From positions 3,720,001 through 3,784,000 of the forward strand of contig NZ_CP049156.1 of assembly GCF_011493005.1 (NCBI RefSeq): a stretch of 64,000 bases of DNA, read 5' to 3'. Source of the DNA: Caballeronia sp. SBC1. GTDB lineage: Bacteria > Pseudomonadota > Gammaproteobacteria > Burkholderiales > Burkholderiaceae. Position 1 is the stretch's first letter. The number at the start of each line of letters is the position of its first letter. The notes beneath the pieces are model-generated. The model saw only the letters and a list, made by a program, of their open reading frames with translations. It made no database searches and was not told the origin of the DNA. Shown here piece after piece: positions 1 to 64,000 of this stretch. Both the position numbers and the translations under genes were made by a program.

Positions 1-143
1 TCGATTGCCGACGGTGGAATTTGTATCAAGTACTAGTCTCCAGAAGCATTCAGCATCGCGCGCCCGACGCTTGCGTTTCATAGTGCGTGTGCAGCTCATC
101 GCTTCATGAGTGCGGGATCAATATCATTTCACCACTTCATGAC

Positions 144-2153
144 TCATTGCCTCTCGGACGCCACCAGCGTCACAGGAATGCCCACACAACCTGTACTTCT
201 CGCCACCTCCAGGCCACTCCACGGCGATGCCTCGGTGTGGTCGGCAATCATCGAGTCGATTCGTCTGTCCCGACGCAACACGTTGAATGGCCACGATGGC
301 CGCAGCAACCGCTCGTGGACGAGTGAGCCGAGCCAGATAGGTGTTGGCGGCCGTCCGCCCCGATGCGCCACCGCATACTGCGTCGGCCAGAATCGCAAGA
401 CATCGCGCTCATCCGCGCTCAGGTGAGAGCGCGTAAATACCAGCACCGATGGTTGGCCATTGTTCAACCTCGGCAACACCGGAAGCGCCGTAGCCGCCAC
501 GTCCGGGGAAACGAGAGACAAGATGCTATGCGCCGATAAACGCGCCCCCTCTGTCCATCCCCGGCGCTCCAGTTGATCCCTGATCTCCCCGGCCGTTGCT
601 GCCCATTGAATGGTGATGGGCTCGAGCCGGTCACCGTCCATGCTTGACCGATAGCAAGAAAAGGTCCGCCACACGGTATCCGTCCATTGCATCGGCGTCA
701 CCACAATCGCCGCTGGGGTCGACTCGGCCGCCATCGCGTCAAGGCTCGTCCTGAACTGCAACGCGACACTCACGCATACAAGCACCAGGACGGCGACCGG
801 CATCATGGCGCGGGGCGGCGGTTTCGCGGGGTATCGCCACACGGCGGTGAGCGCAACCAGAAAGACCCAGGTGGCAGCGAGTGCGGCGCCGCCGACGGCA
901 TCGGAGAAAGTGAAGTGGCCGAAATAAAGCCCCGAGAAGGCAACCGAAGCCAGGATGGCAATGGTTGCCATCGCGACGAATACCCTCGCCACCGGCCCCA
1001 CGCGGCGCGCCAGCAAGAACGAGAGGAAGCCGTAAATCACCACGCTGGCTGCGACGTGATTACTCGGGAACGCGCGCAAGCTGGACGCTACCGCACCCGG
1101 AAGCGGACGCTGGATCGTGATCTGGATTGCCAGGATCAATAGCTGGGAAAACATAACGGCGGTCAGCCAGTACGCGACCGTGCGCCAGCGGCGTTCAAAC
1201 GCCATCCATACGACGACCAGCACCGTTAGCGCGGCGAGTGTCGGCACGCTGCCCAGCGTGCCGAGCACAGCCAGGATGGCGTCGCCCCACGAGGATCGGA
1301 ACGATTGCAGGAAGCGATAAACCGACACATCGACTTGAACCAGCGGGTCGCCGCGAGAGACGCCGTGCAGCGTGGAAAAGAACACGGTGGCCGAAGCGAG
1401 CAGCAGCACGGAGATCACGGCAATAAGCGCGGCGGCCTGATGCTTCGGATCAAGGATACCGAGCACTACCCGGCCCATTGCGCCAGGGTGATGACGCGCC
1501 CACCGCAGCAGATTTCGGCGCGACGAGTCCGTCCACGCCCGCGCGTGCGAGACAACAAGGCTCGTCGCCCGGAACGTCAGCCACGTCGCGGCAACCAGGA
1601 TGGCAAGCACCGCGACGAGCCGGAAAGACACGGCGCCCGCCAGTTCGATCGATGCTCCGAAGACAACGCCTGGAAGGATATGCACGGGCGCCCAGACGAG
1701 CGCCGAGATGATGTTGATGACCAGGAATCGCAGCGGCCGCATCCCCATCATGCCCGCCACGACGGGAACAACCGCGCGCAGCGGTGCAATGAAGCGCGCG
1801 AAGATCACGCTTTTTGCCCCGTGTGCCTCGAAGTAGCGCTGCCCCGCCAGCAGCATGCCGGGGTGCGTGCGGAACGGCCACAGCTTCGCGATGGTTTCCT
1901 TGTGGCTGCAGCCGAACCAGTAGCTTGCGGCATCGCCTGCCACGGCCCCCACGAGCGCGCAGGCGAATACCCAGCCGAGGTTGAGAGAACCCGTGCCGAC
2001 CAGCGCGCCTGCCACGAACATGGCGGTGCTGCCCGGAACAAACGTGCCGATAAACGCAATGGATTCAAAAAATGCTGCAAGCAAGACAACCGTGAGAGTC
2101 CACTCAGGATGCCCCGAAAGCAGATGCAGCAATCTGAAGTAGGCATGCTCCAT
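144..2153 (-). CDS. DedA / PAP2-like / LssY-C-type fused membrane protein
   Basis: Large inner-membrane protein of about 669 residues. The N-terminal 200 residues look like a DedA/SNARE-associated domain (hydrophobic helices, FVPGSTAMF motif, GDAASYWFG). A PAP2-like region follows (about residues 250-450, with QRPLPG and FPSNHVAAS), then a soluble C-terminal part resembling LssY-C. Such fusions are annotated as bifunctional DedA/PAP2 proteins and are thought to act on lipid phosphates or lipid flipping; that is family knowledge. The PAP2 signature is degenerate here (see findings), so phosphatase activity is doubtful. The start chosen is ATG at 2153, preceded by GGAGACGCCG; the longer frame begins with TTG and lacks a good ribosome-binding site. 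It is a single gene on the minus strand, and nothing precedes its end in the window. Confidence 0.8.
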   Translation of the reverse strand: MEHAYFRLLHLLSGHPEWTLTVVLLAAFFESIAFIGTFVPGSTAMFVAGALVGTGSLNLGWVFACALVGAVAGDAASYWFGCSHKETIAKLWPFRTHPGMLLAGQRYFEAHGAKSVIFARFIAPLRAVVPVVAGMMGMRPLRFLVINIISALVWAPVHILPGVVFGASIELAGAVSFRLVAVLAILVAATWLTFRATSLVVSHARAWTDSSRRNLLRWARHHPGAMGRVVLGILDPKHQAAALIAVISVLLLASATVFFSTLHGVSRGDPLVQVDVSVYRFLQSFRSSWGDAILAVLGTLGSVPTLAALTVLVVVWMAFERRWRTVAYWLTAVMFSQLLILAIQITIQRPLPGAVASSLRAFPSNHVAASVVIYGFLSFLLARRVGPVARVFVAMATIAILASVAFSGLYFGHFTFSDAVGGAALAATWVFLVALTAVWRYPAKPPPRAMMPVAVLVLVCVSVALQFRTSLDAMAAESTPAAIVVTPMQWTDTVWRTFSCYRSSMDGDRLEPITIQWAATAGEIRDQLERRGWTEGARLSAHSILSLVSPDVAATALPVLPRLNNGQPSVLVFTRSHLSADERDVLRFWPTQYAVAHRGGRPPTPIWLGSLVHERLLRPSWPFNVLRRDRRIDSMIADHTEASPWSGLEVARSTGCVGIPVTLVASERQ

Positions 2154-2516
2154 CGGCGTCTCCGGACCGTTCTGTCCTTTCAACAGATTTTAAGACTGTT
2201 CCCGCAAGGCTAGAAGCGGTGTTGAATCTCGCTGTATCGCCTGCATGCTGAGGGTTTGAATGGCGAGTATGTGCCTGCGACGCAGTTATTGCGCCACTCC
2301 GGTTCGCCCGTCTCATCTGGCGTGGAGCGGGAGCGCGCGACATAGGAACGATCGTGCCCCGAGTCACGTCGGCCCAGCGTCCTGCTGCGCGAAAAGCCAC
2401 GACCAAGCCGGACGCATGCCAACGCAGCGTCGCTTAAGCTTAAGGTGAGTTTTGAGGGTCCCGGCGGCTCTGATTCAGAGAAGGTAGCAAGACCGCGACC
2501 TGCTAAGCACGAGCGG
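2154..2516. other. Intergenic stretch without a recognised gene
   Basis: About 360 bases between the DedA/PAP2 gene and the end of the J-domain gene, both on the minus strand. Open frames here are short or run as shadows into neighbours. No convincing terminator, RNA or repeat was seen. Confidence 0.5.
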
Positions 2517-3122
2517 TCACGAGCGCAGCACGTTCCAGAAGGGCATCCAGATATCGGAAAACGAACGTACGCGATCCGCAGGTGCCGGTTCCTCTTCTGG
2601 CTGCGTGCCGTGCGTATCGGGAGCGGCCTCAGAAGCGGCCTCCTCCGGCTCCGCCGGTTCAGCCTCCGACTGCCTGGACGCGTGGAGCGCAAGGGCGCTA
2701 TCGGCGATACGACACGCGAGGTCGTCGTCGCATTCGTGGGCCAGCAACACGCCGCGAACGACGTCGCGGTTATAGCCCTGCGTCGCGAAGCGCATCGCCA
2801 GCACGACGCGGCTGGCATATTCCGCTTCCTGCGCGGCGCGCACCGCGGCCTCGCGCTCAGCCTGCTCCCGCTCCTCACGCCGGCGCTCGGCTTCCTGCCG
2901 CTTCATTTCCTCAGCAAAAACGGCGTCGTAGACCTGCCTTTGCGCGGGATCGGACAGAATTGCGTAAGCATTTCGAATGTCGAGAAACGCGGCTCGCGCA
3001 ACATGCTCCTGACCGGCATTGCGATCCGGATGCCAACGCATGACCGCTTTCCGGTAAGCCCGTTTTATCTCTTCAGCCGTCGCGTTTTCCGGGACGGACA
3101 AGGTGTCATATAAGGTTGTCAT
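2517..3122 (-). CDS. J-domain protein with charged helix
   Basis: 201 residues. Residues 2-70 form a type-III J domain: the helix II region is followed by the invariant HPD at residues 31-33, then the helix III region ending near YDAVF. J domains stimulate the ATPase of DnaK-type chaperones. There is no Gly/Phe region, zinc finger or DnaJ C-terminal domain, so this is a specialised co-chaperone and not DnaJ. Residues 72-105 are almost entirely Glu/Arg/Ala and should form a long charged helix; the C-terminus is acidic and Pro/Ala-rich before WMPFWNVLRS. ATG at 3122. The divergent DUF2934 gene starts about 185 bases away, so the two may share a promoter region. Confidence 0.85.
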   Translation of the reverse strand: MTTLYDTLSVPENATAEEIKRAYRKAVMRWHPDRNAGQEHVARAAFLDIRNAYAILSDPAQRQVYDAVFAEEMKRQEAERRREEREQAEREAAVRAAQEAEYASRVVLAMRFATQGYNRDVVRGVLLAHECDDDLACRIADSALALHASRQSEAEPAEPEEAASEAAPDTHGTQPEEEPAPADRVRSFSDIWMPFWNVLRS

Positions 3123-3306
3123 CGCGATGCCTCAAGCTTATCCGCGAGACATCCTAGCACGGGAAAAAAGACATTTTTATAGCGTGGCAAGATCTAACCG
3201 CGCGTGGTGCCCAGCCAAATTCAAGCTCGATCAGCGCGCTCAATGCGCCCTCCGCCCGTCACACGTGGTGCGACGCTCCTGTAACATAAACGCTCGAACA
3301 CGCGAA

Positions 3307-3789
3307 ATGGTTAATGGAATGCACAACAAATCTTTAGAAGAAAGGCTTCGTTTGCAGGCATACCATCTATGGGAAGCGGACGGTCGTCCCGAAGGACGGT
3401 CTACGGAGTATTGGGAGAAAGCGCGCGCCTTGTTAGAACAAGAGCTCGCTTCTCTCACACCACCCCATGAAACAAACGAAGCCGACAAGGTTGCCGCGAA
3501 GCCTGCAAAGAAGCCGGTCAAGACGAAGTCAAAAGCAACGCCTGCTGACGAGGACAGCGTCAAGACACCGAAGGCCAAGTCCAAGGCTGACGCCAAGGTT
3601 GCACGCAAGACGGCGACTAAGACGGCAGCTAAACCCAAGATTGCCGGCACAGACACAGCGCCGAAAAAACCAAAGACCGCCGCTAAGTCCGCGACCAAGC
3701 CGAAAGCAATCGCTGAGGCTGGAGAGAAACCCGCTAAGAAGACAGCAGTCAAAGCCGCAGCAAAGGTTTCCAAAACCCCGAAGAAGTAG
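3307..3789 (+). CDS. DUF2934 protein with histone-H1-like Lys/Ala tail
   Basis: About 160 residues. The first 45 match the short DUF2934 module (LEERLRLQAYHLWEADGRPEGR, then an EYWEKA helix). The remaining two thirds are Lys/Ala/Pro/Thr repeats of the KTAAKPK type, like the C-terminal tail of histone H1 or bacterial histone-like proteins, suggesting non-specific DNA or RNA binding. The start is placed at ATG 3307; ATG 3319 is equally possible because neither has a strong ribosome-binding site. The function of DUF2934 is unknown. The H-NS-like gene at 6237 carries a similar tail, so two tail-bearing proteins sit within 3 kb, now separated by an insertion sequence. Confidence 0.75.
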   Translation: MVNGMHNKSLEERLRLQAYHLWEADGRPEGRSTEYWEKARALLEQELASLTPPHETNEADKVAAKPAKKPVKTKSKATPADEDSVKTPKAKSKADAKVARKTATKTAAKPKIAGTDTAPKKPKTAAKSATKPKAIAEAGEKPAKKTAVKAAAKVSKTPKK

Positions 3790-3909
3790 CCCAGGACGCC
3801 GTATTTTTGCTTGGGGAAGACGGCCTCGGGTGAAATCACGCGCTCGCTTTTTATCGCCGGATAGTGCATCGGCGAGTCATGATTCTGTTCGTATTTTTGT
3901 GGAGCACGT

Positions 3910-4110
3910 ATGCGAAGATTTTTCGCGGTCATCTTGTTGGCCGCTGCAGCGAGCGCCGCCGTACCCACGGTGGCCGACGCTCGGCCCCGGCAGGAATGCC
4001 GGCGCGTCTGGGTCCATGGTCATTACGTGCGGCGCTGCCGTCCGTTGCCGCCGAGACACCATCATCATCGCCCGCCTCCGCGCCATCGGCCGCCGCCCCA
4101 TCGGTATTAG
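3910..4110 (+). CDS. Small secreted His/Arg/Pro-rich protein
   Basis: 66 residues. A clear signal peptide (MRRFFAVILLAAAASAAVPT, cleavage near ADA) precedes a mature part with two cysteines and a run rich in His, Arg and Pro near the C-terminus (PPRHHHHRPPPRHRPP). GGAG lies a few bases before the ATG. Exported proteins of this size with histidine runs are common in Burkholderiaceae; metal binding is plausible but not shown. No family was recognised. It stands alone, 120 bases after the DUF2934 gene. Confidence 0.6.
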   Translation: MRRFFAVILLAAAASAAVPTVADARPRQECRRVWVHGHYVRRCRPLPPRHHHHRPPPRHRPPPHRY

Positions 4111-4606
4111 AGATCGCTGGCGAGCGTCCTCAGGACCCTAGCGCGCGACTCACCATTAGCGGCTTGCAGGTCGTACAGATCCAGGCCGCTAATCAGCACC
4201 TCTCAGATCAAAGCACCTCCATTACTACTCGGCTCGTCCTTAGCGGAATCGTGGAAACGGGACGCCCCCCTCCTTCGCTACCCGTGCGATCGATAAGTTA
4301 TCGTCCCCGGCGTTTCGCAAACCTGCATCGATATCCTGAGCATTTACATCCAGGCCCGAGCGACACCGGAATGCTGCGGCTGAATAACGCAGTCCGGAGT
4401 CGCAAAGACCTGTGCTTCTTCCATTTCTTATGCGCCGCAAGCCGGCGAATCTAACCCTAAGCACTCAACGCACGAGACCTAAAACCCGGGTCTTTTTGTC
4501 ATGGATTGAAACAAACTGTATTAAGAGATGCGTACCTTTAATACCAAGCCCTATTAGCCGCTTCCGAAATCAGAGAACGCATGGCATAGTGCGGGCAATC
4601 ACTCTT
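4111..4606. other. Intergenic stretch, probably the displaced leader of the H-NS-like gene
   Basis: About 500 bases with no convincing gene, holding a possible weak terminator at 4475-4498. If the insertion sequence is removed, this DNA joins directly to the ribosome-binding site of the H-NS-like gene (…CACTCTT then AAGGAAACCATAATG), so it most likely contains that gene's original promoter. Confidence 0.5.
4475..4498 (+). terminator. Possible weak Rho-independent terminator
   Basis: AGACCT pairs with GGGTCT (one G-U pair) around a 7-base loop, followed by TTTTTG. The stem is short, so this is tentative. It would end transcription from the small secreted protein gene. Confidence 0.35.
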
Positions 4607-4633
4607 GAGAAACAATTAGGATAACCCCATGTT

Positions 4634-5959
4634 TCAAGGGGTTTGCGCGGCTGGGGTAATCTGGAAGCCGAGAGCAGTCGCGCGGCGCCTGAGGGCATCG
4701 ATGCTGCGTTGACGCTGCTGTTCTTCGTAATGCTGCTGGCCCTGGTCGACGAAGGCTTCGCCCCGCGTGAGCATGAAGTACACCATGCGGGCGAGCTTAT
4801 GGGCGACGGCGGTATTCGCACGCGGCTTGTCCATACGTGAGCACAACCGCCGATAAAACGCGCCCAGCGCCGAGTCGTTGCGCGACAGGCTCATCGCGGC
4901 CAGCTTGAGCGCCTGGCGCACCCGGTTGGTGGAACGCCGGGTGCGCGCACTAAGCACCTTGCCGCCGCTGACCTTGGTGCCAGGACACAGTCCCAGCCAC
5001 GAACAGAAGTGCTTGACGTTGGCAAAGCGACTCAGGTCCGGGCCGATCTCCGAGAGTATCGTCATTACCGTGGTGACCGCCAGGCCGTTGATGCGCGTCA
5101 GGTCCACGCCCGCCCAGCGCGCCAGGGCCGTGCGTGCATCAAACTGCGGGGTGTTCTTGCCGCGCCGCTTGCCCGGCCCGCTGAGTTCGACCTCGTGGCA
5201 GCCCAGTGGCGCCAGTAACGCCTCGATCTTCGCGTCGCACTCGAGCACCCGCTGGGCCAGGCTGTCGACCATCGCCAGGGCCTGCCCGAGCACGAACAGG
5301 TGCTCCTCGCGCCAGTTGCCTGTCAGCGCCCGCTCGATGTCGCGCTCGCTGGCCTTGACGCGGCCGTTGCGATGCCGGGCCAGCACTTTGGGGTCACGCT
5401 CGCCGGCCACAATCGCCCGCACGATCGCCTGCCCGGTCATGCCCATCACGTCGGTGAGCACCTCGGTCAGTTGCAGGTTCATCTGCACCAGCGCCTTCTG
5501 CATGCGCTGCACCCAGTCGGCCTGTTCGGTGAGCAGCACCTCGCGCTGACGGACCACCGCGCGCACCACGCAGACCTCATCGCCCGGGCGCCAGGCCGCG
5601 CGCAGCAACCCCAGGCTCATGAGCTTCTGCAGCCATTGGCAGTCCTGCACGTCACTCTTGCGTCCCGGTACGTACTTCATCTGCCGCGCGTCGACCAGCC
5701 ACACCACCAGTCCGCGCCGCTCTAGCACCTCGTAGACCGGGATCCAGTAGACCCCGGTCGACTCTAGTGCCACGGTGTCGACCCCGCACGAGAGCAGCCA
5801 GTCGGCCATCGCGTTCAGGTCATCGGTCATCGCCCCGAATTCACGCACCGGCTCGTCATCTGCCTGTCGGGGCACCGCTACCCAGTGGCTCGAGCCGCCC
5901 ACATCGATCCCCGCTGCGTTCGGGAACACCTCGTCTTCTTCTCGCTTGCGCATCGCCAT
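4634..5959 (-). CDS. IS110-family DEDD transposase (RNA-guided recombinase type)
   Basis: About 441 residues from the ATG at 5959 (ATG 5953 is an alternative). The N-terminal RuvC-like domain shows GIDVGGSSHW (first Asp), ALESTGVYW (Glu) and KSDVQDCQWL (Asp pair), the DEDD set of IS110 enzymes. The C-terminal Tnp_20 part contains INGLAVTTVM and CPGTKVSGGKV; the Ser there matches the serine nucleophile described for this family. Related enzymes such as IS621 use a bridge RNA made from the element's own non-coding end to choose target and donor. The frame is intact with no missing motif, so the element may still be active. The longer open frame to 6244 would run through the non-coding end and is rejected. 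Confidence 0.9.
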   Translation of the reverse strand: MAMRKREEDEVFPNAAGIDVGGSSHWVAVPRQADDEPVREFGAMTDDLNAMADWLLSCGVDTVALESTGVYWIPVYEVLERRGLVVWLVDARQMKYVPGRKSDVQDCQWLQKLMSLGLLRAAWRPGDEVCVVRAVVRQREVLLTEQADWVQRMQKALVQMNLQLTEVLTDVMGMTGQAIVRAIVAGERDPKVLARHRNGRVKASERDIERALTGNWREEHLFVLGQALAMVDSLAQRVLECDAKIEALLAPLGCHEVELSGPGKRRGKNTPQFDARTALARWAGVDLTRINGLAVTTVMTILSEIGPDLSRFANVKHFCSWLGLCPGTKVSGGKVLSARTRRSTNRVRQALKLAAMSLSRNDSALGAFYRRLCSRMDKPRANTAVAHKLARMVYFMLTRGEAFVDQGQQHYEEQQRQRSIDALRRRATALGFQITPAAQTP

Positions 5960-6219
5960 CGCCTGCTCCAGAATCGTGAGTGAACGGCAGCGCCATGGGA
6001 ATCGTCGAAATTGACTCGATCTCTTGAACGGGATGCGGCTTGCGCCGCTCACCACTGTCGCCGACGAATCCCGGACCATGCTCTTAAGCGGGCTCACTCC
6101 ACGGCGTGCATGCCGCGAGCGCGCACCATTGGTCTGCCGGTCATCGCAGCGCTGCCGTTCACCGGTATACCTCATCTCCGTTTCTCCGCCAACGCCGAGC
6201 CCGGCACGGGCTTGAAATG
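5960..6219 (-). ncRNA. Candidate IS110 bridge RNA region
   Basis: The non-coding 5-prime end of the element, where IS110-group bridge RNAs are encoded. Two internal segments repeat the sequences at the element borders: ATGCTCTTAAG at 6078-6088 matches 6217-6227, and CTCTTGA at 6021-6027 matches 4602-4608. The first lies in a 15-base loop closed by CCCG/CGGG (6070-6092), as expected for a guide loop. The exact RNA ends are not visible, and the folding was judged by eye. Confidence 0.5.
6070..6092 (-). other. Hairpin with border-matching loop (possible guide loop)
   Basis: CCCG (6070-6073) pairs with CGGG (6089-6092) around a 15-base loop. The loop carries an 11-base match to the junction between the element and the H-NS-like gene leader. 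Confidence 0.4.
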
Positions 6220-6236
6220 CTCTTAAGGAAACCATA

Positions 6237-6893
6237 ATGCCCACACTAGAACAGATTCAAGCCAAGCTGAAAAAGCTGCAGGCTCAAGCAGAAGCCATGA
6301 TCGCAAAGCGCGCGCAATCCGTGCTCGACGACATCCGCAAGCTAATGGAAAAGCATGGCCTGACCACCGCTGATATTGAAGCGCATTCATCCACGAAGAA
6401 GCCGCGCGGCCGGCCTGCAGGCAAAACATCCAAGCCTGGCGTCAAGGCAAAAGCAGCGGCAAAGCCAAAGCTGCCCGCCAAGTATCGCAATCCCAAGACG
6501 GGCGAAACGTGGAGTGGTTGGGCCCGCCCGCCGCTTTGGATCAAGGACGTCAAGGACCGCACGAAATTCCTGATTGATGGCCACGGCGACAACCATGCCG
6601 TTGTAGCAAGCGCGACAAAACCCGCAAGCAAGAAGGCGGCAAAGAAAGTGACGGCGAAAACGCTCAGCGTTAAGGCGCCGGCAAAGAAAGCTGCTGCTAA
6701 GAAAACGTCGGCCAAGAGCGCGGCTGTAACGAATGTTCCCGTGGAAAAGGCAGCCGCCAAGAAAGCACCCGTGAAACGCGCGTCGGCCAAGAAGGCTTCG
6801 GCTGCGAAGAAATCCGCACCGGCCGCGAGCAAGGCGATGCCTGCGGCAAGCCAGGATTCCGCATCGGCGGTAGCGGTTACGTCTGCGGTTTAA
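6237..6893 (+). CDS. H-NS-family nucleoid protein with long Lys/Ala tail
   Basis: 218 residues. Residues 1-45 are a Gln/Lys/Ala-rich helix typical of H-NS oligomerisation (IQAKLKKLQAQAEAMIAK). Residues 55-62 hold an AT-hook-like KKPRGRPAG. Residues 80-115 are the H-NS C-terminal DNA-binding fold (KYRNPKTGETWSG…RPPLWI). Residues 125-218 are a Lys/Ala tail of KKAAAKK type. The usual Q/R-G-R minor-groove triplet after TWSG is W-A-R here (residues 95-97), which may alter DNA contact. AAGGAAACC before the ATG is the ribosome-binding site. The insertion sequence ends about a dozen bases upstream, so native transcription is likely interrupted or replaced by promoters in the element. Confidence 0.85.
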   Translation: MPTLEQIQAKLKKLQAQAEAMIAKRAQSVLDDIRKLMEKHGLTTADIEAHSSTKKPRGRPAGKTSKPGVKAKAAAKPKLPAKYRNPKTGETWSGWARPPLWIKDVKDRTKFLIDGHGDNHAVVASATKPASKKAAKKVTAKTLSVKAPAKKAAAKKTSAKSAAVTNVPVEKAAAKKAPVKRASAKKASAAKKSAPAASKAMPAASQDSASAVAVTSAV

Positions 6894-7205
6894 CGGTTTA
6901 ACAAAAGCTAAAACGCCCCTCATTGGTGACCGAGGGGTCGCCTAGCTTGCGTGTTTTTGATTTCCGTTGGCGTCGTTCAGCCGCGACCGAGCCTGGAAAA
7001 TTTGACCGGGCTTCTGGGAACGGCCGAGAAGCTTTACCGGAATGTGCAGCAGGCGGGGCGACGCGTGACACTCGCTCCACTTGCCGTGTTTGGGGCAGGC
7101 ACCTGATGCGGCCAAGCACCTTCGCCAGAGTTTGATTACTGACCGACCATCCGACAAGCAGAACGCATCGGGGGCTGTTCATCAGGCTAACTGGCCCATC
7201 TCGTC
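6894..7205. other. Intergenic stretch between convergent genes
   Basis: About 310 bases between the H-NS-like gene and the Gly-rich lipoprotein gene. CCCCTC (6916-6921) and GAGGGG (6932-6937) could pair but lack a T run. Short minus-strand open frames show no recognisable family. Confidence 0.4.
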
Positions 7206-7574
7206 CTAACCGCGGCCACCGCCGTGGCCTCCACCGCCGCCGCCCTGCCACTGTCCACCACCGCCCCCGCCGTGCCCGTAGCCGCCACCGTGGCCGTAAC
7301 CGCCGCCGTGATATCCGCCTCCGTACCCATGGTTCCAACCATGCCAGTTCACTCCATGGTTGTAGTAGTGGCCACCGTACCAGCCGCCACCGCCCCCACC
7401 GACGTAGATACCACCGCCGTAAACAGCCGGATAACCCGAGTAGTACGGCCCAGCATAATCTGTTGCGTAAGGGTAGCCGTATCCGTCGTATCCATAGCCA
7501 TAACCATAACCCGGCGCGACCGCACAGCCGCCGAGACACGCAACAAGTGCTAACAATGCAATTGGCTTAAGCAT
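7206..7574 (-). CDS. Gly/Tyr/His-rich lipoprotein
   Basis: 122 residues from ATG 7574, with GGAGAA upstream. The signal peptide ends in LGGC (Cys17), a good lipobox; the mature protein should be lipid-anchored. The rest is low complexity: GYGYGYDGYGYPY, then runs of GGG with Trp, Tyr, His and Asn. Such proteins are common but uncharacterised in Burkholderiaceae. The repeats make homology calls unreliable. The longer frame adds nine residues before the signal peptide and was not used. Confidence 0.65.
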   Translation of the reverse strand: MLKPIALLALVACLGGCAVAPGYGYGYGYDGYGYPYATDYAGPYYSGYPAVYGGGIYVGGGGGGWYGGHYYNHGVNWHGWNHGYGGGYHGGGYGHGGGYGHGGGGGGQWQGGGGGGHGGGRG

Positions 7575-7972
7575 GTGATCTTCTCCCGCGCGTCTTGGCA
7601 TCTTACTTAGCGTCTTACTCTTAAGTAGGAGCCGAGAAACCTTGCTTTAGTTCAAGCACAATTGTGTCTCTGGATTACAGAATGAAGCGCGTGGCGGAGG
7701 AAGATATCGGCGGCTAAATCCGCGCGCGGGTCATACTCGTAATGCTTGGCGTCTTTCTGTCACGCGGCGGATCAAAGTTTCATATTCGGCCGGAAATTTT
7801 CGAGGCGTCCCGGGGCGTCCTCCACCAAGTCCATTTCGTCGATGCAAATGAAGACAACACAACCGGCCCCTAAATCGTGATGCCGATGCAGTAAGGCTAA
7901 CAGCGGCCACGCCACGCCGAGTTCAACCGAAGACTATTCCCGGCGCCGGGCGCACACTGGCATAACATTGCT
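7575..7972. other. Intergenic stretch without a recognised gene
   Basis: About 400 bases between two minus-strand genes for small exported proteins. It presumably contains the promoter of the lipoprotein gene. No RNA, repeat or terminator was recognised. Confidence 0.4.
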
Positions 7973-8263
7973 CTACTGCCCGTTCTTTGCGGCACCCTTG
8001 GCGCCGTTCGACGGCATCGCGCTCATATTCGCGTTAGCGTTACTGTCCATTCCCGGGTTTTGCATATTGCCGGGCATGGAATTTGTTGGCGTGGCAACCG
8101 GATCGCCCCAGTGCGTCATTCCAGCCGTTGCTGCGCCGTGCGCATTACCGCCGCCCGAGCCACCGTTCCCGTTACCGCCACCCTGCGCGAATACTGCCGC
8201 CGAACCGCACAAGAACGCCACCGACACGCCCGCCAACATCGCTTTCCGCATTGCCTTGTTCAT
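7973..8263 (-). CDS. Small secreted Gly/Asn/Met-rich protein
   Basis: 96 residues. The signal peptide is MNKAMRKAMLAGVSVAFL followed by cleavage near VFAQG. The mature part is Gly/Asn-rich, then Met/Asn/Pro-rich (NSMPGNMQNPGMDSNANANM). There are no cysteines apart from one in the signal region. It has no recognised domain. The methionines and the nearby copper operon might hint at soft-metal binding, but this is only a suggestion. Confidence 0.6.
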   Translation of the reverse strand: MNKAMRKAMLAGVSVAFLCGSAAVFAQGGGNGNGGSGGGNAHGAATAGMTHWGDPVATPTNSMPGNMQNPGMDSNANANMSAMPSNGAKGAAKNGQ

Positions 8264-8370
8264 GATTTTTCCCCATTAGCCGCGAGTGCAAGATTGCGTC
8301 GCGTCAAGGCTATATACGGGGCTTGCGGGGCGCTGGATGCAAGGCATGCCTAATTGAAGAAATCCGCCGC

Positions 8371-9432
8371 TCAATGAATGTGGCGATGATGAATATCCGG
8401 GAAATGTCCATGGGTGTGCGTCATCGGCACGTGTCGATGCGGATGAGTGTGCGGCTCATCTCCATCCCACTTGAAATCGTGCGTGTGTTGATGATGCTCG
8501 TCATGGCGATGCCGGTGGTTGTGGTCCATCAACACGTGCGTATGGGCGTGCTCGTGGCGCTCACGAATATGCAGCCACACGCCGAGCACCATCAACGCGG
8601 CGGCCACCCAAAACAACGGCCCCGGCATATCCGGCCACAGGATCAGCGAAAGCGTCACGCCGAATAGCGGCGCGACTGAAAAGTACGCGCCGGTGCGTGC
8701 GGTCCCGAGGTTGCGCAACGCAACAACAAACAAAACCAGGCTAACGCCGTATCCAGCCAGGCCGGTGAACATGGCCGCCGCCGTCTTGACCAAACCCGGA
8801 AGATGAGCGCCGAGCGCAAGGGCAATGCAAAGATTCACCGATCCGGCGATCAGCCCCTTCAGGCAAGCGATGACCATGGCGTCATTCGTCGATACCTTGC
8901 GCGTCAGGTTGTTATCGATCGCCCAGCACACACAAGCGCCTGCGACCAGCAGCGCGCCAGCGGATACACCGGCCGCGCCCGGCTGCCACGAGAGCGCCAC
9001 GCCGCCAGCGACGATTGCGACCATGCCGAGAAAAATCTGCGTATCCACATTCTCACGGAACACGACCCACGCGATCACCGCCGTGAACACGCCTTCAAGA
9101 TTCAGCAATAGCGAACTCGTTGCGGCCGGCGTGGTGCTCAGGCCGAACATAAGCAGCACCGGGCCTGCGATACCGCCAGCGACAATTGCTCCAAGCAACC
9201 AGGGCACTTCAGCCAACTGAATCCGGCTTTCGTTAGCGCGCTCCTTTTTGGACCGCCTGACGCGCTGGAAGGCAATTGCAATTGCCAAACCAACACCGCT
9301 GCCTAAATAGAACCAGCCTGCGACCATGAACGGCGACATCGTGCCAAGAAGGGTCTTGGCAAGCGGGGTGGTCGCACCAAAAAGCGCGGCCGCGAGAAGC
9401 GCCGTGAACGCAGCGTTGTAGCGCACAGACAT
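8371..9432 (-). CDS. EamA/DMT-family transporter with His-rich tail
   Basis: 353 residues. Ten hydrophobic segments in two EamA repeats (about 5-145 and 150-290) mark a drug/metabolite transporter of the inner membrane. The substrate cannot be read from the sequence. The last 65 residues hold 23 histidines in HxH patterns (HEHAHTH, HRHRHDEHHQHTH, HTHPHRH). The tail should be cytoplasmic in the normal ten-helix topology and could bind Ni, Zn, Co or Cu. AGGAA precedes the ATG. It is a single gene between the small secreted protein and the copper operon, on the same strand, with a gap of about 250 bases before cusF. Confidence 0.8.
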   Translation of the reverse strand: MSVRYNAAFTALLAAALFGATTPLAKTLLGTMSPFMVAGWFYLGSGVGLAIAIAFQRVRRSKKERANESRIQLAEVPWLLGAIVAGGIAGPVLLMFGLSTTPAATSSLLLNLEGVFTAVIAWVVFRENVDTQIFLGMVAIVAGGVALSWQPGAAGVSAGALLVAGACVCWAIDNNLTRKVSTNDAMVIACLKGLIAGSVNLCIALALGAHLPGLVKTAAAMFTGLAGYGVSLVLFVVALRNLGTARTGAYFSVAPLFGVTLSLILWPDMPGPLFWVAAALMVLGVWLHIRERHEHAHTHVLMDHNHRHRHDEHHQHTHDFKWDGDEPHTHPHRHVPMTHTHGHFPDIHHRHIH

Positions 9433-9684
9433 GGGTGTTCCTGACTCGGGATTTAACTGCGATTCTAAAGAAGGTGATGGCGCTCTGTCCGCAACGCTCT
9501 CGCGCTAATGTCCTGGCGCCATGATCTTGCGCACGTGCAAAACCATCAGATCTTTATGTCACTTTGCCAGTTGTAATCGACAGGCCGCACTTAAGCAGCG
9601 CCGCCTGTCAACATCGGGACATGCAACCGCGCGCTTGCGGCCGGCCAGAACCGTTTGTGCGTGGCAACATCCTCAGCCCGAAGC

Positions 9685-10047
9685 TTATTGCTTTTGCATT
9701 GTCACGATAGTCATCGTGCCGCCCACGTTCTCAACGCGCACTTTCACTTTATCCCCTTCGTGAGCCTGCTTGAGCATCGCAGCGTCCCGGGCTTTGAACG
9801 CCATGGTCATCGGCGGCATACGGACGTTTTCCAGCGCACCGTGTTTGAGCGTCACCATGCCGGACGCCGGATCGACCTTCCTGATTTCCGCATCGGTCAA
9901 AGCGGATTTCGACGACCGCGCCGCCGAACTCATTGCGCCGGGATTCATCTTCATTCCGGCCATATCGTCGGCGACCGCTGACTGCTGAACAGAAAATACA
10001 GCGAACGCAGCACCCATTGCCAACGCGATGTAAGTCAGTTTGATCAT
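9685..10047 (-). CDS. cusF: Periplasmic Cu/Ag-binding protein CusF
   Basis: 120 residues with a signal peptide ending near AVADD, a Met-rich linker ([11 protein letters not shown]) and a CusF domain. CusF delivers Cu(I) or Ag(I) to the CusCBA pump. Ligand spacing matches E. coli CusF (H36, W44, M47, M49): here H69, M77, M80, M82. The tryptophan that caps the metal is therefore replaced by methionine. The ATG overlaps the cusA stop (ATGA), so it is translationally coupled and last in the operon. Confidence 0.9.
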
Positions 10048-13000
10048 TTCATTTCTCCAGTGTGAATAGAAGGTAAATGCGAAGGTAAATGCGAAGGCAC
10101 ATGCGTGCCGGTAGGACCATCGAATTCGCCACGCGCTTGCACTGCGCGCCGCACTTGGCGACGCTTAAGCAACAACCACGCAGCGGGAATAACGAACATG
10201 GACAACAGCGGCGCGGTGACCATGCCGCCGACCATCGGCGCCGCGATGCGTTGCATCACTTCCGACCCCGCGCCGTGGCCGAGCATGATCGGGATAAGAC
10301 CCGCGAGGACCACGGCAACGGTCATTGCTTTCGGCCGCACGCGCAGCACGGCGCCTTCGCGGATGGCGTCGAAGAGAAGCGCCTCCGTCAGTACAGCGCC
10401 GGCGCCGAGGCGATGCTCAAGCGCACGTTTCAGGTACAGCAACATCACCACGCCGAACTCCGCCGCCACGCCAGCAAGCGCAATAAAACCGACCGCGGTT
10501 GCCACCGATACCGCATGACCCAGCGCCCATATCAGCCAGAACCCGCCGACCAAGGCGAACGGAACCGTCGACATCAGCAGCAACGCATCAGCGGCCGAAT
10601 TGAAGGTCAGGAACAGCAGCACGAAGATGATCACGAGCGTGACCGGGATCACGGTACGAAGCGTCGCCGATGCGCGTTCCAGATACTCGAACTGACCCGA
10701 CCATGCAATGGAATAACCCGGTGGAAGAACCACGTTCTCCGCGACCGCCCGCTGCATCGCTGTCACTGCCGACTGCAGGTCCGTGTTGCGGATATCGACG
10801 TACACATAGCCCGCAAGCCGCGCGTTCTCGCTGCGAATCATCGGAGGGCCATCGGCAATCCTCAGGGTAGCGACATCGCCGAGCATGATCTGCGCGCCCC
10901 GCTCCGTGACAACCGGCAAGCGTCGAAGATTCTCGAGCGAGTCACGAACGTCGCGCGGATACCGAACGTTGATGGGAAAGCGTTGACGCCCATCGATGAC
11001 TTCGCCCACGTTCTCCCCGCCCACCGCCGATGAAACGACCGACTGGATATCCGCAATAGCGAGCCCGTACCTCGCAGCTTTAAAACGATCGATATCGACA
11101 TCGATATAACGCCCGCCGTTCAAGCGCTCCGCGAGCGCGGACGAGACCCCCGGGACCGTCTTGACCACGGCTTCCACTTGCGTTGCGATAGTGTCAATGA
11201 CGCCAAGATCACCGCCTGAAATCTTCACGCCCACCGGTGTCTTGATACCCGTCGACAACATGTCCAGACGATTGCGTATTGGTGGCACCCACACGTTCGA
11301 CAAGCCCGGCACCTTCACCGTCCGGTCCAGTTCATCGACCAGCTTTTCCGGCGTCATGCCGGGCCGCCACTGACTGCGCGGCTTGAACTGGATCGTGGTC
11401 TCGAACATTTCCAGTGGCGCGGGGTCGGTCGCCGTATCGGCTCTCCCGGATTTGCCGAATACAGTCGCGACTTCAGGCACCGTCTTAATGAGCCGGTCGG
11501 TCTGCTGCAATAGCTCAGCCGCCTTTTCTGCCGAGATACCGGGCAGCGCGGTCGGCATGTACAGAAGATCGCCTTCATCGAGCGGGGGCAGGAATTCGCC
11601 GCCTAGCCGCGATAACGGAATCAGCGTAAGCACAAGGGCAATGATCGCAATACCGATCGCAGCCCACGGCCGGCGCAACGTCGCTTCAAGCAGCGGGCGG
11701 TACAAACGGATCAGCACGCGGTTGATCGGATTGGCGTTCTCGTTCGGAATACGGCCCCTGATGAAATAGCCCATCAGCACCGGCACCAGCGTGACCGACA
11801 ACAGAGCAGCCGCAGCAATCGTGTAGCTCTTGGTGAACGCCAGCGGCGAGAACAACTTGCCCTCCTGGCCCTCAAGCGAGAACACCGGGATGAACGACAT
11901 CGTGATGATGAGGAGCGAAAAGAACAGCGCAGGCCCGACCTCCGCCGCCGATGTTGCTATGAGCTCCCATCGCTCGGATGCGGTGATCGGTTGATCCGGA
12001 TGCGCGTGGTCAAAAGCTTCCAGATGCTTGTGCGCGTTTTCGATCATCACGATGGCGGCGTCGATCATCGCACCGATCGCGATCGCAATGCCGCCGAGCG
12101 ACATGAGGTTCGCGTTGACACCCTGATAGCGCATCACGATAAACGCTGCGAGCACACCCAGCGGCAGCGACAAGATGGCGACAAAAGCGCTTCGCAGATG
12201 GAACAAAAACAGCGCACAGACCAAGCCGACGATGACAAACTCCTCGATCAGCTTGTCTCGCAGATTGCTGACAGCACGTTCGATCAGCTTGGATCTATCG
12301 TAGGTCGTGACGATCTCGACGCCGGGTGGCAGTGACTTCTTCAGCGTATTGAGTTTCGCTTTCACGGCCTCGATTGTCGTCAGTGCATTCTTGCCGGAGC
12401 GCATCACGATCACACCACCGGCGACCTCGCCTTCGCCGTTCAGCTCGGCAATGCCACGCCGCATCTCGGGACCGATCTGGATACGCGCAACGTCGCCGAG
12501 CAGCACGGGCGTCCCCGCTTCGTTGGTGCGCAAGACAACGCTGCGGAAGTCATCGAGTGACCGTAGATAACCTGACGAGCGCACCATGTAATCGGACTCC
12601 GCCAGCTCGACAACCGAGCCACCCGATTCCTGGTTCGCTTTCTTGAGCGCATCCGTCACTGTGGCCTGCGTGATGCCATAGGCGCGCAGCTTGTCCGGAT
12701 CGAGTACGACCTGATACTGCCGCACCATTCCGCCGATAGACGCTACCTCCGACACATCGGGAACGGCCTTCAGTTCGAACTTGAGAAACCAGTCGTTCAG
12801 CGCACGAAGCTGACCAAGATCGTGCTTGCCGGTGCGATCGACGAGCGCATATTCATAGACCCAGCCAACGCCGGTAGCGTCCGGTCCGAGTGAGACGCTC
12901 GCGCCCTGAGGGAGCCTGCTTTGCACCTGGTTCAGGTATTCGAGTACGCGTGAGCGTGCCCAGTATTGGTCGGTCTTGTCGTCGAAGAGGACGTAGACGA

Positions 13001-13274
13001 ATGCATCGCCGAACGAGGAGTAGGCGCGAATCGTCTTGGCGCCCGGCACGCCCAAAAGCGTTGTAGTCAGCGGATACGTCACCTGATCTTCAACGACCTG
13101 CGGCGCTTTGCCCGGATACGATGCCTTGATGATGACCTGCGTATCCGAGAGATCGGGAAGCGCATCGAGCGGCGTTTGCGTCAGCGAATAGATACCCCAG
13201 CCCGTGATCAGGAGGGTCGCAAGCAGGACCAGGAAACGGTTCTGGATAGACCAGCGAATGAGTCGCGCGATCAT
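10044..13274 (-). CDS. cusA: Cu(I)/Ag(I) efflux RND pump CusA
   Basis: 1076 residues, a full-length heavy-metal RND transporter: two sets of transmembrane helices and two large periplasmic loops. Counting residues, M573 (LYM-PTALPG), M623 (PLEM-FETT) and M672 (RLDM-LSTG) fall at exactly the numbers of the three-methionine Cu/Ag site of E. coli CusA, which argues for monovalent copper/silver and against Zn/Co/Ni. [19 protein letters not shown] is the conserved TM4 region with charged relay residues. The C-terminus ends in a short Thr/His/Pro repeat. The start overlaps the cusB stop by 4 bases. Confidence 0.95.
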
Positions 13275-14752
13275 TTGCCAGCCCCCATTGGTTCGACTTT
13301 CGTCAGTTCATATCCGTCGTCGGATTGCTTGAACGCGAAGTGCACCGTTTCGCCGGCTTTCACGTCAGGGAATGCGGTTGCGGACGGCTTGCCGAATGCC
13401 ATGGTCATCGCGCCCCAGCCCAATACCGGTACAGGCTGATGCGAGAGGGTGATGTCGTGGCTTGTGACGGCTTCGACCTTGCCCGTCGTTTCGTAGGTCT
13501 GAAGCGCGGCGACCGCATCGCTGGCCGGTCCTCCCTGAAGTCTTGGAAGAACGGACTTGAGACTCGCTTCAGAGTCGATCAGGAACTGACCCGAAGCCAC
13601 CACCTGCTCCCCTTCGCTCAGGCCGCTCAGCACTTCGGTATCGCTGCCTGAGTCGTTGCCGGTGATGACGGTGACCGGCTGAAGCCGACCATCGGCTTGC
13701 TTCACGATCACGATCGAGCGCTTGCCTGTCGCAATCACCGCCTCGGACGGCACGACCAGCCGGGACGCCGTCGTTGCCCCGCCAATACGCGCTCGCATGA
13801 GCATGCCGGGGGTGAGCGACAGATCCTTGTTATCGATGGCAAGGCGCGCTTGCAAGGTGCGGCTACCGGTACTGATCCCCGGCAGGACTTCGCGAATACG
13901 CCCGGTGAAATGCTGCGTGGTGTCTCCAGCAAACACGGCGTCGACACTCATGCCCGCTTTCACTTGCAACGCCAGCGCTTCGGGCACGTCGATCACAAGC
14001 CATAACGTGTTCAAGCCCGCGACCTTGGCAAGCGTCTGGCCGGGCGAGACCATCGCGCCATCGCGGACATTCAGTTCGGTGATCACGCCACTCGCTGGCG
14101 CCGATAACGTGACGTGCGTCTGTGCACGGCCAGTGCGATCGAGGCTGGCCACGATCGCATCCGGTATCGATAAAGCGCGCATGCGTTCGCGCGATGCCGC
14201 GAGCATGGCGTCGTCCATGCCGCTGCGCTTGAGCGCCAGGTATTCCTCCTGAGGCGCCAGCCAGTCCGGTACAAACAGCGACGCAATTGGAGCGCCTTTC
14301 ACCACACGTTGCATCGGCGCATTCGCATACAAGCGGTCGATGTAACCCGTCACGCGCGACTGGACCACATCGGCCAGCGACTCGTCGAACTGAGTTGTAC
14401 CAACGGCCTCGAAGCTTGCCGCTACATCCACGCGACGTGCAGTGGCATATCTAATGCCGAGGTTCTGCTGAAGACCCGGGTCGATCTTCACGCCACTCGA
14501 CGCACCTTCGTCCGCGAATACGGGCTCCAGTTGCATGTCCATGAAGGGCGACTTGCCGGGTTTATCGAAGTGCTGATTCGGCTTCATGGGATCGTGCCAA
14601 TAGAGCACTTTGCGGCCGGCCTCTTTTTCACTATTCGCCAATGCGGTCGTCGTCGCCGCGGTTGTATTGGCGTGCCATGTTCCAGCGACATAACCCAAAG
14701 CAAGCAACGCCACCGCCGCGATGACAGCGAGCGTCATAGGTTTCTTCTTCAT
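13271..14752 (-). CDS. cusB: RND membrane-fusion protein CusB with C-terminal CusF-like domain
   Basis: 493 residues. After an N-terminal membrane/signal helix comes the heavy-metal-binding segment WHDPMKP…[12 protein letters not shown], with the methionines used by E. coli CusB to receive copper. The adaptor body (barrel-sandwich hybrid and beta-barrel domains) covers about residues 110-400. The last 75 residues form a second CusF-like domain with H438, W446, M449 and M451, the complete CusF ligand set at canonical spacing. It links CusA to the outer-membrane channel. It starts 13 bases after the cusC stop. Confidence 0.93.
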
Positions 14753-14765
14753 CGTGTTCTCACTG

Positions 14766-16061
14766 TCAGTAGGTCATGGAAGGCGGCACGACCTGGTACT
14801 CGAGTTGAGCCCAGGTGAGCGATATGTCGCGTTGGAGATCGAGCACTTGCAAGCGCGCGTCGAGCACGGCGCGCCGGGCGGCGAAGGTATCGGCCAGCGA
14901 TCCGGTGCCGGCTCTATAAGCCGCTGTCGATAGTTGCAAGCGCTGGTCGGCTGCAGGCAGCAGGGATGCGTTCAGGTTGGCGATACGCTCGCGCCCGCTG
15001 GCGAGCGTGGCGGAGAGGTTGCGGATATCGGCATCGACTTGACGTTGCGCGTCTTCGTACATCAACCGCGCCTTGGTGCCCAACTCGGCTTTCTCAGCGG
15101 TATCGCGGTCTTGCCTATCCCTCCTGTTCAGCGGGATAGGAATGCTGACGCCAACCGACACCATGTTCGAGTACTGACCACCTCGTTGCTGGTACGCGAC
15201 TTCCCAAGTCCAGTTCGGGCTGCGGTTGCTTTGGGCGACTGCCGTGTCCGCGTCAGCGACCGCTATCTCCGACGACGCATTGATCAGCGCAGGCTCGACA
15301 CGCCGAAGCTCTTCGGGCGGCAGTGACGCAACCACCGACCGCGGCGCAGGCGGCTCGCCGGCGACATCGAGGACAGTTGCGGCCGTCCATCGCGACAAGC
15401 CGATGAGCGCCGTCTGAAGCGTTTGCTGCGCCTTGAGCAACTGGTCGCGCGTCTGCGCGAGCATGAGTTGCGCCTGGGTCACATCGGCGGCACTAGCTTT
15501 GGCTCCCCGATAAGACGCCTGCGTCGCCGACAGTTCATGCGCCATATGATCGGCGAGTTCCTGCTGCAACGAGAGCGCTTTCTTGGCGTATGCCGCGGTA
15601 AGCCATGCGGTTGCCGTTTGCTCGCGCACGTTGACTAGCTGAGCGAGATAACCCGCGCGTTCACGGTCAACTTCCTGATTAGCCAGCTCGGTGCGCAGGC
15701 GCCGCTTTTCCGGCGACACCCATTCCTGTTCGATGCCAATACGCCGCATCGTCATGAAATCCTGGCCAATGGTTCCCGCCTGCGAACCATTGACCGGCAG
15801 GTTGTCGACACCCGCCTTGAGCGTCGGATCGGGTAACTGGCCAGCTCGAACGACCGCCTGTGAACTTGCGCGAACGGACGATTGCGCTGCCTGCATAGAG
15901 GCGGAACGATCGGTCGCGGATTGCAGCGCGGCGTCCAACGTCAAAGCAGTTTCCTGCGCTTTAACCGCTACGCCGCCGCTAAGAATGAATATGAATAACG
16001 CTAGCGTGGACGCACGCGCGCATCCACGCCGGAACACCGGCGCGGTAATAGATGAATGCAT
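14766..16061 (-). CDS. cusC: TolC-family outer-membrane channel CusC
   Basis: 431 residues with a signal peptide (cleavage near VKAQE) and two TolC/OEP repeats of long helices, Ala/Gln/Arg-rich throughout. There is no lipobox cysteine at the cleavage site, unlike lipidated E. coli CusC. Gene order cusC-cusB-cusA-cusF on one strand, with overlaps further down, fixes its role as outer-membrane exit of the copper/silver pump. A 93-base gap separates it from the Cys/Met-rich gene upstream. Confidence 0.88.
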   Translation of the reverse strand: MHSSITAPVFRRGCARASTLALFIFILSGGVAVKAQETALTLDAALQSATDRSASMQAAQSSVRASSQAVVRAGQLPDPTLKAGVDNLPVNGSQAGTIGQDFMTMRRIGIEQEWVSPEKRRLRTELANQEVDRERAGYLAQLVNVREQTATAWLTAAYAKKALSLQQELADHMAHELSATQASYRGAKASAADVTQAQLMLAQTRDQLLKAQQTLQTALIGLSRWTAATVLDVAGEPPAPRSVVASLPPEELRRVEPALINASSEIAVADADTAVAQSNRSPNWTWEVAYQQRGGQYSNMVSVGVSIPIPLNRRDRQDRDTAEKAELGTKARLMYEDAQRQVDADIRNLSATLASGRERIANLNASLLPAADQRLQLSTAAYRAGTGSLADTFAARRAVLDARLQVLDLQRDISLTWAQLEYQVVPPSMTY

Positions 16062-16154
16062 TTCTCAACCCCAAACGGTCGAATCCCATAGGGAATCACG
16101 TCCTGGATGCAGGACGACCTCGCCGCTAAAGCGGCAAACTGGTGACTAAGGGAG

Positions 16155-16520
16155 TTAAAGCGCGCGAGGGGGTTTCCACAAGCCGTCAGGCTCGCGGACG
16201 AACAGCGACTGGGTATAGTGAAAGAACATCGGCCGATAAGCGGTGGCACTCCACGCAATGCCGGGAGCCGACGCCGGAATGCTCATGCAGCCCATCTGGC
16301 ACTGCACGGTCATCTTGCAGAGCGAGTCTTTTAACTTGCTGTCTTGACCAGCAGGCGTTGCCATCGATTCGCAGTCGGGCATGGCGGCGGACATCATGCT
16401 GCCCGAGTCCCGGGTCATGGACTGCATTGGACATTGTCCGGCCGAGCCGCTAGCTGCCAGCCCCGTTAAGGGCAGCACCGCGCAGAGCCACAAGACGAAC
16501 AAGGTACGCAGGATTTTCAC
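16155..16520 (-). CDS. Exported Cys/Met-rich protein at the head of the cus operon
   Basis: 121 residues. The signal peptide is about 22 residues (MKILRTLFVLWLCAVLPLTG). The mature part has CPMQSM, MMSAAMPDC, CKMTVQCQMGCMS: five cysteines and many methionines in about 65 residues, an arrangement suited to Cu(I)/Ag(I). It lies directly upstream of cusC on the same strand and is likely its first cistron. No named family was recognised; CopL-type or DUF2946-type small copper proteins are similar in character. The periplasmic metal-binding function is inferred from composition and position. Confidence 0.7.
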   Translation of the reverse strand: MKILRTLFVLWLCAVLPLTGLAASGSAGQCPMQSMTRDSGSMMSAAMPDCESMATPAGQDSKLKDSLCKMTVQCQMGCMSIPASAPGIAWSATAYRPMFFHYTQSLFVREPDGLWKPPRAL

Positions 16521-16617
16521 GACGGCAAGTATAGCTCAGCGCTTGATTTCAGATAAAGCCTTAAGTTAACGGGTGATTCTTGGCGTTAGGGAATCAACCG
16601 CGCTAAGCGCTAAGCCT

Positions 16618-17952
16618 TTAATAGCGATTCAGCGGCGGAAGCGGCGACTGCGCATTGCGTTTTTTACGAGCACGCTTGGCCGCCCTGCGCAGCGCGCCCT
16701 CTGCTTTATTCCAATCAAGCTTAGCGTCGGGACTATCCGCGTAATGTGTCGCGATTGTGTCCGCTAACTCCTTAAGTCCAGGGTCGGCGGAAAAATCGAG
16801 GTCATCTATTCGCGCGGGATGCTTGAAATCGGGGCTCTTGTCCATCCAGCGATACACCGCCGGAATAATACGCAGCAAAGGACCCTTGCTAGCAGCCGCA
16901 CGCAAAACCCGCCACGCAGGCGCTTCTCCTTCCGCATAACGATTCCGCGCAGTGACCAAAGCGTGCTTAGCCAGGTTGTATCGAGTAATCAGCCTGGGAT
17001 ATGCCCAAACCAGTGCGAGCACGAAGGCCAAAATCGCGGCAAAGATTAGCGCTCGCGACCGGTCGATAACAATGATCCGATGCGCACCGCCCTTGGACAA
17101 TGCATCTATAGGAATATCAAAGAGCGGCCTTTCGCTGGCAGCCGTCGCCGAAAAACTCACGGCCGGCAGCACGATTTTTTCTCGTCTTTGCGTGGTCGTG
17201 TTCCACCATTCAATGGTCACCGGCGGAAGTTTGAATCTGCCGCTGCGATTAGCAACGTAAGTCACCGTGTCCGTGCGTTGGCCCGCGACCAACCCTGCGC
17301 GGTCTTGCATGATGTTCTTTGTCCCAGACGGCTTCTGGTAGCGTTTGAGGCCGTCAACATCGCCGAAATTGACCGGGGGAATAAGCATGGACTCGGTTCC
17401 GGTCGCGTTCTGCGTAATGGTGCGAGTCAGCGCTCCGCCTACTTTAAGATCATCCGGCGAGGGTTCGATTGTTTGCGTGGCACTTAGTTTTTGCGTGGGA
17501 AAGAAAACGCTCATGCCTTCTGCGCCGGCTGGAACCGTGGCAACAAGTCTTAGCGCCGGTGTCGTTAGCTTAGCCGGTACGTTCGTGCCGCCTGGGTAAA
17601 CCGTGATTTGAAACGAAGGAATGTCGAATGCTCCGGCCGTTTGAGGGACAACTCTGTACGCCCTGCTCACGCCGTACCAGCTCACCCCGTTAATGACTTC
17701 ATGCAGATTTTCGGCTTGCTCGTCAGGCAGATTGACGATTGCATCCGGCACCGTAAATAGCGGCCAGTTCGGGGCTTCGGTGAACCAGGTTGTCGTCAGG
17801 CAATCCACGATGAGCTTGACTTCAGTTCCCGCCACAACCGTCCCGGATGGTTCGATATGCGCACGCACTAATAGCCGCGGCGCGCCTTGCGCCACGGCTG
17901 AGCCTGACGTAAGGAACATCAAGATCAAGAGAACTCGCAAGAACGCTTTCAT
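16618..17952 (-). CDS. BatD-family protein
   Basis: 444 residues. Signal peptide (about 22 residues), two or three beta-rich domains (residues 25-290), one transmembrane helix near 300-320 (IFAAILAFVLALVWAYP) and a basic cytoplasmic tail ending KRARKKRNAQ. BatD proteins accompany MoxR ATPases and VWA proteins; their precise role is unknown, though the Bat genes of Bacteroides were linked to oxygen tolerance. Its start overlaps the upstream VWA/TPR gene by 4 bases; it is last in the six-gene operon. Confidence 0.82.
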   Translation of the reverse strand: MKAFLRVLLILMFLTSGSAVAQGAPRLLVRAHIEPSGTVVAGTEVKLIVDCLTTTWFTEAPNWPLFTVPDAIVNLPDEQAENLHEVINGVSWYGVSRAYRVVPQTAGAFDIPSFQITVYPGGTNVPAKLTTPALRLVATVPAGAEGMSVFFPTQKLSATQTIEPSPDDLKVGGALTRTITQNATGTESMLIPPVNFGDVDGLKRYQKPSGTKNIMQDRAGLVAGQRTDTVTYVANRSGRFKLPPVTIEWWNTTTQRREKIVLPAVSFSATAASERPLFDIPIDALSKGGAHRIIVIDRSRALIFAAILAFVLALVWAYPRLITRYNLAKHALVTARNRYAEGEAPAWRVLRAAASKGPLLRIIPAVYRWMDKSPDFKHPARIDDLDFSADPGLKELADTIATHYADSPDAKLDWNKAEGALRRAAKRARKKRNAQSPLPPLNRY

Positions 17953-19538
17953 GGCGCACCCGCGCTATTTTTGTCCGACTCCTGCTCGAATCGCCGATGC
18001 AAAAACGCGGCCGGCGATGTGCTCAGGTTACGCATCCATACGTCCTCGGACGGCTCCATAATGATCGTGCTCTGCTCAACCTTGCCCTTCTTCCTTTCTA
18101 TTTTCACCTCGTCCGATTCTTCATCCTCCTCGTCCTTCTGAGGTTCCTGCTTAGGCTGCGCTATGAGTTTCTTCATGAGGTCCCTGTTTATCGCTGCTTC
18201 GCGCAACCTGGGTTGAAGCGCTAGCGCATTGTCGAAAGCTTTGATGGCGGACGGGTAGTCTTCAAGATGCGCCAGCGTGTTGCCCATGTAGAAATAAGCC
18301 TGAGCAGTCTTTAGTCGCGAGAACGCTTTCAGCGCACCGGCATAGTCTCCCGCGAGATATAACGCGCGACCTTTCCAAAGCGGGTCATCGAAACGTTTTG
18401 CCGCTGCATTGAAGTCTCCGCGCTCGAATTCCCAGCGGCCTTGCTGATCGTGGGTGGCAAACAGATCCAGCCAGTTCCATGAAGCCGCTTGTGCGTCGCG
18501 AGGCGTCGCGCTAAAGGCCAGCGCGATCAGCACAACAGGCAGCCATTTCACCGTCCAGCCCTTGCGAAAACACCAAAGCCCAAGCATCAGCAGCGGCAGC
18601 ACGAGCCAATAGCCCGACTCCTTCCAACGAGGCGCACGTTTCGATTCATCCACCTCTGCCAGCCAGGTCTGCGCACGGCGTTGAACCCACGCGACGTCAT
18701 CACCATCTGCGCGTACGCTGGCAAGCGGAATACCTGCTTCGTGGGCCACCTTTTGTATTTCGTCGGCGTCGAAGGTGCCCATCAGCGGATGGCCTTCATC
18801 GTCCATCGCAATGGTTCCGTTCGGGCCGAGAATCGCGCCGCCGTTTTCCGTGCCCACTGCAAGCCATAGCAGTTGATGGTGAGATTGTTTGGCCTTCTGT
18901 ATGAATGCGTCCGTCTGGTTCTGGTCGAAGCCGTCACTGATAAAAACGATGGTTCCGGCCACCGGGTCTTTCGCCAGAAGCTGCTCGGCAATGTCGAGAC
19001 CTGCGTTCACGTTCTTGCCATCGTGCGGCATCAACGACGGCGCAAGTGCCGGCAAGTACAACTGGAGCATGGCCGGGTCCTCGGTTGGCGGCACGACGAG
19101 GTGTGCTGTTGAAGCGAACACCACAAGCCCGGTTCGCGCGCCCTTGCGCGCGGCCGCGAGGTCCAGCACCTTTTGTTTGGCGCGCTCAAGACGCGTGGGC
19201 GCGACATCAGTAGCGTCCATCGAATGGGCAAGCTCAAGAACGATTACGAGCGGCGCCTTGTCCTGGTTAAATGGCGGGCGCTCCTGCTGCCAGGTCGGGC
19301 CGGCAACCGCGATTGCTCCTACGGCAATAAGCAACGCCAGCGAATGGACCGGTTGAATGCGGCGCCGCGCTGTATCGCCGACTATCAGATGTTCAAGCAG
19401 CAAAGGGTCGATGATGTTGCGCCAGCGAGCGCGGACACTGTTGCGTCGAAACCAGAATAGGGGCAACAGGACCGCCGGAACGAGCAACCATAACCATTGA
19501 GGCCGCAGGAAATGAAACGCGGTGAGGTCAATTTCCAT
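17949..19538 (-). CDS. VWA + TPR membrane protein (BatB/BatC-type fusion)
   Basis: 529 residues. Transmembrane helices near the N-terminus (LRPQWLWLLVPAVLLPLFW and another near 65-80), a von Willebrand A domain (about 90-275), a helix near 318-345, then TPR-like repeats (about 380-450) and a Glu/Lys-rich tail. The expected metal site DxSxS of the VWA domain reads ELAHS, so metal-dependent binding may be lost. The N-terminal part corresponds to BatB and the TPR part to BatC of other bacteria. It overlaps batA upstream by 11 bases and batD downstream by 4, so translation is tightly coupled. Confidence 0.85.
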   Translation of the reverse strand: MEIDLTAFHFLRPQWLWLLVPAVLLPLFWFRRNSVRARWRNIIDPLLLEHLIVGDTARRRIQPVHSLALLIAVGAIAVAGPTWQQERPPFNQDKAPLVIVLELAHSMDATDVAPTRLERAKQKVLDLAAARKGARTGLVVFASTAHLVVPPTEDPAMLQLYLPALAPSLMPHDGKNVNAGLDIAEQLLAKDPVAGTIVFISDGFDQNQTDAFIQKAKQSHHQLLWLAVGTENGGAILGPNGTIAMDDEGHPLMGTFDADEIQKVAHEAGIPLASVRADGDDVAWVQRRAQTWLAEVDESKRAPRWKESGYWLVLPLLMLGLWCFRKGWTVKWLPVVLIALAFSATPRDAQAASWNWLDLFATHDQQGRWEFERGDFNAAAKRFDDPLWKGRALYLAGDYAGALKAFSRLKTAQAYFYMGNTLAHLEDYPSAIKAFDNALALQPRLREAAINRDLMKKLIAQPKQEPQKDEEDEESDEVKIERKKGKVEQSTIIMEPSEDVWMRNLSTSPAAFLHRRFEQESDKNSAGAP

Positions 19539-20568
19539 GGGTCGCTCCGTCCATCTCCATGGTCTTTAGCGCTTGCTTTCGACCCGGTGCACGAAGTACT
19601 GCAATCGCCAACGCAAGACAGTGATATAGCGTCAGTATCGACAATGCAATTGCTAGCGGTATCCAGAAGAAATCGCGTTGCGGCCGGTATATTTCCCGCT
19701 TCACTTTCTCAGGCGTCATCTTGTCGAGCGTCGTGTAGACGTCGGCGAGTTCCTGCGGATTGCCTAGCGCGTGGAATGCGTGTCCGCCGGTGATATCGGA
19801 GATTCGCTGCAACGCATCCAGGTCGACCTTGTCTTCACCCGTCGCACCCGGGTCGCCTATACCGACCGTGTGAATCACCAGCTTGTTGTTCTTCGCTATG
19901 TCAGCGGCGCGATCGGGTGGGATCGCGCTGGCCGTGTCATTGCCATCGGTCAGCAGGATCAGCACCTTTTCCTGAGCCGGCGAATTGTCCATCAGCTTCA
20001 CGGTCAGACCGATAGCGTCGCCAATAGCCGTACGCGGACCCGCCATGCCGATCTGCATCTGGTTCAGCAACAAAAGTACGCTGTCATGGTCGAGCGTCAG
20101 CGGCGCTTGCGGGTACGCTGCCTCGCCGAACACCACTACCCCGATGCGGTCCCCTTTGCGCTTCGCCACGAAGTCCCTGACGACCTGCTTGACCGCAGTT
20201 AGCCGGTCCATGCGCTCGCCGGTTTGCGGGTTCACGAAGTCGCGCGTGCTCATCGATTCAGACAGGTCGATCGCCAGCATGAGATCACGGGCGGGTTCGT
20301 CACGAGTGACAGGCGGCTCGACGAACACGGGTTTCGCGGAAGCAGTAACGAGCAGGATCCATAGCATCGGCATCATCACTCGCTGCGCTACATTTCGGCG
20401 CAAACGGACGCCGCCGGGCGCCGGCTGCTCGCCCGCCGCTTGCGCCATCTCGTGAAAAAACGGCATGCGGATCGCCGATGTCGTTGCGCGCCATGCGGGT
20501 GCCAGCCACCAGACGAAGGCGGGCAACGGCAGCAGCAGGAACATCCACGGGAAATCAAATTTCCACAT
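19528..20568 (-). CDS. VWA-domain membrane protein (BatA type)
   Basis: 346 residues: two N-terminal membrane helices (1-25 and about 60-80), a VWA domain from about 90 to 290 with an intact MIDAS motif (AIDLSESMS), and a C-terminal helix (FFWIPLAIALSILTLYHCLALAIA). The VWA domain should face the periplasm or cytoplasm according to helix count and bind a partner through a divalent metal. It overlaps the DUF4381 gene by 14 bases and the next VWA/TPR gene by 11. Its metal site is complete, unlike that of its neighbour. Confidence 0.88.
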   Translation of the reverse strand: MWKFDFPWMFLLLPLPAFVWWLAPAWRATTSAIRMPFFHEMAQAAGEQPAPGGVRLRRNVAQRVMMPMLWILLVTASAKPVFVEPPVTRDEPARDLMLAIDLSESMSTRDFVNPQTGERMDRLTAVKQVVRDFVAKRKGDRIGVVVFGEAAYPQAPLTLDHDSVLLLLNQMQIGMAGPRTAIGDAIGLTVKLMDNSPAQEKVLILLTDGNDTASAIPPDRAADIAKNNKLVIHTVGIGDPGATGEDKVDLDALQRISDITGGHAFHALGNPQELADVYTTLDKMTPEKVKREIYRPQRDFFWIPLAIALSILTLYHCLALAIAVLRAPGRKQALKTMEMDGATHGN

Positions 20569-21082
20569 GATGGCGCTGGATCCAGTCGCGGGTGACGCTC
20601 ACCAGGGTCTCGGCTTCTATCGGTGTTATCGAGGCGATCTGTTCTGCGGGTGCGTAGCTCACGAGCGTCAGGAGCGCGCCGCTGCGTTCGTCGAATCGTC
20701 CTCGTGTGCGCTTGAGAAACGCGAGCCATTCGTCGCCGGTAAGCGCCGCGACACGTTCGCGCGGAGCAGCAGCAAGCGAGGTGCGCTTGATGAGCGACGG
20801 GATAGCAGCGAGCGCGACCGCACGATGTTGCGCATCGCTCAGGGCCGCCTCGATTTCCGCCAACTCGGCTAGCGCCACTCGCCGGTAACGCTCCCTCTTA
20901 TAACGACGCCAACTCATCCAGCCGGCCCAAAGCACGGCCCCAATCAGCAAGACCGCAACCGCAGCCCACCCGATAGTTTGCGGCGCCCACGACACCAGCT
21001 CGGGCAGCGGCAACTCCTGCAGCGGCTTGAGCTCCAACGGGGTATCGGCGGGTGTGAGGGAGGTCACGGACGAGTCGGTCAT
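20555..21082 (-). CDS. DUF4381 membrane protein
   Basis: 175 residues with one transmembrane helix (about 37-57, TIGWAAVAVLLIGAVLWAGWM) followed by a basic RRYKRERYRR stretch and a helical cytoplasmic domain. DUF4381 proteins occur between DUF58 and BatA genes in MoxR operons; function is unknown. The start overlaps the DUF58 stop by 4 bases, and the end overlaps the BatA gene by 14 bases. Confidence 0.85.
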   Translation of the reverse strand: MTDSSVTSLTPADTPLELKPLQELPLPELVSWAPQTIGWAAVAVLLIGAVLWAGWMSWRRYKRERYRRVALAELAEIEAALSDAQHRAVALAAIPSLIKRTSLAAAPRERVAALTGDEWLAFLKRTRGRFDERSGALLTLVSYAPAEQIASITPIEAETLVSVTRDWIQRHHVEI

Positions 21083-22041
21083 AGCCCGCTGCCCGTGATC
21101 GGCCTGACGCGTTCGCCGAACAGACGTCGAACCTGGTCGACGGTGGGTTCATCGGTCGATAACGCCATCAGCGGCACACCACTCGATCGCAACAGGTCGG
21201 CCACCTCTGCGGTGCGGCCTTTGAACATGCTAGCGAGCGGCTTGCGAACCTTCTCCTGCTCGATACGCAGCTCCACCTGCAGATGTCCTTCGCTGACCAC
21301 CAGCGCACGATGCTCGGGCATGCGCTGCCAGAGAGGATCGAAGACCATCGCGGCAATGACATCATTATGTTTCGATAGCTGGCGCAATAGCTTGCGGGTA
21401 CGTTCGCTCGCGCCGGCGAAATCGCTGACGATACAGATAAGGTAATCGTGTCCTGCAAGCTGAAGTACGCCCTGAAGCGCGGTATCGAGCTGACCGTAGT
21501 TTGTTCTGGACGCGCTCTCGGCATGTAACGTTCTGTTCATCCCCGCGAGCGCGCCGAACAGCACCTTGATCCGGCTACGGCTGCGTAATGGCTTTACGCG
21601 GACGACGTGGTCGTCATCGAAGATCACGCCGCCCACGCGATCGCCCGCGGCGAATCCCATCCATACCGCGAGCGCCGCGGCCTCCGCCGCCACCACCGAC
21701 TTGAACGCACGGCTCGACCCGAAAAACATGCTCATGCGCTGATCGACGACCACAAGAAGCGGCCGGTCGCGCTCTTCCGTGTAAGCGCGAATCTGCGGCT
21801 TGCCGAGGCGCAACGACACCTTCCAGTCGATGTGACGAACATCGTCGCCAGGAAGGTAACCGCGAATCTCGTCGAAGTTAAGGCCACGGCCGCGCAACCG
21901 CGAAGCATGGTTGCCCGACAAGATGCTGGATACGGGCGCGGGCGCGACGAAACTTAACCCGCGCGCACGAAATTCGAGCTTCGCGAGATGCGCCGCGTCG
22001 ACATATACGCGGCCAATAGCAGCTTGGGATACCACGGCCAT
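21079..22041 (-). CDS. DUF58 (VWA-like) MoxR partner
   Basis: 320 residues from ATG 22041. The DUF58 signature is clear: RGRGLNFDEIRGYLPGDDVR-HIDWKVSLR. It is followed by a VWA-like fold (LLVVVDQRMSMFFGS). DUF58 proteins are encoded next to MoxR ATPases and are thought to be assembly or chaperone partners. The longer open frame adds 92 residues from an Arg-rich shadow that overlaps moxR, and was rejected. A 47-base gap follows moxR. Confidence 0.88.
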   Translation of the reverse strand: MAVVSQAAIGRVYVDAAHLAKLEFRARGLSFVAPAPVSSILSGNHASRLRGRGLNFDEIRGYLPGDDVRHIDWKVSLRLGKPQIRAYTEERDRPLLVVVDQRMSMFFGSSRAFKSVVAAEAAALAVWMGFAAGDRVGGVIFDDDHVVRVKPLRSRSRIKVLFGALAGMNRTLHAESASRTNYGQLDTALQGVLQLAGHDYLICIVSDFAGASERTRKLLRQLSKHNDVIAAMVFDPLWQRMPEHRALVVSEGHLQVELRIEQEKVRKPLASMFKGRTAEVADLLRSSGVPLMALSTDEPTVDQVRRLFGERVRPITGSGL

Positions 22042-22088
22042 TGATCGTCCCCTTGCGTGTGAGCGCGAGCTTGGGCGCAATTCGCGCG

Positions 22089-23048
22089 CTATGCCGGCAC
22101 GGCCACTTTCTCGATCAGGCGGTCGATCACCCGGTCCGCGCTGATGTTGTCCGCGTTGGCATCGTATGAAAGTATCAGCCGATGTCGCAGCACGGGATGG
22201 ATAACGGCCCGCACGTCGTCGGGTGTCACGAAACTGCGGTCCTGAAGCCACGCCTGCACGCGGCTGGCACGGTCGAGCCCGATCGCGCCACGCGGACTCG
22301 CACCAATTTCGATCCACTTGCCGAGGTCCGCGTCGAGTTGGCCGCCGTGCCGCGTTGCATTGACCAGCGAGACAATGTATTCGTCAATTGCCGGTGCCAC
22401 CGCAATCTGCCGCACCGCCTGGCGGACCGCGAAAATGACATCCTGAGACAGGGCATCGGTCACTTGCGGCGCGTCGTTGCTTTCACGTCTAAGCAGTCGC
22501 AACATCTCGCGCTCGCTTTCCGGCGACGGGTAGGTAATCAGGACCTTGAAAAGAAACCGGTCCATTTGTGCCTCGGGCAATGGATACGTGCCTTCCTGCT
22601 CAATTGGATTCTGCGTGGCCATCACCAGGAACAGATCAGGCATCCTATGCGTTTTTCCGGCGACGGAAATCTGACGCTCTTCCATGGCTTCGAGCAGAGC
22701 TGACTGAACCTTGGCAGGTGCGCGATTAATTTCGTCCGCGAGAATCAGGTTGCCGAAGATAGGGCCGGGCTGAAATGTCAGCGTTCGCTCCGTGCCCGAT
22801 TGCAGCAGCGTCTCCGCACCGGTGATGTCGGAAGGCAGAAGATCCGGCGTGAACTGAATGCGGCTCATGGTTGCCGCCAGCCGTGTAGCGATGGCTTTGA
22901 CGGTGCGTGTCTTTGCAAGCCCCGGCAGGCTCTCGAGCAGCACATGGCCGTCTGCCAAAAGAGCAATCAACACCTGTCGGACGACCGCTGCCTGACCGAC
23001 TATTGCTTCATCGACGCTGGCTTCAAAGCGCAGGATAGTTTCGCGCAT
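22089..23048 (-). CDS. MoxR-family AAA+ ATPase
   Basis: 319 residues. Variant Walker A SLPGLAKTRT, Walker B LADEINRAPAK, sensor ATQNPIEQEGTYPLPEAQMDRF (the last being a hallmark of MoxR proteins), and a C-terminal lid domain. MoxR ATPases are believed to help metal insertion or assembly of VWA-containing complexes. This is the first gene of the six-gene operon moxR-DUF58-DUF4381-BatA-BatB/C-BatD, and a promoter should lie in the 440-base region shared with the divergent FGE gene. Confidence 0.93.
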   Translation of the reverse strand: MRETILRFEASVDEAIVGQAAVVRQVLIALLADGHVLLESLPGLAKTRTVKAIATRLAATMSRIQFTPDLLPSDITGAETLLQSGTERTLTFQPGPIFGNLILADEINRAPAKVQSALLEAMEERQISVAGKTHRMPDLFLVMATQNPIEQEGTYPLPEAQMDRFLFKVLITYPSPESEREMLRLLRRESNDAPQVTDALSQDVIFAVRQAVRQIAVAPAIDEYIVSLVNATRHGGQLDADLGKWIEIGASPRGAIGLDRASRVQAWLQDRSFVTPDDVRAVIHPVLRHRLILSYDANADNISADRVIDRLIEKVAVPA

Positions 23049-23492
23049 GGCTACCGATCCGTTAGTCGTTTCATTATTGGATACCCGGGCACTGACGCTG
23101 TTTCGTTGACCTTCGCGCAGACGTTAAAGCACACAACGCCGTTCGTCAAAGATTCAGTACCTCTTAAAAAATCATGAAAAAGTCTTGGAAAAGTTGTTGC
23201 CTGCTTTGAACAAATATGAGATTGGTGGCTACTATCGAAAGCTAAGTTACGTGTTTGTAAGACGCAATGGGACGGTCCATGTGCGCGTGAAAAAACGCGC
23301 CGCGGGGTAGCTGTTTGCATCGCGTTTATTGAGTCGTCCGTGATGCGTGAGGCATGGTCAATCGGATCAGCGAGAGATTCAATTACGTACATGTATTTTA
23401 GTGTTTAGTCATACTTATTTTTATTGCGCAGCGAGAAATGAATGTATCGAAAGTCCATGCACGATGCCCTGATCGGCGTGAGGTAACAGGCC
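23049..23492. other. Divergent promoter region (moxR operon / FGE-sulfatase genes)
   Basis: About 440 bases between oppositely directed operons, more AT-rich than its surroundings, especially 23160-23230 and 23380-23440. It should contain promoters for both directions. No individual promoter or operator could be assigned with confidence. Confidence 0.5.
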
Positions 23493-24746
23493 ATGAGTGT
23501 ACAAAAGCGCATATCCCCGAAGGCGGGTGAGACAAACAAAGCCCCACCCAGTGCGCCCACAGGGTCTACAACACGCGCGAGACCTTATCGCAAGCTGCTG
23601 CTATGGGGCGCTCTGCTGGTGATCGTGCCGGCTGCTGTCGGCGCTGCGGTGAGCTGGGCGGTTACTTCGCGTGCCACGCCTCATCAGCAGATCATCTACG
23701 GCGACGGCACGCGAGGTCCGCTCGACATGGCCTGGGTACCGGCCGGCCAGTTTGAAATGGGAAGCGACTCCAAGCAGGCACAGGCCAATGAGCGTCCGGC
23801 GCACAAGGTCCGCGTACACGGCTTCTGGATGGATCGTCACCACGTAACCAACGCTGAATTCGCCAGATTCGTGGCCGCTACCGGGTACGTAACAACAGCG
23901 GAGAAGAAACCGGACTGGGAGTCGCTGAAGGTCCAGCTTCCACCCGGCACACCGCAACCTCCCGACAGCGCGATGGTGGCCGGCGCCATGGTTTTCGTAG
24001 GCACGACGCAACCGGTGCCGCTGGAAGACTATTCACGCTGGTGGCGTTATGTGCCCGGCGCGAATTGGCGCCATCCCACCGGTCCGGACAGCAACATAGC
24101 CGGCAAGGAAGATCACCCGGTTGTGCAGGTCTCGTATGAGGACGCGCAAGCGTATGCAAAGTGGGCGGGTAAGCGGCTGCCGACCGAAGCCGAATGGGAA
24201 TTTGCGGCACGAGGCGGCCTCGATCAAGCCACGTATGCATGGGGTAATCAGTTCGCACCGAACGGCAAGCAGATGGCCAACGTCTGGCAAGGCCAGCAGC
24301 CCCAGTCGTTTCCGGTTGTGAACCCGAAGGCCGGTGGGGCGCTCGGCACTAGCCCGGTCGGAACGTTCCCCGCCAACGGTTACGGGCTGTCGGATATGAC
24401 CGGCAACGCGTGGCAGTGGGTGGCCGACTGGTATCGCGCGGATCAGTTCAGACGAGAGGCGTCCACGGGAAGCGTTATCGACAACCCGGCGGGCCCAACG
24501 GATTCCTGGGACCCGGCAGACGCAAGCGCTGGCGTGCCCGTGCAGGCGCCCAAGCGGGTGACGCGCGGCGGCTCGTTTCTCTGCAACGAGACTTACTGCC
24601 TGAGCTACCGGCCAAGCGCGCGGCGCGGTACCGATCCCTATAACAGCATGTCGCATCTCGGCTTCAGGCTCGTGATGGACGAGAGCACGTGGGCGGACAC
24701 GCGCCAGCGGCAACAGCTTGCGCGCGCCGACGTGCCGGCCAAATGA
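23493..24746 (+). CDS. Membrane-anchored formylglycine-generating enzyme (SUMF1 type)
   Basis: 417 residues. N-terminal basic segment, then one transmembrane helix (about 34-57, KLLLWGALLVIVPAAVGAAV), then an FGE-sulfatase domain (75-410: WVPAGQFEMGS, HPVVQVSYEDAQAY, RLPTEAEWEFAARGG, GNAWQWVADW, HLGFRLV). The catalytic cysteine pair is kept as C364 and C369 (RGGSFLCNETYC), the Cu-binding site of true FGEs. FGE oxidises the sulfatase active-site Cys to formylglycine. Positive-inside charge places the catalytic domain in the periplasm, which is unusual for bacterial FGEs. GAGGTAACAGGCC precedes the ATG. It is followed by a HAD lipoprotein and a matching sulfatase. Confidence 0.9.
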   Translation: MSVQKRISPKAGETNKAPPSAPTGSTTRARPYRKLLLWGALLVIVPAAVGAAVSWAVTSRATPHQQIIYGDGTRGPLDMAWVPAGQFEMGSDSKQAQANERPAHKVRVHGFWMDRHHVTNAEFARFVAATGYVTTAEKKPDWESLKVQLPPGTPQPPDSAMVAGAMVFVGTTQPVPLEDYSRWWRYVPGANWRHPTGPDSNIAGKEDHPVVQVSYEDAQAYAKWAGKRLPTEAEWEFAARGGLDQATYAWGNQFAPNGKQMANVWQGQQPQSFPVVNPKAGGALGTSPVGTFPANGYGLSDMTGNAWQWVADWYRADQFRREASTGSVIDNPAGPTDSWDPADASAGVPVQAPKRVTRGGSFLCNETYCLSYRPSARRGTDPYNSMSHLGFRLVMDESTWADTRQRQQLARADVPAK

Positions 24747-24806
24747 ACCTGCATTCCGCACTCACCAGTTTGATCATCGAATAGCGTTACATGCAAGGGA
24801 GTCCTG

Positions 24807-25862
24807 ATGCAGCTTTACCACCGACGCGACTGGTCAGGTCGCGCCTCCGCTCTCCTGGCCGCCGCACTGGTTGCCCTGTCGCTTGCAGGCTGTGCGGGCG
24901 CGGGCACCGCAGGCGCGGCGCAGACGGTGACAACAGGCACAGCCGACGCCTTACCCTCCTGGCGTGACGGACCAGCGAAGCAGTCGATCACGAAGTTCGT
25001 TGGCGACGTCACCCGCGAGGGTTCGTCGAGCTTCGTTGCGCCCGCCGAGCGTATTGCCGTGTTCGATAACGACGGCACGTTGTGGAGCGAGCAGCCCCTG
25101 TATTTCCAGTTCCTCTTCATGCTCGATCAAGTCAAGGCTGCGGCGCCAAGCCATCCGGAATGGAAGAATAACCCCGCCTTCAAAGCGCTGATTGCCCACG
25201 ACTATCCTGCGCTCGCCAGCCACGAAAAAGAGCTGCTGCAGCTGGTGGCCGTCGCGAACAGCGGCATGACCGTCGACGAATACGACAAGACCATCCGCGA
25301 CTGGCTGGCGACGGCACGACACCCCAAATTCAAACGACCGTACACCGAGCTTGTATATCAGCCGCAACTGGAACTACTCGCTTATCTGCGCGCGAACGGG
25401 TTCAAGACGTTCATCGTTTCAGGGGGCACGATCGAATTCATGCGTCCGTGGGCCGAGAAGGTCTACGGCGTTCCGCCCGAACAAGTGATCGGTTCAAGCC
25501 AGGTTGTCCGATACGAACTGCGCAATGGTCAGCCGACTCTCACGCGCTTGCCGAAGATCGATTTCGTCGATGACGGTCCGGGCAAGCCTGTCGGTATTTA
25601 TCGAAACGTTGGCCGCAAGCCCATTCTCGCGTTCGGTAATTCGGACGGCGATTTGCAGATGCTGCAGTACACGGCCTCGGGCAGTGGTCCGCATCTCGCG
25701 CTGCTTGTCCATCACGACGATGCCACCCGAGAGTTCGCTTACGACCGCCAATCGAAGATAGGCAAGCTCGATAAAGCCTGGGACGAAGCCGTTGCGCAAG
25801 GATGGATCGTAGTGAGCATGAAGGATGACTGGCAAACGATCTATCCCGGATCGAAGCCTTAA
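24807..25862 (+). CDS. HAD-superfamily phosphatase-like lipoprotein
   Basis: 351 residues. Lipobox SLAGC with Cys29 as lipidation site. HAD motif I is VFDNDGTLW (nucleophile D87, D89), motif II TFIVSGG, motif IV GNSDGDLQML. The cap insertion between motifs I and II is helical, as in phosphoserine-phosphatase-like members. It should be a periplasmic, membrane-anchored phosphohydrolase of unknown substrate. AGGGAGTCCTG precedes the ATG; it lies 60 bases after the FGE gene and about 130 before the sulfatase gene. Position between a modifying enzyme and its target suggests a shared pathway, for example removing phosphate from a substrate that also carries sulfate; this is inference. Confidence 0.85.
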   Translation: MQLYHRRDWSGRASALLAAALVALSLAGCAGAGTAGAAQTVTTGTADALPSWRDGPAKQSITKFVGDVTREGSSSFVAPAERIAVFDNDGTLWSEQPLYFQFLFMLDQVKAAAPSHPEWKNNPAFKALIAHDYPALASHEKELLQLVAVANSGMTVDEYDKTIRDWLATARHPKFKRPYTELVYQPQLELLAYLRANGFKTFIVSGGTIEFMRPWAEKVYGVPPEQVIGSSQVVRYELRNGQPTLTRLPKIDFVDDGPGKPVGIYRNVGRKPILAFGNSDGDLQMLQYTASGSGPHLALLVHHDDATREFAYDRQSKIGKLDKAWDEAVAQGWIVVSMKDDWQTIYPGSKP

Positions 25863-25996
25863 GCGGCAAACCAGTAGCGGACAAGCAGCACGAGAGAAAC
25901 ATCGATTCGCAATGTACTTGCGGTTCGAGCAAGCCAATCTGCATTGCCCGGACAGGGTGGAGCGGAGACTGGAATCAACGTCATTGGAGCAACACG

Positions 25997-27688
25997 ATGA
26001 GACCATTGTTTAAGAAAGGGCGCTACGCAGCGGGGGCATCGCTTATAGCCCTCGCTGTGATTTGCGCTTTGATCATCCCGCCGACCAATGCACCGGCTCA
26101 AACGCAAGGTGCGGTTAAACCAGCTACGCCCGCCGCAACGAGTGCGGCCAAACCGGCTAATCAAAATAGCGCCAAGCCCAACATCCTTGTGATTTTCGGC
26201 GATGACATTGGCCAGTCGAATGTCAGTGCTTACACGCACGGGCTGATGGGTTACAAGACGCCGAACATCGATCGTATTGCGGCAGAAGGGATGATGTTCA
26301 CGGACTACTACGCGGAAAATAGCTGTACCGCTGGCCGCTCGTCGTTCATCACCGGCCAGGTGCCGCTGCGCACCGGGCTGTCCAAGGTCGGCGCGCCGGG
26401 TGCTCCGGTCGGTCTGCAAAAAGGCGACATCACCATTGCGCAAGCGCTCAAACCTCTTGGCTACGCAACCGGTCAGTTCGGCAAGAACCACCTTGGCGAC
26501 AAGAATGAATACCTGCCGACGAATCATGGCTTCGACGAGTTCTATGGCAACCTCTATCACCTGAATGCCGAGGAGGAGCCCGATCGTCCGTACTGGCCGA
26601 AAGACAAGAACGACCCTTATGCGAAGAACTTTTCTCCGCGAGGCGTCATTCACAGCACAGCTGACGGCAAGGTAGAAGACACCGGTCCGCTCAATGCCAA
26701 GCGGATGGAAACCATCGACGATGAAACGGGCGCGAAGGCGGCTGACTTCATCACCAAGCAAGCGAAGGCCGGCACTCCGTTCTTTGTATGGATGAACTTC
26801 ACGCGCATGCACGTGTTCACGCACGTCAGGCCCGAGTTCAAGGGCAAGAGCGGCATGCCCGGCAATGAATATGCCGACGGAATGTGGGAACACGATCAGG
26901 ATGTCGGCAAGTTGCTCAAGCTGCTCGACGACCTGAAGATAGCGAAGAACACCATCGTGATCTACACGACCGACAATGGGCCGAATATGTTCTCCTGGCC
27001 TGATGCAGCCATGACGCCGTTCCGCAGCGAGAAGGACTCCAACTGGGAAGGCGCGTTCCGCGTGCCGGCCATGGTGCGCTGGCCGGGCGTGATCAAGCCG
27101 GGCGAGGTGTCGAACGATCTGTTCTCCGGGCTTGACTGGTTCCCGACCCTGCTCGCCGCAGCAGGCGACAGTGGCGTGAAGGACCGGCTGCTCAAGGGAT
27201 GGGCGCCAAAAGCAGGTGGCACCACCTTCAAGGATCACCTCGACGGCTACAACCAGCTACCGTATTTAACGGGCAAGGCTCCGAAGAGCGCGCGCACGGA
27301 GTTCTACTACTTCGATGACGACGGGCAACTGGTCGCCATGCGCTGGGAGCAGGACAACATGGCCTGGAAGGCAGTGTTCTGCGAGCAGCGTGCGCAGGGG
27401 AACCTGAACATCTGGCAGGACCCCCTGGTCTGCCTGCGCTTGCCGAAGATATTCAACCTGCGCATGGACCCTTACGAGCGAGCGGACATCACGTCGGATC
27501 AATACAACGACTGGCTGGTCAAGAACGCTTACCTGACTGGCATCGCGACATTGAAGGCGTCAACGTTCCTTCAGACCTTCGTCGCTTATCCGCCTAGCCA
27601 GAGACCGGCGAGCTTCAGCGTCGATGCGGTCCGGCGGCAAGTGGACAAGAAGATCGACGAGTCGTTCAAGAAGCGCGGGCTCGAGTAA
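25997..27688 (+). CDS. Exported type-I sulfatase (arylsulfatase family)
   Basis: 563 residues with a signal peptide (hydrophobic 11-28, cleavage near APAQT). Metal ligands start at IFGDDIGQS (D69, D70). The formylglycine motif is C110-T-A-G-R114 (NSCTAGRSSFITGQ), the Cys type that needs an FGE. GQFGKNHLGD and FTRMHVFTH, and later TTDNGPN, give further active-site His, Lys, Asp and Asn. It hydrolyses sulfate esters in the periplasm; the substrate is unknown. GGAGCAACACG precedes the ATG. A strong terminator follows immediately, closing the FGE-HAD-sulfatase unit. Confidence 0.92.
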   Translation: MRPLFKKGRYAAGASLIALAVICALIIPPTNAPAQTQGAVKPATPAATSAAKPANQNSAKPNILVIFGDDIGQSNVSAYTHGLMGYKTPNIDRIAAEGMMFTDYYAENSCTAGRSSFITGQVPLRTGLSKVGAPGAPVGLQKGDITIAQALKPLGYATGQFGKNHLGDKNEYLPTNHGFDEFYGNLYHLNAEEEPDRPYWPKDKNDPYAKNFSPRGVIHSTADGKVEDTGPLNAKRMETIDDETGAKAADFITKQAKAGTPFFVWMNFTRMHVFTHVRPEFKGKSGMPGNEYADGMWEHDQDVGKLLKLLDDLKIAKNTIVIYTTDNGPNMFSWPDAAMTPFRSEKDSNWEGAFRVPAMVRWPGVIKPGEVSNDLFSGLDWFPTLLAAAGDSGVKDRLLKGWAPKAGGTTFKDHLDGYNQLPYLTGKAPKSARTEFYYFDDDGQLVAMRWEQDNMAWKAVFCEQRAQGNLNIWQDPLVCLRLPKIFNLRMDPYERADITSDQYNDWLVKNAYLTGIATLKASTFLQTFVAYPPSQRPASFSVDAVRRQVDKKIDESFKKRGLE

Positions 27689-27699
27689 GCCGTCACCCT

Positions 27700-27744
27700 G
27701 CCGCGTCCTCCAGCTTGGTAGCCGGAGGACGCGGCTTCTTTTTT
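27700..27744 (+). terminator. Strong Rho-independent terminator after the sulfatase gene
   Basis: A 12-base perfect stem (27700-27711 pairing with 27724-27735) with a 12-base loop, followed by TTCTTTTTT. It lies 11 bases after the sulfatase stop and directly before the next gene. Confidence 0.9.
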
Positions 27745-27753
27745 GAAGAACCC

Positions 27754-30342
27754 ATGACCCAGACGCTCGCCACTCGTGCCAAAGCGACGCATCGTGAAAG
27801 ACGCGAGCGCATGCAAAGTGAGACCCGGACACATGAGAGCACGCAACCACTCGTGCCAGATGCTCCGAGTTTGCACATTGCGTGGCCGGCATTGCTTCTG
27901 CTTGCGTCGGGGGCGGCATCGCTGATCTATCAGGTCCTGTGGATCAAGCAGCTCACACTTGTGGTCGGCGCCGAGGTACTTGCGGTGACCACCGGCGTCA
28001 GCGCCTTTTTTGCGGGTCTGGCGTTGGGCGGATGGTTATTCGGACGCCTCGCCGACCGGCAGAAAAATCCGCTGCGTGTCTACGCAAGCCTGGAAATTGG
28101 CGTGTTGATATTAGCCGTGGGCGCAACCTTCGGTCTCGCTCACGCCGCTCAGCCGTTCGCGACGCTACAAGATCATGTGGGTGCGCTGGCTTGGCTCCTG
28201 CCCTTTGCGCTGGTCGGCATTCCCGCCGTCCTGATGGGCGGCACGCTGCCGGTCCTCATGCGCGCAGTCGCGCCGCTAGCCAAGCATATTGGCCGTGCCG
28301 GTGGTCGCTTATATGCAGCCAATACCGCCGGTGCGATCGTCGGAACACTAGTCGTCCCGTTTGTCCTGATTCCCGCGCTCGGTGTGTTGGGCAGCGCCCT
28401 CGCCGCCGCCGCGCTGAATGCCTCCGCTGCATTAGCCGCGCTGATCCTCAATCGCCGCGTGCATGCGCGCCTTCTAGTGGCGGCATCGCCACCTTCAGCA
28501 GCTCCGGCTACTGATCGCGCGCGGCTCGCCGTCGTACTGTATGCACTGGCCGGTGGCATTGCACTGGGCTACGAGGTCGTGTGGTCACAAGCTATCGTCC
28601 AGTTCATCAGCACCCGAAGCTTCGCCTTCTCAATCGTGTTGGCCACCTACTTATGCGGTCTCGTCCTTGGGAGCGCCCTGGTGTCACGTCATGTCGACCG
28701 CGTTCGTGATCCATGGGGAACGTTCGCGCTGCTGATCGCGGCGGCCGGTCTTGTTGCGCTGCTGCAGATCGCCTTCCTCGGCGAATGGTTATTGCAGGGA
28801 CAGGCACAGGTAGCCGGCGCGGTCTTCGCTGCAACGGGGAACATGTTCGCCGCCATGTGCGCGCGCTTCGCGCTTGCGGGTCTCTGCATCGTTTTCGTGC
28901 CAACCCTGTTGCTCGGTGCGGCGTTCCCCTTCGCGGTACGTCTTGGTGTGAACGGCAGCCGCGTAGGGCGCGATGTCGGCGTCGTCATCGCGATGAACAC
29001 AGCGGGCGGCATAGCCGGCACGATGCTCACCGGCTTCGTCCTGATGCCGAAGCTAGGCATAGTTCATGCGCTTGGCGGGCTGGCCCTCGCGGCGAGCGTA
29101 GTCGGATTGATCGCGGTCTTTCGCGGTTCTGGCGCCCGTTTGTTCGCGCGCGCAAGCGTGCTTGCCCTTGCCGCATGCGCGCTATGCGCCGCGGTGTTCA
29201 CGCCTTCCGACCGGCTCGCCACGATGCTCACCAAAGCCCGTGGCGGCGACCTGACCTTCTATGCGGAAAGCGAGGGCGGAACCGTTGCGGTCGTTGCACA
29301 GAGGTCCGGCGAAAATCGCTTTAAACGCCTGTACATTCAGGGCGTATCCAATTCCGGCGACGCCATGACGTCGCTGCGTTATATGCGCTTGCAGGCCATG
29401 CTGCCGCTGATCATTCATCGCGGCACGCCGCGCTCGGCGCTGGTGATCGGCTTGGGGACCGGCATCACGGCAGGCGCGTTATTGCCTTATCCCGGTCTCG
29501 ATCACCGTGTTGTTGCCGAATTGCTTCCGGCCGTGGTGCGTGCGGCGCCGCAATTCAAGGGCAACTACGGCGTGAGCACGGACCCGCGCGTGGAGATCCG
29601 GCTGCACGACGGGCGGCGTGAACTACTGCGCAACTCGCAACGTTACGACCTGATCACGCTGGAACCACCCCCGCCGTCGGCTGCGGGTGTCGTCAATTTG
29701 TACTCGTCGGATTTTTACAGGTTGGCGGCGTCGCGCCTGCAACCGGGTGGCCTCGTCGCACAATGGTTGCCCCTGCCGACGCAAAACGAGGAAGACACGC
29801 GTGCGTTGATCAAGAGCTTCGTACAAGTGTTTCCCTATGCAACGATGTGGACCACCGAGCTGCACGAGATGATGCTGGTAGGTTCCATGGAGCCGATTGA
29901 ACTCGACGTGCCACGTATCAGCGAACGCTTCGGGCAACCGGGCGTTGCCGAGGCGCTGCGCGAGGTGGGTATTGCCTCCCCCGCCGCACTGCTTGCCACA
30001 TGGATAACGGATCGCGCCGGCCTCGAGTACTACGCCGCCGATGCGCAACCTGTGACCGACAACCGGCCGGGCATTGAATACGCTGCGTGGGTGCGCAGGG
30101 CCGACTTCCCCAAGGTACTGACTCAGTTGCTGGCCCTGCGCAGCGCCCCCCCGCTGCAGCGCGCGGATAACGCGTTCCTGGAAGCCATGCAAACCGAACG
30201 CAACACGTTGCAAGCCTTCTACGATGCGGGGCTGGCTGCTTATCGGGGGGATCGCGATGCGTGGCAGGCAAATGTCCGCCAGGTCATGCGCGACGATGAA
30301 AACAACCCGTACTACCGGTGGTTTGTCGGTGCAGGCGGCTAG
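27754..30342 (+). CDS. Fused MFS-type membrane / spermidine-synthase-like protein
   Basis: About 862 residues from ATG 27754; the longer frame begins with TTG inside the terminator stem and is rejected. Residues about 40-490 hold many membrane helices in two similar halves, of the type annotated as fused MFS/spermidine synthase. The C-terminal 330 residues form a Rossmann methyltransferase fold with SAM motif VIGLGTGITAG and LLPAVVRAAPQF. At the catalytic motif, where spermidine synthases have Asp in D-x-x-D-P-x-G-P, it reads ITLEPPPPSAAG, so true aminopropyl transfer is unlikely. The role is unknown. It begins 10 bases after the terminator, so it may rely on its own promoter or on read-through. 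Confidence 0.8.
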   Translation: MTQTLATRAKATHRERRERMQSETRTHESTQPLVPDAPSLHIAWPALLLLASGAASLIYQVLWIKQLTLVVGAEVLAVTTGVSAFFAGLALGGWLFGRLADRQKNPLRVYASLEIGVLILAVGATFGLAHAAQPFATLQDHVGALAWLLPFALVGIPAVLMGGTLPVLMRAVAPLAKHIGRAGGRLYAANTAGAIVGTLVVPFVLIPALGVLGSALAAAALNASAALAALILNRRVHARLLVAASPPSAAPATDRARLAVVLYALAGGIALGYEVVWSQAIVQFISTRSFAFSIVLATYLCGLVLGSALVSRHVDRVRDPWGTFALLIAAAGLVALLQIAFLGEWLLQGQAQVAGAVFAATGNMFAAMCARFALAGLCIVFVPTLLLGAAFPFAVRLGVNGSRVGRDVGVVIAMNTAGGIAGTMLTGFVLMPKLGIVHALGGLALAASVVGLIAVFRGSGARLFARASVLALAACALCAAVFTPSDRLATMLTKARGGDLTFYAESEGGTVAVVAQRSGENRFKRLYIQGVSNSGDAMTSLRYMRLQAMLPLIIHRGTPRSALVIGLGTGITAGALLPYPGLDHRVVAELLPAVVRAAPQFKGNYGVSTDPRVEIRLHDGRRELLRNSQRYDLITLEPPPPSAAGVVNLYSSDFYRLAASRLQPGGLVAQWLPLPTQNEEDTRALIKSFVQVFPYATMWTTELHEMMLVGSMEPIELDVPRISERFGQPGVAEALREVGIASPAALLATWITDRAGLEYYAADAQPVTDNRPGIEYAAWVRRADFPKVLTQLLALRSAPPLQRADNAFLEAMQTERNTLQAFYDAGLAAYRGDRDAWQANVRQVMRDDENNPYYRWFVGAGG

Positions 30343-30589
30343 CGTGACCGCAAGCGCGCAGACCTTGATCGCGCAGTTGCGCGCGAGTCTTGTGTCCCGG
30401 TGTCAGGTGAGTAGGCGAACGTCCACGTGCAGGCGCTGGCCGGGCGGCCGTGTAAGCGCCCGCCCGGCCCCGAGAACTATTCTGCGAGCGAGTTCGAGTT
30501 CGTTCTCGTCAGGATTTCAGTCACGTGACCCCATGCTCCAATACGACATCCCGGGTGATGTGACTGGATTTCTGTTGAACGACGGGTGG

Positions 30590-30986
30590 TCATGCGCACT
30601 CCCGGTCACGCTCCTGATGACGCGCGTGCAGCGCATGCAAATGGACTTTCGCACGCTCGGCTGCAACCAGTTCGCGTTTGCCTTTCAAGGTCGCGCTTTT
30701 GAACCGCGGGTCGCCCATCGCAGCGACGTACTTGTCCCACCGATACTTCTGATAGCGTCGAAAGATCCGGCCCGGGCAGGCCGTTGTCGCATGCAAGCAG
30801 CACGCCATAGTCAATATCAGGTCCGTCGTTGAGTTCGCGCAGAGCGGCGTCGAGCACCTCGTATCGCCGGGTCAACGGAACCGTGCGCTCAAACAGGACA
30901 TGGAAACGTTTGTACGGTAATACCGTACTTTGCAGCGCGGCCCGTTCAAGTGCTCGGATGACAAGGGGCAGCGGATTCGGGTCCAT
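30590..30986 (-). pseudogene. Frameshifted small conserved-looking gene
   Basis: ATG 30986 has a good ribosome-binding site (GGAGACTCGT) and begins MDPNPLPLVIRALERAAL. The frame stays sensible up to LACDNGLPGPD near 30775. A different minus frame then continues sensibly with FRRYQKYRWDKYVAAMGDPRF to a stop at 30590. At the switch the sequence is GGATCTTTCGACGC, where loss of two bases from a GAT-TTC-TTT-CGA type stretch would join the frames. The result is a protein of about 130 residues broken by a 2-base deletion (or a sequencing error). No function is recognised. Confidence 0.55.
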
Positions 30987-31418
30987 ACGAGTCTCCGGTT
31001 GAATAACATTCATCGTCACGCACTGCCGGCCTGAACGTAAATTGCGTTCGGCCCCGGCCCGTGCGATCAAGGTAAAAATTGACGCGTGTCTCCTGGTCCG
31101 CGATCACGCCATTTCGTTTCGGCGGATAAATTTGACGAGCTGTCAGGGGTTATCCGGTTGAACCGCGTGTTTGCATCGAAGCACGAATATCCGGCCCGAC
31201 ATGCCGCTGGCGTGCCAATATCGCCAATGCGAAAATCACTCGTTGCGCAAGCTTCTTGTGGTTGAGCTTGCTCGATCTGGTCAGCGAGCGAACCGTGAAA
31301 ACATCGCAGTACGCACGATCAGGAACGGCCTTCCCACTCCACACAGCTGCCCTTTTCGAAAGAGGCAGGTCCAACCGGCGTCGAGTACTGAACGAACCGG
31401 CTGGGCCATCAACGCACG
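30987..31418. other. Intergenic stretch without a recognised gene
   Basis: About 430 bases between the broken gene and the end of the six-gene envelope operon. The 157-residue minus frame across 31150-31623 overlaps the end of the repeat protein and is Cys/Arg-rich, so it is taken as a shadow. No clear terminator for the operon was found here. Confidence 0.4.
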
Positions 31419-32225
31419 TCATCTGGGAGCCGTAACAACGATGTACTGCACCTGAGTGCCAACGTATTGCGGTTGATACCAGTTCGGTCCGCAATGTTCG
31501 TAAGCAATGCCGTTCACCACGATGCTCGAGCAGCTCGGCGGCAACGATGCAACCGTCGCGCCGACAACCACCGCTGTGGTTACACCGACCGCTACGCCGA
31601 CTGCCACCGGGTTCGCATACCAACCGTCATCGTGATAGTGATCATCGTCGTGGTGATGATCGTCATCGTGATGACCGTCGTCGTGATGATGGTCATCGTC
31701 ATGGTGGTCGTCGCCGCCATTGTGATCACCGCCGCCATTGTGGTCACCACCACCGTTGTGGTCGCCGCCGCCGTTGTGGTCACCACCACCGTTGTGGTCG
31801 CCGCCGCCGTTGTGGTCACCACCACCGTTGTGATCGCTGCCGCCGTTGTGGTCGCCGCCGCCGTTATGACCACCGCCGTTGCTGCCACCGCCGTTGCCAC
31901 CACTGTTATGGCCGCCATCGCCGCCGTTGTTGCCACCACCGTTGTGACCGCCACTGCCGCCGCTGTGACCACCGCCACCGCCTCCGCTACTGCTATGGCC
32001 CACGCCACCGCCCGGATGCGCACCCATCTGCGGACCACCGCCCGGACCACCGGGGTGGAAACCGCCCCCGCCTCCGCCCCCGCCGCCATGAAAACTGCCT
32101 CCTGGTGGCGCGTGAATGCTCGTGCGCGCGCCGCCGCGAAAACCAAACGCCTGAACACTCAACGACGTCGCAAGAAAGACGCCGGCAATACCGGCAGCAG
32201 CAAGTTGTTTTGTGCGTGACATCAT
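31419..32225 (-). CDS. Exported Gly/Asp/His repeat protein
   Basis: 268 residues. Signal peptide (about 26 residues, cleavage near SVQAF). Then a Gly-rich region with His and Ser; nine tandem six-residue units HNGGGD (residues 120-173); a block of only His and Asp with one Tyr and Gly (HHDDDHHHDDGHHDDDHHH); and a C-terminal segment with a hydrophobic Val/Ala stretch, two cysteines and WYQPQYVGTQVQYIVV. The central part looks suited to binding divalent metals, possibly Ca for the Gly/Asp repeats and Zn, Cu or Ni for His/Asp. Its ATG overlaps the DUF2092 stop, so it is translationally coupled and last in the operon. Confidence 0.75.
   Translation of the reverse strand: MMSRTKQLAAAGIAGVFLATSLSVQAFGFRGGARTSIHAPPGGSFHGGGGGGGGGFHPGGPGGGPQMGAHPGGGVGHSSSGGGGGGHSGGSGGHNGGGNNGGDGGHNSGGNGGGSNGGGHNGGGDHNGGSDHNGGGDHNGGGDHNGGGDHNGGGDHNGGGDHNGGGDHNGGDDHHDDDHHHDDGHHDDDHHHDDDHYHDDGWYANPVAVGVAVGVTTAVVVGATVASLPPSCSSIVVNGIAYEHCGPNWYQPQYVGTQVQYIVVTAPR
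31707..31868 (-). repeat. Nine 18-base tandem repeats inside the Gly/Asp/His gene
   Basis: 162 bases encode nine copies of HNGGGD (variants HNGGSD and HNGGDD at units 2 and 9). Units differ at third positions, so the array is not freshly duplicated, but copy number may still vary between strains. Confidence 0.85.
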
Positions 32226-33040
32226 TCGCTCTCCTCATACGGCGTACGCGAAGCAGGCTTCAGCTCGATCGCTTTCGCATTCGCCGCAGGCCGGAAAGTA
32301 AAGGTCGACGCAGGAAACGCGGGATTGAGTTTCCAGTGATAGGTCACGACGTGTCGTGGACGCGCGTCCTGGGTTGTATCGACAATCTCCATGCGACACG
32401 GCAGCTGACGCGTTCCGCTCTGAATCCAGAGCTCCCAGTCGGCGCCCTTCTGCTGATACGCATAGTGATTGCACCAACGCGTATCCACGCGCTCCAGCCC
32501 GATGAAAAGCGCCGACGTCAACGTAACTTCATCCACCTTGCCGTTACCCCAGTAGAACAAATCCGCAAGCGGGGTATCGATGTTGTAATCCGTCGATAAC
32601 TCGCGCACCAGCAGGTCAATCGTGGCCGGCGCAGGGTTCTTCGAGTAGTAACCTTCGGTCGTATTGAAGATGGTGAATGTCTTGCCGTCGTAGATCATCC
32701 CCTTGGGACTGCGGCTTCCGGTAATCTCCGCTCTGAGACGATTCGGCCGCTCCACTTTCAGATCCGTTTCATGAAGAAACGCGACAGTCTGGCCGCTGTC
32801 GAGAACGGCATCGGTAGCAGATGTTGCGGTCACGTCGAAGCGGCTCAGCGAGCGCAGGTAGCGTCCCATGGACGACAACGCGTCGATAGCCTGCTGCTGG
32901 CGCTCGGATTGCGCAACAGCCGCTGGTATGACCGCTACGGCGCTCGCGGGCTCGGGGCTTGTTTGCGCGAATGCATTGACCGCGCTGATGCCCAACGCGA
33001 TAAGCATGCCGCGTATTGGTCGATGATAGTGTCTTGGCAC
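32222..33040 (-). CDS. DUF2092 exported protein
   Basis: 272 residues starting with GTG at 33040 after AAGGGGGCGAC; the next ATG lacks a ribosome-binding site. Signal peptide near residues 10-26 (cleavage after NAFAQ). The mature part is the DUF2092 family: QAIDALSSMGRYLRSL, then a beta-rich fold (LRAEITGSRSPKGMIYDGKTFTIF, LRHVVTYHWK-type strands) reminiscent of LolA/LppX-like lipid carriers. A role carrying a hydrophobic ligand in the periplasm is possible but not established. It sits 9 bases after the upstream barrel gene, and its stop overlaps the next start. Confidence 0.85.
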   Translation of the reverse strand: MPRHYHRPIRGMLIALGISAVNAFAQTSPEPASAVAVIPAAVAQSERQQQAIDALSSMGRYLRSLSRFDVTATSATDAVLDSGQTVAFLHETDLKVERPNRLRAEITGSRSPKGMIYDGKTFTIFNTTEGYYSKNPAPATIDLLVRELSTDYNIDTPLADLFYWGNGKVDEVTLTSALFIGLERVDTRWCNHYAYQQKGADWELWIQSGTRQLPCRMEIVDTTQDARPRHVVTYHWKLNPAFPASTFTFRPAANAKAIELKPASRTPYEESE

Positions 33041-33049
33041 GTCGCCCCC

Positions 33050-34024
33050 TTATTGAAAAGTGGCGCTGATTGAAAGTTCGACCGCATTTCCCTTCGGGCG
33101 GTTACGCACTGCAAATTCATTGACCCATCGCAACGATGCCGACACAGGCGTGCTGCTCAGCTTCCCTGACCACGTTGCCGTCGGGCCGATCCCAAAGGAA
33201 TGGCCACTGGTGCCACCCGTCAAGTTGGCGAGACCACCGGTGTCGTCGCCGAGCTGCTGTATCCAGCCGCCGACCACACCAACACCCCATCCTCCCGTGA
33301 AGCGCTTGAGCGCAAGCAGGTCGAGCACGCTGATCGGGGCGTTGTGATAGTGCGTCTCGTTGTTGCCGGTATAGAACTCGACGCCGTAGTTCGCTGACAG
33401 CTCGACGTTATGCTCGGGCAGGAGCTTCGTGTAAGCGACAGTCGGTATGAACGTCCACGTATTCTGTCCGGCGTTGGCAAGACGGCTGAGACTGTAGGCG
33501 CCGGTAGGTGCGTATATGCCTACGCTCAACGCAATATGGTCGGTCTTGGTCAAGTGATATCCGGCCACGACCGGGGTAAAGAAAATATCCGCGAATTGCG
33601 TGGCGCTATCGTTTGGCAACCGTCCATTGAACGACGATACCGACGTGTATTGAAATGGCACGCCAAAAGACGATGCAAAGTTCCATCCTCCCGCTGTAAT
33701 GCCCCACGTCTTGACCGCGTTGAGGATGGTGTACGAGACGTTGAAATTGAGTCCGGCGGACACCGTCCCCGCGATCGGAATCGATTTGCTCTTCCCTAAC
33801 GATCCCTCGTAATAGATGGTCGAGACGGAAAAGATCCAGTCCGAAGTAGGCGGAACGATGCCGGCATAAGGCATGACCTGCATACCGGTTATCGGGCGCC
33901 CGATACCCCCTTCAGTCGCGCGGGCGGCGATTGGAATACCGAGCGCGACAGTGGCGAACGCGACTGCCGTCAGCTCCCGGTGCACACTTTTGCGCGCACC
34001 GGCCCGCTTGTTGTACGTGTCCAT
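33050..34024 (-). CDS. Outer-membrane beta-barrel, SphA / phenol-MetA-degradation family (copy 1)
   Basis: 324 residues from ATG 34024 with GGAG upstream. Signal peptide cleaved near ARATEGG, then GGIGRPITGMQVMPYAGIVPP, followed by alternating amphipathic strands to a C-terminal aromatic (SATFQ), the look of an outer-membrane barrel. Pfam groups this family under phenol degradation meta-pathway, but substrates are mostly unknown. It is a paralogue of the gene at 35992-36795 in the same operon. It lies 35 bases after the glycine-zipper gene. Confidence 0.8.
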   Translation of the reverse strand: MDTYNKRAGARKSVHRELTAVAFATVALGIPIAARATEGGIGRPITGMQVMPYAGIVPPTSDWIFSVSTIYYEGSLGKSKSIPIAGTVSAGLNFNVSYTILNAVKTWGITAGGWNFASSFGVPFQYTSVSSFNGRLPNDSATQFADIFFTPVVAGYHLTKTDHIALSVGIYAPTGAYSLSRLANAGQNTWTFIPTVAYTKLLPEHNVELSANYGVEFYTGNNETHYHNAPISVLDLLALKRFTGGWGVGVVGGWIQQLGDDTGGLANLTGGTSGHSFGIGPTATWSGKLSSTPVSASLRWVNEFAVRNRPKGNAVELSISATFQ

Positions 34025-34058
34025 GCCGACTCCTTCGCTAAGTGGTTTTCGCAATCAA

Positions 34059-34511
34059 TTACTGGACCGTGTAGCCGCGTCCCTGCATGCATGCACCGTA
34101 CGCGCGCCAGTACGTGTTCATCTCGGCTTGCTGGTTGGCTTGTGCGTTCTGCGCCTGGGCAGCGTGTTGCCGTCGGCTACGCGCCCCGCCCACCACGGCT
34201 CCAGCTGTCGCACCAACGGCTGCGCCGTGTCCCGGATCGTTGTGGTTCACGTCGCCAATGAGCGCGCCGGCCGCAGCGCCGCGAGCCGCGCCGCCCACTC
34301 GCGCGCCCGTAGGTCCCTGAGGCGGTGGCGGAGTGCCCGCAACAACCGCCGGATCGATGCCCGTGTTCTGCTTGGCCCAGGAATAACAAGCGCCGTCGTC
34401 CTGCGATTGCTTGCTGGGGCTTTGCCCATGCGCCGGATACACAGCGGGCTTGGCTGCAAACGCAGCGCTGCCGGTCATGGCAATCGCCGCTGTCAATAAA
34501 ATTGCTTTCAT
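34059..34511 (-). CDS. Glycine-zipper (YMGG-like) exported protein
   Basis: 150 residues. Signal peptide (MKAILLTAAIAMTGSAAFAA), a short region with Cys and Trp (GACYSWAKQNTG), then a glycine zipper with small-residue spacing (GAAAGALIGDV, GAAVGATAGAVVGGA), then a Gln/Ala-rich helix and YWRAYGACMQGRGYTV. Glycine zippers form tightly packed membrane helices, often in outer-membrane lipoproteins. The two Cys, one in each flank, could form a disulfide. GAGGTTGGT precedes the ATG. Part of the six-gene operon. Confidence 0.82.
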   Translation of the reverse strand: MKAILLTAAIAMTGSAAFAAKPAVYPAHGQSPSKQSQDDGACYSWAKQNTGIDPAVVAGTPPPPQGPTGARVGGAARGAAAGALIGDVNHNDPGHGAAVGATAGAVVGGARSRRQHAAQAQNAQANQQAEMNTYWRAYGACMQGRGYTVQ

Positions 34512-34570
34512 ACCAACCTCAATATCGATTAGTAAAACTTAGCTTCCAATGAATCCCGACCGATTCAATG

Positions 34571-35995
34571 TCAACCTCCCGTGGCTTTCTTCGGCTTCAC
34601 GAGTTGCCACGTTCCGTTCAGCACCTCGGCATTCGGTCCGTAGATGCGCATGATCAGCGTGTAGGCACCCGTTGGTGCCGGCAACCAGTTCGCATCTTTT
34701 CCTTTGCCTGGCGACTCATGCTGGACATAAAGATCGAGCGAGCCATCGGCTCCATACTTCAGGTGTTTTGTACGGTCGCCGATCGAATAGCGATCGATTG
34801 GATTTGCGACAAGATGGCGCCCCGGAAGGTCATACAGCGTCATTGACCAGAAGAATTTGGCGGGCGGCAGGTCTTTCTTGTCGAAGTGCAGGACATACGG
34901 CTGAGTTCCCACGAGTGGCTTGTTGTCCGCATCCGCGTGATACCCGACATACACCGCTTCTTCCTTCGTATTGCCGTAGATACCCATTGCGGCCGCGACT
35001 GCGCGTGTCATGTAGTCGTTCTTCAGGTCGTTGCGCGAACCAAAGAGACCGAAGGAACCGGTTGTCGATTTCTCAGCGGCCGCCAACGCCTGCTTGCCAT
35101 CGGTCACACCGCGCTCCAATGCTTCGCGGGTGGCCGAGTCAAGCTTGCTGGCATCGAATGGCTTGCCTGGCGCAATCCCGATCCTGGCAAAACGCTGCAT
35201 CAGTTCCGTTTCGGACGGGTTGGGCGGCTGCGTGAATTGCAGTAGAAAATTCAAATAGCCGATGAAGTTGATCGATGTCGCCCGGGCCTCGTCCCACTTG
35301 GGAAAGATCACGCTCGCGACTTCGGGCGGCGGCGTGGTGTGTTCGAAACGGGAGAGAGGCGTCAGGCCGTACTGATCCTGTATGCGAACGACGTGCCCAA
35401 CATCTGAGGGTCCATTCAGCGCCGTACGGCCGAGCGTCAGAATGAGATCCGTCTCCGACTTGAAGACCTTGTCGATACCCGGTGGCGTCTGGCCGTTCCA
35501 GCCGGGGCCCGCCAACAAGTAGTGGCCAGCGCCGTTGCCCGTCGCGCGCGAGCCGACGTAAGCAAAGTTGTAGGTGTACAGGTCGATCCACTGAAACACG
35601 TAGTAGCGATCGTCGGGAACCTTCGGAACCGACAACACCCAGGGCTCACGGCGCAGATCCAGCCACGCCCACGAATACGGGGTGTCGTTGTTCGGTGTAA
35701 CTATTTCCTTGTTGTCAGGCCCATACACCTGCGAGTAGTGGCGAAATTTCCCAAATCCGCCTATATACGCCTTCGAGTTCCTGTCCTGCGTCTGCTGGTA
35801 GAGCGTCTTGTAGTTGAACAGCATGGGGTACGCGTAAATGAACGCGTCCTTGGCGATAGCCTCCGTTTCCTGCGGCGTCGCGCTGCCTGGCCCCTGCTGC
35901 GCATTCGCAGACGAAATACTTGTCAGCGCCAGTACAGTCATTAGTATTCCGAATTTCATAAGATATCTAAATGTCATGGAAGCACCATCCGTCAT
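34571..35995 (-). CDS. DUF1254 exported protein
   Basis: 474 residues. The start at ATG 35995 is supported by an ATGA overlap with the stop of the upstream barrel gene; the signal peptide then has a longer n-region (hydrophobic MKFGILMTVLALTSISSANA). DUF1254 covers the N-terminal half (AFIYAYPMLFNYKTLYQQ, TPNNDTPYSWAWLDLRREPWVLSVP) and DUF1214 the end (KFFWSMTLYDLPGRHLVANPIDRYSIGDRT, GAYTLIMRIYGP). The function of these domains is unknown; they are widespread in soil bacteria next to exported proteins. Length is normal for the family. Confidence 0.87.
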   Translation of the reverse strand: MTDGASMTFRYLMKFGILMTVLALTSISSANAQQGPGSATPQETEAIAKDAFIYAYPMLFNYKTLYQQTQDRNSKAYIGGFGKFRHYSQVYGPDNKEIVTPNNDTPYSWAWLDLRREPWVLSVPKVPDDRYYVFQWIDLYTYNFAYVGSRATGNGAGHYLLAGPGWNGQTPPGIDKVFKSETDLILTLGRTALNGPSDVGHVVRIQDQYGLTPLSRFEHTTPPPEVASVIFPKWDEARATSINFIGYLNFLLQFTQPPNPSETELMQRFARIGIAPGKPFDASKLDSATREALERGVTDGKQALAAAEKSTTGSFGLFGSRNDLKNDYMTRAVAAAMGIYGNTKEEAVYVGYHADADNKPLVGTQPYVLHFDKKDLPPAKFFWSMTLYDLPGRHLVANPIDRYSIGDRTKHLKYGADGSLDLYVQHESPGKGKDANWLPAPTGAYTLIMRIYGPNAEVLNGTWQLVKPKKATGG

Positions 35996-36795
35996 TTACC
36001 GAAAGTCATGTTCAAACCGGCAAAAATAGTGAACTGTGGAACGCCTCGCCCTGAATGAGCGACCGAATATTGCGGCTCTATATAGGCGTTGTAGATGGTC
36101 GAACCGCTTTTCCATGCTTTGCCGCCGCCCAGGCCGACCGGGATGTAATAGCTTCCTTGCTGCAGGTCGAACGTCCACGTGCCGGTCGAGCGCACATACC
36201 ATCCACCGGGCAGATTAAAAATCCCGAATGGCTGGGCCGTCAGCGACTGCACGGTCGGGCGGCTGCCCTGCCCGGCAAACGAGTGTTGCCACTGGACCAG
36301 TGCGCCCAGCAACCGCTCCTTGGTCGCGCTGACCGCGACTGCCGCAAGACCGGCTTGCCACTTGCCCGTGCCCAGGGTTGGGTCGGTAGCAGTCGGCATG
36401 GTGATCAGCGGTCCGACGCCTACCTGGACGCCTTCCTGAGAGAGCAGGAAGATATCGAAAAGGTTGATATCGCCTAATCCCGTGTTGTATCCGCCACTGG
36501 GATCAGGGCGGGTGCTGACAGGCAAAGTTGCGCGGAAGATCTGCGGCACCCCTATCAACCCGTTGGGCCCGATCGGAATAGTCGGGCGCAGCAATAGATC
36601 ATTGGTATGCGAACTCGCACCAAATACACTGGGCGTGTAGTAATTTTGAATATTGAATGAAGCGGCCAAATTCAGCGGATTATTGCTTTTATTAGCCTCA
36701 TCCGCGGCGCTTTGCGCAAACGCCAGATTTGCGCAACATGCAATAATCAAGCCCGACAACGATCTACGGACGAATATCCGCCTACGACTGCTCAT
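35992..36795 (-). CDS. Outer-membrane beta-barrel, SphA / phenol-MetA-degradation family (copy 2)
   Basis: 267 residues from ATG 36795. Signal peptide cleaved near NLAFAQS. The mature part has repeated amphipathic strands and ends FAGLNMTFGK, typical of outer-membrane barrels. It is the first gene of the six-gene operon and is coupled to DUF1254 by a 4-base overlap. The longer frame adds 29 residues with no signal character and was rejected. The presence of two different barrels in one operon suggests either two channels or a channel plus a sensor-like barrel. Confidence 0.78.
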   Translation of the reverse strand: MSSRRRIFVRRSLSGLIIACCANLAFAQSAADEANKSNNPLNLAASFNIQNYYTPSVFGASSHTNDLLLRPTIPIGPNGLIGVPQIFRATLPVSTRPDPSGGYNTGLGDINLFDIFLLSQEGVQVGVGPLITMPTATDPTLGTGKWQAGLAAVAVSATKERLLGALVQWQHSFAGQGSRPTVQSLTAQPFGIFNLPGGWYVRSTGTWTFDLQQGSYYIPVGLGGGKAWKSGSTIYNAYIEPQYSVAHSGRGVPQFTIFAGLNMTFGK

Positions 36796-37529
36796 GGATT
36801 TTCCCAACGTTAATCTCGCAAGGTGCAGATAACCCTTCAGCGTTAATTGAATAACGCTTTTCGGGCATACGAGCGGAACCATTCCCGGCGCACCGGGAAG
36901 AGGCTTTCCATGTTTCTATAAATCGGTTTTCCGCGATATACCCACGCGGAAGGACGATATGACTTACACAGATTGCGTGGAACGAGAATTAGCCATACGT
37001 TAGTCCTCTCAGAGACATAACTGGGCACGTGTGTCCCGTGCGGGTCTGCTTGTACGCAGTGCGTCAGTAGAATTACATTTGTTACGGATGCTAGCAAACG
37101 TTTTAGCGTTTGCCAATATTATTTTGTAACTGACAAGAGCCCAATTCAATCGGCCAATACGTTTCAATAAAACGTTAGCAAACATTTGTGATGGAGAACC
37201 TTGATGCCGCGCGCGTTAGACAAAATCTAAGTAAACTTCAAGTAAGAAATTTTGCAAAAAATCGGCCCCAAATAGAAAAAAAACAGATATTGGTAGTGAA
37301 CTTAACCTTCGAGGGCTCTATTCCAACGCGCTTGCGCTGCAAGATAATTAACTGAATTAAGAGTTATTCGCCTGACTGATCCAATCGGATATTCACGTTC
37401 TTTTGAAAATCGAAACGGAACGCCAGCGCGTTTCAAAACGGAGATCTGGCCGCTCTGGCGAGCTGGAATTGAAAAACGAGCGGCGAAGGACTGCCGTGCA
37501 TTCCTGATGACACAAGGACGAGTGCACAG
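36796..37529. other. Long regulatory region between the envelope operon and the HTH gene
   Basis: About 730 bases, noticeably AT-rich from 37080 to 37300, between the divergent envelope operon and the small HTH gene. No gene was recognised. It contains the repeated TAGCAAAC(G/A)TTT motif listed separately and should hold promoters for both directions. Confidence 0.6.
37093..37187. promoter_or_regulatory. Repeated TAGCAAAC(G/A)TTT motif with inverted repeat (candidate operator)
   Basis: TAGCAAACGTTT at 37093-37104 and TAGCAAACATTT at 37176-37187 are near-identical and 83 bases apart. The first is part of an inverted repeat GCAAACG-N6-CGTTTGC (37094-37113). The placement before the envelope operon suggests a binding site; the binding protein is unknown. 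Confidence 0.45.
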
Positions 37530-37934
37530 ATGCTTTCTCAGCCCGAGAACCTCCCCAGCGTCGTTCGCCGAATGACGGCGGGACAAATGCTGCTCGACGG
37601 AGCGTCCATAGATGACGTTGCCGAACAGCTTCATCTGTCCCTGGCGACGGTGAAACGCTACAAGGCGCTGATCGACGCCGGCGGACTGGACGCATTGAAA
37701 CAATTGGGCGTGGGGGGACGTTCTTCCGTACTGGATCAGCGAGCCCTTGAGTGGATATCCGCTGCACTTCAGGGCTCGGCCCGGGATCATGGTTTCGATA
37801 GTGAGGCGTGGACCAACGCGCGCCTGCGGGCGCTGATTGAGGCGAGGTTCGGCGTCCGTTACTCCCGCGTGTACATCTGGCAGATAGCGACAAACCTTGG
37901 ACTGGGTCACTTGTTGTCCAAGTCGCGTAGGTAA
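37530..37934 (+). CDS. Small winged-HTH protein of transposase-derived type
   Basis: 134 residues made almost wholly of two helix-turn-helix units: GASIDDVAEQLHLSLATVKRYKALI (about 24-48) and RARLRALIEARFGVRYSRVYIWQI-like (about 95-120), with the linker GLDALKQLGVGGR. This pattern is the N-terminal DNA-binding part of IS630-type transposases, without the catalytic domain. It is free-standing and could be a domesticated regulator of the divergent envelope operon or of the following gene. AAGGACG lies somewhat far upstream of the ATG. Confidence 0.7.
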   Translation: MLSQPENLPSVVRRMTAGQMLLDGASIDDVAEQLHLSLATVKRYKALIDAGGLDALKQLGVGGRSSVLDQRALEWISAALQGSARDHGFDSEAWTNARLRALIEARFGVRYSRVYIWQIATNLGLGHLLSKSRR

Positions 37935-38010
37935 CCATAGGCAACATCACTCCGGCGTTTCGCCGGTCATCTGCATCTATCAACATTGAAATAAACGAGA
38001 GGATTCCATA

Positions 38011-38619
38011 ATGACTCGCAAACACTCGTCGCGGATTTTCAGCATCAACACGCTCAGGGCGGCAATGCTCGTTTCCGCCCTGTTTGCTGCACCGGCGTTC
38101 TCACAGAATGCAGCCTCGGGCGCCGGTCCGGGCGGAGTGGGTGCCGCCGCCACCGCGGAAGTCCAGGCACGTGTAGTCGGCATCGACACTGCATCGAACA
38201 GCGTCTCGTTGCAAGGGAAGAACGGGAGAATCGTCGATATTGCCGTGAATCCGCAAGTGGGCGACGTTGCCAAGTTACAGATCGGCGATACCGTCCATAT
38301 CAAGTACGAGAACGCCGTGCTGATCCGCGCCACCAAGGTCGCGTCGAACGGGATTCGTGAGCGTGTCGACGAGACCGCAACCATCCCCGCAACCGGCGGA
38401 TCGACGGCGACCGCACGTCGGGTGCAAGTGCTAGCCACGGTTCAGAAGGTCGACCATGCGAAGCGGACCCTCACGATTCGCGGCCCGAATAAAACAGAAA
38501 CGTTGCAGGCGGGACCAGACGTTTCGCTAAAGGGAATAAAGACCGGCGACAGCGTGCATGCTGAATTTATTGAAGCGACTGCCGTACTGGTGACACGCAA
38601 CGGCGCTCCAATAAAGTAA
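38011..38619 (+). CDS. Exported protein with two OB-like repeats
   Basis: 202 residues. Signal peptide cleaved near PAFSQN. Two similar beta-rich halves: AEVQARVVGIDTASNSVSLQGKNG…VAKLQIGDTVHIKYENAVLIRA and VQVLATVQKVDHAKRTLTIRGPNK…LKGIKTGDSVHAEFIEATAV. This resembles DUF5666-like or CusF-like OB folds, but without the His/Trp/Met metal ligands. Periplasmic; function unknown. GAGAGGATTCCATA precedes the ATG. An inverted repeat with 9-base arms (38626-38634 and 38659-38667) follows the stop but has no T run. Confidence 0.75.
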   Translation: MTRKHSSRIFSINTLRAAMLVSALFAAPAFSQNAASGAGPGGVGAAATAEVQARVVGIDTASNSVSLQGKNGRIVDIAVNPQVGDVAKLQIGDTVHIKYENAVLIRATKVASNGIRERVDETATIPATGGSTATARRVQVLATVQKVDHAKRTLTIRGPNKTETLQAGPDVSLKGIKTGDSVHAEFIEATAVLVTRNGAPIK

Positions 38620-38728
38620 GAGGTAAGCGGCCGGCCAAAAAAGAAGTCGTGCTGCGGACCGGCCGCTCGTGCAAGGCGATGCGTGATGTGCCTCACACGC
38701 GTGATACGCATGACATAAGGGAGGGTAG

Positions 38729-40147
38729 ATGGCGACTGAAAACAAGACAGCGTCCCGTATGGCAGCGGGCAAAGCGTACCGCGAGCACATGGCCCGTTCT
38801 GCGCACGCCAGGATTGGAACGATCGACCGCGACCCGATTGAATTGCTCGAGCAAAACAGCAAAGGACGTGTAGAACGGCTGATCCCTCTGAGATATGGGC
38901 GGATGATGGCGTCGCCTTTTACGTTCTTCAGGGGAAGCGCGATCCTGCAGGCTAACGACCTTGGCAAGATGCCGAATACGGGCCTGGTGATGCCCATATG
39001 CGGCGACGCGCATCTGATGAACTTCGGCGGATTCGCGACGCCGGAACGCCAGCTCGTGTTCGACCTGAATGATTTCGATGAAGTCGCGCTCGGCCCCTGG
39101 GAATGGGATATCAAGCGACTGGCTGCAAGCTTCATGGTGGCCGCGCGGCACATGCGCCTAAGCCGCCTGACCGGCGAGCGTTTGATCGAATCCCTGGTCA
39201 CGCAGTACCGGACACGCATGCAGGAGTACGCACAATACAGCGCCCTTGAGCTTTGGTACGAGCGCATTACTTTCGACCGGATGCTCGAAATCGCCGTCAC
39301 GCCGGAGCGCAGGCGCGCGTTGCGTAAGGGCATGGAAAAGGCCGCCAGCCGCACGCACGACAGCATGCTTGAGAAGGTGGCGGAATTTCATCCCGAGACC
39401 GAAACCTGGACCCTTCGCGACATGCCGCCGGGCATGTTCCACGTGCACGGCGCCAACACGCTGTTCGAACCGGATGATGACTGGGTCAAGCTGGGGAACT
39501 GGCAAGCATTGGTCAAGGGCATGTTTGCGCAGTATGTGAAAACGCTTAGCCACGACCGCCGGGCGCTGCTTAAACATTTCACTGCGCAGGACCTGGCCTT
39601 CAAGGTAGTGGGCGTTGGCAGCGTGGGGACTCGCTGTCTGATTCTGTTGATGATGGATGAATTGGGGAAACCCATGTTCCTGCAGATCAAGGAGGCACGG
39701 CCCTCTGTGATCGAACAGCATTTCCAGGCCGAACGGCTGGAGCATGCCGGCGAGCGTGTGGTGCGCGGCCAGCGGGTAATGCAAGCCGCCAGCGACATCT
39801 TCCTTGGCTGGGCGACCGGGCCATCGGGACGCCATTTCTATTTCCGGCAACTGCGGGACATGAAGCTGTCGGCAAACATTGAATTATTCGATATTGACTT
39901 GCTGGAAGGTTACGCCCGGTTGTGCGGCTGGATACTCGCTCGCGCTCACGCAAAGGCGAGCGGCAGGGCTATCGAGATCAGCGCCTATCTGGGCCAGGGT
40001 ACTCAATTCACCGAAGCGCTGGTCGCCTATTCGAAGGACTACGCGGATCAGGTTGAACGCGATTTCGACCTGTTCACACAAGCTGTCCGAAGCGGGCGGA
40101 TAGTCGCCCGGACGGACGAGGATATGGCCGCGGACTTTCATGTTTGA
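38729..40147 (+). CDS. DUF2252 protein (kinase-like fold)
   Basis: 472 residues. Family motifs are visible: RMMASPFTFFRGSA, then CGDAHLMNFGGFATPERQLVFDLNDFDEV, then WEWDIKRLAASF, and later VGVGSVGTRC and FLQIKEARPSV. GDxHxxNFG followed by DxNDFDE resembles the catalytic and metal-binding loops of aminoglycoside-phosphotransferase-like kinases, but the activity of DUF2252 proteins is unknown. No signal peptide, so cytoplasmic. GGGAGGGTAG precedes the ATG. Confidence 0.88.
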   Translation: MATENKTASRMAAGKAYREHMARSAHARIGTIDRDPIELLEQNSKGRVERLIPLRYGRMMASPFTFFRGSAILQANDLGKMPNTGLVMPICGDAHLMNFGGFATPERQLVFDLNDFDEVALGPWEWDIKRLAASFMVAARHMRLSRLTGERLIESLVTQYRTRMQEYAQYSALELWYERITFDRMLEIAVTPERRRALRKGMEKAASRTHDSMLEKVAEFHPETETWTLRDMPPGMFHVHGANTLFEPDDDWVKLGNWQALVKGMFAQYVKTLSHDRRALLKHFTAQDLAFKVVGVGSVGTRCLILLMMDELGKPMFLQIKEARPSVIEQHFQAERLEHAGERVVRGQRVMQAASDIFLGWATGPSGRHFYFRQLRDMKLSANIELFDIDLLEGYARLCGWILARAHAKASGRAIEISAYLGQGTQFTEALVAYSKDYADQVERDFDLFTQAVRSGRIVARTDEDMAADFHV

Positions 40148-40192
40148 ACAACCGGCCAAGTTCGGCGGCGACCTGTCCTTTAAGGAGGCTTT

Positions 40193-40615
40193 ATGCACAT
40201 TCGATCATCCTCTTACGGTCGTCTTGGCCGTCTCGGCCGGCGTCAGCTTCAGTTAGCGGTTTGCAGCGTATTCCTAAGCTATGCCGCTGGGTCTTACGCG
40301 GCCAACCTCGGGTTCCTGATGAACACGCCGATTAGTTATATGAAACAGCGCGATCTGCAGCAACTCAACCGCGCCGCACGAATGGCGCTGGACTCGAAGC
40401 AGGATGGCGAAGCGCTTGACTGGAATAACGACGGCACCGGAAATTCAGTTCATGTAGAGGGCACCATTACGCCGCTCAATACGCGAAAGGATGGGGACCG
40501 GAGTTGCCGGACGCTTGCTATCGTCGCCAAGGCAAAAGGCCAGACGCAAACCTGGGCCCCCACTGCCTGCAAGGACGACGCCCCGGATAGTAAATGGCAA
40601 CTGCTCAAACAATAG
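40193..40615 (+). CDS. RT0821/Lpp0805-family surface protein
   Basis: 140 residues with a signal sequence (about 35 residues, cleavage near SYAAN). The mature part (FLMNTPISYMKQRDLQQL, DWNNDGTGNSVHVEGTITP, RSCRTLAIVAKAKGQ, WQLLK) resembles the soluble surface-antigen domain of RT0821/Lpp0805 proteins. Two cysteines (in SCRT and ACKDD) may form a disulfide. A textbook ribosome-binding site, AAGGAGGCTTT, precedes the ATG. It follows the DUF2252 gene by 45 bases and is probably co-transcribed. Confidence 0.75.
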   Translation: MHIRSSSYGRLGRLGRRQLQLAVCSVFLSYAAGSYAANLGFLMNTPISYMKQRDLQQLNRAARMALDSKQDGEALDWNNDGTGNSVHVEGTITPLNTRKDGDRSCRTLAIVAKAKGQTQTWAPTACKDDAPDSKWQLLKQ

Positions 40616-41105
40616 AGCGTAGAGAGCGTGCTGCGCGAAGGTCATTGGGCGCGTCAGTCACCCGCATGGCGCGGCATGCCGACGAAAAATGACCTATGCG
40701 CGGGTTAGGGATGCGCGCACTTATTCCGCAACAGGTCCGCTGATTGCAATCGTGGCGCACGTGTCGCGGCGCACGCTGATGACATCGATTTTTAAGAACT
40801 TTGACCTACACTGAATTCGTGTCCGAACGACCTCATTCCGGGCGCGATTGAATCGCGAAAGAAGCGATGTTGTAGAGGCACTGCATCATGCATTTCCATA
40901 GGCAAGCCGTCCGCATTTGCCGCTTCGCATGCATGCCAGGCGCGCGGGAAAGTCTTGCCTCAAGAGCCGGCCAGACCCGCAACTCTAAACAAAAGCGCAA
41001 ACAGGATCGACTATAAAAAACAAAGTTTTTCATGAAGCGCAATTGTCAGTTAGCGCGGTCTGGCCACTTCGTATTGAAACCGTTACCAATCTTGGATGGC
41101 ACATC
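40616..41105. other. Intergenic stretch before aqpZ
   Basis: About 490 bases with no recognised gene. A short minus-strand frame at 40833-41042 is Arg/Cys-rich and unsupported. The region presumably contains the aqpZ promoter. Confidence 0.4.
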
Positions 41106-41846
41106 ATGCGATTACAACAACGTCTTGCCGCGGAAATGTTTGGCACGTTTTGGCTAGTACTTGGCGGATGTGGCAGTGCAGTTCTCGCGGCCAAATTTCC
41201 CGGGGCGGGAATTGGATTTGCAGGGGTCGCGCTAGCGTTCGGATTGACCGTTCTGACCATGGCTTACGCACTTGGACACATATCGGGCTGCCACTTGAAT
41301 CCGGCCGTTAGCGTTGGCCTCGCGGTTGCGGGCCGCTTTCCCGTCCGAGACCTCGCGCCTTATGTTGTTGCGCAGGTGGTTGGCGCGACCCTTGGGGCGT
41401 TCGCGCTGTATCTGATTGCGTCCGGCGTGCCCGGATTCGACGCGGCTGCCAGCGGATTTGCATCGAATGGATACGGAGCGCGTTCACCCGGCGGTTATTC
41501 GATGACTGCCGCCCTGATCTGCGAAGTCGTGATGACGTTTTTCTTCCTGATGGTCATTCTCGGTACGACCGACGGACGTGCCATCTCCGGTTTCGCGCCG
41601 CTCGCCATCGGGCTGTGCCTGACGCTGATTCACCTGATATCCATTCCGGTGACGAATACCTCGGTCAATCCGGCACGCTCGACCGGACCAGCGCTGTTCG
41701 CCGGTGGCGCCGCGTTGGGGCAACTCTGGCTTTTCTGGGTCGCGCCCATTGTTGGGGCGTGCATTGCGGGCGCGCTATATCCGCGGCTCTTTCCCGAGAG
41801 GGTCACGGCGGTTGCCCCGGCACCCATGGCTATCGACGCGCCTTGA
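41106..41846 (+). CDS. aqpZ: Aquaporin Z
   Basis: 246 residues from ATG 41106 (GGATGG upstream); the 63-base longer frame has no signal or ribosome-binding support. Six transmembrane helices with both NPA boxes: [14 protein letters not shown] and [14 protein letters not shown]. The second box is followed by Arg, the selectivity-filter residue. Length and motifs match bacterial water channels. It is a single gene, convergent with cspA. Confidence 0.93.
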
Positions 41847-41950
41847 TGACGGGCTGCTGGGCTGATTTTGGGGCCGCTATGGGGCCAATGGGGGCCTGGC
41901 GATCCCCAGGAACGGACGCTCACGGCGTCCAAGGCCCGTCCTCGTGCCGC

Positions 41951-41982
41951 AAAAAACAAATGGCCCGCCTAAGCGGGCCATT
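41951..41982 (-). terminator. Rho-independent terminator of cspA
   Basis: Perfect 10-base stem (41959-41968 with 41973-41982), 4-base loop CTAA. In the minus direction it is followed by TTTGTTTTTT-like sequence (A run at 41951-41956 on the plus strand). It lies 33 bases after the cspA stop. The plus direction has no T run, so aqpZ is served less well. Confidence 0.9.
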
Positions 41983-42014
41983 CGGTTCATGCAATCAAGC
42001 TGGGCTGTAACGAA

Positions 42015-42218
42015 TTACAGCGGCTGAATGTTCGATGCTTGCAGACCCTTCGGGCCTTGCTTCGCTTCGTAGCTTACTTTCTGGTTTTCCTGCAGCGTCT
42101 TGAAGCCTTCCGAGCGGATCTCGGAGAAATGCGCAAAGAGGTCATCGCCACCGCCGTCCGGCGTGATGAAGCCAAAACCCTTCGCATCATTAAACCACTT
42201 CACAATACCTGTTGCCAT
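42015..42218 (-). CDS. cspA: Cold-shock protein CspA family
   Basis: 67 residues covering the complete OB-fold: [31 protein letters not shown] with both RNA-binding motifs (KGFGFI, DLFAHFS). Acts as an RNA chaperone in the cytoplasm. AGGAAAATCAGCAA precedes the ATG. The leader contains a small hairpin GGCCG/CGGCC at 42266-42280, which could take part in temperature control as in other csp leaders; this is not proven. Confidence 0.95.
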
Positions 42219-43236
42219 TTGCTGATTTTCCTAGAAGAGACGTAATTCCGTTTGGTAGCGCCACCGGCCGAAACACGGCCAAGCGTTGCAGACTCCTTTT
42301 ACCACGCGAAAATGACAGTCTGCAATTGGATTCTGCCCGATGTTTCCAAAACAAAGCTCCAAAAACCGTCACGCACGCAGTCCGGAGATGCTTGGCGCCC
42401 ACAATCCGGAAGGTCAGATAATAAATAAAACATGCGATAAGACAAAGCAAAAATTCTATTTTTCACGATTATTGTGGATTCCGGACCCACCAATCAATAC
42501 AAAAACGAATGGATATGCGCATTTGCAGCGCCCCGCTGTTTCAGAGCCACTGTCTCGAACGGGCGAATTTCGTACACACCCCGACTTTGCTGGCAAAAGA
42601 GCATGAGTGTGTTGGGGGTTTGCACAAACGATCGACGGTGGACCCACCTTCGCGGCCCGCGCGTGACAAGCCAATGCGGTGTTGGGATCGGTTCACTCGC
42701 GACTCACGGGGATATCGTCGCCGTGAGATCTCGGTGATATATCGCATTCAGTGCGAATGGCAGGACGGGAGAGTTCTCGGTGACAAGCGGGCCGGATTCC
42801 GTCGGGCATCGCAAGCGGCAGCAGTGTGCCGTGGCGGATTTTTCCCGCGTGGAATGAACATCGCAAGAGAATTTGGCACCCGTCACTTTGTAACGCCATG
42901 AGATCGTGCTGTGCGCCGCTATCGGGATACCGCCACGCAAAAGCATTCCGATGGATGGCGCGCGCCCAGTGGTCCGGGAACGACAGCGTGGTCGTATGCG
43001 TTCCGATTCCTCCAATGTTCGGTGGCGGTGACCTGTACTACCGCTGGCGGAATAATCAGCATCCTTGGCGGTTCAGACGGGCGTCCCCCCAATTGAATCT
43101 ATCCGGGCGCCATGCAGATGTCGCGGGAATATGCAGATGAATCCGCCGCTTGCCCCCACACGGCAGCGTATTTCGCCGCCTCTCCTGCTTTTCCGACCTG
43201 CCCCGGTGGCACGGACCTCGCAAGGCCGCGTGCCCG
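42219..43236. other. One-kilobase stretch without a convincing gene
   Basis: Contains the cspA leader and promoter in its first 200 bases (hairpin at 42266-42280, AT-rich 42415-42475). From 42500 to 43236 only short overlapping frames in several phases occur, none with a recognised family, ribosome-binding site plus signal peptide, or consistent codon pattern. It may be decayed coding DNA. Confidence 0.5.
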
Positions 43237-43494
43237 CTATTGCTGACCGCGTGTTGGCGCGTTGCAGTCGGGCGTGCCGTTACTCTTTAGAAGCGGTGTG
43301 ATGCCCTGGCCTTCTGCAATCAGATAACGGCAACCTGTTTGGTGATCCGTTTCCATCTGCACGTTGATGTCCTCCGTGGTATCGCGAGTGAACCGCGGTG
43401 ATGAGTAGGAGTTAGTGGTCTGCTTCGGGTCAGTGCTTTGAGCATGTGCGCTGTATCCAACCAACGCTGCAAGCAATACAAGTAGCCACTTCAT
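43237..43494 (-). CDS. Small secreted protein, DUF6440-like
   Basis: 85 residues. Signal peptide (MKWLLVLLAALVGYSAHAQS), then a short domain with TDHQTGCRYLIAEGQGITPLLKSNGTPDC, which resembles the DUF6440 pattern (D-x-x-T-G-x-x-Y-L… G-I-T-P-L-L-x-x-x-G-x-P). Two cysteines. GGAGTACAAAAT precedes the ATG. The assignment is by motif similarity only; the function of such domains is unknown. Confidence 0.65.
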   Translation of the reverse strand: MKWLLVLLAALVGYSAHAQSTDPKQTTNSYSSPRFTRDTTEDINVQMETDHQTGCRYLIAEGQGITPLLKSNGTPDCNAPTRGQQ

Positions 43495-43651
43495 ATTTTG
43501 TACTCCGTGATTTGTAGTCTGTGAGTCTTAGCGATATAGCACCTTAGTGTGCGAGTGAATCGGCAAGGGTAAAGCACCAGTGTGCGCCGGCACTCGCCCC
43601 GGGAGGAGATAAGTCGACAAACTTGGGCCGGTCGGCTCTTCTCCAGTGGTT

Positions 43652-44770
43652 CTACTTCGTACCGCGCTCGCGCAAATAGTTCTCAAATATTTTCAGGACT
43701 TCGGGCATATTTCGGCGGCCAAAACCAATCCGGACATGTTCGTTGCCGTGATCAACCAGCGTGCTGGGCAGCAGAAGCACGCCGGTACGCTCGAGGAGTT
43801 CGGCACAGAAACGCTCTGCTCCTCCGCCCTTCAGGCGCGGGAAGGCAACCGTCCCCGCTGACGGCCGGCGCCACTCCAGAATCTCGTGATGACGGGCGAA
43901 GAAGGTATCGAGGATGGCGAGGTTATTTCTGACAATCGACGCATTGCGTTCAACCAACTCGCTGGTGTGACGCACGGCAATGGCCGCGAGATACTCGCTG
44001 GGCGCGCTATTGCAGATGGTCAGGTAGTCCTTGAACGTGCTCATGGCCGCGAGCACATCGCGGTCCCGGGTGGCGACCCAGCCAACGCGCAGTCCCGCCA
44101 AGCCATGCGACTTCGATAAAGCCCCAAGCGATATCGCTTTCTCATAGAGATCGCAGGCTGCAGGCAAACGCGCGGCGGGATCATGCTCCAGCCCGCGATA
44201 GACCTCATCGCTGAATAGCCAAAGACCGCGTTGCCGGCAGAAATCGACGATCGCTTCAAACCGCTTGCGCTCAGGCAGATAACCGGTCGGATTGTGCGGG
44301 GCGCAGATCAGCAACGCTTTCGTTTCCGGCCTGACGAGCTTCTCCAATTCGTCGGGGTCCAGAGCCCAATTCTCCGATTCGCGTGCAAGCCACGGCGACA
44401 CCGAAACACCCGCCGCTTCAGCGATCGAGTAATGCGATTGATAACCGGGCATGTGGACGATCATATGATCGCCTGCCTTGAGCATTGAATGGACGAACGA
44501 GAAAATGGCTTCCTGCGCGCCCGTATGCACGATCAGGTTGTCCATATCGATTGATTCGTACAACGTCGCAAGTTCTCGCCGAAGTTCAGGAGCACCGGGA
44601 TATTCGGTGTATCCCAGACGCAAGCTGCCAAGACCTTCTACAGCGCCGGGTTCGAATGCAAGCAGGTCCGCGATCGACATGGATTCCGGGTCCGAACTGC
44701 ACAGCAGGTAGTGCGCGGTGAATTCGTGAACAGCGAAATAACGCTCGAGTTGAAACGGCGATGGAGCCAT
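43652..44770 (-). CDS. PLP-dependent aminotransferase, class I/II fold
   Basis: 372 residues. Fold-type I motifs: YTEYPGAPELRRELA, HTGAQEAIFSFVHSML, CAPHNPTGYLP, FSDEVYRGLE and the Schiff-base lysine in SLGALSKSHGLAGLRVGW. Cytoplasmic. It transfers an amino group, or performs a related PLP reaction such as in capreomycidine-synthase-like members; the substrate is not deducible. It is divergent from the ArgP-like gene with 176 bases between, where that regulator may bind. GGAAAAACTC precedes the ATG. Confidence 0.85.
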   Translation of the reverse strand: MAPSPFQLERYFAVHEFTAHYLLCSSDPESMSIADLLAFEPGAVEGLGSLRLGYTEYPGAPELRRELATLYESIDMDNLIVHTGAQEAIFSFVHSMLKAGDHMIVHMPGYQSHYSIAEAAGVSVSPWLARESENWALDPDELEKLVRPETKALLICAPHNPTGYLPERKRFEAIVDFCRQRGLWLFSDEVYRGLEHDPAARLPAACDLYEKAISLGALSKSHGLAGLRVGWVATRDRDVLAAMSTFKDYLTICNSAPSEYLAAIAVRHTSELVERNASIVRNNLAILDTFFARHHEILEWRRPSAGTVAFPRLKGGGAERFCAELLERTGVLLLPSTLVDHGNEHVRIGFGRRNMPEVLKIFENYLRERGTK

Positions 44771-44920
44771 GAGTTTTTCCGGGAAAAGTAGCTGTCTTTG
44801 CAGCGGATAGCGAGACGCGCACGGGCGGCAACCGCAGCCCTGGTCCGCTAAAAAGGCCGGTGGACGGGCACGATCAACAGGCGTAGTCTGCCCTTCGTCA
44901 ATGCTTAAAAGAAGCTAACT

Positions 44921-44950
44921 TTCCTAATGTGAGTTAAATTTTCCTAATGT
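44921..44950 (+). promoter_or_regulatory. TTCCTAATGT direct repeats over the argP start
   Basis: TTCCTAATGT occurs at 44921-44930 and again at 44941-44950, exactly 20 bases apart. The second copy contains the ATG of the LysR-type gene, so a protein bound here would block its translation start region and perhaps control the divergent aminotransferase. Confidence 0.5.
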
Positions 44951-45840
44951 TAGATTACGCCTTGCTCGATGCACTCGGAGCCGTGGTGCGCCTCGGCTCG
45001 TTCGATCGTGCCGCGCGGGAACTGAATGTGACGCCATCAGCCGTTTCACAGCGGGTGAAACTGCTGGAAGAAAGAGTCGGGAGCGTATTGGTGAAGCGTG
45101 GGCAGCCGTGTATTGCCACGCCTCCGGGCGCGCTCCTTTGCCGTCATATAGAACGCGTGCAGCGTCTCGAAACAGAACTGGGCGGGCAAATGCCGACCTT
45201 GCCGGGCATGCGCGCCGGAAAGTGGCCGACGTTTCGCATGGCGGTCAACGACGACAGCGTCGGCGCCTGGTTCATCGACGCCATCTCCGGCTTCTGCGCC
45301 GAGCGGGAAATGCTGCTCGACCTGGTTATCGAAGATCAGGAATACACGGCGCAACAACTCCGCGACGGCAGCGTTCAAGGTGCAGTCACCACGCAGGCCG
45401 AACCGGTGCAAGGATGCCGCTCGACCAAGCTGGGGCGCATGCGCTACCTGCCCGTTTGCTCACCCGCGTACTTTGACCGGCACTTCAGCGCGGGGGTCAC
45501 GCGCGATGCGCTGCGTCACGCGCCGCGCGTCGACTTCAATCCAAAAGATCAGATGCAAAAACGCTTCATGCGACGGATCACGCGTGCCGATCTCGATCCG
45601 CCAAGGCACCTGATTCCGCACGTAGCAGGTTATCTGCGTGCATGCCTGTCCGGGATGGCGTGGGGCATGTGCCCCACGCAGATGATCGGGCCGGCGCTCG
45701 CATCGGGCGAGCTGATTGAAATGGTGCCGGGCGCGCATATCGACGTCGATCTGTATTGGCAGAGCTGGCGGCTGTCCATTGGTTGGCTCGATGACTTCAG
45801 GGCCATGCTCCAGCAACGCGCGACCGGATTTCTCGACTGA
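44947..45840 (+). CDS. argP: LysR-family regulator, ArgP/LysG type
   Basis: 297 residues. N-terminal winged HTH (LLDALGAVVRLGSFDRAARELNVTPSAVSQRVKLLEERVGSVLVKRG), then a ligand-binding domain with MAVNDDSVGAWFIDAI and QGCRSTKLGRMRYLPVCSPAYF as in ArgP/IciA. ArgP regulators sense lysine/arginine and usually control the exporter LysE/ArgO. Here the divergent neighbour is an aminotransferase instead, and no LysE gene is present. The start codon lies inside a direct repeat; the ribosome-binding site is weak. Confidence 0.87.
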   Translation: MLDYALLDALGAVVRLGSFDRAARELNVTPSAVSQRVKLLEERVGSVLVKRGQPCIATPPGALLCRHIERVQRLETELGGQMPTLPGMRAGKWPTFRMAVNDDSVGAWFIDAISGFCAEREMLLDLVIEDQEYTAQQLRDGSVQGAVTTQAEPVQGCRSTKLGRMRYLPVCSPAYFDRHFSAGVTRDALRHAPRVDFNPKDQMQKRFMRRITRADLDPPRHLIPHVAGYLRACLSGMAWGMCPTQMIGPALASGELIEMVPGAHIDVDLYWQSWRLSIGWLDDFRAMLQQRATGFLD

Positions 45841-45972
45841 CTTCTCGACCGACATGCGCGATTGAAGAACGCAAAAGCGCGATGCAGTCAGGCCATCTAT
45901 CATGTCTCCCAACCGCGAAGGGCTCGCACCGAAGAGCCGGCGATTTCCAGGTTTCCAAGGAGGATGGCTGAC

Positions 45973-47685
45973 ATGAAAAAGCTCATCAACGACGTCTCCG
46001 CGGTCGTGCCCGACATGCTCGACGGACTCGCCGCGCTCAACCCCGGCTTGTCGTTGCTGCAGGGCAGCACGATCATCGTGCGCGCAGACGCCGAGGCCGC
46101 AGCAGCACGCGGCGAAGTGGCCCTGATCTCGGGCGGCGGCTCGGGGCACGAACCCGCTCACGGCGGTTACGTGGGTCCGGGCATGCTCAGCGCGGCGGTC
46201 GCTGGCGAGGTCTTCACGTCGCCCTCGACCGATGCCGTCCTCGATGCCATCCGCGCAGTCGCTGGTCCCGAAGGCGTGCTTCTCATCGTCAAGAACTACA
46301 CGGGCGACCGCTTCAATTTCGGCCTTGCCGCGGAGATCGCGCGGGCCGAGGGCATTGCGGTCGAAATGGTGATCGTTGCCGACGATGTTGCTCTGTCAGC
46401 GCACGGCGAGCACGCCGGCCGGCGCGGTCTTGCCGGAACCGTGTTCGTGCACAAGATCGCGGGCGCCGCTGCCGCCGAGGGCCGACCGCTCAGCGAAGTA
46501 GCGCGGATTGCGCGCGACACGGCCGCAGCACTTGGCACCATGGGCGTAGCCCTTACGCCGTGCACGGTGCCGGCAGCGGGCAAGCCGGGTTTCGAACTTG
46601 CCGATGATGAAATCGAATGGGGTCTCGGCATTCATGGCGAGCCCGGCGTGCAGCGCGGCGCGCTCGAACCGGCAGAGCAGATTGTCGGGCGCCTCCTAGA
46701 GAAGATCATCGACGATCTTGCATTGAAGCCCGATGACCGCGTCGCGTTGCTCGTGAACAATCTGGGCGGCACGCCGTCGAGCGAACTGAGCATTGTTGCG
46801 GGATCGGCGCTGCGCTACCTTCGCGAACATAAGGTTCACGTCGAGCGTGCCTGGTCGGGCACGTTCCTGAGCGCGCTCGATATGGCCGGCATTTCCCTCA
46901 CGTTATTGCGCGTGGACAATCAACGGCTCGCATGGCTAGACGCCACCGCGCAGACCACAGCATGGCCCGCGTTGAGCGGCCGCGTCGCGCAGGCATCGGT
47001 TAAGCCTGCACCTGTCGCGCCGGTCACAACTAGCGGCGCACGGCTCTCGCATGACTCCTCGTTGCGACGGGTTATCGAAGCGGTATGCGCGTGCCTTCTC
47101 GAAGCCGAACCGGTCCTGACCGAGATGGATCAGCGCGTGGGCGACGGCGATCTCGGCATCAGCCTGTCACGCGCAGCCCGGAGCATCCTCCACGAGATCG
47201 ATACCTACCCCTCGGAGACCGCACCGGGGGCCGTGCTGCGGACCATGTCCGCCACCATCCGGCGCGTGGTGGGCGGCACATCGGGGCCGCTCTACGCGGT
47301 TATGTTGTTACGCGCGGCAGCGGTCATCGAACAGTCCGGTGAGTCCGGCGTCAAGGATTGGTCGGCGGCGTTCACTGCGGCTGTCGATGGCGTGACGGCG
47401 CTGGGTGGCGCGCATCCCGGCGATCGAACGATGGTCGATGCGTTGCATCCGGCAGCCGTTGCTCTTCAAAACGCGCTTGCGAAAGGCGGTATCGATACGG
47501 ACGAAGCACTAAAAGCAGCCGTCGATGCAGCGACGTCAGGCGCGGCGCAAACGGCGTCGATGACACCACGGCTCGGACGTTCCAGTTACGTGGGCGATCG
47601 TGCGCTAGGTTTCCCCGATCCCGGTGCGCACGCGGTTGGCCTCTGGCTTGCCGCAATTCGAAGCTCGCTGAAGAAGACAGCTTGA
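45973..47685 (+). CDS. Dihydroxyacetone kinase, DhaK-DhaL single chain (ATP-dependent)
   Basis: 570 residues from ATG 45973, nine bases after AAGGAGG; the ATG at 45964 overlaps that site. DhaK domain 1-340: SGGGSGHEPAHGGYVG, NYTGDRFNFGLA and GIHGEPG, whose His binds the substrate carbonyl. DhaL domain about 360-565: MDQRVGDGDLGISL (metal and ATP binding Asp) and GGTSGPLYAVMLL. The one-chain form uses ATP and not the PTS. It phosphorylates dihydroxyacetone (or a related sugar) in the cytoplasm. An SDR remnant and a beta-hydroxyacid dehydrogenase follow, hinting at a former polyol or triose pathway. Confidence 0.93.
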   Translation: MKKLINDVSAVVPDMLDGLAALNPGLSLLQGSTIIVRADAEAAAARGEVALISGGGSGHEPAHGGYVGPGMLSAAVAGEVFTSPSTDAVLDAIRAVAGPEGVLLIVKNYTGDRFNFGLAAEIARAEGIAVEMVIVADDVALSAHGEHAGRRGLAGTVFVHKIAGAAAAEGRPLSEVARIARDTAAALGTMGVALTPCTVPAAGKPGFELADDEIEWGLGIHGEPGVQRGALEPAEQIVGRLLEKIIDDLALKPDDRVALLVNNLGGTPSSELSIVAGSALRYLREHKVHVERAWSGTFLSALDMAGISLTLLRVDNQRLAWLDATAQTTAWPALSGRVAQASVKPAPVAPVTTSGARLSHDSSLRRVIEAVCACLLEAEPVLTEMDQRVGDGDLGISLSRAARSILHEIDTYPSETAPGAVLRTMSATIRRVVGGTSGPLYAVMLLRAAAVIEQSGESGVKDWSAAFTAAVDGVTALGGAHPGDRTMVDALHPAAVALQNALAKGGIDTDEALKAAVDAATSGAAQTASMTPRLGRSSYVGDRALGFPDPGAHAVGLWLAAIRSSLKKTA

Positions 47686-47698
47686 GCACCTAAACGAC

Positions 47699-47833
47699 GA
47701 GCACCCGCCTATCCGCCGCTTCGCTACGGCCGCCGAGCTGGCGAGCTTTATCGTCTTCCTGCGCTCGGAGCGTGTGAGCCATAGCGTGGGATCGACTTAT
47801 TTCGTCGATGGCGGGATGCTGAAAACAGTCTGG
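47699..47833 (+). pseudogene. C-terminal remnant of an SDR oxidoreductase
   Basis: Between the kinase and the convergent dehydrogenase, a plus frame without a start reads EHPPIRRFATAAELASFIVF, then SHSVGSTYFVDGGMLKTV. That is the characteristic C-terminus of short-chain dehydrogenases (P-x-x-R-x-x-x-x-E-L-A … G-S-x-x-x-V-D-G-G). The upstream catalytic part is missing, so it is a deletion remnant. Confidence 0.7.
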
Positions 47834-47848
47834 CGCGTGCCCATGCGC

Positions 47849-48748
47849 TCAACTGTCTTTACGGCTCACCGACAAGTTGTTCTCCCGCCGGATCTCGCGG
47901 ATGAGCGCGCTATGGTCGAGATCGCCGTCGCCGTGCTCGACCATTGAAGCGAACAGTGCGTCCACAATGTGCGCCACCGGCAACTCCAGCCCGAGCGACC
48001 GCGCCCGCGCCAATGCGGTCCGCGTGTCCTTCAACTGATATTTCACGGCACCGCCGGGAGCGAACGATTCGTCAATCATGCGTTGTCCGTGCATGCGCAA
48101 AATCGGCGAATCGGCAAATCCGCCAGCGAGTGCTTCGATGACCTTCGCCGGGTCCGCGCCGCCACGCTCCGCAAACAGCAACGCCTCAGCAACGGCTGCA
48201 ATCGTGTTTGCGACGATCAACTGATTCGCGAGCTTGGTCTGCTGCCCGGTTCCGGCGGGGCCCACGCGCACCGGCCGCCCCATCGCAGCAAGCAGTTCGC
48301 GAGCGGCCTCGAAGGTGTCCAGTTCGCCGCCGGCCATGATCGCGAGCGTTGCATCAATCGCGCCTTGCTGGCCGCCTGACACCGGCGCGTCGAGATAGCG
48401 GAAACCACGCTCGGCGCTCATTCGCGACTGTTCAACGGCGGTCTCCACGGGGATCGAACTCATCACGATCACCGTTGCGCCGGCGCTGAGCGCAGCGAGG
48501 ACGGTCTTGTCGTGGAATACGACAGCGTCGCAGGTCGGACCATCGCTCAGCATGCAGATCAGCACGTTCGCGCCTTGAGCGGCGTCTGCCGGCGTGTCGC
48601 AGACTACGGCCCCTTTTTCTGCGAGCGCGGAAGCTTTCTCTTTCGAGCGATTCCAGGCTCGCACGCCATATCCGGCCGCCAGCAGATTACGCGCCATCGG
48701 CTCGCCCATCAGGCCGGTCCCTAGAAATGCAATCACCTCGTCCTTCAT
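47849..48748 (-). CDS. 3-hydroxyisobutyrate dehydrogenase-family NAD(P) oxidoreductase
   Basis: 299 residues. Rossmann motif AFLGTGLMGEPMARNLLAAG at the N-terminus, substrate motif DAPVSGGQQGAIDATLAIM and catalytic lysine region KLANQLIVAN (about 171-180), then the helical C-terminal domain. Members oxidise beta-hydroxyacids such as hydroxyisobutyrate, tartronate semialdehyde or L-threonate. With a neighbouring dihydroxyacetone kinase, a sugar-acid route is plausible. It is convergent to the kinase, not co-transcribed. GAGGTGACGC precedes the ATG. Confidence 0.88.
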   Translation of the reverse strand: MKDEVIAFLGTGLMGEPMARNLLAAGYGVRAWNRSKEKASALAEKGAVVCDTPADAAQGANVLICMLSDGPTCDAVVFHDKTVLAALSAGATVIVMSSIPVETAVEQSRMSAERGFRYLDAPVSGGQQGAIDATLAIMAGGELDTFEAARELLAAMGRPVRVGPAGTGQQTKLANQLIVANTIAAVAEALLFAERGGADPAKVIEALAGGFADSPILRMHGQRMIDESFAPGGAVKYQLKDTRTALARARSLGLELPVAHIVDALFASMVEHGDGDLDHSALIREIRRENNLSVSRKDS

Positions 48749-48913
48749 GCGTCACCTCGTTGTTCGATAGTCACTATCGGCATGGTCGCCGATCCGGGAC
48801 GGCGCGGCAACAGCAGCGCGCCCACCCCGCCCGCACCGACCAGCCAGATTGTGGTGGTGAACCGGGAAGCGCTCGTGCAGCTTCATGCCTGAGGCGATGT
48901 TTGCACGCAAAGC

Positions 48914-49089
48914 TCTGGATAACTCCTGCATAACTCAGTGAAGACCTGTGGGCGAAACCTTGATAACTCGGGTGCTGTGCATAACACGCCAGAAGTTATC
49001 CTTCGCCCACCGACGCACTCCCCACTTCGTACGCGAGTTACCTGTTCGCTAGAGCGTTGATCGGAAGGAAGATTGATCGCTTATCCACA
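48914..49089. other. Cluster of DnaA-box-like sequences
   Basis: Exact TTATNCACA boxes at 48976-48984 (minus, TTATGCACA) and 49081-49089 (plus, TTATCCACA). Near matches: 48914-48922 (TTATCCAGA, minus), 48925-48933 (TTATGCAGG, minus), 48958-48966 (TTATCAAGG, minus) and 48996-49004 (TTATCCTTC, plus). An AT-rich stretch follows at once. No replication gene is adjacent. Confidence 0.5.
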
Positions 49090-49353
49090 GAAACGATCGA
49101 TGCTTGTTAACTATTACTATGTATACATATCAATCCATTGAAAACCATAAGACATGGATGCGCATGGTGACTTGAAGCTGCCTTTTTTATGAGCGCGCCG
49201 TCTGAATGCGATGACCCACGGCGTCGACTTCCCCGCGACGCGATGCGACGCAAACCCAACCGCGGTCGCAAAACGCTCCCAATCAAATTTTCGTTCGCCT
49301 CAACCACAAACCGGCTGGCCTCATCTCCTGACAACACCTCAACCCTCAGTAGT

Positions 49354-49395
49354 TAACATATGTTGTAATTTATTTTGATATGGCAACATATGGTT
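49354..49395. promoter_or_regulatory. Tandem CAACATATG-type operators before the binding-protein gene
   Basis: Site 1 is TAACATATGTTGT (49354-49366) with perfect palindromic core AACATATGTT. Site 2 is CAACATATGGTT (49384-49395). The centres are 30 bases apart, about three helical turns. They match the palindrome at 52493-52506 and the site before the RpiR-type gene. Confidence 0.7.
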
Positions 49396-49446
49396 ATCGG
49401 TGCTGCGAAGCGCTATCGATAATCAACGGAAACACTGAGGAATGTC

Positions 49447-50340
49447 ATGAACCGGTACGCATTGCTCTCAGCCGCCGTGATGGCCGCTGTATCCACGGGC
49501 GTCTTCGCGCAGGATGCTCAAACCACCCTGGGCAAGATCCAGGCTGCCAATACGATTGCAATCGGGCATCGGGAAACTTCAGTCCCTTTCTCCTATATCG
49601 ATGCCAACAATGAGGTCATCGGCTTCTCGCAAGATATCTGCAACAAGGTAATTGACGCGGTGAAGGCGAAGATCAAGAAGCCTGACCTCAAGGTACGGTT
49701 CATCCCGGTCACGTCGCAGAATCGGATTGCGTTGGTGCAGAACGGCACGATCGATCTCGAATGCGGCGTCACCACGAACCTGAAGGCGCGGCAGGCTCAG
49801 GTCACGTTTTCTGACACGTTCTTTGTTGCGACAACTCGCCTGCTGACGCGCAAGGATTCAGGCATCAAGGACTTCCCGGACCTCGCGGGAAAGACCGTCG
49901 TCACGAATCAGGGAACCACGTCTGAGCGAATTCTCCGCAAGATGAATGAGGAGAAAAAGATGAACATGCAGATCATCAGCGCGAAGGATTATGGCGAGGG
50001 CCGCCTGACGCTGGAAACCGGCCGGGCGGTGGCATACATGATGGACGACGTGCTTCTGGCAGGTACGCGCTCGCTGACGAGCAATCCCTCGGACTATGTG
50101 CTGGTCGGCACGCCGCAGTCTTCCGAAGCCTATGGCTTCATGTTGAGAAAGGATGACCCCGAGTTCAAGAAGCTGGTGGACGACACCATGAGCGAAGTCA
50201 TGAAGGGACCGGAAATCAAAACCATGTACGGCAAATGGTTCATGAAGCCGGTGCCGCCGAAGAACATCAGCTTTGATTTCCCGATGAGCGACAGCCTTCA
50301 AAAGCTGTACGCCAATCCGAACGACACCGCTTTAGAGTGA
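49447..50340 (+). CDS. Amino-acid ABC transporter substrate-binding protein (GltI type)
   Basis: 297 residues. Signal peptide cleaved near GVFAQD, then a family-3 solute-binding fold: IAIGHRETSVPFSYIDANNEVIGFSQDICNKV, VRFIPVTSQNRIALVQNGTIDLECG, and MYGKWFMKPVPPKNISF at the end, as in glutamate/aspartate-binding proteins. Periplasmic. No permease or ATPase gene lies nearby, so it must use a transporter encoded elsewhere or act as a sensor. GAGGAATGTC precedes the ATG. Tandem palindromic sites upstream link it to the RpiR-type regulator. Confidence 0.9.
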   Translation: MNRYALLSAAVMAAVSTGVFAQDAQTTLGKIQAANTIAIGHRETSVPFSYIDANNEVIGFSQDICNKVIDAVKAKIKKPDLKVRFIPVTSQNRIALVQNGTIDLECGVTTNLKARQAQVTFSDTFFVATTRLLTRKDSGIKDFPDLAGKTVVTNQGTTSERILRKMNEEKKMNMQIISAKDYGEGRLTLETGRAVAYMMDDVLLAGTRSLTSNPSDYVLVGTPQSSEAYGFMLRKDDPEFKKLVDDTMSEVMKGPEIKTMYGKWFMKPVPPKNISFDFPMSDSLQKLYANPNDTALE

Positions 50341-50360
50341 ATATTTGTAGGGCGTGAAAA

Positions 50361-50395
50361 AGCCACCTTCTTTTACGAAGGTGGCTCTTTTATTT
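50361..50395. terminator. Bidirectional Rho-independent terminator
   Basis: Perfect 10-base stem AGCCACCTTC/GAAGGTGGCT (50361-50370, 50377-50386), loop TTTTAC, followed by CTTTTATTT; AAAA precedes it, so it also serves the minus strand. It separates the binding-protein gene from the convergent AhpD-like gene. Confidence 0.93.
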
Positions 50396-50403
50396 GGACC
50401 GCG

Positions 50404-50958
50404 TTATTCCGGGAACGGCAGTGTGGTCTGCCCTTCGGCGCGCATGCCGAACGTGTTCAGGGTCATGGCGACCAACGCGTAGTAGCCGAGTAATCCGACG
50501 AGATTGATGACGACCACATGCTCGAAACGTGCGACGGCTGCTGCGAACGTCTTGTCCGATACTCGCCTGGTTTCGTATAGCTCGGTGGCGAATTCATAGA
50601 TGAGCGCGTCGTCGGCGTCGTCGAAGGTGGGACGCTCGCCTTGCTGGATGGCATCGGCGACCGCCTTTGGAACGCCCGCATCCAACGCGATGGGATAGTG
50701 GATGAACCACTCCCCTTGCGATTGCCATCGCGCGGCGGTGACGAGAATCGCCAGCTCCGACAAGCGCAGTGACAAGCCCGTCTTGTATCGACAAAACGCG
50801 CCAAGCCGTTGCGCGTGATCAGCCAATTCCGGGCTATGAATCCATCCCAGGAACGGGCCGTTCAAGTTGCCGCGCGGACCGGTCAGGATGCTTTGAAGAA
50901 CGGTCTTTTGCTCGTCTGTGGCGTTAGCGATATCGAAATTCGGAAGGCGATGGGTCAT
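50404..50958 (-). CDS. Carboxymuconolactone-decarboxylase / AhpD-like protein
   Basis: 184 residues, all-helical CMD fold: LSLRLSELAILVTAARWQSQGEWFIHYPIALDAGV and FEHVVVINLVGLLGYYALVAMTLN. The CxxC pair of AhpD peroxidases is absent, so it is not a disulfide reductase; it fits the carboxymuconolactone-decarboxylase-like subgroup, whose reactions vary. It follows the class-III aminotransferase by 25 bases and is likely co-transcribed, so it may act on a keto acid or semialdehyde made there. Ribosome-binding site weak. Confidence 0.83.
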   Translation of the reverse strand: MTHRLPNFDIANATDEQKTVLQSILTGPRGNLNGPFLGWIHSPELADHAQRLGAFCRYKTGLSLRLSELAILVTAARWQSQGEWFIHYPIALDAGVPKAVADAIQQGERPTFDDADDALIYEFATELYETRRVSDKTFAAAVARFEHVVVINLVGLLGYYALVAMTLNTFGMRAEGQTTLPFPE

Positions 50959-50983
50959 GGGTTGTCCAGGGTTTGATTGTCGC

Positions 50984-52330
50984 TTAGCGAGCGCTCATTG
51001 CACCGATTGCCGTCAATGCCCCGTCTATGGCATCAGTCAAGCGAGCGCCGATTGCATCGATTTGCCCCGCCGTCGCGATGAACGGCGGCGCCAAAAGCAC
51101 GTGGTCGCCAATCATGCCATCAACCGTACCGCCCATCGGATAGACCATCAGGCCGCGCTTCATTGCTTCGCTCTTGATCACGGCGTGTAATTTCTTGCTT
51201 GCATCGAATGGAGTCTTCGATGCCCGGTCCCGCACCAGCTCCACGCCGATAAACAAGCCCCGGCCACGAATATCGCCGATGAACGGATGATCTGCATAGT
51301 GAGCGCGGAGCAAGCCACGAAGCTGCTCGCCTCTTGCCTGCACGTTGTCCAGCAACTTCTCGTCCGCGATGACCCGCTGGACCTCCAGTGCTGCCGCACA
51401 AGCCGTCGCGTGGCCGATGTACGTGTGCCCATGCTGGAAGAAACCGGAGCCGTTGACAATGGTGTTGTAGATCTCGTCGCTGACCAGCGTCGCTCCAATC
51501 GCCTGGTAACCGGCCCCCAGGCCCTTCGCGATCGTCAGAAGGTCCGGTGTGACTCCGTCCTCTGCGCAGGCGTACAGGTGGCCGGTACGCCCCATCCCGG
51601 ACATGATTTCGTCCAGGATCAGCAATACGCCGTACTTGTTGCACACGGCGCGGATTTTCTTGAAGTATTCGCGCACCGGCGGCACCGCGCCCGCGGTCGC
51701 GCCCACAACCGTTTCGGCGACGAAAGCTGCGACCGTATCGCCGCCGAGTTCCAGGATTTTTGACTCGAGTTCGTCGGCCAGGCGTTGTGCGAACGCTTCC
51801 TCGGTTTCATCGGCGCGCTGCTCGCGATACGCGTAGCAGGGACTCACATGGTGGGCTTCAATGAGGATCGGAAGAAATGGCTCACGACGCCAGGCGTTTC
51901 CGCCGATAGCGAGCGCACCGAGCGTATTGCCGTGATAACTCTGGCGACGCGCGATGAAATGACGCCGCTGGCCCTGACCCTTTTCGACGAAGTATTGCCG
52001 CGCGAGCTTGAGGGCGGCTTCTATCGCTTCAGAGCCGCCGGATGTGAAGTACACGTGGCCCAAGCCCGCGGGCGCGTCCGCGATCAAGCGATCCGATAGC
52101 TCTTCGGCAACTGCCGTCGTGAAGAAAGAAGTGTGAGCGTAGGGAAGCTGCTGCGCCTGCCGCTTGATGGCGTCGATGACACGTTGATTGCTGTGGCCGA
52201 GACACGATACAGCGGCACCGCCGGATGCGTCGATGTAGCGCTTACCCTCCGAGTCGATGATTTCGATTCCATCGCCGGCAACTGCAATAGGGAGTTTTGC
52301 TCGCGGGGCGCGATGAAAAACGGTTGTCAT
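50984..52330 (-). CDS. Class-III aminotransferase (aspartate-aminotransferase superfamily)
   Basis: 448 residues. Motifs: YIDASGGAAVSCLGHSN, VYFTSGGSEAIEAALKLARQYF, YHGNTLGALAIGG, LILDEIMSGMGRTG and the PLP lysine in LLTIAKGLGAGYQAIGA. Family members move the amino group from omega-amino acids or diamines to pyruvate or 2-oxoglutarate. CGAGGTCAGA precedes the ATG. A perfect 14-base palindrome 163 bases upstream suggests control by the RpiR-type protein next door. With the amino-acid binding protein it may form an uptake and catabolism unit. Confidence 0.9.
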   Translation of the reverse strand: MTTVFHRAPRAKLPIAVAGDGIEIIDSEGKRYIDASGGAAVSCLGHSNQRVIDAIKRQAQQLPYAHTSFFTTAVAEELSDRLIADAPAGLGHVYFTSGGSEAIEAALKLARQYFVEKGQGQRRHFIARRQSYHGNTLGALAIGGNAWRREPFLPILIEAHHVSPCYAYREQRADETEEAFAQRLADELESKILELGGDTVAAFVAETVVGATAGAVPPVREYFKKIRAVCNKYGVLLILDEIMSGMGRTGHLYACAEDGVTPDLLTIAKGLGAGYQAIGATLVSDEIYNTIVNGSGFFQHGHTYIGHATACAAALEVQRVIADEKLLDNVQARGEQLRGLLRAHYADHPFIGDIRGRGLFIGVELVRDRASKTPFDASKKLHAVIKSEAMKRGLMVYPMGGTVDGMIGDHVLLAPPFIATAGQIDAIGARLTDAIDGALTAIGAMSAR

Positions 52331-52492
52331 TCTGACCTCGACGTTTGCGACGATGACGGGTGATCGTCACTTGGAGAATAAAGGTTCTGAGCGGACGTTC
52401 GCCTTGCTTGCCAACACCCTCCTCCTGCATGAAGGTCAGGTGACGACAACATCAAACGCTCAGTAACATGCGATGCTTCATTCTCCATCGTT

Positions 52493-52506
52493 ACAACATA
52501 TGTTGT
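52493..52506. promoter_or_regulatory. ACAACATATGTTGT palindrome before the aminotransferase gene
   Basis: A perfect 14-base palindrome between the class-III aminotransferase and the RpiR-type gene. A further half-site GACAACATC lies at 52445-52453. It matches the sites at 49354-49395 and 53507-53520. Confidence 0.75.
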
Positions 52507-52624
52507 CAACGCGGATATCGCGGGGCTTTTAGAGCGATTAGATGAAATTCTGATGGCTGGGAGAACTGAGCGCACGTTGACGCAGCGGCTGGGAGCTTTG
52601 CGTCTCCGCGCTCTGGAACAAGGC

Positions 52625-53485
52625 TTACGACGAGTAAGCGCCCTTCGCGTGGAGCGCGGATTCGGCTTCTTCCAGCAATTCGACGGCCGATCGTCCTTCG
52701 AGTGCAAGCAGATGAGCAACCAGCGACTCGGCTATCGCGGATGCCGCGACGAGCGACGGAAAAAAGGACGGGCTCTCGTGCGAAAAGATAAGCACGTGAT
52801 CGGCGTTGAGGGCGAGGGGTGACACGGCGCTGTCGGTGATGGCGACAAGCTTGCAGCCCTGCTCCTTCGCCGCTTGCGCGACGCGCACGGCTTCCGCCGA
52901 ATACGGGGCGAAGCTGGTTACGACGGTCGCGTGCCCTTTGGCCATACCGCGTAGCTGCATTTCCAGCGTGCCGGCCTCGCCGTTGACCAGGCTCACCGAT
53001 GACCGGAATAGCCGATAACCGTAGACAAGGCCGAACGCGACTGGATAACACGAGCGGAATCCCGCCACGTGGACGTGGGGCGCTTTGCGCAGCATCTTCG
53101 CGACCTCGACGATCTTCGTGCCGTTCTGCGCGAACGTGACTTCGAGGTTGTGGCTTTGCGCGATCGCAAGTTCTTGAACTAGCGACTCGCCCGAGCCGCC
53201 TTTGACTAGCGCGCGGGCTTTGGACGTTAGCGCTTCCGGCCGGGTACGAACACGCGCGACGAATATTTCCCGAAGCTCGTTCCAGCCAGGGAAGCCCAGT
53301 TGCTGCGATAACCGCACGAGAGCTGCAGGTTGGACGTTAGCTCGCTCGGCCACCTTCCGCATTGACAGAACGGCGACCTCGTCCGGGAAGTTCAGCAGGA
53401 AACCGGCGCCCGCCTGGAATTGCGGGCTGAGCTCGGGAAACTTCGCACGTATCGATAAAACCAGGTCTTCGAAATTGGACGACAC
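52625..53485 (-). CDS. MurR/RpiR-family transcriptional regulator
   Basis: 286 residues from GTG 53485, which has GAGG eight bases upstream; the longer frame would read through the palindromic site at 53507-53520. N-terminal RpiR HTH (IRAKFPELSPQFQAGAGFLL, VAVLSMRKVAERANVQPAALVRLSQQLGFPGW), C-terminal SIS domain (about 120-260: HVHVAGFRSCYPVAFGLVYGYRLF, VTSFAPYSAEAVRVAQAAKEQGCKLVAITD). Such regulators usually bind a sugar phosphate or amino-acid-derived ligand. The palindrome over its own leader implies autoregulation. Confidence 0.9.
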   Translation of the reverse strand: MSSNFEDLVLSIRAKFPELSPQFQAGAGFLLNFPDEVAVLSMRKVAERANVQPAALVRLSQQLGFPGWNELREIFVARVRTRPEALTSKARALVKGGSGESLVQELAIAQSHNLEVTFAQNGTKIVEVAKMLRKAPHVHVAGFRSCYPVAFGLVYGYRLFRSSVSLVNGEAGTLEMQLRGMAKGHATVVTSFAPYSAEAVRVAQAAKEQGCKLVAITDSAVSPLALNADHVLIFSHESPSFFPSLVAASAIAESLVAHLLALEGRSAVELLEEAESALHAKGAYSS

Positions 53486-53506
53486 GAAACAAGCCTCGTT
53501 AGGTTG

Positions 53507-53520
53507 ACAACATTTGTAGT
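53507..53520. promoter_or_regulatory. Near-palindrome ACAACATTTGTAGT in the RpiR-type gene leader
   Basis: Matches the perfect palindrome at 52493-52506 in 12 of 14 positions. It lies 22-35 bases upstream of the GTG start, fitting autoregulation. Confidence 0.65.
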
Positions 53521-54015
53521 TTAACGAGGTTGCTGCATAGACGGGCTGTTGTTGGTGGTTGGTGAATGGCAACGAATGTCAATGGCCCTCGTTTCTCAGG
53601 CGTATTGGCTTCCGCTTCGGGCCATAGCCGCGAGAACAGAGATCGGAACAACGTGGTTGGTTACGCGAGTTCGACGGGGCCTTTGGGCGTTCTCGAATGC
53701 ACGATGCTCAGCTTGACAAGATCCGCCCGTGCACGATTCGCGGTTCGGCTTGCGAGCCCCGTCATAGCTTTGAATGGACATTCGGCCGCGCTTGAGGCGA
53801 CTATTCTGGCGGATCTCCATGCGGAAAATTTCGGCCGGAAATCACTCCATTACATAGGGTTAGCTGATTCATGGCGGATAGCCTGATGCAGTAAAAAATG
53901 CCCTTCGGAGGAGCCGGGGCCTCTATTTTTTACTTTCTGTGCCGTAAACCCGGTCATCGCCTATCCACGACACTCGGGCAGTCCGTTGCCGCAGAACCCC
54001 TACACCGAGTCGATA
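53521..54015. other. Intergenic stretch with a bidirectional terminator
   Basis: About 500 bases between the RpiR-type gene and the diguanylate cyclase gene. Frames on both strands (53566-53886 plus, 53596-53820 minus) overlap each other and have no recognisable family. The terminator at 53891-53933 is the only clear element. Confidence 0.45.
53891..53933. terminator. Bidirectional terminator-like hairpin
   Basis: GTAAAAAAT (53891-53899) and ATTTTTTAC (53925-53933) are perfect 9-base inverted arms around a GC-rich interior where GCCC can pair with GGGC. Both directions give a GC stem followed by a T run. It isolates the diguanylate cyclase gene from its left neighbour. Confidence 0.7.
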
Positions 54016-55599
54016 ATGTCGCCACGATTGTGGGACGACGACCTTCGGACCGAGTGCACTCACCACAACGTTAACGTGTCTGTTTCTATTACCACCGGAA
54101 AACTGGCTGTTCTCGCAGGCCGACATCCTATGATTGTCGGTGTGCTAGGTAGCCTACTGGCAGTGGTCGTGATTGCAATCAGCCTGGTCACACTTCTCGC
54201 CTCTCGTGACGCTGCTGTCGACCATGCTCATGAAACGTCCCGAAACGTCACGGCTGTCTTGGTCAGCAACATCGCCCGGACTATTGAAACGTCTGATAAT
54301 TCCCTTCGCGCTCTGGTCGCGTTGCTGAACAAGCCCGCCATCCAAACTATCGATCCGGGCCTACGTCACGAATTGCTGTTTGATCGGACCGCTGCCGAGT
54401 ATGTCACCGGCATGGGGATCACAGATGACCGGGGTCGTCTGATCGACGGCTGCTGCTCGAGCTCCCATACCTGGGATTTCAGCGACCGTGACTATTTCAT
54501 TGCGCATCGCCAGTCGGCGAATGTTGGCCTCTATGTGTCATCAGTCTACCGGGCGCGGTCGCGGCCAGATGCGCAGTCAATTGCGATGACGCGAAGGATG
54601 AACCGGCCCGACGGTTCGTTCGGGGGAGTGGCGATTGTTGCCATTGACGTCGAATACTTTAAGCAATTGCTTGCAAAACTAGACGTGGGGCCAAACGGTG
54701 TCACTGCGATCGTTCGCACGGACGGCACGCTGGTGGCCAGAAATCCCCCATTCAGCCATGCCAGACCGGTCAATCTGGATAAGTCACTGACGTTTCCGCG
54801 TATGGTGAACCATGATTCCGGGTTCTATGCTGCTCCCTCGATCTCGGACGGGGTTGTGCGCCTATATACATTTCAGCGGGTTCCCGGGACGCCGCTTATC
54901 GCCGTTATCGCGCCGGCGGAAAGCGACGTGCTGGCCTCCTGGAAGCGATTGTCATGGATAGTCGGAATCTCAGCGTCGTCTGTCAGCCTTGCGTTCTGCA
55001 CGGTGGTCTGGCTCCTTGCTTTTGCATTGCGGGACCACGCAAAGGCTCAGGTACTGCTCAAGGAGTTAACGCAAACCGACCCGCTTACAGGGCTCAAGAA
55101 CCGTCGTGCTCTCGACCATGCCCTCGAAAACGAGTGGGGAAGACTGCAGCGCGGCAATGGTTCATTGTCGCTGCTGTTCGTCGATGCGGATAGCTTCAAA
55201 CAATACAATGACGAGCACGGTCACGCTCAAGGTGATATTGCACTGAAACGTCTCGCAGAGTGTATCAATCGACACGTGCGTCGCCCTGGCGATCTCGCTG
55301 CGCGATATGGCGGGGAAGAGTTTGTTGTCGTGCTGCCCAATACGGAAAAAACGGGAGCAGTTCAGATCGCTGAAGCTATACGCCAGGAAGTTGAGCGTGG
55401 TCGGCTGACCGTACCATCCGAGGCAATTCCACATTTCACGGTCAGTATTGGGTGCGCGACCGGTCGACACTCACGTCCATCGTCACTAGATCAATTGATC
55501 AATTCAGCTGATCTGGCGCTGTACGAGGCCAAAAGGAGTGGAAGGAACGCCGTCGTCGCCGCAGACGATATTGTTGCTCCGGCTCCGCCGCGAAGCTGA
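54016..55599 (+). CDS. Diguanylate cyclase with periplasmic sensor domain
   Basis: About 527 residues from ATG 54016; a TTG start 30 bases earlier is possible. Transmembrane helix near 35-60 (IVGVLGSLLAVVVIAISLVTLLA), a periplasmic CACHE-like domain (GITDDRGRLIDG, DRDYFIAHR, GVAIVAIDVEYFKQLL), a second helix (IVGISASSVSLAFCTVVWLLAFAL), then a GGDEF domain. The active motif is YGGEEF, and RPGD five residues before it is an intact inhibitory I-site, so it should make cyclic di-GMP and be product-inhibited. Single gene. Confidence 0.93.
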   Translation: MSPRLWDDDLRTECTHHNVNVSVSITTGKLAVLAGRHPMIVGVLGSLLAVVVIAISLVTLLASRDAAVDHAHETSRNVTAVLVSNIARTIETSDNSLRALVALLNKPAIQTIDPGLRHELLFDRTAAEYVTGMGITDDRGRLIDGCCSSSHTWDFSDRDYFIAHRQSANVGLYVSSVYRARSRPDAQSIAMTRRMNRPDGSFGGVAIVAIDVEYFKQLLAKLDVGPNGVTAIVRTDGTLVARNPPFSHARPVNLDKSLTFPRMVNHDSGFYAAPSISDGVVRLYTFQRVPGTPLIAVIAPAESDVLASWKRLSWIVGISASSVSLAFCTVVWLLAFALRDHAKAQVLLKELTQTDPLTGLKNRRALDHALENEWGRLQRGNGSLSLLFVDADSFKQYNDEHGHAQGDIALKRLAECINRHVRRPGDLAARYGGEEFVVVLPNTEKTGAVQIAEAIRQEVERGRLTVPSEAIPHFTVSIGCATGRHSRPSSLDQLINSADLALYEAKRSGRNAVVAADDIVAPAPPRS

Positions 55600-55887
55600 T
55601 TACGCTCCTTGACACGGTGGCTCGTCTGTCATCAACGTTGCTGCGCACGGAGCACTGGCGTTTCTTCTCTGACGAGTGTCTTCGGATCGGTCGTGTATTG
55701 GATGAATCGATGCCTCTCGTGTGCGAGACGTTCGACGTACTCCATGTATTGGGCTCGCCCGTCAGGGTAGCTCCAAAAATAGCAATTCACCCTTGCGAAG
55801 AACGCGCTTAATTATAAGCAACCGCTTTTCTACAATATAGACGCGTTATTTACATCGGAATTCCGATCCAATCAAGGAGATGGTGTC

Positions 55888-56181
55888 ATGAACAAGGCAA
55901 CCAGTACATTGATCGCGGCCGTCGCTGCACTCACGTTGTCAGGCGCCGCTTATGCCCAGAGCAACAACTCGCTGGCGCGACCGAGCGTAACGTCGCCCGT
56001 CAGTGCAGCGGGCGGCTATGGCACGCCAGGCACTACCAACTCGGACAGCGGAAAGCCCGCCGGATCGGCAAACTCAGGGGTGCCAAATAGCGTGAATGGC
56101 ACGACGCCCGCGCCCACCGTTTGGCCAAACAACAATTCGCTGGCGCGACCGAGCGTAGTGTCGCCGGCGGCTGGTCAATAA
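55888..56181 (+). CDS. Small secreted Asn/Ser/Pro-rich protein with duplicated motif
   Basis: 97 residues. Signal peptide cleaved near AAYAQS. The motif NNSLARPSV(T/V)SP occurs twice, just after the signal peptide and at the C-terminus, separated by a Gly/Ser/Asn-rich linker. No cysteines and no recognised family. AAGGAGATGGTGTC precedes the ATG, a strong ribosome-binding site. Upstream is AT-rich, suitable for a promoter. Confidence 0.65.
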   Translation: MNKATSTLIAAVAALTLSGAAYAQSNNSLARPSVTSPVSAAGGYGTPGTTNSDSGKPAGSANSGVPNSVNGTTPAPTVWPNNNSLARPSVVSPAAGQ

Positions 56182-56937
56182 CAACTGTTGGCGATGGCGA
56201 TTAGCTGCGAAATTGTCATGGCCACCGGATTCGTGGGGGAGAGGGTGACCGCTCTCTGCTCATTGGCAAAAGGAACACTGGCGGTTCTTCAAAGCGAGCC
56301 GACATTCCGTGTCATCGAACGACAGATAGCTCGCCATCGCTTCGGCAGCATTGCGGCGGCCGTTAATTATCAATAGTCCTAATAGTATTGGAGCGAGATC
56401 CAAGCTGCGCCTGATCCATAGGTAAAGCGTTAATTTGCTTACAAATTTTGCAATTTTGTTCTCCCAGGTGAATGCCGGGCGTATCAGGCGTGCCGCACCA
56501 AGTTTCTTGTTCGAAGCGTGGCATTCCGATGTTACGCAGGACGCAATCTAGGCAAAGGGTATCCGTTGCGACCTCCGTATCAGCGATACTTGCGACTGCC
56601 CTATTTCATCTGCCGCGAGAAAACGCGGTTGTGGGACATGCCGTGATTCCAGCGAGCAAGTGTTTCTTTCGTCGGCGAGGCGAATGGCCGCTTGCGAGAA
56701 AATTGACGGGACCGCTGTGGGTCGAGAAGACTCATCTGATTTTCTTGTCAGCAGACATTCGTAGCAGCGCAACCACGAGGTATCCCGAACGGCCACTGAC
56801 TCATTGATTCAAATCTCAAGCGTCTCGTCTTTGTTCCATCCGGGCACCACCACCTTGCCTCCAATCACACTCAACAAGGTGGCGGAGACCGTGAGCCTAA
56901 AGAGCCTCGCTCAACCAGGCCGGATACATGCATTCAG

Positions 56938-56965
56938 CAAAAAGCCGCTGCGTCACCAGCGGCTT
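56938..56965 (-). terminator. Terminator downstream of glmS (outer hairpin)
   Basis: In the minus direction AAGCCGCTG (56957-56965 reversed) pairs with CAGCGGCTT (56942-56950 reversed) around a 6-base loop, followed by TTTTG. It lies about 75 bases past the glmS stop. Confidence 0.7.
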
Positions 56966-56992
56966 CATGTTGTTGAGTTCATCGGTCATGCT

Positions 56993-57020
56993 AAGGCCGG
57001 TCAAAGCGACCGGCCTTATT
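56993..57020. terminator. Second hairpin after glmS
   Basis: Perfect 10-base stem AAGGCCGGTC/GACCGGCCTT (56993-57002, 57008-57017) with 5-base loop. It is followed by ATTCTTTC in the plus direction; the minus direction lacks a T run, so it may mainly block read-through towards glmS. Confidence 0.6.
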
Positions 57021-57040
57021 CTTTCAAATCAAAAGCCCCC

Positions 57041-58858
57041 TCACTCCACCGTCACGCTCTTCGCCAAATTCCTTGGCTTATCCACATCCGTCCCTCTCGC
57101 ACAAGCCGTGTGATAAGCCAGCAACTGCAGCGGCACAACATGAAGAATGGGCGACAGCAGCCCATAATGCTCAGGCATCCTTATAACGTGAATCCCATCC
57201 TCGCTAACAATACGAGTATCGGAATCCGCGAAAACATAAAGCTCGCCGCCTCGCGCCCTGACCTCTTGCATATTCGACTTCAGCTTCTCCAGCAGCGTGT
57301 CATTAGGCGCGACCGTCACCACCGGCATCGCCTCAGTCACCAGCGCCAAAGGCCCATGCTTCAACTCCCCAGCCGGGTAAGCCTCAGCATGAATATAAGA
57401 AATCTCCTTGAGCTTCAACGCACCTTCAAGCGCGATCGGATAATGCAGTCCACGCCCGAGAAACAGCGCGTTCTCCTTGCGTGAAAACTCTTCCGACCAC
57501 GCGATGATCTGCGGCTCCAGCGCCAGCACACTATTCAGCGCCGCCGGCAAATGCCGCAATCGCGTCAGATAATCCGTTTCCTGCTTCTCACTCACATGCC
57601 CGCGCAGCGTCCCAAGCGTGACGGCCAGCACAAACATCCCGACTAACTGCGTCGTAAATGCCTTGGTCGAAGCCACCCCAATCTCAGTCCCCGCGTGCGT
57701 CAGAAACGCGAGCTTCGTTAACCGGACCATCGCACTTGAAGCCACATTGCACACCGCCAGCGTGTGTTTATGCCCCAGCGCCTGTGCATGCTTCAACGCG
57801 GCCAACGTATCCGCGGTCTCGCCCGATTGCGAGATCACCACCACCAAAGCCCGTGGATTCGGCACCGAGTCGCGATACCGGTACTCACTCGCAATCTCCA
57901 CTTGCGTCGGAATCTTCGCAACCGATTCAAGCCAGTACTTCGCGGTCATGCCCGCATACGAACTCGTGCCGCACGCAAGAATAAGCACGCTGTCGATATC
58001 GGCGAAAACTTCTGCCGCGTCCGCCCCGAACAACTCAGCGGAGAACCGATCGGTTTGAGGAATCGTGTCGGTGATCGCGCGCGGCTGCTCGAAAATTTCC
58101 TTCTGCATGAAATGCCGATACGGCCCAAGCTCAACCGCGCCGCCATACGCCGCGACCACGCGCACTTCACGCTCGGCAGGCATTCCATCGCGATCGACAA
58201 TCTTCACGCCGTCCAGCGTGATCTCGACCACATCGCCTTCATCGAGGAACGCAAAACGATCGGTGCTGCCGGCAAGCGCCAGCGCATCGGAGGCGAGGAA
58301 GTTCTCGCCATTGCCCACGCCGACCACCAGCGGCGACCCCTGCCGCGCGCCGACAACCGTATGCGGCTGATTCTTGTGGATCACGGCAATGGCGTACGCG
58401 CCATGCAACTCCTTCACGGCGTCGCGCACGGTCTGGAACAGATCGCCGCGATACATGCTGTGGATCAAATGCGCGATGACCTCGGTATCGGTCTGCGAGA
58501 CAAACTCGTAGCCCTTTCCACGCAGCATGGTCCGCAAGGTCTCATAGTTCTCGATGATCCCGTTATGCACCAGCGCCAGTTCGTTACGCGAAAAGATGGG
58601 ATGCGCGTTGTCGGTGATTGGCGCGCCGTGGGTCGCCCAGCGCGTGTGCGCAATGCCGGTCGCGCCTTCCAGATGCGTATCGCGGACCTGATCGGCGAGA
58701 TCGGCCACCCGCGCGACGCTGCGCGCTCGCTTCGGTTCGCCATCGGCAATCACGGCTACGCCGCAGGAATCGTAGCCGCGATATTCAAGCCGCCGCAGAC
58801 CTTCGACCAGCACCGATACGATGTTACGTTGCGCAACCGCGCCGACAATTCCGCACAT
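57041..58858 (-). CDS. glmS: Glutamine-fructose-6-phosphate aminotransferase
   Basis: 605 residues from ATG 58858 with AGAGGATGACGCC upstream; the longer frame is ignored because Cys2 must be N-terminal for catalysis (MCGIVGAV). N-terminal glutamine amidotransferase domain (1-240, [19 protein letters not shown]), then two SIS domains ([57 protein letters not shown]) and the C-terminus [12 protein letters not shown]. It makes glucosamine-6-phosphate for peptidoglycan and LPS. It lies 99 bases after glmU on the same strand. No glmS riboswitch is expected in this lineage and none was seen. Confidence 0.97.
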
Positions 58859-58957
58859 GGCGTCATCCTCTCCAGATTGTTTTTGAATCGCTCGAAAATG
58901 CCTGCCGCTCGCCACCAGGGCGCGCGCTCAGGCACATGACAGAGCAGTCTTTAGTGT

Positions 58958-60319
58958 TCAAGCTTTCTTTTTTGTCGGCCGTACGTAACCGCTCTTACTG
59001 ACCTGAGTTTTTTCGTTCAGCACGAGCTGGTCTTCCGCGACATCCTTCCAAACGGTCGTCCCGGCCGCGATGGACGCACCACGCCCCACGCGTACCGGCG
59101 CAACCAGTTGGGTATCGGAGCCGATGAACACGTCGTCCTCGATCACCGTGCGGAATTTGTTCGCGCCATCGTAATTACACGTGATCGTCCCCGCGCCGAT
59201 ATTGACTCGCGCCCCAATATCCGAGTCGCCGATATAACTCAAATGGTTCGCCTTCGACCCACGCCCGAACACCGCGTTTTTCACTTCGACGAAGTTGCCA
59301 ACGTGCGCTTCATCGCCGAGCACCGCGCCGGGCCGCAAGCGCGCATACGGTCCCAACACGACGTTCGCGCCGGTCGTGCCGCCTTCAATGTGCGTGAACG
59401 CATCAATACGCGTGCCTGCGCCAATCGATGCATTGCGAATCACGCAATTCGGGCCGACGCTCACGTTATCCGCCAGCGTCACATCACCTTCGAAGACGCA
59501 ATTCACGTCGATAGACACATCGCGTCCGCAGGTCAGCGTGCCGCGTACATCAATGCGCGCGGGGTCCAGCAGCGTGACGCCGGCAACCAGCAGCGCCTCG
59601 GCAACATTGCCCTGATGAATCCGCTCGAGTTCGGCGAGTTGCTGCTTGCTGTTCACGCCGAGCGTTTCCCACTCTTCGTCCGGTTGCGACGTGACGACTT
59701 CAATGCCGGCTTCGAGCGCGCGCTCGACGACATCGGTGAGATAAAACTCGCCCTGCACGTTGTCGTTTTTAAGCGATGCCAGCCATTCGCCCAACTGCGC
59801 GGTCGGTGTAATGACAATGCCGGTATTGATCTCGGCAATCTTGAGCTGGTCGGCGTTTGCATCTTTCTGCTCGACAATCCGCAGCACCGCGCCGGTCGGA
59901 TCACGCACGATGCGTCCGTACCCGGTCGGATCGTCCAGTGTGACCGTCAGAACACCGTAGCGGCCGTCTGACGCGGCATCGGCCAGGCGTTGCAGCGTGC
60001 TGACGCGAGTGAGCGGCACGTCGCCGTAAAGAATGAGCGTAGGCACGGAAAGGTCAAGCAGCGACAGCGCTTGCTGAACCGCGTGGCCGGTGCCCAGTTG
60101 CTGATCCTGCACGGCGAACTGGACGTCGGGCGCGCCGACTGCCTTCTGAACCTGTTCCGCCCCATGTCCGATCACGACGACAAGCCGTGTGGGCTTGAGC
60201 GCACGCGCAACGTCGAGCACATGGGAGAGGAGCGGCCGGCCAGCCAGGGGATGAAGGACTTTCGGCAAGGCGGAACGCATGCGCTTGCCCGTGCCTGCCG
60301 CCAAAATCACAATGTTCAT
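58958..60319 (-). CDS. glmU: Bifunctional GlmU (acetyltransferase / UDP-GlcNAc pyrophosphorylase)
   Basis: 453 residues from ATG 60319. N-terminal nucleotidyltransferase [31 protein letters not shown], with GTGHAVQQ and YGDVPL. C-terminal left-handed beta-helix with hexapeptide repeats ([20 protein letters not shown], [42 protein letters not shown]). Catalyses the last two steps to UDP-N-acetylglucosamine and works directly after GlmS, its downstream neighbour. Normal length, all motifs present. Confidence 0.97.
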
Positions 60320-60469
60320 GGCGTCAGCTTCGTCAAAGTGTTGGGAGCCGCCAATATAGCACGCGCCGATGGACGGCAAAACCCGGCGAGGCCTTGCTGA
60401 GCAACGATTCGGCGGGCTTGCAACACACTGTTTCGATCTCGCGATAGCGACGCAAGATGCGCAAAACGC

Positions 60470-61786
60470 CTACGACTGCGGAACTCCGGCCGCAACCAGG
60501 CGCGCGGCCCCGTTGTTGCGAGGCACATGAAATGAGTGTTTGAACGACAAGCCGGCGCCGCCCGGTTCCTTTGCGGGATCACTCTCGTCGCCGACGGTTT
60601 GCATGAACACCCAACCGGTCGAATACGATAGCCATACCCGCCGGTTCCTCATAAAGTCCGTGCCAAGCAGCATGCCCGCGTCCTGGAAGCTTGTGTTCAC
60701 CACTGTCAGCGGCGCGTTCGGATAGTTCACCATGCCGATGGTCATCGAAAACTTGTGCCGGTAAGTACCGATCCGCATGCCGCCAAAACCTGAACCGGAC
60801 GATTGAGGATCGTGTGCCAGCGCGACAGAATCCACGCCGGCCAAGTCCGCGGCCGCTGTTGTCACGAGCGAAAGATCCGTGCCGGTATCCACATAGGCTC
60901 GCAGCGGATGCCCATTGAGCGCCACATTCAGGATAAATCGATTGCCGCGGGTTTTATCGGCGGAGTACGCCTGATAGTCACCTTGCCACGGCGCGAAACG
61001 GCCAATGCAGCCGGATGCGGTGTATAGCGACAGGGTGCGGCCGGGAAAGTCGAACTCCACGTCATAGCGGCTCAGAACATTCGCACCGAGAATGCCGACC
61101 GGCGAAGACGCTTGCGCCTCCGGTGCCACTGCGCCGCTCGAGACAGCGAGCACCCGCAGATCGATCCATTCCGACGATCCGAGTTTCAGCGACGGGATAA
61201 TCCGGGGGTATTCATACCCGACACTGCCACCAACACCCTTCGTCTCAGACGCGTGGTCCGAGTCCTCCGCAAGATGCAAGCTGTCTGCAATGCCCGGCTC
61301 AAGTGACGTACGCTCGGCCCCCGAATCGACCATCATCGGGTACGAATGTCCGTCGATATCGACGGGCACCGTGTAGTGACTCAATACCTTTGTCATCGGA
61401 AGCGTCGCCTCGAGCTTGAGCTGGCACGCGCTGCTCGCCTGCGCAGATTGTGCGGGTTGTGTGGCTTGAGCGCCCACAGGCAGGACTTGATCGGGGTCAT
61501 CTTCCGTGGATTGCCGATGCCAGGGTGTCGGCTGACCAGGATAAAGCGCCGACGAAGGTGTCGGGTCCCCGGGAAACGTCGGCAAAGGGAGTTCTGCCGA
61601 CGGCGGCCTGCGAAACCTGGATTGGAGCGGCGCATATACGCGGACTACACCCCCCGGCAAATACATTGGAACAGGCGTCAACTGAGCCACGCTGTCAGTT
61701 GAGAACAACACCGCGCCGAAGAAAAGCGCACCGAGCGCAGTAAATACGAGCTTTTTGCTCTCGTTGAGGACATCAGCTTTCGGCAT
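60470..61786 (-). CDS. Exported two-lobed retropepsin-like aspartic protease
   Basis: 438 residues. N-terminal hydrophobic segment (KLVFTALGALFFGAVLFST) directs it to or across the membrane, followed by a Pro-rich linker (35-120). Two retropepsin-like halves follow: YPMMVDSGAERTSL (D154) with VGILGANVLSRYDV later, and LRAYVDTGTDLSLVT (D300) with AGMLLGTDFMRNRRVW. Each half carries the Asp-Thr/Ser-Gly triplet and the later hydrophobic-Gly partner, so one chain may supply both catalytic aspartates, whereas typical bacterial members dimerise. The substrate is unknown. Single gene between ttcA and glmU. Confidence 0.78.
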   Translation of the reverse strand: MPKADVLNESKKLVFTALGALFFGAVLFSTDSVAQLTPVPMYLPGGVVRVYAPLQSRFRRPPSAELPLPTFPGDPTPSSALYPGQPTPWHRQSTEDDPDQVLPVGAQATQPAQSAQASSACQLKLEATLPMTKVLSHYTVPVDIDGHSYPMMVDSGAERTSLEPGIADSLHLAEDSDHASETKGVGGSVGYEYPRIIPSLKLGSSEWIDLRVLAVSSGAVAPEAQASSPVGILGANVLSRYDVEFDFPGRTLSLYTASGCIGRFAPWQGDYQAYSADKTRGNRFILNVALNGHPLRAYVDTGTDLSLVTTAAADLAGVDSVALAHDPQSSGSGFGGMRIGTYRHKFSMTIGMVNYPNAPLTVVNTSFQDAGMLLGTDFMRNRRVWLSYSTGWVFMQTVGDESDPAKEPGGAGLSFKHSFHVPRNNGAARLVAAGVPQS

Positions 61787-61948
61787 GCATGCTCTTTTTA
61801 TCGGCGAAATGCCGTGGAGCTGGTCAAGCTAACACTACGTCTATCTCATTAAGAAGGATTGCAAACTAATTTCACAAATCATCGACAATTGTCTTATGCG
61901 ATTTGAGCAATGCCGAAAGCCATTTGCCGGCGTAATGTCAGGCTTCCG

Positions 61949-61979
61949 AAAAAACAAGCGCGCTCAACTGGCGCGCTTG
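61949..61979 (-). terminator. Rho-independent terminator of the folB-ttcA unit
   Basis: In the minus direction CAAGCGCGC pairs with GCGCGCTTG (61955-61963, 61971-61979) around a 7-base loop, followed by TTTTTT. It lies about 22 bases after the ttcA stop. Confidence 0.93.
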
Positions 61980-62000
61980 CTTGCGATCAACCCCACAATC

Positions 62001-62969
62001 TCAAATATCGTCGAACTGAACAATCGAAATGGTCTGCGACGGTGCTTCGGTCGAACACGGGTCTTCATCGAACGCGATGTCCCCAGCCGGGTCCGCCACA
62101 CCCGTCGTGCGCAATCCGGCGAACGGAAACAGCCCGTGATCCATCAGATGCGACGGCACCACATGCCCCAGCGCGTTGAACATATTCTCCACGCGCCCCG
62201 GGAAACGCTTTTCCCAATCGCGGATCAGCGCCTTCATTTCCGCGCGCTTCAGGTTCGGCTGGCTGCCGCACAAATTGCACGGAATGATCGGGAACTCGCG
62301 CAACTCCGCGAATTTCTCCAGATCCCGTTCCTTCACATACGCCAACGGGCGAATCACGATGTTCTTGCCATCATCGGATTGCAGTTTCGGTGGCATGCCC
62401 TTCAGCTTGCCGCCGTAGAACATATTCAGCAGCAACGTCTGCAAAATGTCGTCGCGATGATGCCCAAGCGCGATTTTCGTCGCCCCAAGCTCACCCGCCA
62501 CGCGATACAAGATCCCGCGCCGCAGTCTCGAACACAGCGAACACGTTGTCTTGCCTTCCGGCACCAGCCGCTTGACGATGCTGTACGTATCCTGATTTTC
62601 GATATGAAACGGAATATCCAGCTTGCTCAAATACTCGGGCAGCACATGCTCCGGAAACCCCGGCTGCTTCTGGTCGAGATTCACCGCCACGATGTCGAAG
62701 TTGATCGGCGCGCGTTCGCGCAGCCGCATCAGGAGTTCGAGCATGGCGTACGAATCCTTGCCGCCGGACAGGCAGACCATGACCTTGTCGCCGTCTTCGA
62801 TCATGTTGTAGTCGGTGACGGCCTCGCCCACCTGGCGCGCCAGCCGCTTGAACAACTTGTTGTTCTCGTAGGCTTGCTTCTGCTCGCGGCGCGTCATCGG
62901 TTCGCGCATTGTCGGGACGGATACCGTCTCCTGAACCACTAGCGCTTCCGTTTCCGTTAGCGAACTCAT
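62001..62969 (-). CDS. ttcA: tRNA 2-thiocytidine(32) synthetase TtcA
   Basis: 322 residues. PP-loop [16 protein letters not shown] (adenylation), then cysteine pairs [12 protein letters not shown] and [10 protein letters not shown], which hold the iron-sulfur cluster in TtcA. It thiolates C32 of certain tRNAs in the cytoplasm. Length and motifs fit the family. The ATG overlaps the folB stop by 4 bases, so the two are coupled; a strong terminator follows. Confidence 0.96.
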
Positions 62970-63367
62970 GCTGTCACCTCTTTGATGCGAAAGACTTCGA
63001 CGCCCACGGCATCGCAGTCGGGATAAACGTCCGGCTTTTCCGTCGATACCACCACCGCGCGCACATTCGGATGTTCGAGCAGCGCGGCAGCGACGTCATC
63101 GCAGAGCGTTTCCTGCAGGTGGATATGCCCTTTGCCTACGCGCTTGGCGATGGTCGAGCGCATGAAGTCGTAATCGACGACTTCGCGCAGCTTGTCCTCT
63201 GTCGGCGTCGATAACGCCAGCGGCACGAACAATTCCACGTTGATCACCACGCGCTGCTCGCCCTGCTTTTCGAAATCGTGCACGCCAATGTTGATGCGCA
63301 CTTCGTAATTGCGCAGAAAAAGCCGCCGGCAATCGGCCAGCCGGGGATGCGAAAGTGCGGCAAGCAT
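62966..63367 (-). CDS. folB: Dihydroneopterin aldolase FolB
   Basis: 133 residues: [44 protein letters not shown] and [17 protein letters not shown], the pterin-binding Glu region of FolB, and [23 protein letters not shown]. Cleaves or epimerises dihydroneopterin in folate synthesis. It lies 43 bases after the SDR gene and overlaps ttcA. Confidence 0.93.
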
Positions 63368-63410
63368 GGTGATGTCCTGGTGATTCAGATTAACTTACTA
63401 AGATTGACAA

Positions 63411-64000
63411 CTAAACGCCGCCGCCTGGAGCGCGGCCGGTGGTCAAAAACATGATGTCGCGCGGCGACGGCACAAGGTGCTGCCCGCCGTCCACTACCAG
63501 CGTCGTGCCCGTCACGCCCGCCGCGTCGGCGAGATAACAAGCGGCGGCAACCACATCCTCCACCCGCGAAGCCCGGCCCAACGGTGTGACCTTGTGCGCG
63601 GCCTCGAATTCGCTGGCTGTCTGACCCGCGGATTGCAGCGTGAGGCCCGGCGCCAGCCCGACTACGCGCAACTTCGGCGCAAGCGCCTGAGCCAGCGCGA
63701 CGGTTGCGTTTTCCAGCGCCGCCTTGGTCAGCGTGTACGACAAATAATCGGGATTCATGTTGTACAGCTTCTGGTCGAGCACATTGATGACGCAGCCGCG
63801 CTGGGTTTCATCATCGACGGCGGCATCGGGCGTGGCGTCGTACAGCGCACGCGCCAACGCCAATGGCGCACCAACGTTGATCGCCATCATCTCGAGCAGG
63901 CGCGGGTAGCTGAAGTCGCGCGCCGTATCTTCGACAAAACTCGACGCGTTGTTCACCACGCAATGCAGACCACCGAACGCGTCGATACACGCCGGCACCA
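63411..64000 (-). CDS. Short-chain dehydrogenase (partial, cut by window edge)
   Basis: At least 196 residues; the N-terminal cofactor-binding part lies beyond the window. Visible motifs: VVNNASSF (NNAG-like), YLSYTLTKAALEN (active-site Tyr and Lys of YxxxK), VVGLAPGLTLQSAG and LVVDGGQHL. Together with folB this resembles the FolM/pteridine-reductase-like SDR found next to folate genes, which would reduce dihydromonapterin or dihydrofolate. That assignment is inferred from context. Confidence 0.8.
   Translation of the reverse strand, partial: VPACIDAFGGLHCVVNNASSFVEDTARDFSYPRLLEMMAINVGAPLALARALYDATPDAAVDDETQRGCVINVLDQKLYNMNPDYLSYTLTKAALENATVALAQALAPKLRVVGLAPGLTLQSAGQTASEFEAAHKVTPLGRASRVEDVVAAACYLADAAGVTGTTLVVDGGQHLVPSPRDIMFLTTGRAPGGGV

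Follow-up and report, generated by a model that had tools for sequence, protein, structure and literature searches.

Six adjacent genes for exported proteins raise the question of whether they make up one envelope pathway, as was proposed in the initial annotation, and what this pathway would handle. The genes are located in the window, a 64,000-nucleotide stretch of the Caballeronia sp. SBC1 genome, whose features are given in Table 1. All six are on the same strand, with gaps of 59, 34 and 9 bases (the middle gap had been given as 35) and two 4-base ATGA overlaps, and each protein starts with a signal-peptide-like stretch (judged by eye), as had been noted. None of the terminator-like sites listed falls inside the inter-gene gaps, which makes the predicted single transcript for the six genes plausible; note that the number of such sites in the window is at chance level, near that of shuffled sequence. 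No Rfam family at gathering score and no tRNA were found in the 64,000 nucleotides. The genome stands near those of Caballeronia sordidicola and C. udeis, and DUF2092 is 88–92% identical in the loci L041–L044 and in the truncated copy of L050.

Table 1. Features of the window (positions counted from its first nucleotide)
Feature	Position	Strand	Evidence
MoxR-DUF58-DUF4381-VWA-VWA/TPR-BatD series	16618-23048	-	Pfam
Formylglycine-generating enzyme (FGE), N-terminal membrane anchor (by eye)	23493-24746	+	PF03781, E 5.6e-83
HAD-family hydrolase, lipoprotein-like signal (by eye)	24807-25862	+	PF12710, E 5e-12
Type I sulfatase	25997-27688	+	PF00884, E 4.3e-50
Fused MFS/spermidine-synthase-like protein	27715-30342	+	NF037959, E 1.9e-32
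Gly/Asp/His partner protein, core gene 2	31419-32225	-	no Pfam match
Conserved 63-residue tail of the partner	31422-31610	-	alignment A4
DUF2092, predicted LolA-fold periplasmic protein, core gene 1	32222-33040	-	Pfam, E 7e-59
BAR4, Phenol_MetA_deg (COG4313-type) barrel	33050-34024	-	PF13557, E 3.6e-48
Glycine-zipper exported protein, accessory	34059-34511	-	PF13488, E 8.5e-9
DUF1254/DUF1214 exported protein	34571-35995	-	Pfam DUF1254, E 3e-45; DUF1214, E 3e-35
BAR1, barrel	35992-36795	-	no Pfam family
Palindrome upstream of the operon, possible operator	37094-37113		
Divergent helix-turn-helix protein, possible regulator	37530-37934	+	Pfam HTH_23, E 7e-8

The constant part of the operon is its last two genes, namely DUF2092 and the partner protein. 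Using DUF2092 as a query, 23 named loci (L041–L063) were obtained, and further loci were chosen from six family searches of other genomes, where 32 of 150, 23 of 300, 27 of 398, 7 of 240, 9 of 80 and 6 of 61 genomes contained a DUF2092 match, some of these matches being weak and resembling LolA proper. A partner gene was found directly downstream of DUF2092 in 75 of 81 unique loci, uniqueness being judged on the initial 400 bases of each DUF2092 match; these loci are not independent, since many belong to Burkholderiaceae. The tail profile identified 66 of the partners and nine were recognized by eye; at L054 and L059, counted among the 75, the contig breaks off within the partner gene and contains just its start. 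The offset between the two genes was most often −3 (28 of the 66 profile-found loci) or 0 (12 loci). The six loci without a partner include a truncated DUF2092 (L050), a contig end (L092) and four loci where no such partner follows (L101, L120, L122 and L148). At L050, the partner was lost along with the end of DUF2092.

The same pairing was seen from the side of the partner. In 150 genomes of the window's family, 33 of 38 partner tails adjoin DUF2092 and 33 of 37 full-length DUF2092 genes adjoin a partner tail (both matched by hand), with the reservation that alignment A4 was built from DUF2092-adjacent tails and is biased toward them. In the cyanobacteria Gloeothece (L188) and Leptolyngbya (L191), the downstream gene is annotated as 'DUF6515 family protein', Pfam concurs, and a sulfatase gene is located within 8 kb in both. 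The pair stays linked in bacterial classes other than the window's and in two cyanobacteria.

The remaining genes of the operon come and go. Among the ten larger-operon loci (L041–L050), DUF1254 is missing in four, cut to 22% in one and present as two overlapping pieces at L044, both barrels are reduced in two, and the glycine zipper was not found at L048. A tblastn search of the thirteen loci L051–L063 with the window proteins detected DUF2092 and did not detect DUF1254 or the barrels; DUF2092 and the partner therefore outlast the rest. Because the accessory genes are lost while these two remain, the six genes do not constitute one fixed pathway, contrary to the initial proposal: in related genomes, the accessory genes largely scatter independently, and DUF2092 and its partner clearly do not. 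Such losses, with DUF1254 missing or reduced in five of the ten close loci and both barrels reduced in two, could also indicate a loose envelope or stress neighbourhood, whose genes share regulation and not a pathway. We consider this unlikely in view of the enrichment and of the distant genomes described below. The DUF1254 protein itself has relatives in the PDB (3u07 and 2p3y).

The LolA fold is a known holder of lipid chains, and the structure model of DUF2092 is LolA-like, which agrees with its earlier description as a lipid-carrier-like protein. This periplasmic lipid-binding fold is common to LolA, LprG/LppX and RseB. DUF2092 differs from LolA, a carrier of acylated lipoproteins, in sequence (15.8 bits against TIGR00547, with a cut-off of 112), in its coupled partner, which has no lipobox (by eye), and in the sulfatases and barrels that are located nearby in part of the loci. 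RseB/MucB has a second, C-terminal domain, whereas the DUF2092 model stops after the LolA-like domain; in addition, the anti-sigma factor gene adjacent to RseB/MucB has no counterpart found by Pfam among the six genes, two of which lack a Pfam match. A LolA-like fold for DUF2092 was already put forward from sequence (PMC4520260).

The partner consists of a signal-like start, a GxARTS (GxAR) motif, a Gly/Asp/His repeat, a Gly/Ala-rich hydrophobic stretch and a two-cysteine tail of the DUF6515 kind. Judged by eye, no cysteine closes the signal-like stretch in the window protein. The last ~65 residues form its conserved part and the repeat its variable part. In relatives, the His/Asp repeat is swapped for NVN, Gly-Pro or other repeats, and it is absent from short partners; because it is not conserved, the suggestion of a metal-rich matrix protein was rejected. 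The window partner did not match PF20125 (DUF6515) and the L149 partner was below the cut-off, while the family was matched by 6 of 25 partner homologues and by the two cyanobacterial partners.

Short partners (62–110 aa) without a long repeat region were found in 17 of 40 DUF2092 regions, which belong to genomes of other families. The sequences that were read contain versions of GRPLTPxSxAGVARRTxRR, most with a cysteine pair. The partners of L119 and Leptolyngbya L191 contain the motif and the full tail in one protein and therefore link the short and long types. The short type makes a membrane role of the partner uncertain. It also bears on a somewhat unlikely alternative, in which DUF2092 is a dedicated chaperone that shields the co-translated partner in the periplasm and passes it to the outer membrane or the surface, the partner being the working part and the sulfatase link secondary. 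The near-constant coupling and overlap of the two genes, the predicted LolA fold and, in the window partner, the Gly-rich hydrophobic stretch and the variable low-complexity region are consistent with such a chaperone, but short partners leave little to shield.

The second element of the set is the sulfatase block. The window sulfatase is 71% identical to that of Paracoccus yeei (552 residues), 60% to that of L147 (313 residues) and 55% to that of L149. Its formylglycine-site motif reads CTAGR; the usual sulfatase motif is CxPxR, so the proline is replaced. The MoxR series is located just beyond FGE and is divergent from it, with an uncertain start of DUF58, since this ORF overlaps MoxR. With this series, the gene set covers ~16.6–36.8 kb of the window. 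Only six of the 23 named loci have the FGE-HAD-sulfatase block nearby; these six, labelled Caballeronia or Burkholderia sp., are all close to the window.

To evaluate the association, 40 target regions around DUF2092 (at most 20 kb each, ~10 kb either way) from 36 genomes were set against 40 control regions at a distance of ~140 kb or more. Four targets are no longer than 18.5 kb (L112, L117, L144 and L145). The controls come from the window's own genome and from 22 of the 36 that supplied the targets; the family profiles were built mostly on window sequences and then iterated over all fetched loci, including the controls. Sulfatase was found in 8 targets and no control, FGE in 4 and 0, HAD in 3 and 0, BAR1 in 5 and 0, BAR4 in 5 and 1, DUF1254 in 6 and 1, the glycine zipper in 2 and 1, HdeA and Ysc84 each in 4 and 0, DUF4136 in 2 and 0, alkylsulfatase in 2 and 1, and patatin in 2 and 2. 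At least one of sulfatase, FGE, DUF1254, BAR1 and BAR4 was present in 15 of 40 targets versus 2 of 40 controls (Fisher P 0.0007). Taken singly, sulfatase (P 0.003) and BAR1 (P 0.027) were below 0.05, and DUF1254 (0.054), FGE (0.058) and BAR4 (0.10) were above it. Genome-wide Pfam counts (188 sulfatases and 122 DUF1254 proteins in 36 genomes, 187.5 Mb) gave 0.87 expected loci for sulfatase against at least 7 of 40 observed (P 3.5e-5) and 0.54 for DUF1254 against 6 of 40 (P 2.2e-5). FGE, HAD, the barrels and DUF1254 point the same way as sulfatase; of these, BAR1 against the controls and DUF1254 against the genome-wide counts were singly below 0.05.

The association is partial. None of the five families is located within ~10 kb of DUF2092 in 25 of 40 regions, as a loose neighbourhood would have it, and sulfatase is absent from 32 of 40, as would suit the chaperone. 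The enrichment tests speak against the former, and the sulfatase enrichment is left unexplained by the latter. On plasmids, eight DUF2092 loci opened out of 93 matched records contained the partner tail in six, a sulfatase in three and an alkylsulfatase in one. The alkylsulfatase, which has a different fold from the sulfatase, was found near DUF2092 in L150, L152 and L190.

The tie to the FGE-HAD-sulfatase block, suggested in the initial annotation from proximity, recurs in distant bacteria, most clearly in P. yeei, G785 (L147) and, without HAD, G528 (L149). On a plasmid of the alphaproteobacterium P. yeei (L185/L204), the set occupies one strand over ~16 kb and comprises BAR1, FGE, DUF2092, partner, small protein, TPR-like protein, BAR4, sulfatase, MoxR, HAD (53%), DUF58-like stretch, DUF4381, VWA, VWA and BatD. 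The matches to FGE, BAR4 and one VWA each fall in two frames, and no listed gene covers the DUF58-like stretch, so this copy may be decayed or mis-sequenced. In G785, BAR1, partner, DUF2092, DUF4136, HAD, sulfatase, FGE and DUF1254 are all located on one strand. In G528, sulfatase, FGE, BAR4, DUF2092 and partner are followed by DUF4136, Omp85 and patatin, and a second partner/DUF2092/BAR1 set is present. The reassembly of much the same set in these three genomes argues against a loose neighbourhood as well.

The MoxR series extends this picture. In G1117, sulfatase (54%), MoxR, DUF58, DUF4381, VWA, VWA/TPR and BatD are located on one strand, with DUF2092 ~4 kb beyond the series and, as at three other loci, without a DUF6515-type partner. 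Judging from gene neighbourhoods, the MoxR-VWA-BatD series accompanies sulfatase and DUF2092 in three lineages. Outside the window's relatives, P. yeei and G1117 are the two clear cases of MoxR-VWA near DUF2092; MoxR alone was also seen at L163 and in the control region L164, and a search for MoxR/VWA in wider flanks of G785, G528, G712, G1072, G971 and G098 found none.

The two barrels had been described as paralogues, and this was rejected: BAR1 and BAR4 gave a BLASTP E of 0.70 and a profile-profile probability of 0.8%. BAR4 scores 165 bits against PF13557 (cut-off 22) and shows a weak sequence match to the COG4313 channel 4rl8 (E 0.013). For BAR1, nothing was found in Pfam or NCBIfam at E 0.01, and its profile revealed no relative among PDB sequences (best E 0.12, unrelated transporters). 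The AlphaFold2 model of BAR1 matches FapF, the best structural match, and 4rl8, so that BAR1 is predicted to be a 12-stranded-type barrel of the FapF/COG4313 type with an N-terminal helix. The two proteins may thus share a barrel class, BAR1 by its fold model and BAR4 by its weak sequence match. As the accessible part of one report has it, COG4313 channels are proposed for the uptake of hydrophobic molecules (PMC4493636); that part mentions no LolA-fold partner gene or sulfatase, unlike the window set. Among such channels (Pput2725 4rl8, SphA), BAR4 belongs with PF13557, whereas BAR1 shares the predicted fold without a PF13557 match.

The FapF-type fold predicted for BAR1 would also allow export, the barrels secreting the repeat-bearing partner, which would serve as an amyloid-like or matrix protein. 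We regard this as highly improbable. FapF has a periplasmic coiled coil, for which BAR1 leaves little room (~20 residues between the signal-like stretch and the first strand), and the Fap system includes the FapD/C39 peptidase and other fap genes, none of which was found among the six genes by Pfam.

These results allow us to assume that the six genes probably form the envelope half of a more extensive sulfatase gene set with a DUF2092-DUF6515 core. Since the core pair is located near sulfatase genes more often than by chance, the set may take in a greasy sulfated compound and remove its sulfate. This function, the uptake of an amphipathic sulfate ester and its desulfation, is a tentative but serious possibility, in which coupling and neighbourhoods come from sequence and the folds from models, and we infer the ligand and the direction. 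An amphipathic, probably sulfated compound would enter through an outer-membrane barrel, and DUF2092 and the partner, as a predicted carrier and its membrane or ligand-transfer mate, would bring it through the periplasm to the sulfatase. The latter, presumably activated by FGE and possibly assisted in maturation by MoxR-VWA, would cut off the sulfate. DUF1254 would be an optional extra. More doubtful is the complete picture of a new envelope pathway spread between proteobacteria and cyanobacteria, which would combine a Lol-like DUF2092 shuttle and its co-translated non-lipoprotein DUF6515 partner with plugged hydrophobic-uptake barrels and a MoxR-VWA-matured periplasmic FGE-sulfatase.

To our knowledge, DUF2092, DUF6515 and the BAR1 barrel family have no tested function; for the first two, none was found in the open-access literature. 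There, beyond single mentions, DUF1254/DUF2092 appear only in PMC4520260, and DUF1214 and DUF6515 occur only with other subjects (judged by title). No gene-cluster association of DUF2092, DUF1254 or LolA-like proteins with arylsulfatase or FGE was found in this literature, and nothing was found on arylsulfatase with MoxR and DUF58; in the one open-access paper on MoxR/VWA gene clusters that mentions sulfatase, the word comes up in one passage, about an FGE-type domain of other systems. Pairs of FGE and type I sulfatase are known, and both families occur in the window, tied here to DUF2092-DUF6515, barrels and MoxR-VWA. The families are known already, and their association was not found in the open-access literature. 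With DUF2092, DUF6515 and BAR1 linked to each other, to sulfatases and to the MoxR-VWA series, a role that can be tested is available for each. Should DUF2092 depend on the partner encoded next to it, it would be a carrier of LolA fold with one dedicated mate, and the known scope of the fold would be wider.

Two further genes of the window were followed in the 23 named loci. The divergent helix-turn-helix gene was found in 15 of them, and the MFS/spermidine-synthase fusion is full-length alongside the block in six. Note also that the barrel fold of BAR1 suits export, as in FapF, as well as uptake.

A perfect palindrome of the pattern GCAAACG-N6-CGTTTGC precedes the operon and overlaps a promoter-like site. 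The exact pattern was again present upstream of the barrel gene in four of the 23 named DUF2092 loci (L041, L042, L044 and L050). When two mismatches were permitted, its count in the window was at chance level. The divergent gene for an HTH protein was found together with DUF2092 in 15 of the 23 loci, and the gene next after it in 17. The CusF-like match of the latter's product was weak (25 bits vs. a cut-off of 27). CusB/CusF-type and OEP domains were observed in the products of RND efflux genes adjoining the MoxR series.

Features in the window and in other DUF2092 loci
Feature	Region	Position	Remark
Palindrome	window	37094-37113	~300 bp upstream of first barrel
HTH protein gene	window	37530-37934	divergent
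Gene next after HTH gene	window	38011-38619	
RND efflux genes	window	10044-16061	
Alkylsulfatase	L152	11151-13169	close to DUF2092
Alkylsulfatase	L190	3114-4952	close to DUF2092
Alkylsulfatase	L150		close to DUF2092
Tandem partners	L191 (Leptolyngbya)	8769-9476	after DUF2092

The alkylsulfatases are of the metallo-beta-lactamase type, a fold unrelated to that of the window sulfatase, and one is present in a control region as well.

The partner gene usually lies directly downstream of DUF2092. Very small partners (62–110 aa) were observed in L104-L108, L113-L119, L121, L123 and L144-L146, their genes overlapping or adjoining DUF2092. Those whose sequence was read contained versions of the motif GRPLTPxSxAGVARRTxRR, and most of them a C-terminal cysteine pair. 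In Leptolyngbya, two DUF6515-type partners stand in tandem. Among 150 genomes of the family, partner tails with no adjoining DUF2092 were found in G091:C6, G071:C10, G020:C13 and G034:C38 (genome:contig); a fifth is located in G002:C56, and the DUF2092 of that genome is on a different contig, at the contig end.

Ysc84/SYLF-type genes were observed close to DUF2092 in L186, L149, L160, L145 and L156, accompanied in the first three by patatin-type genes; in L186 (Eleftheria), they follow DUF2092 at the position expected for the partner.
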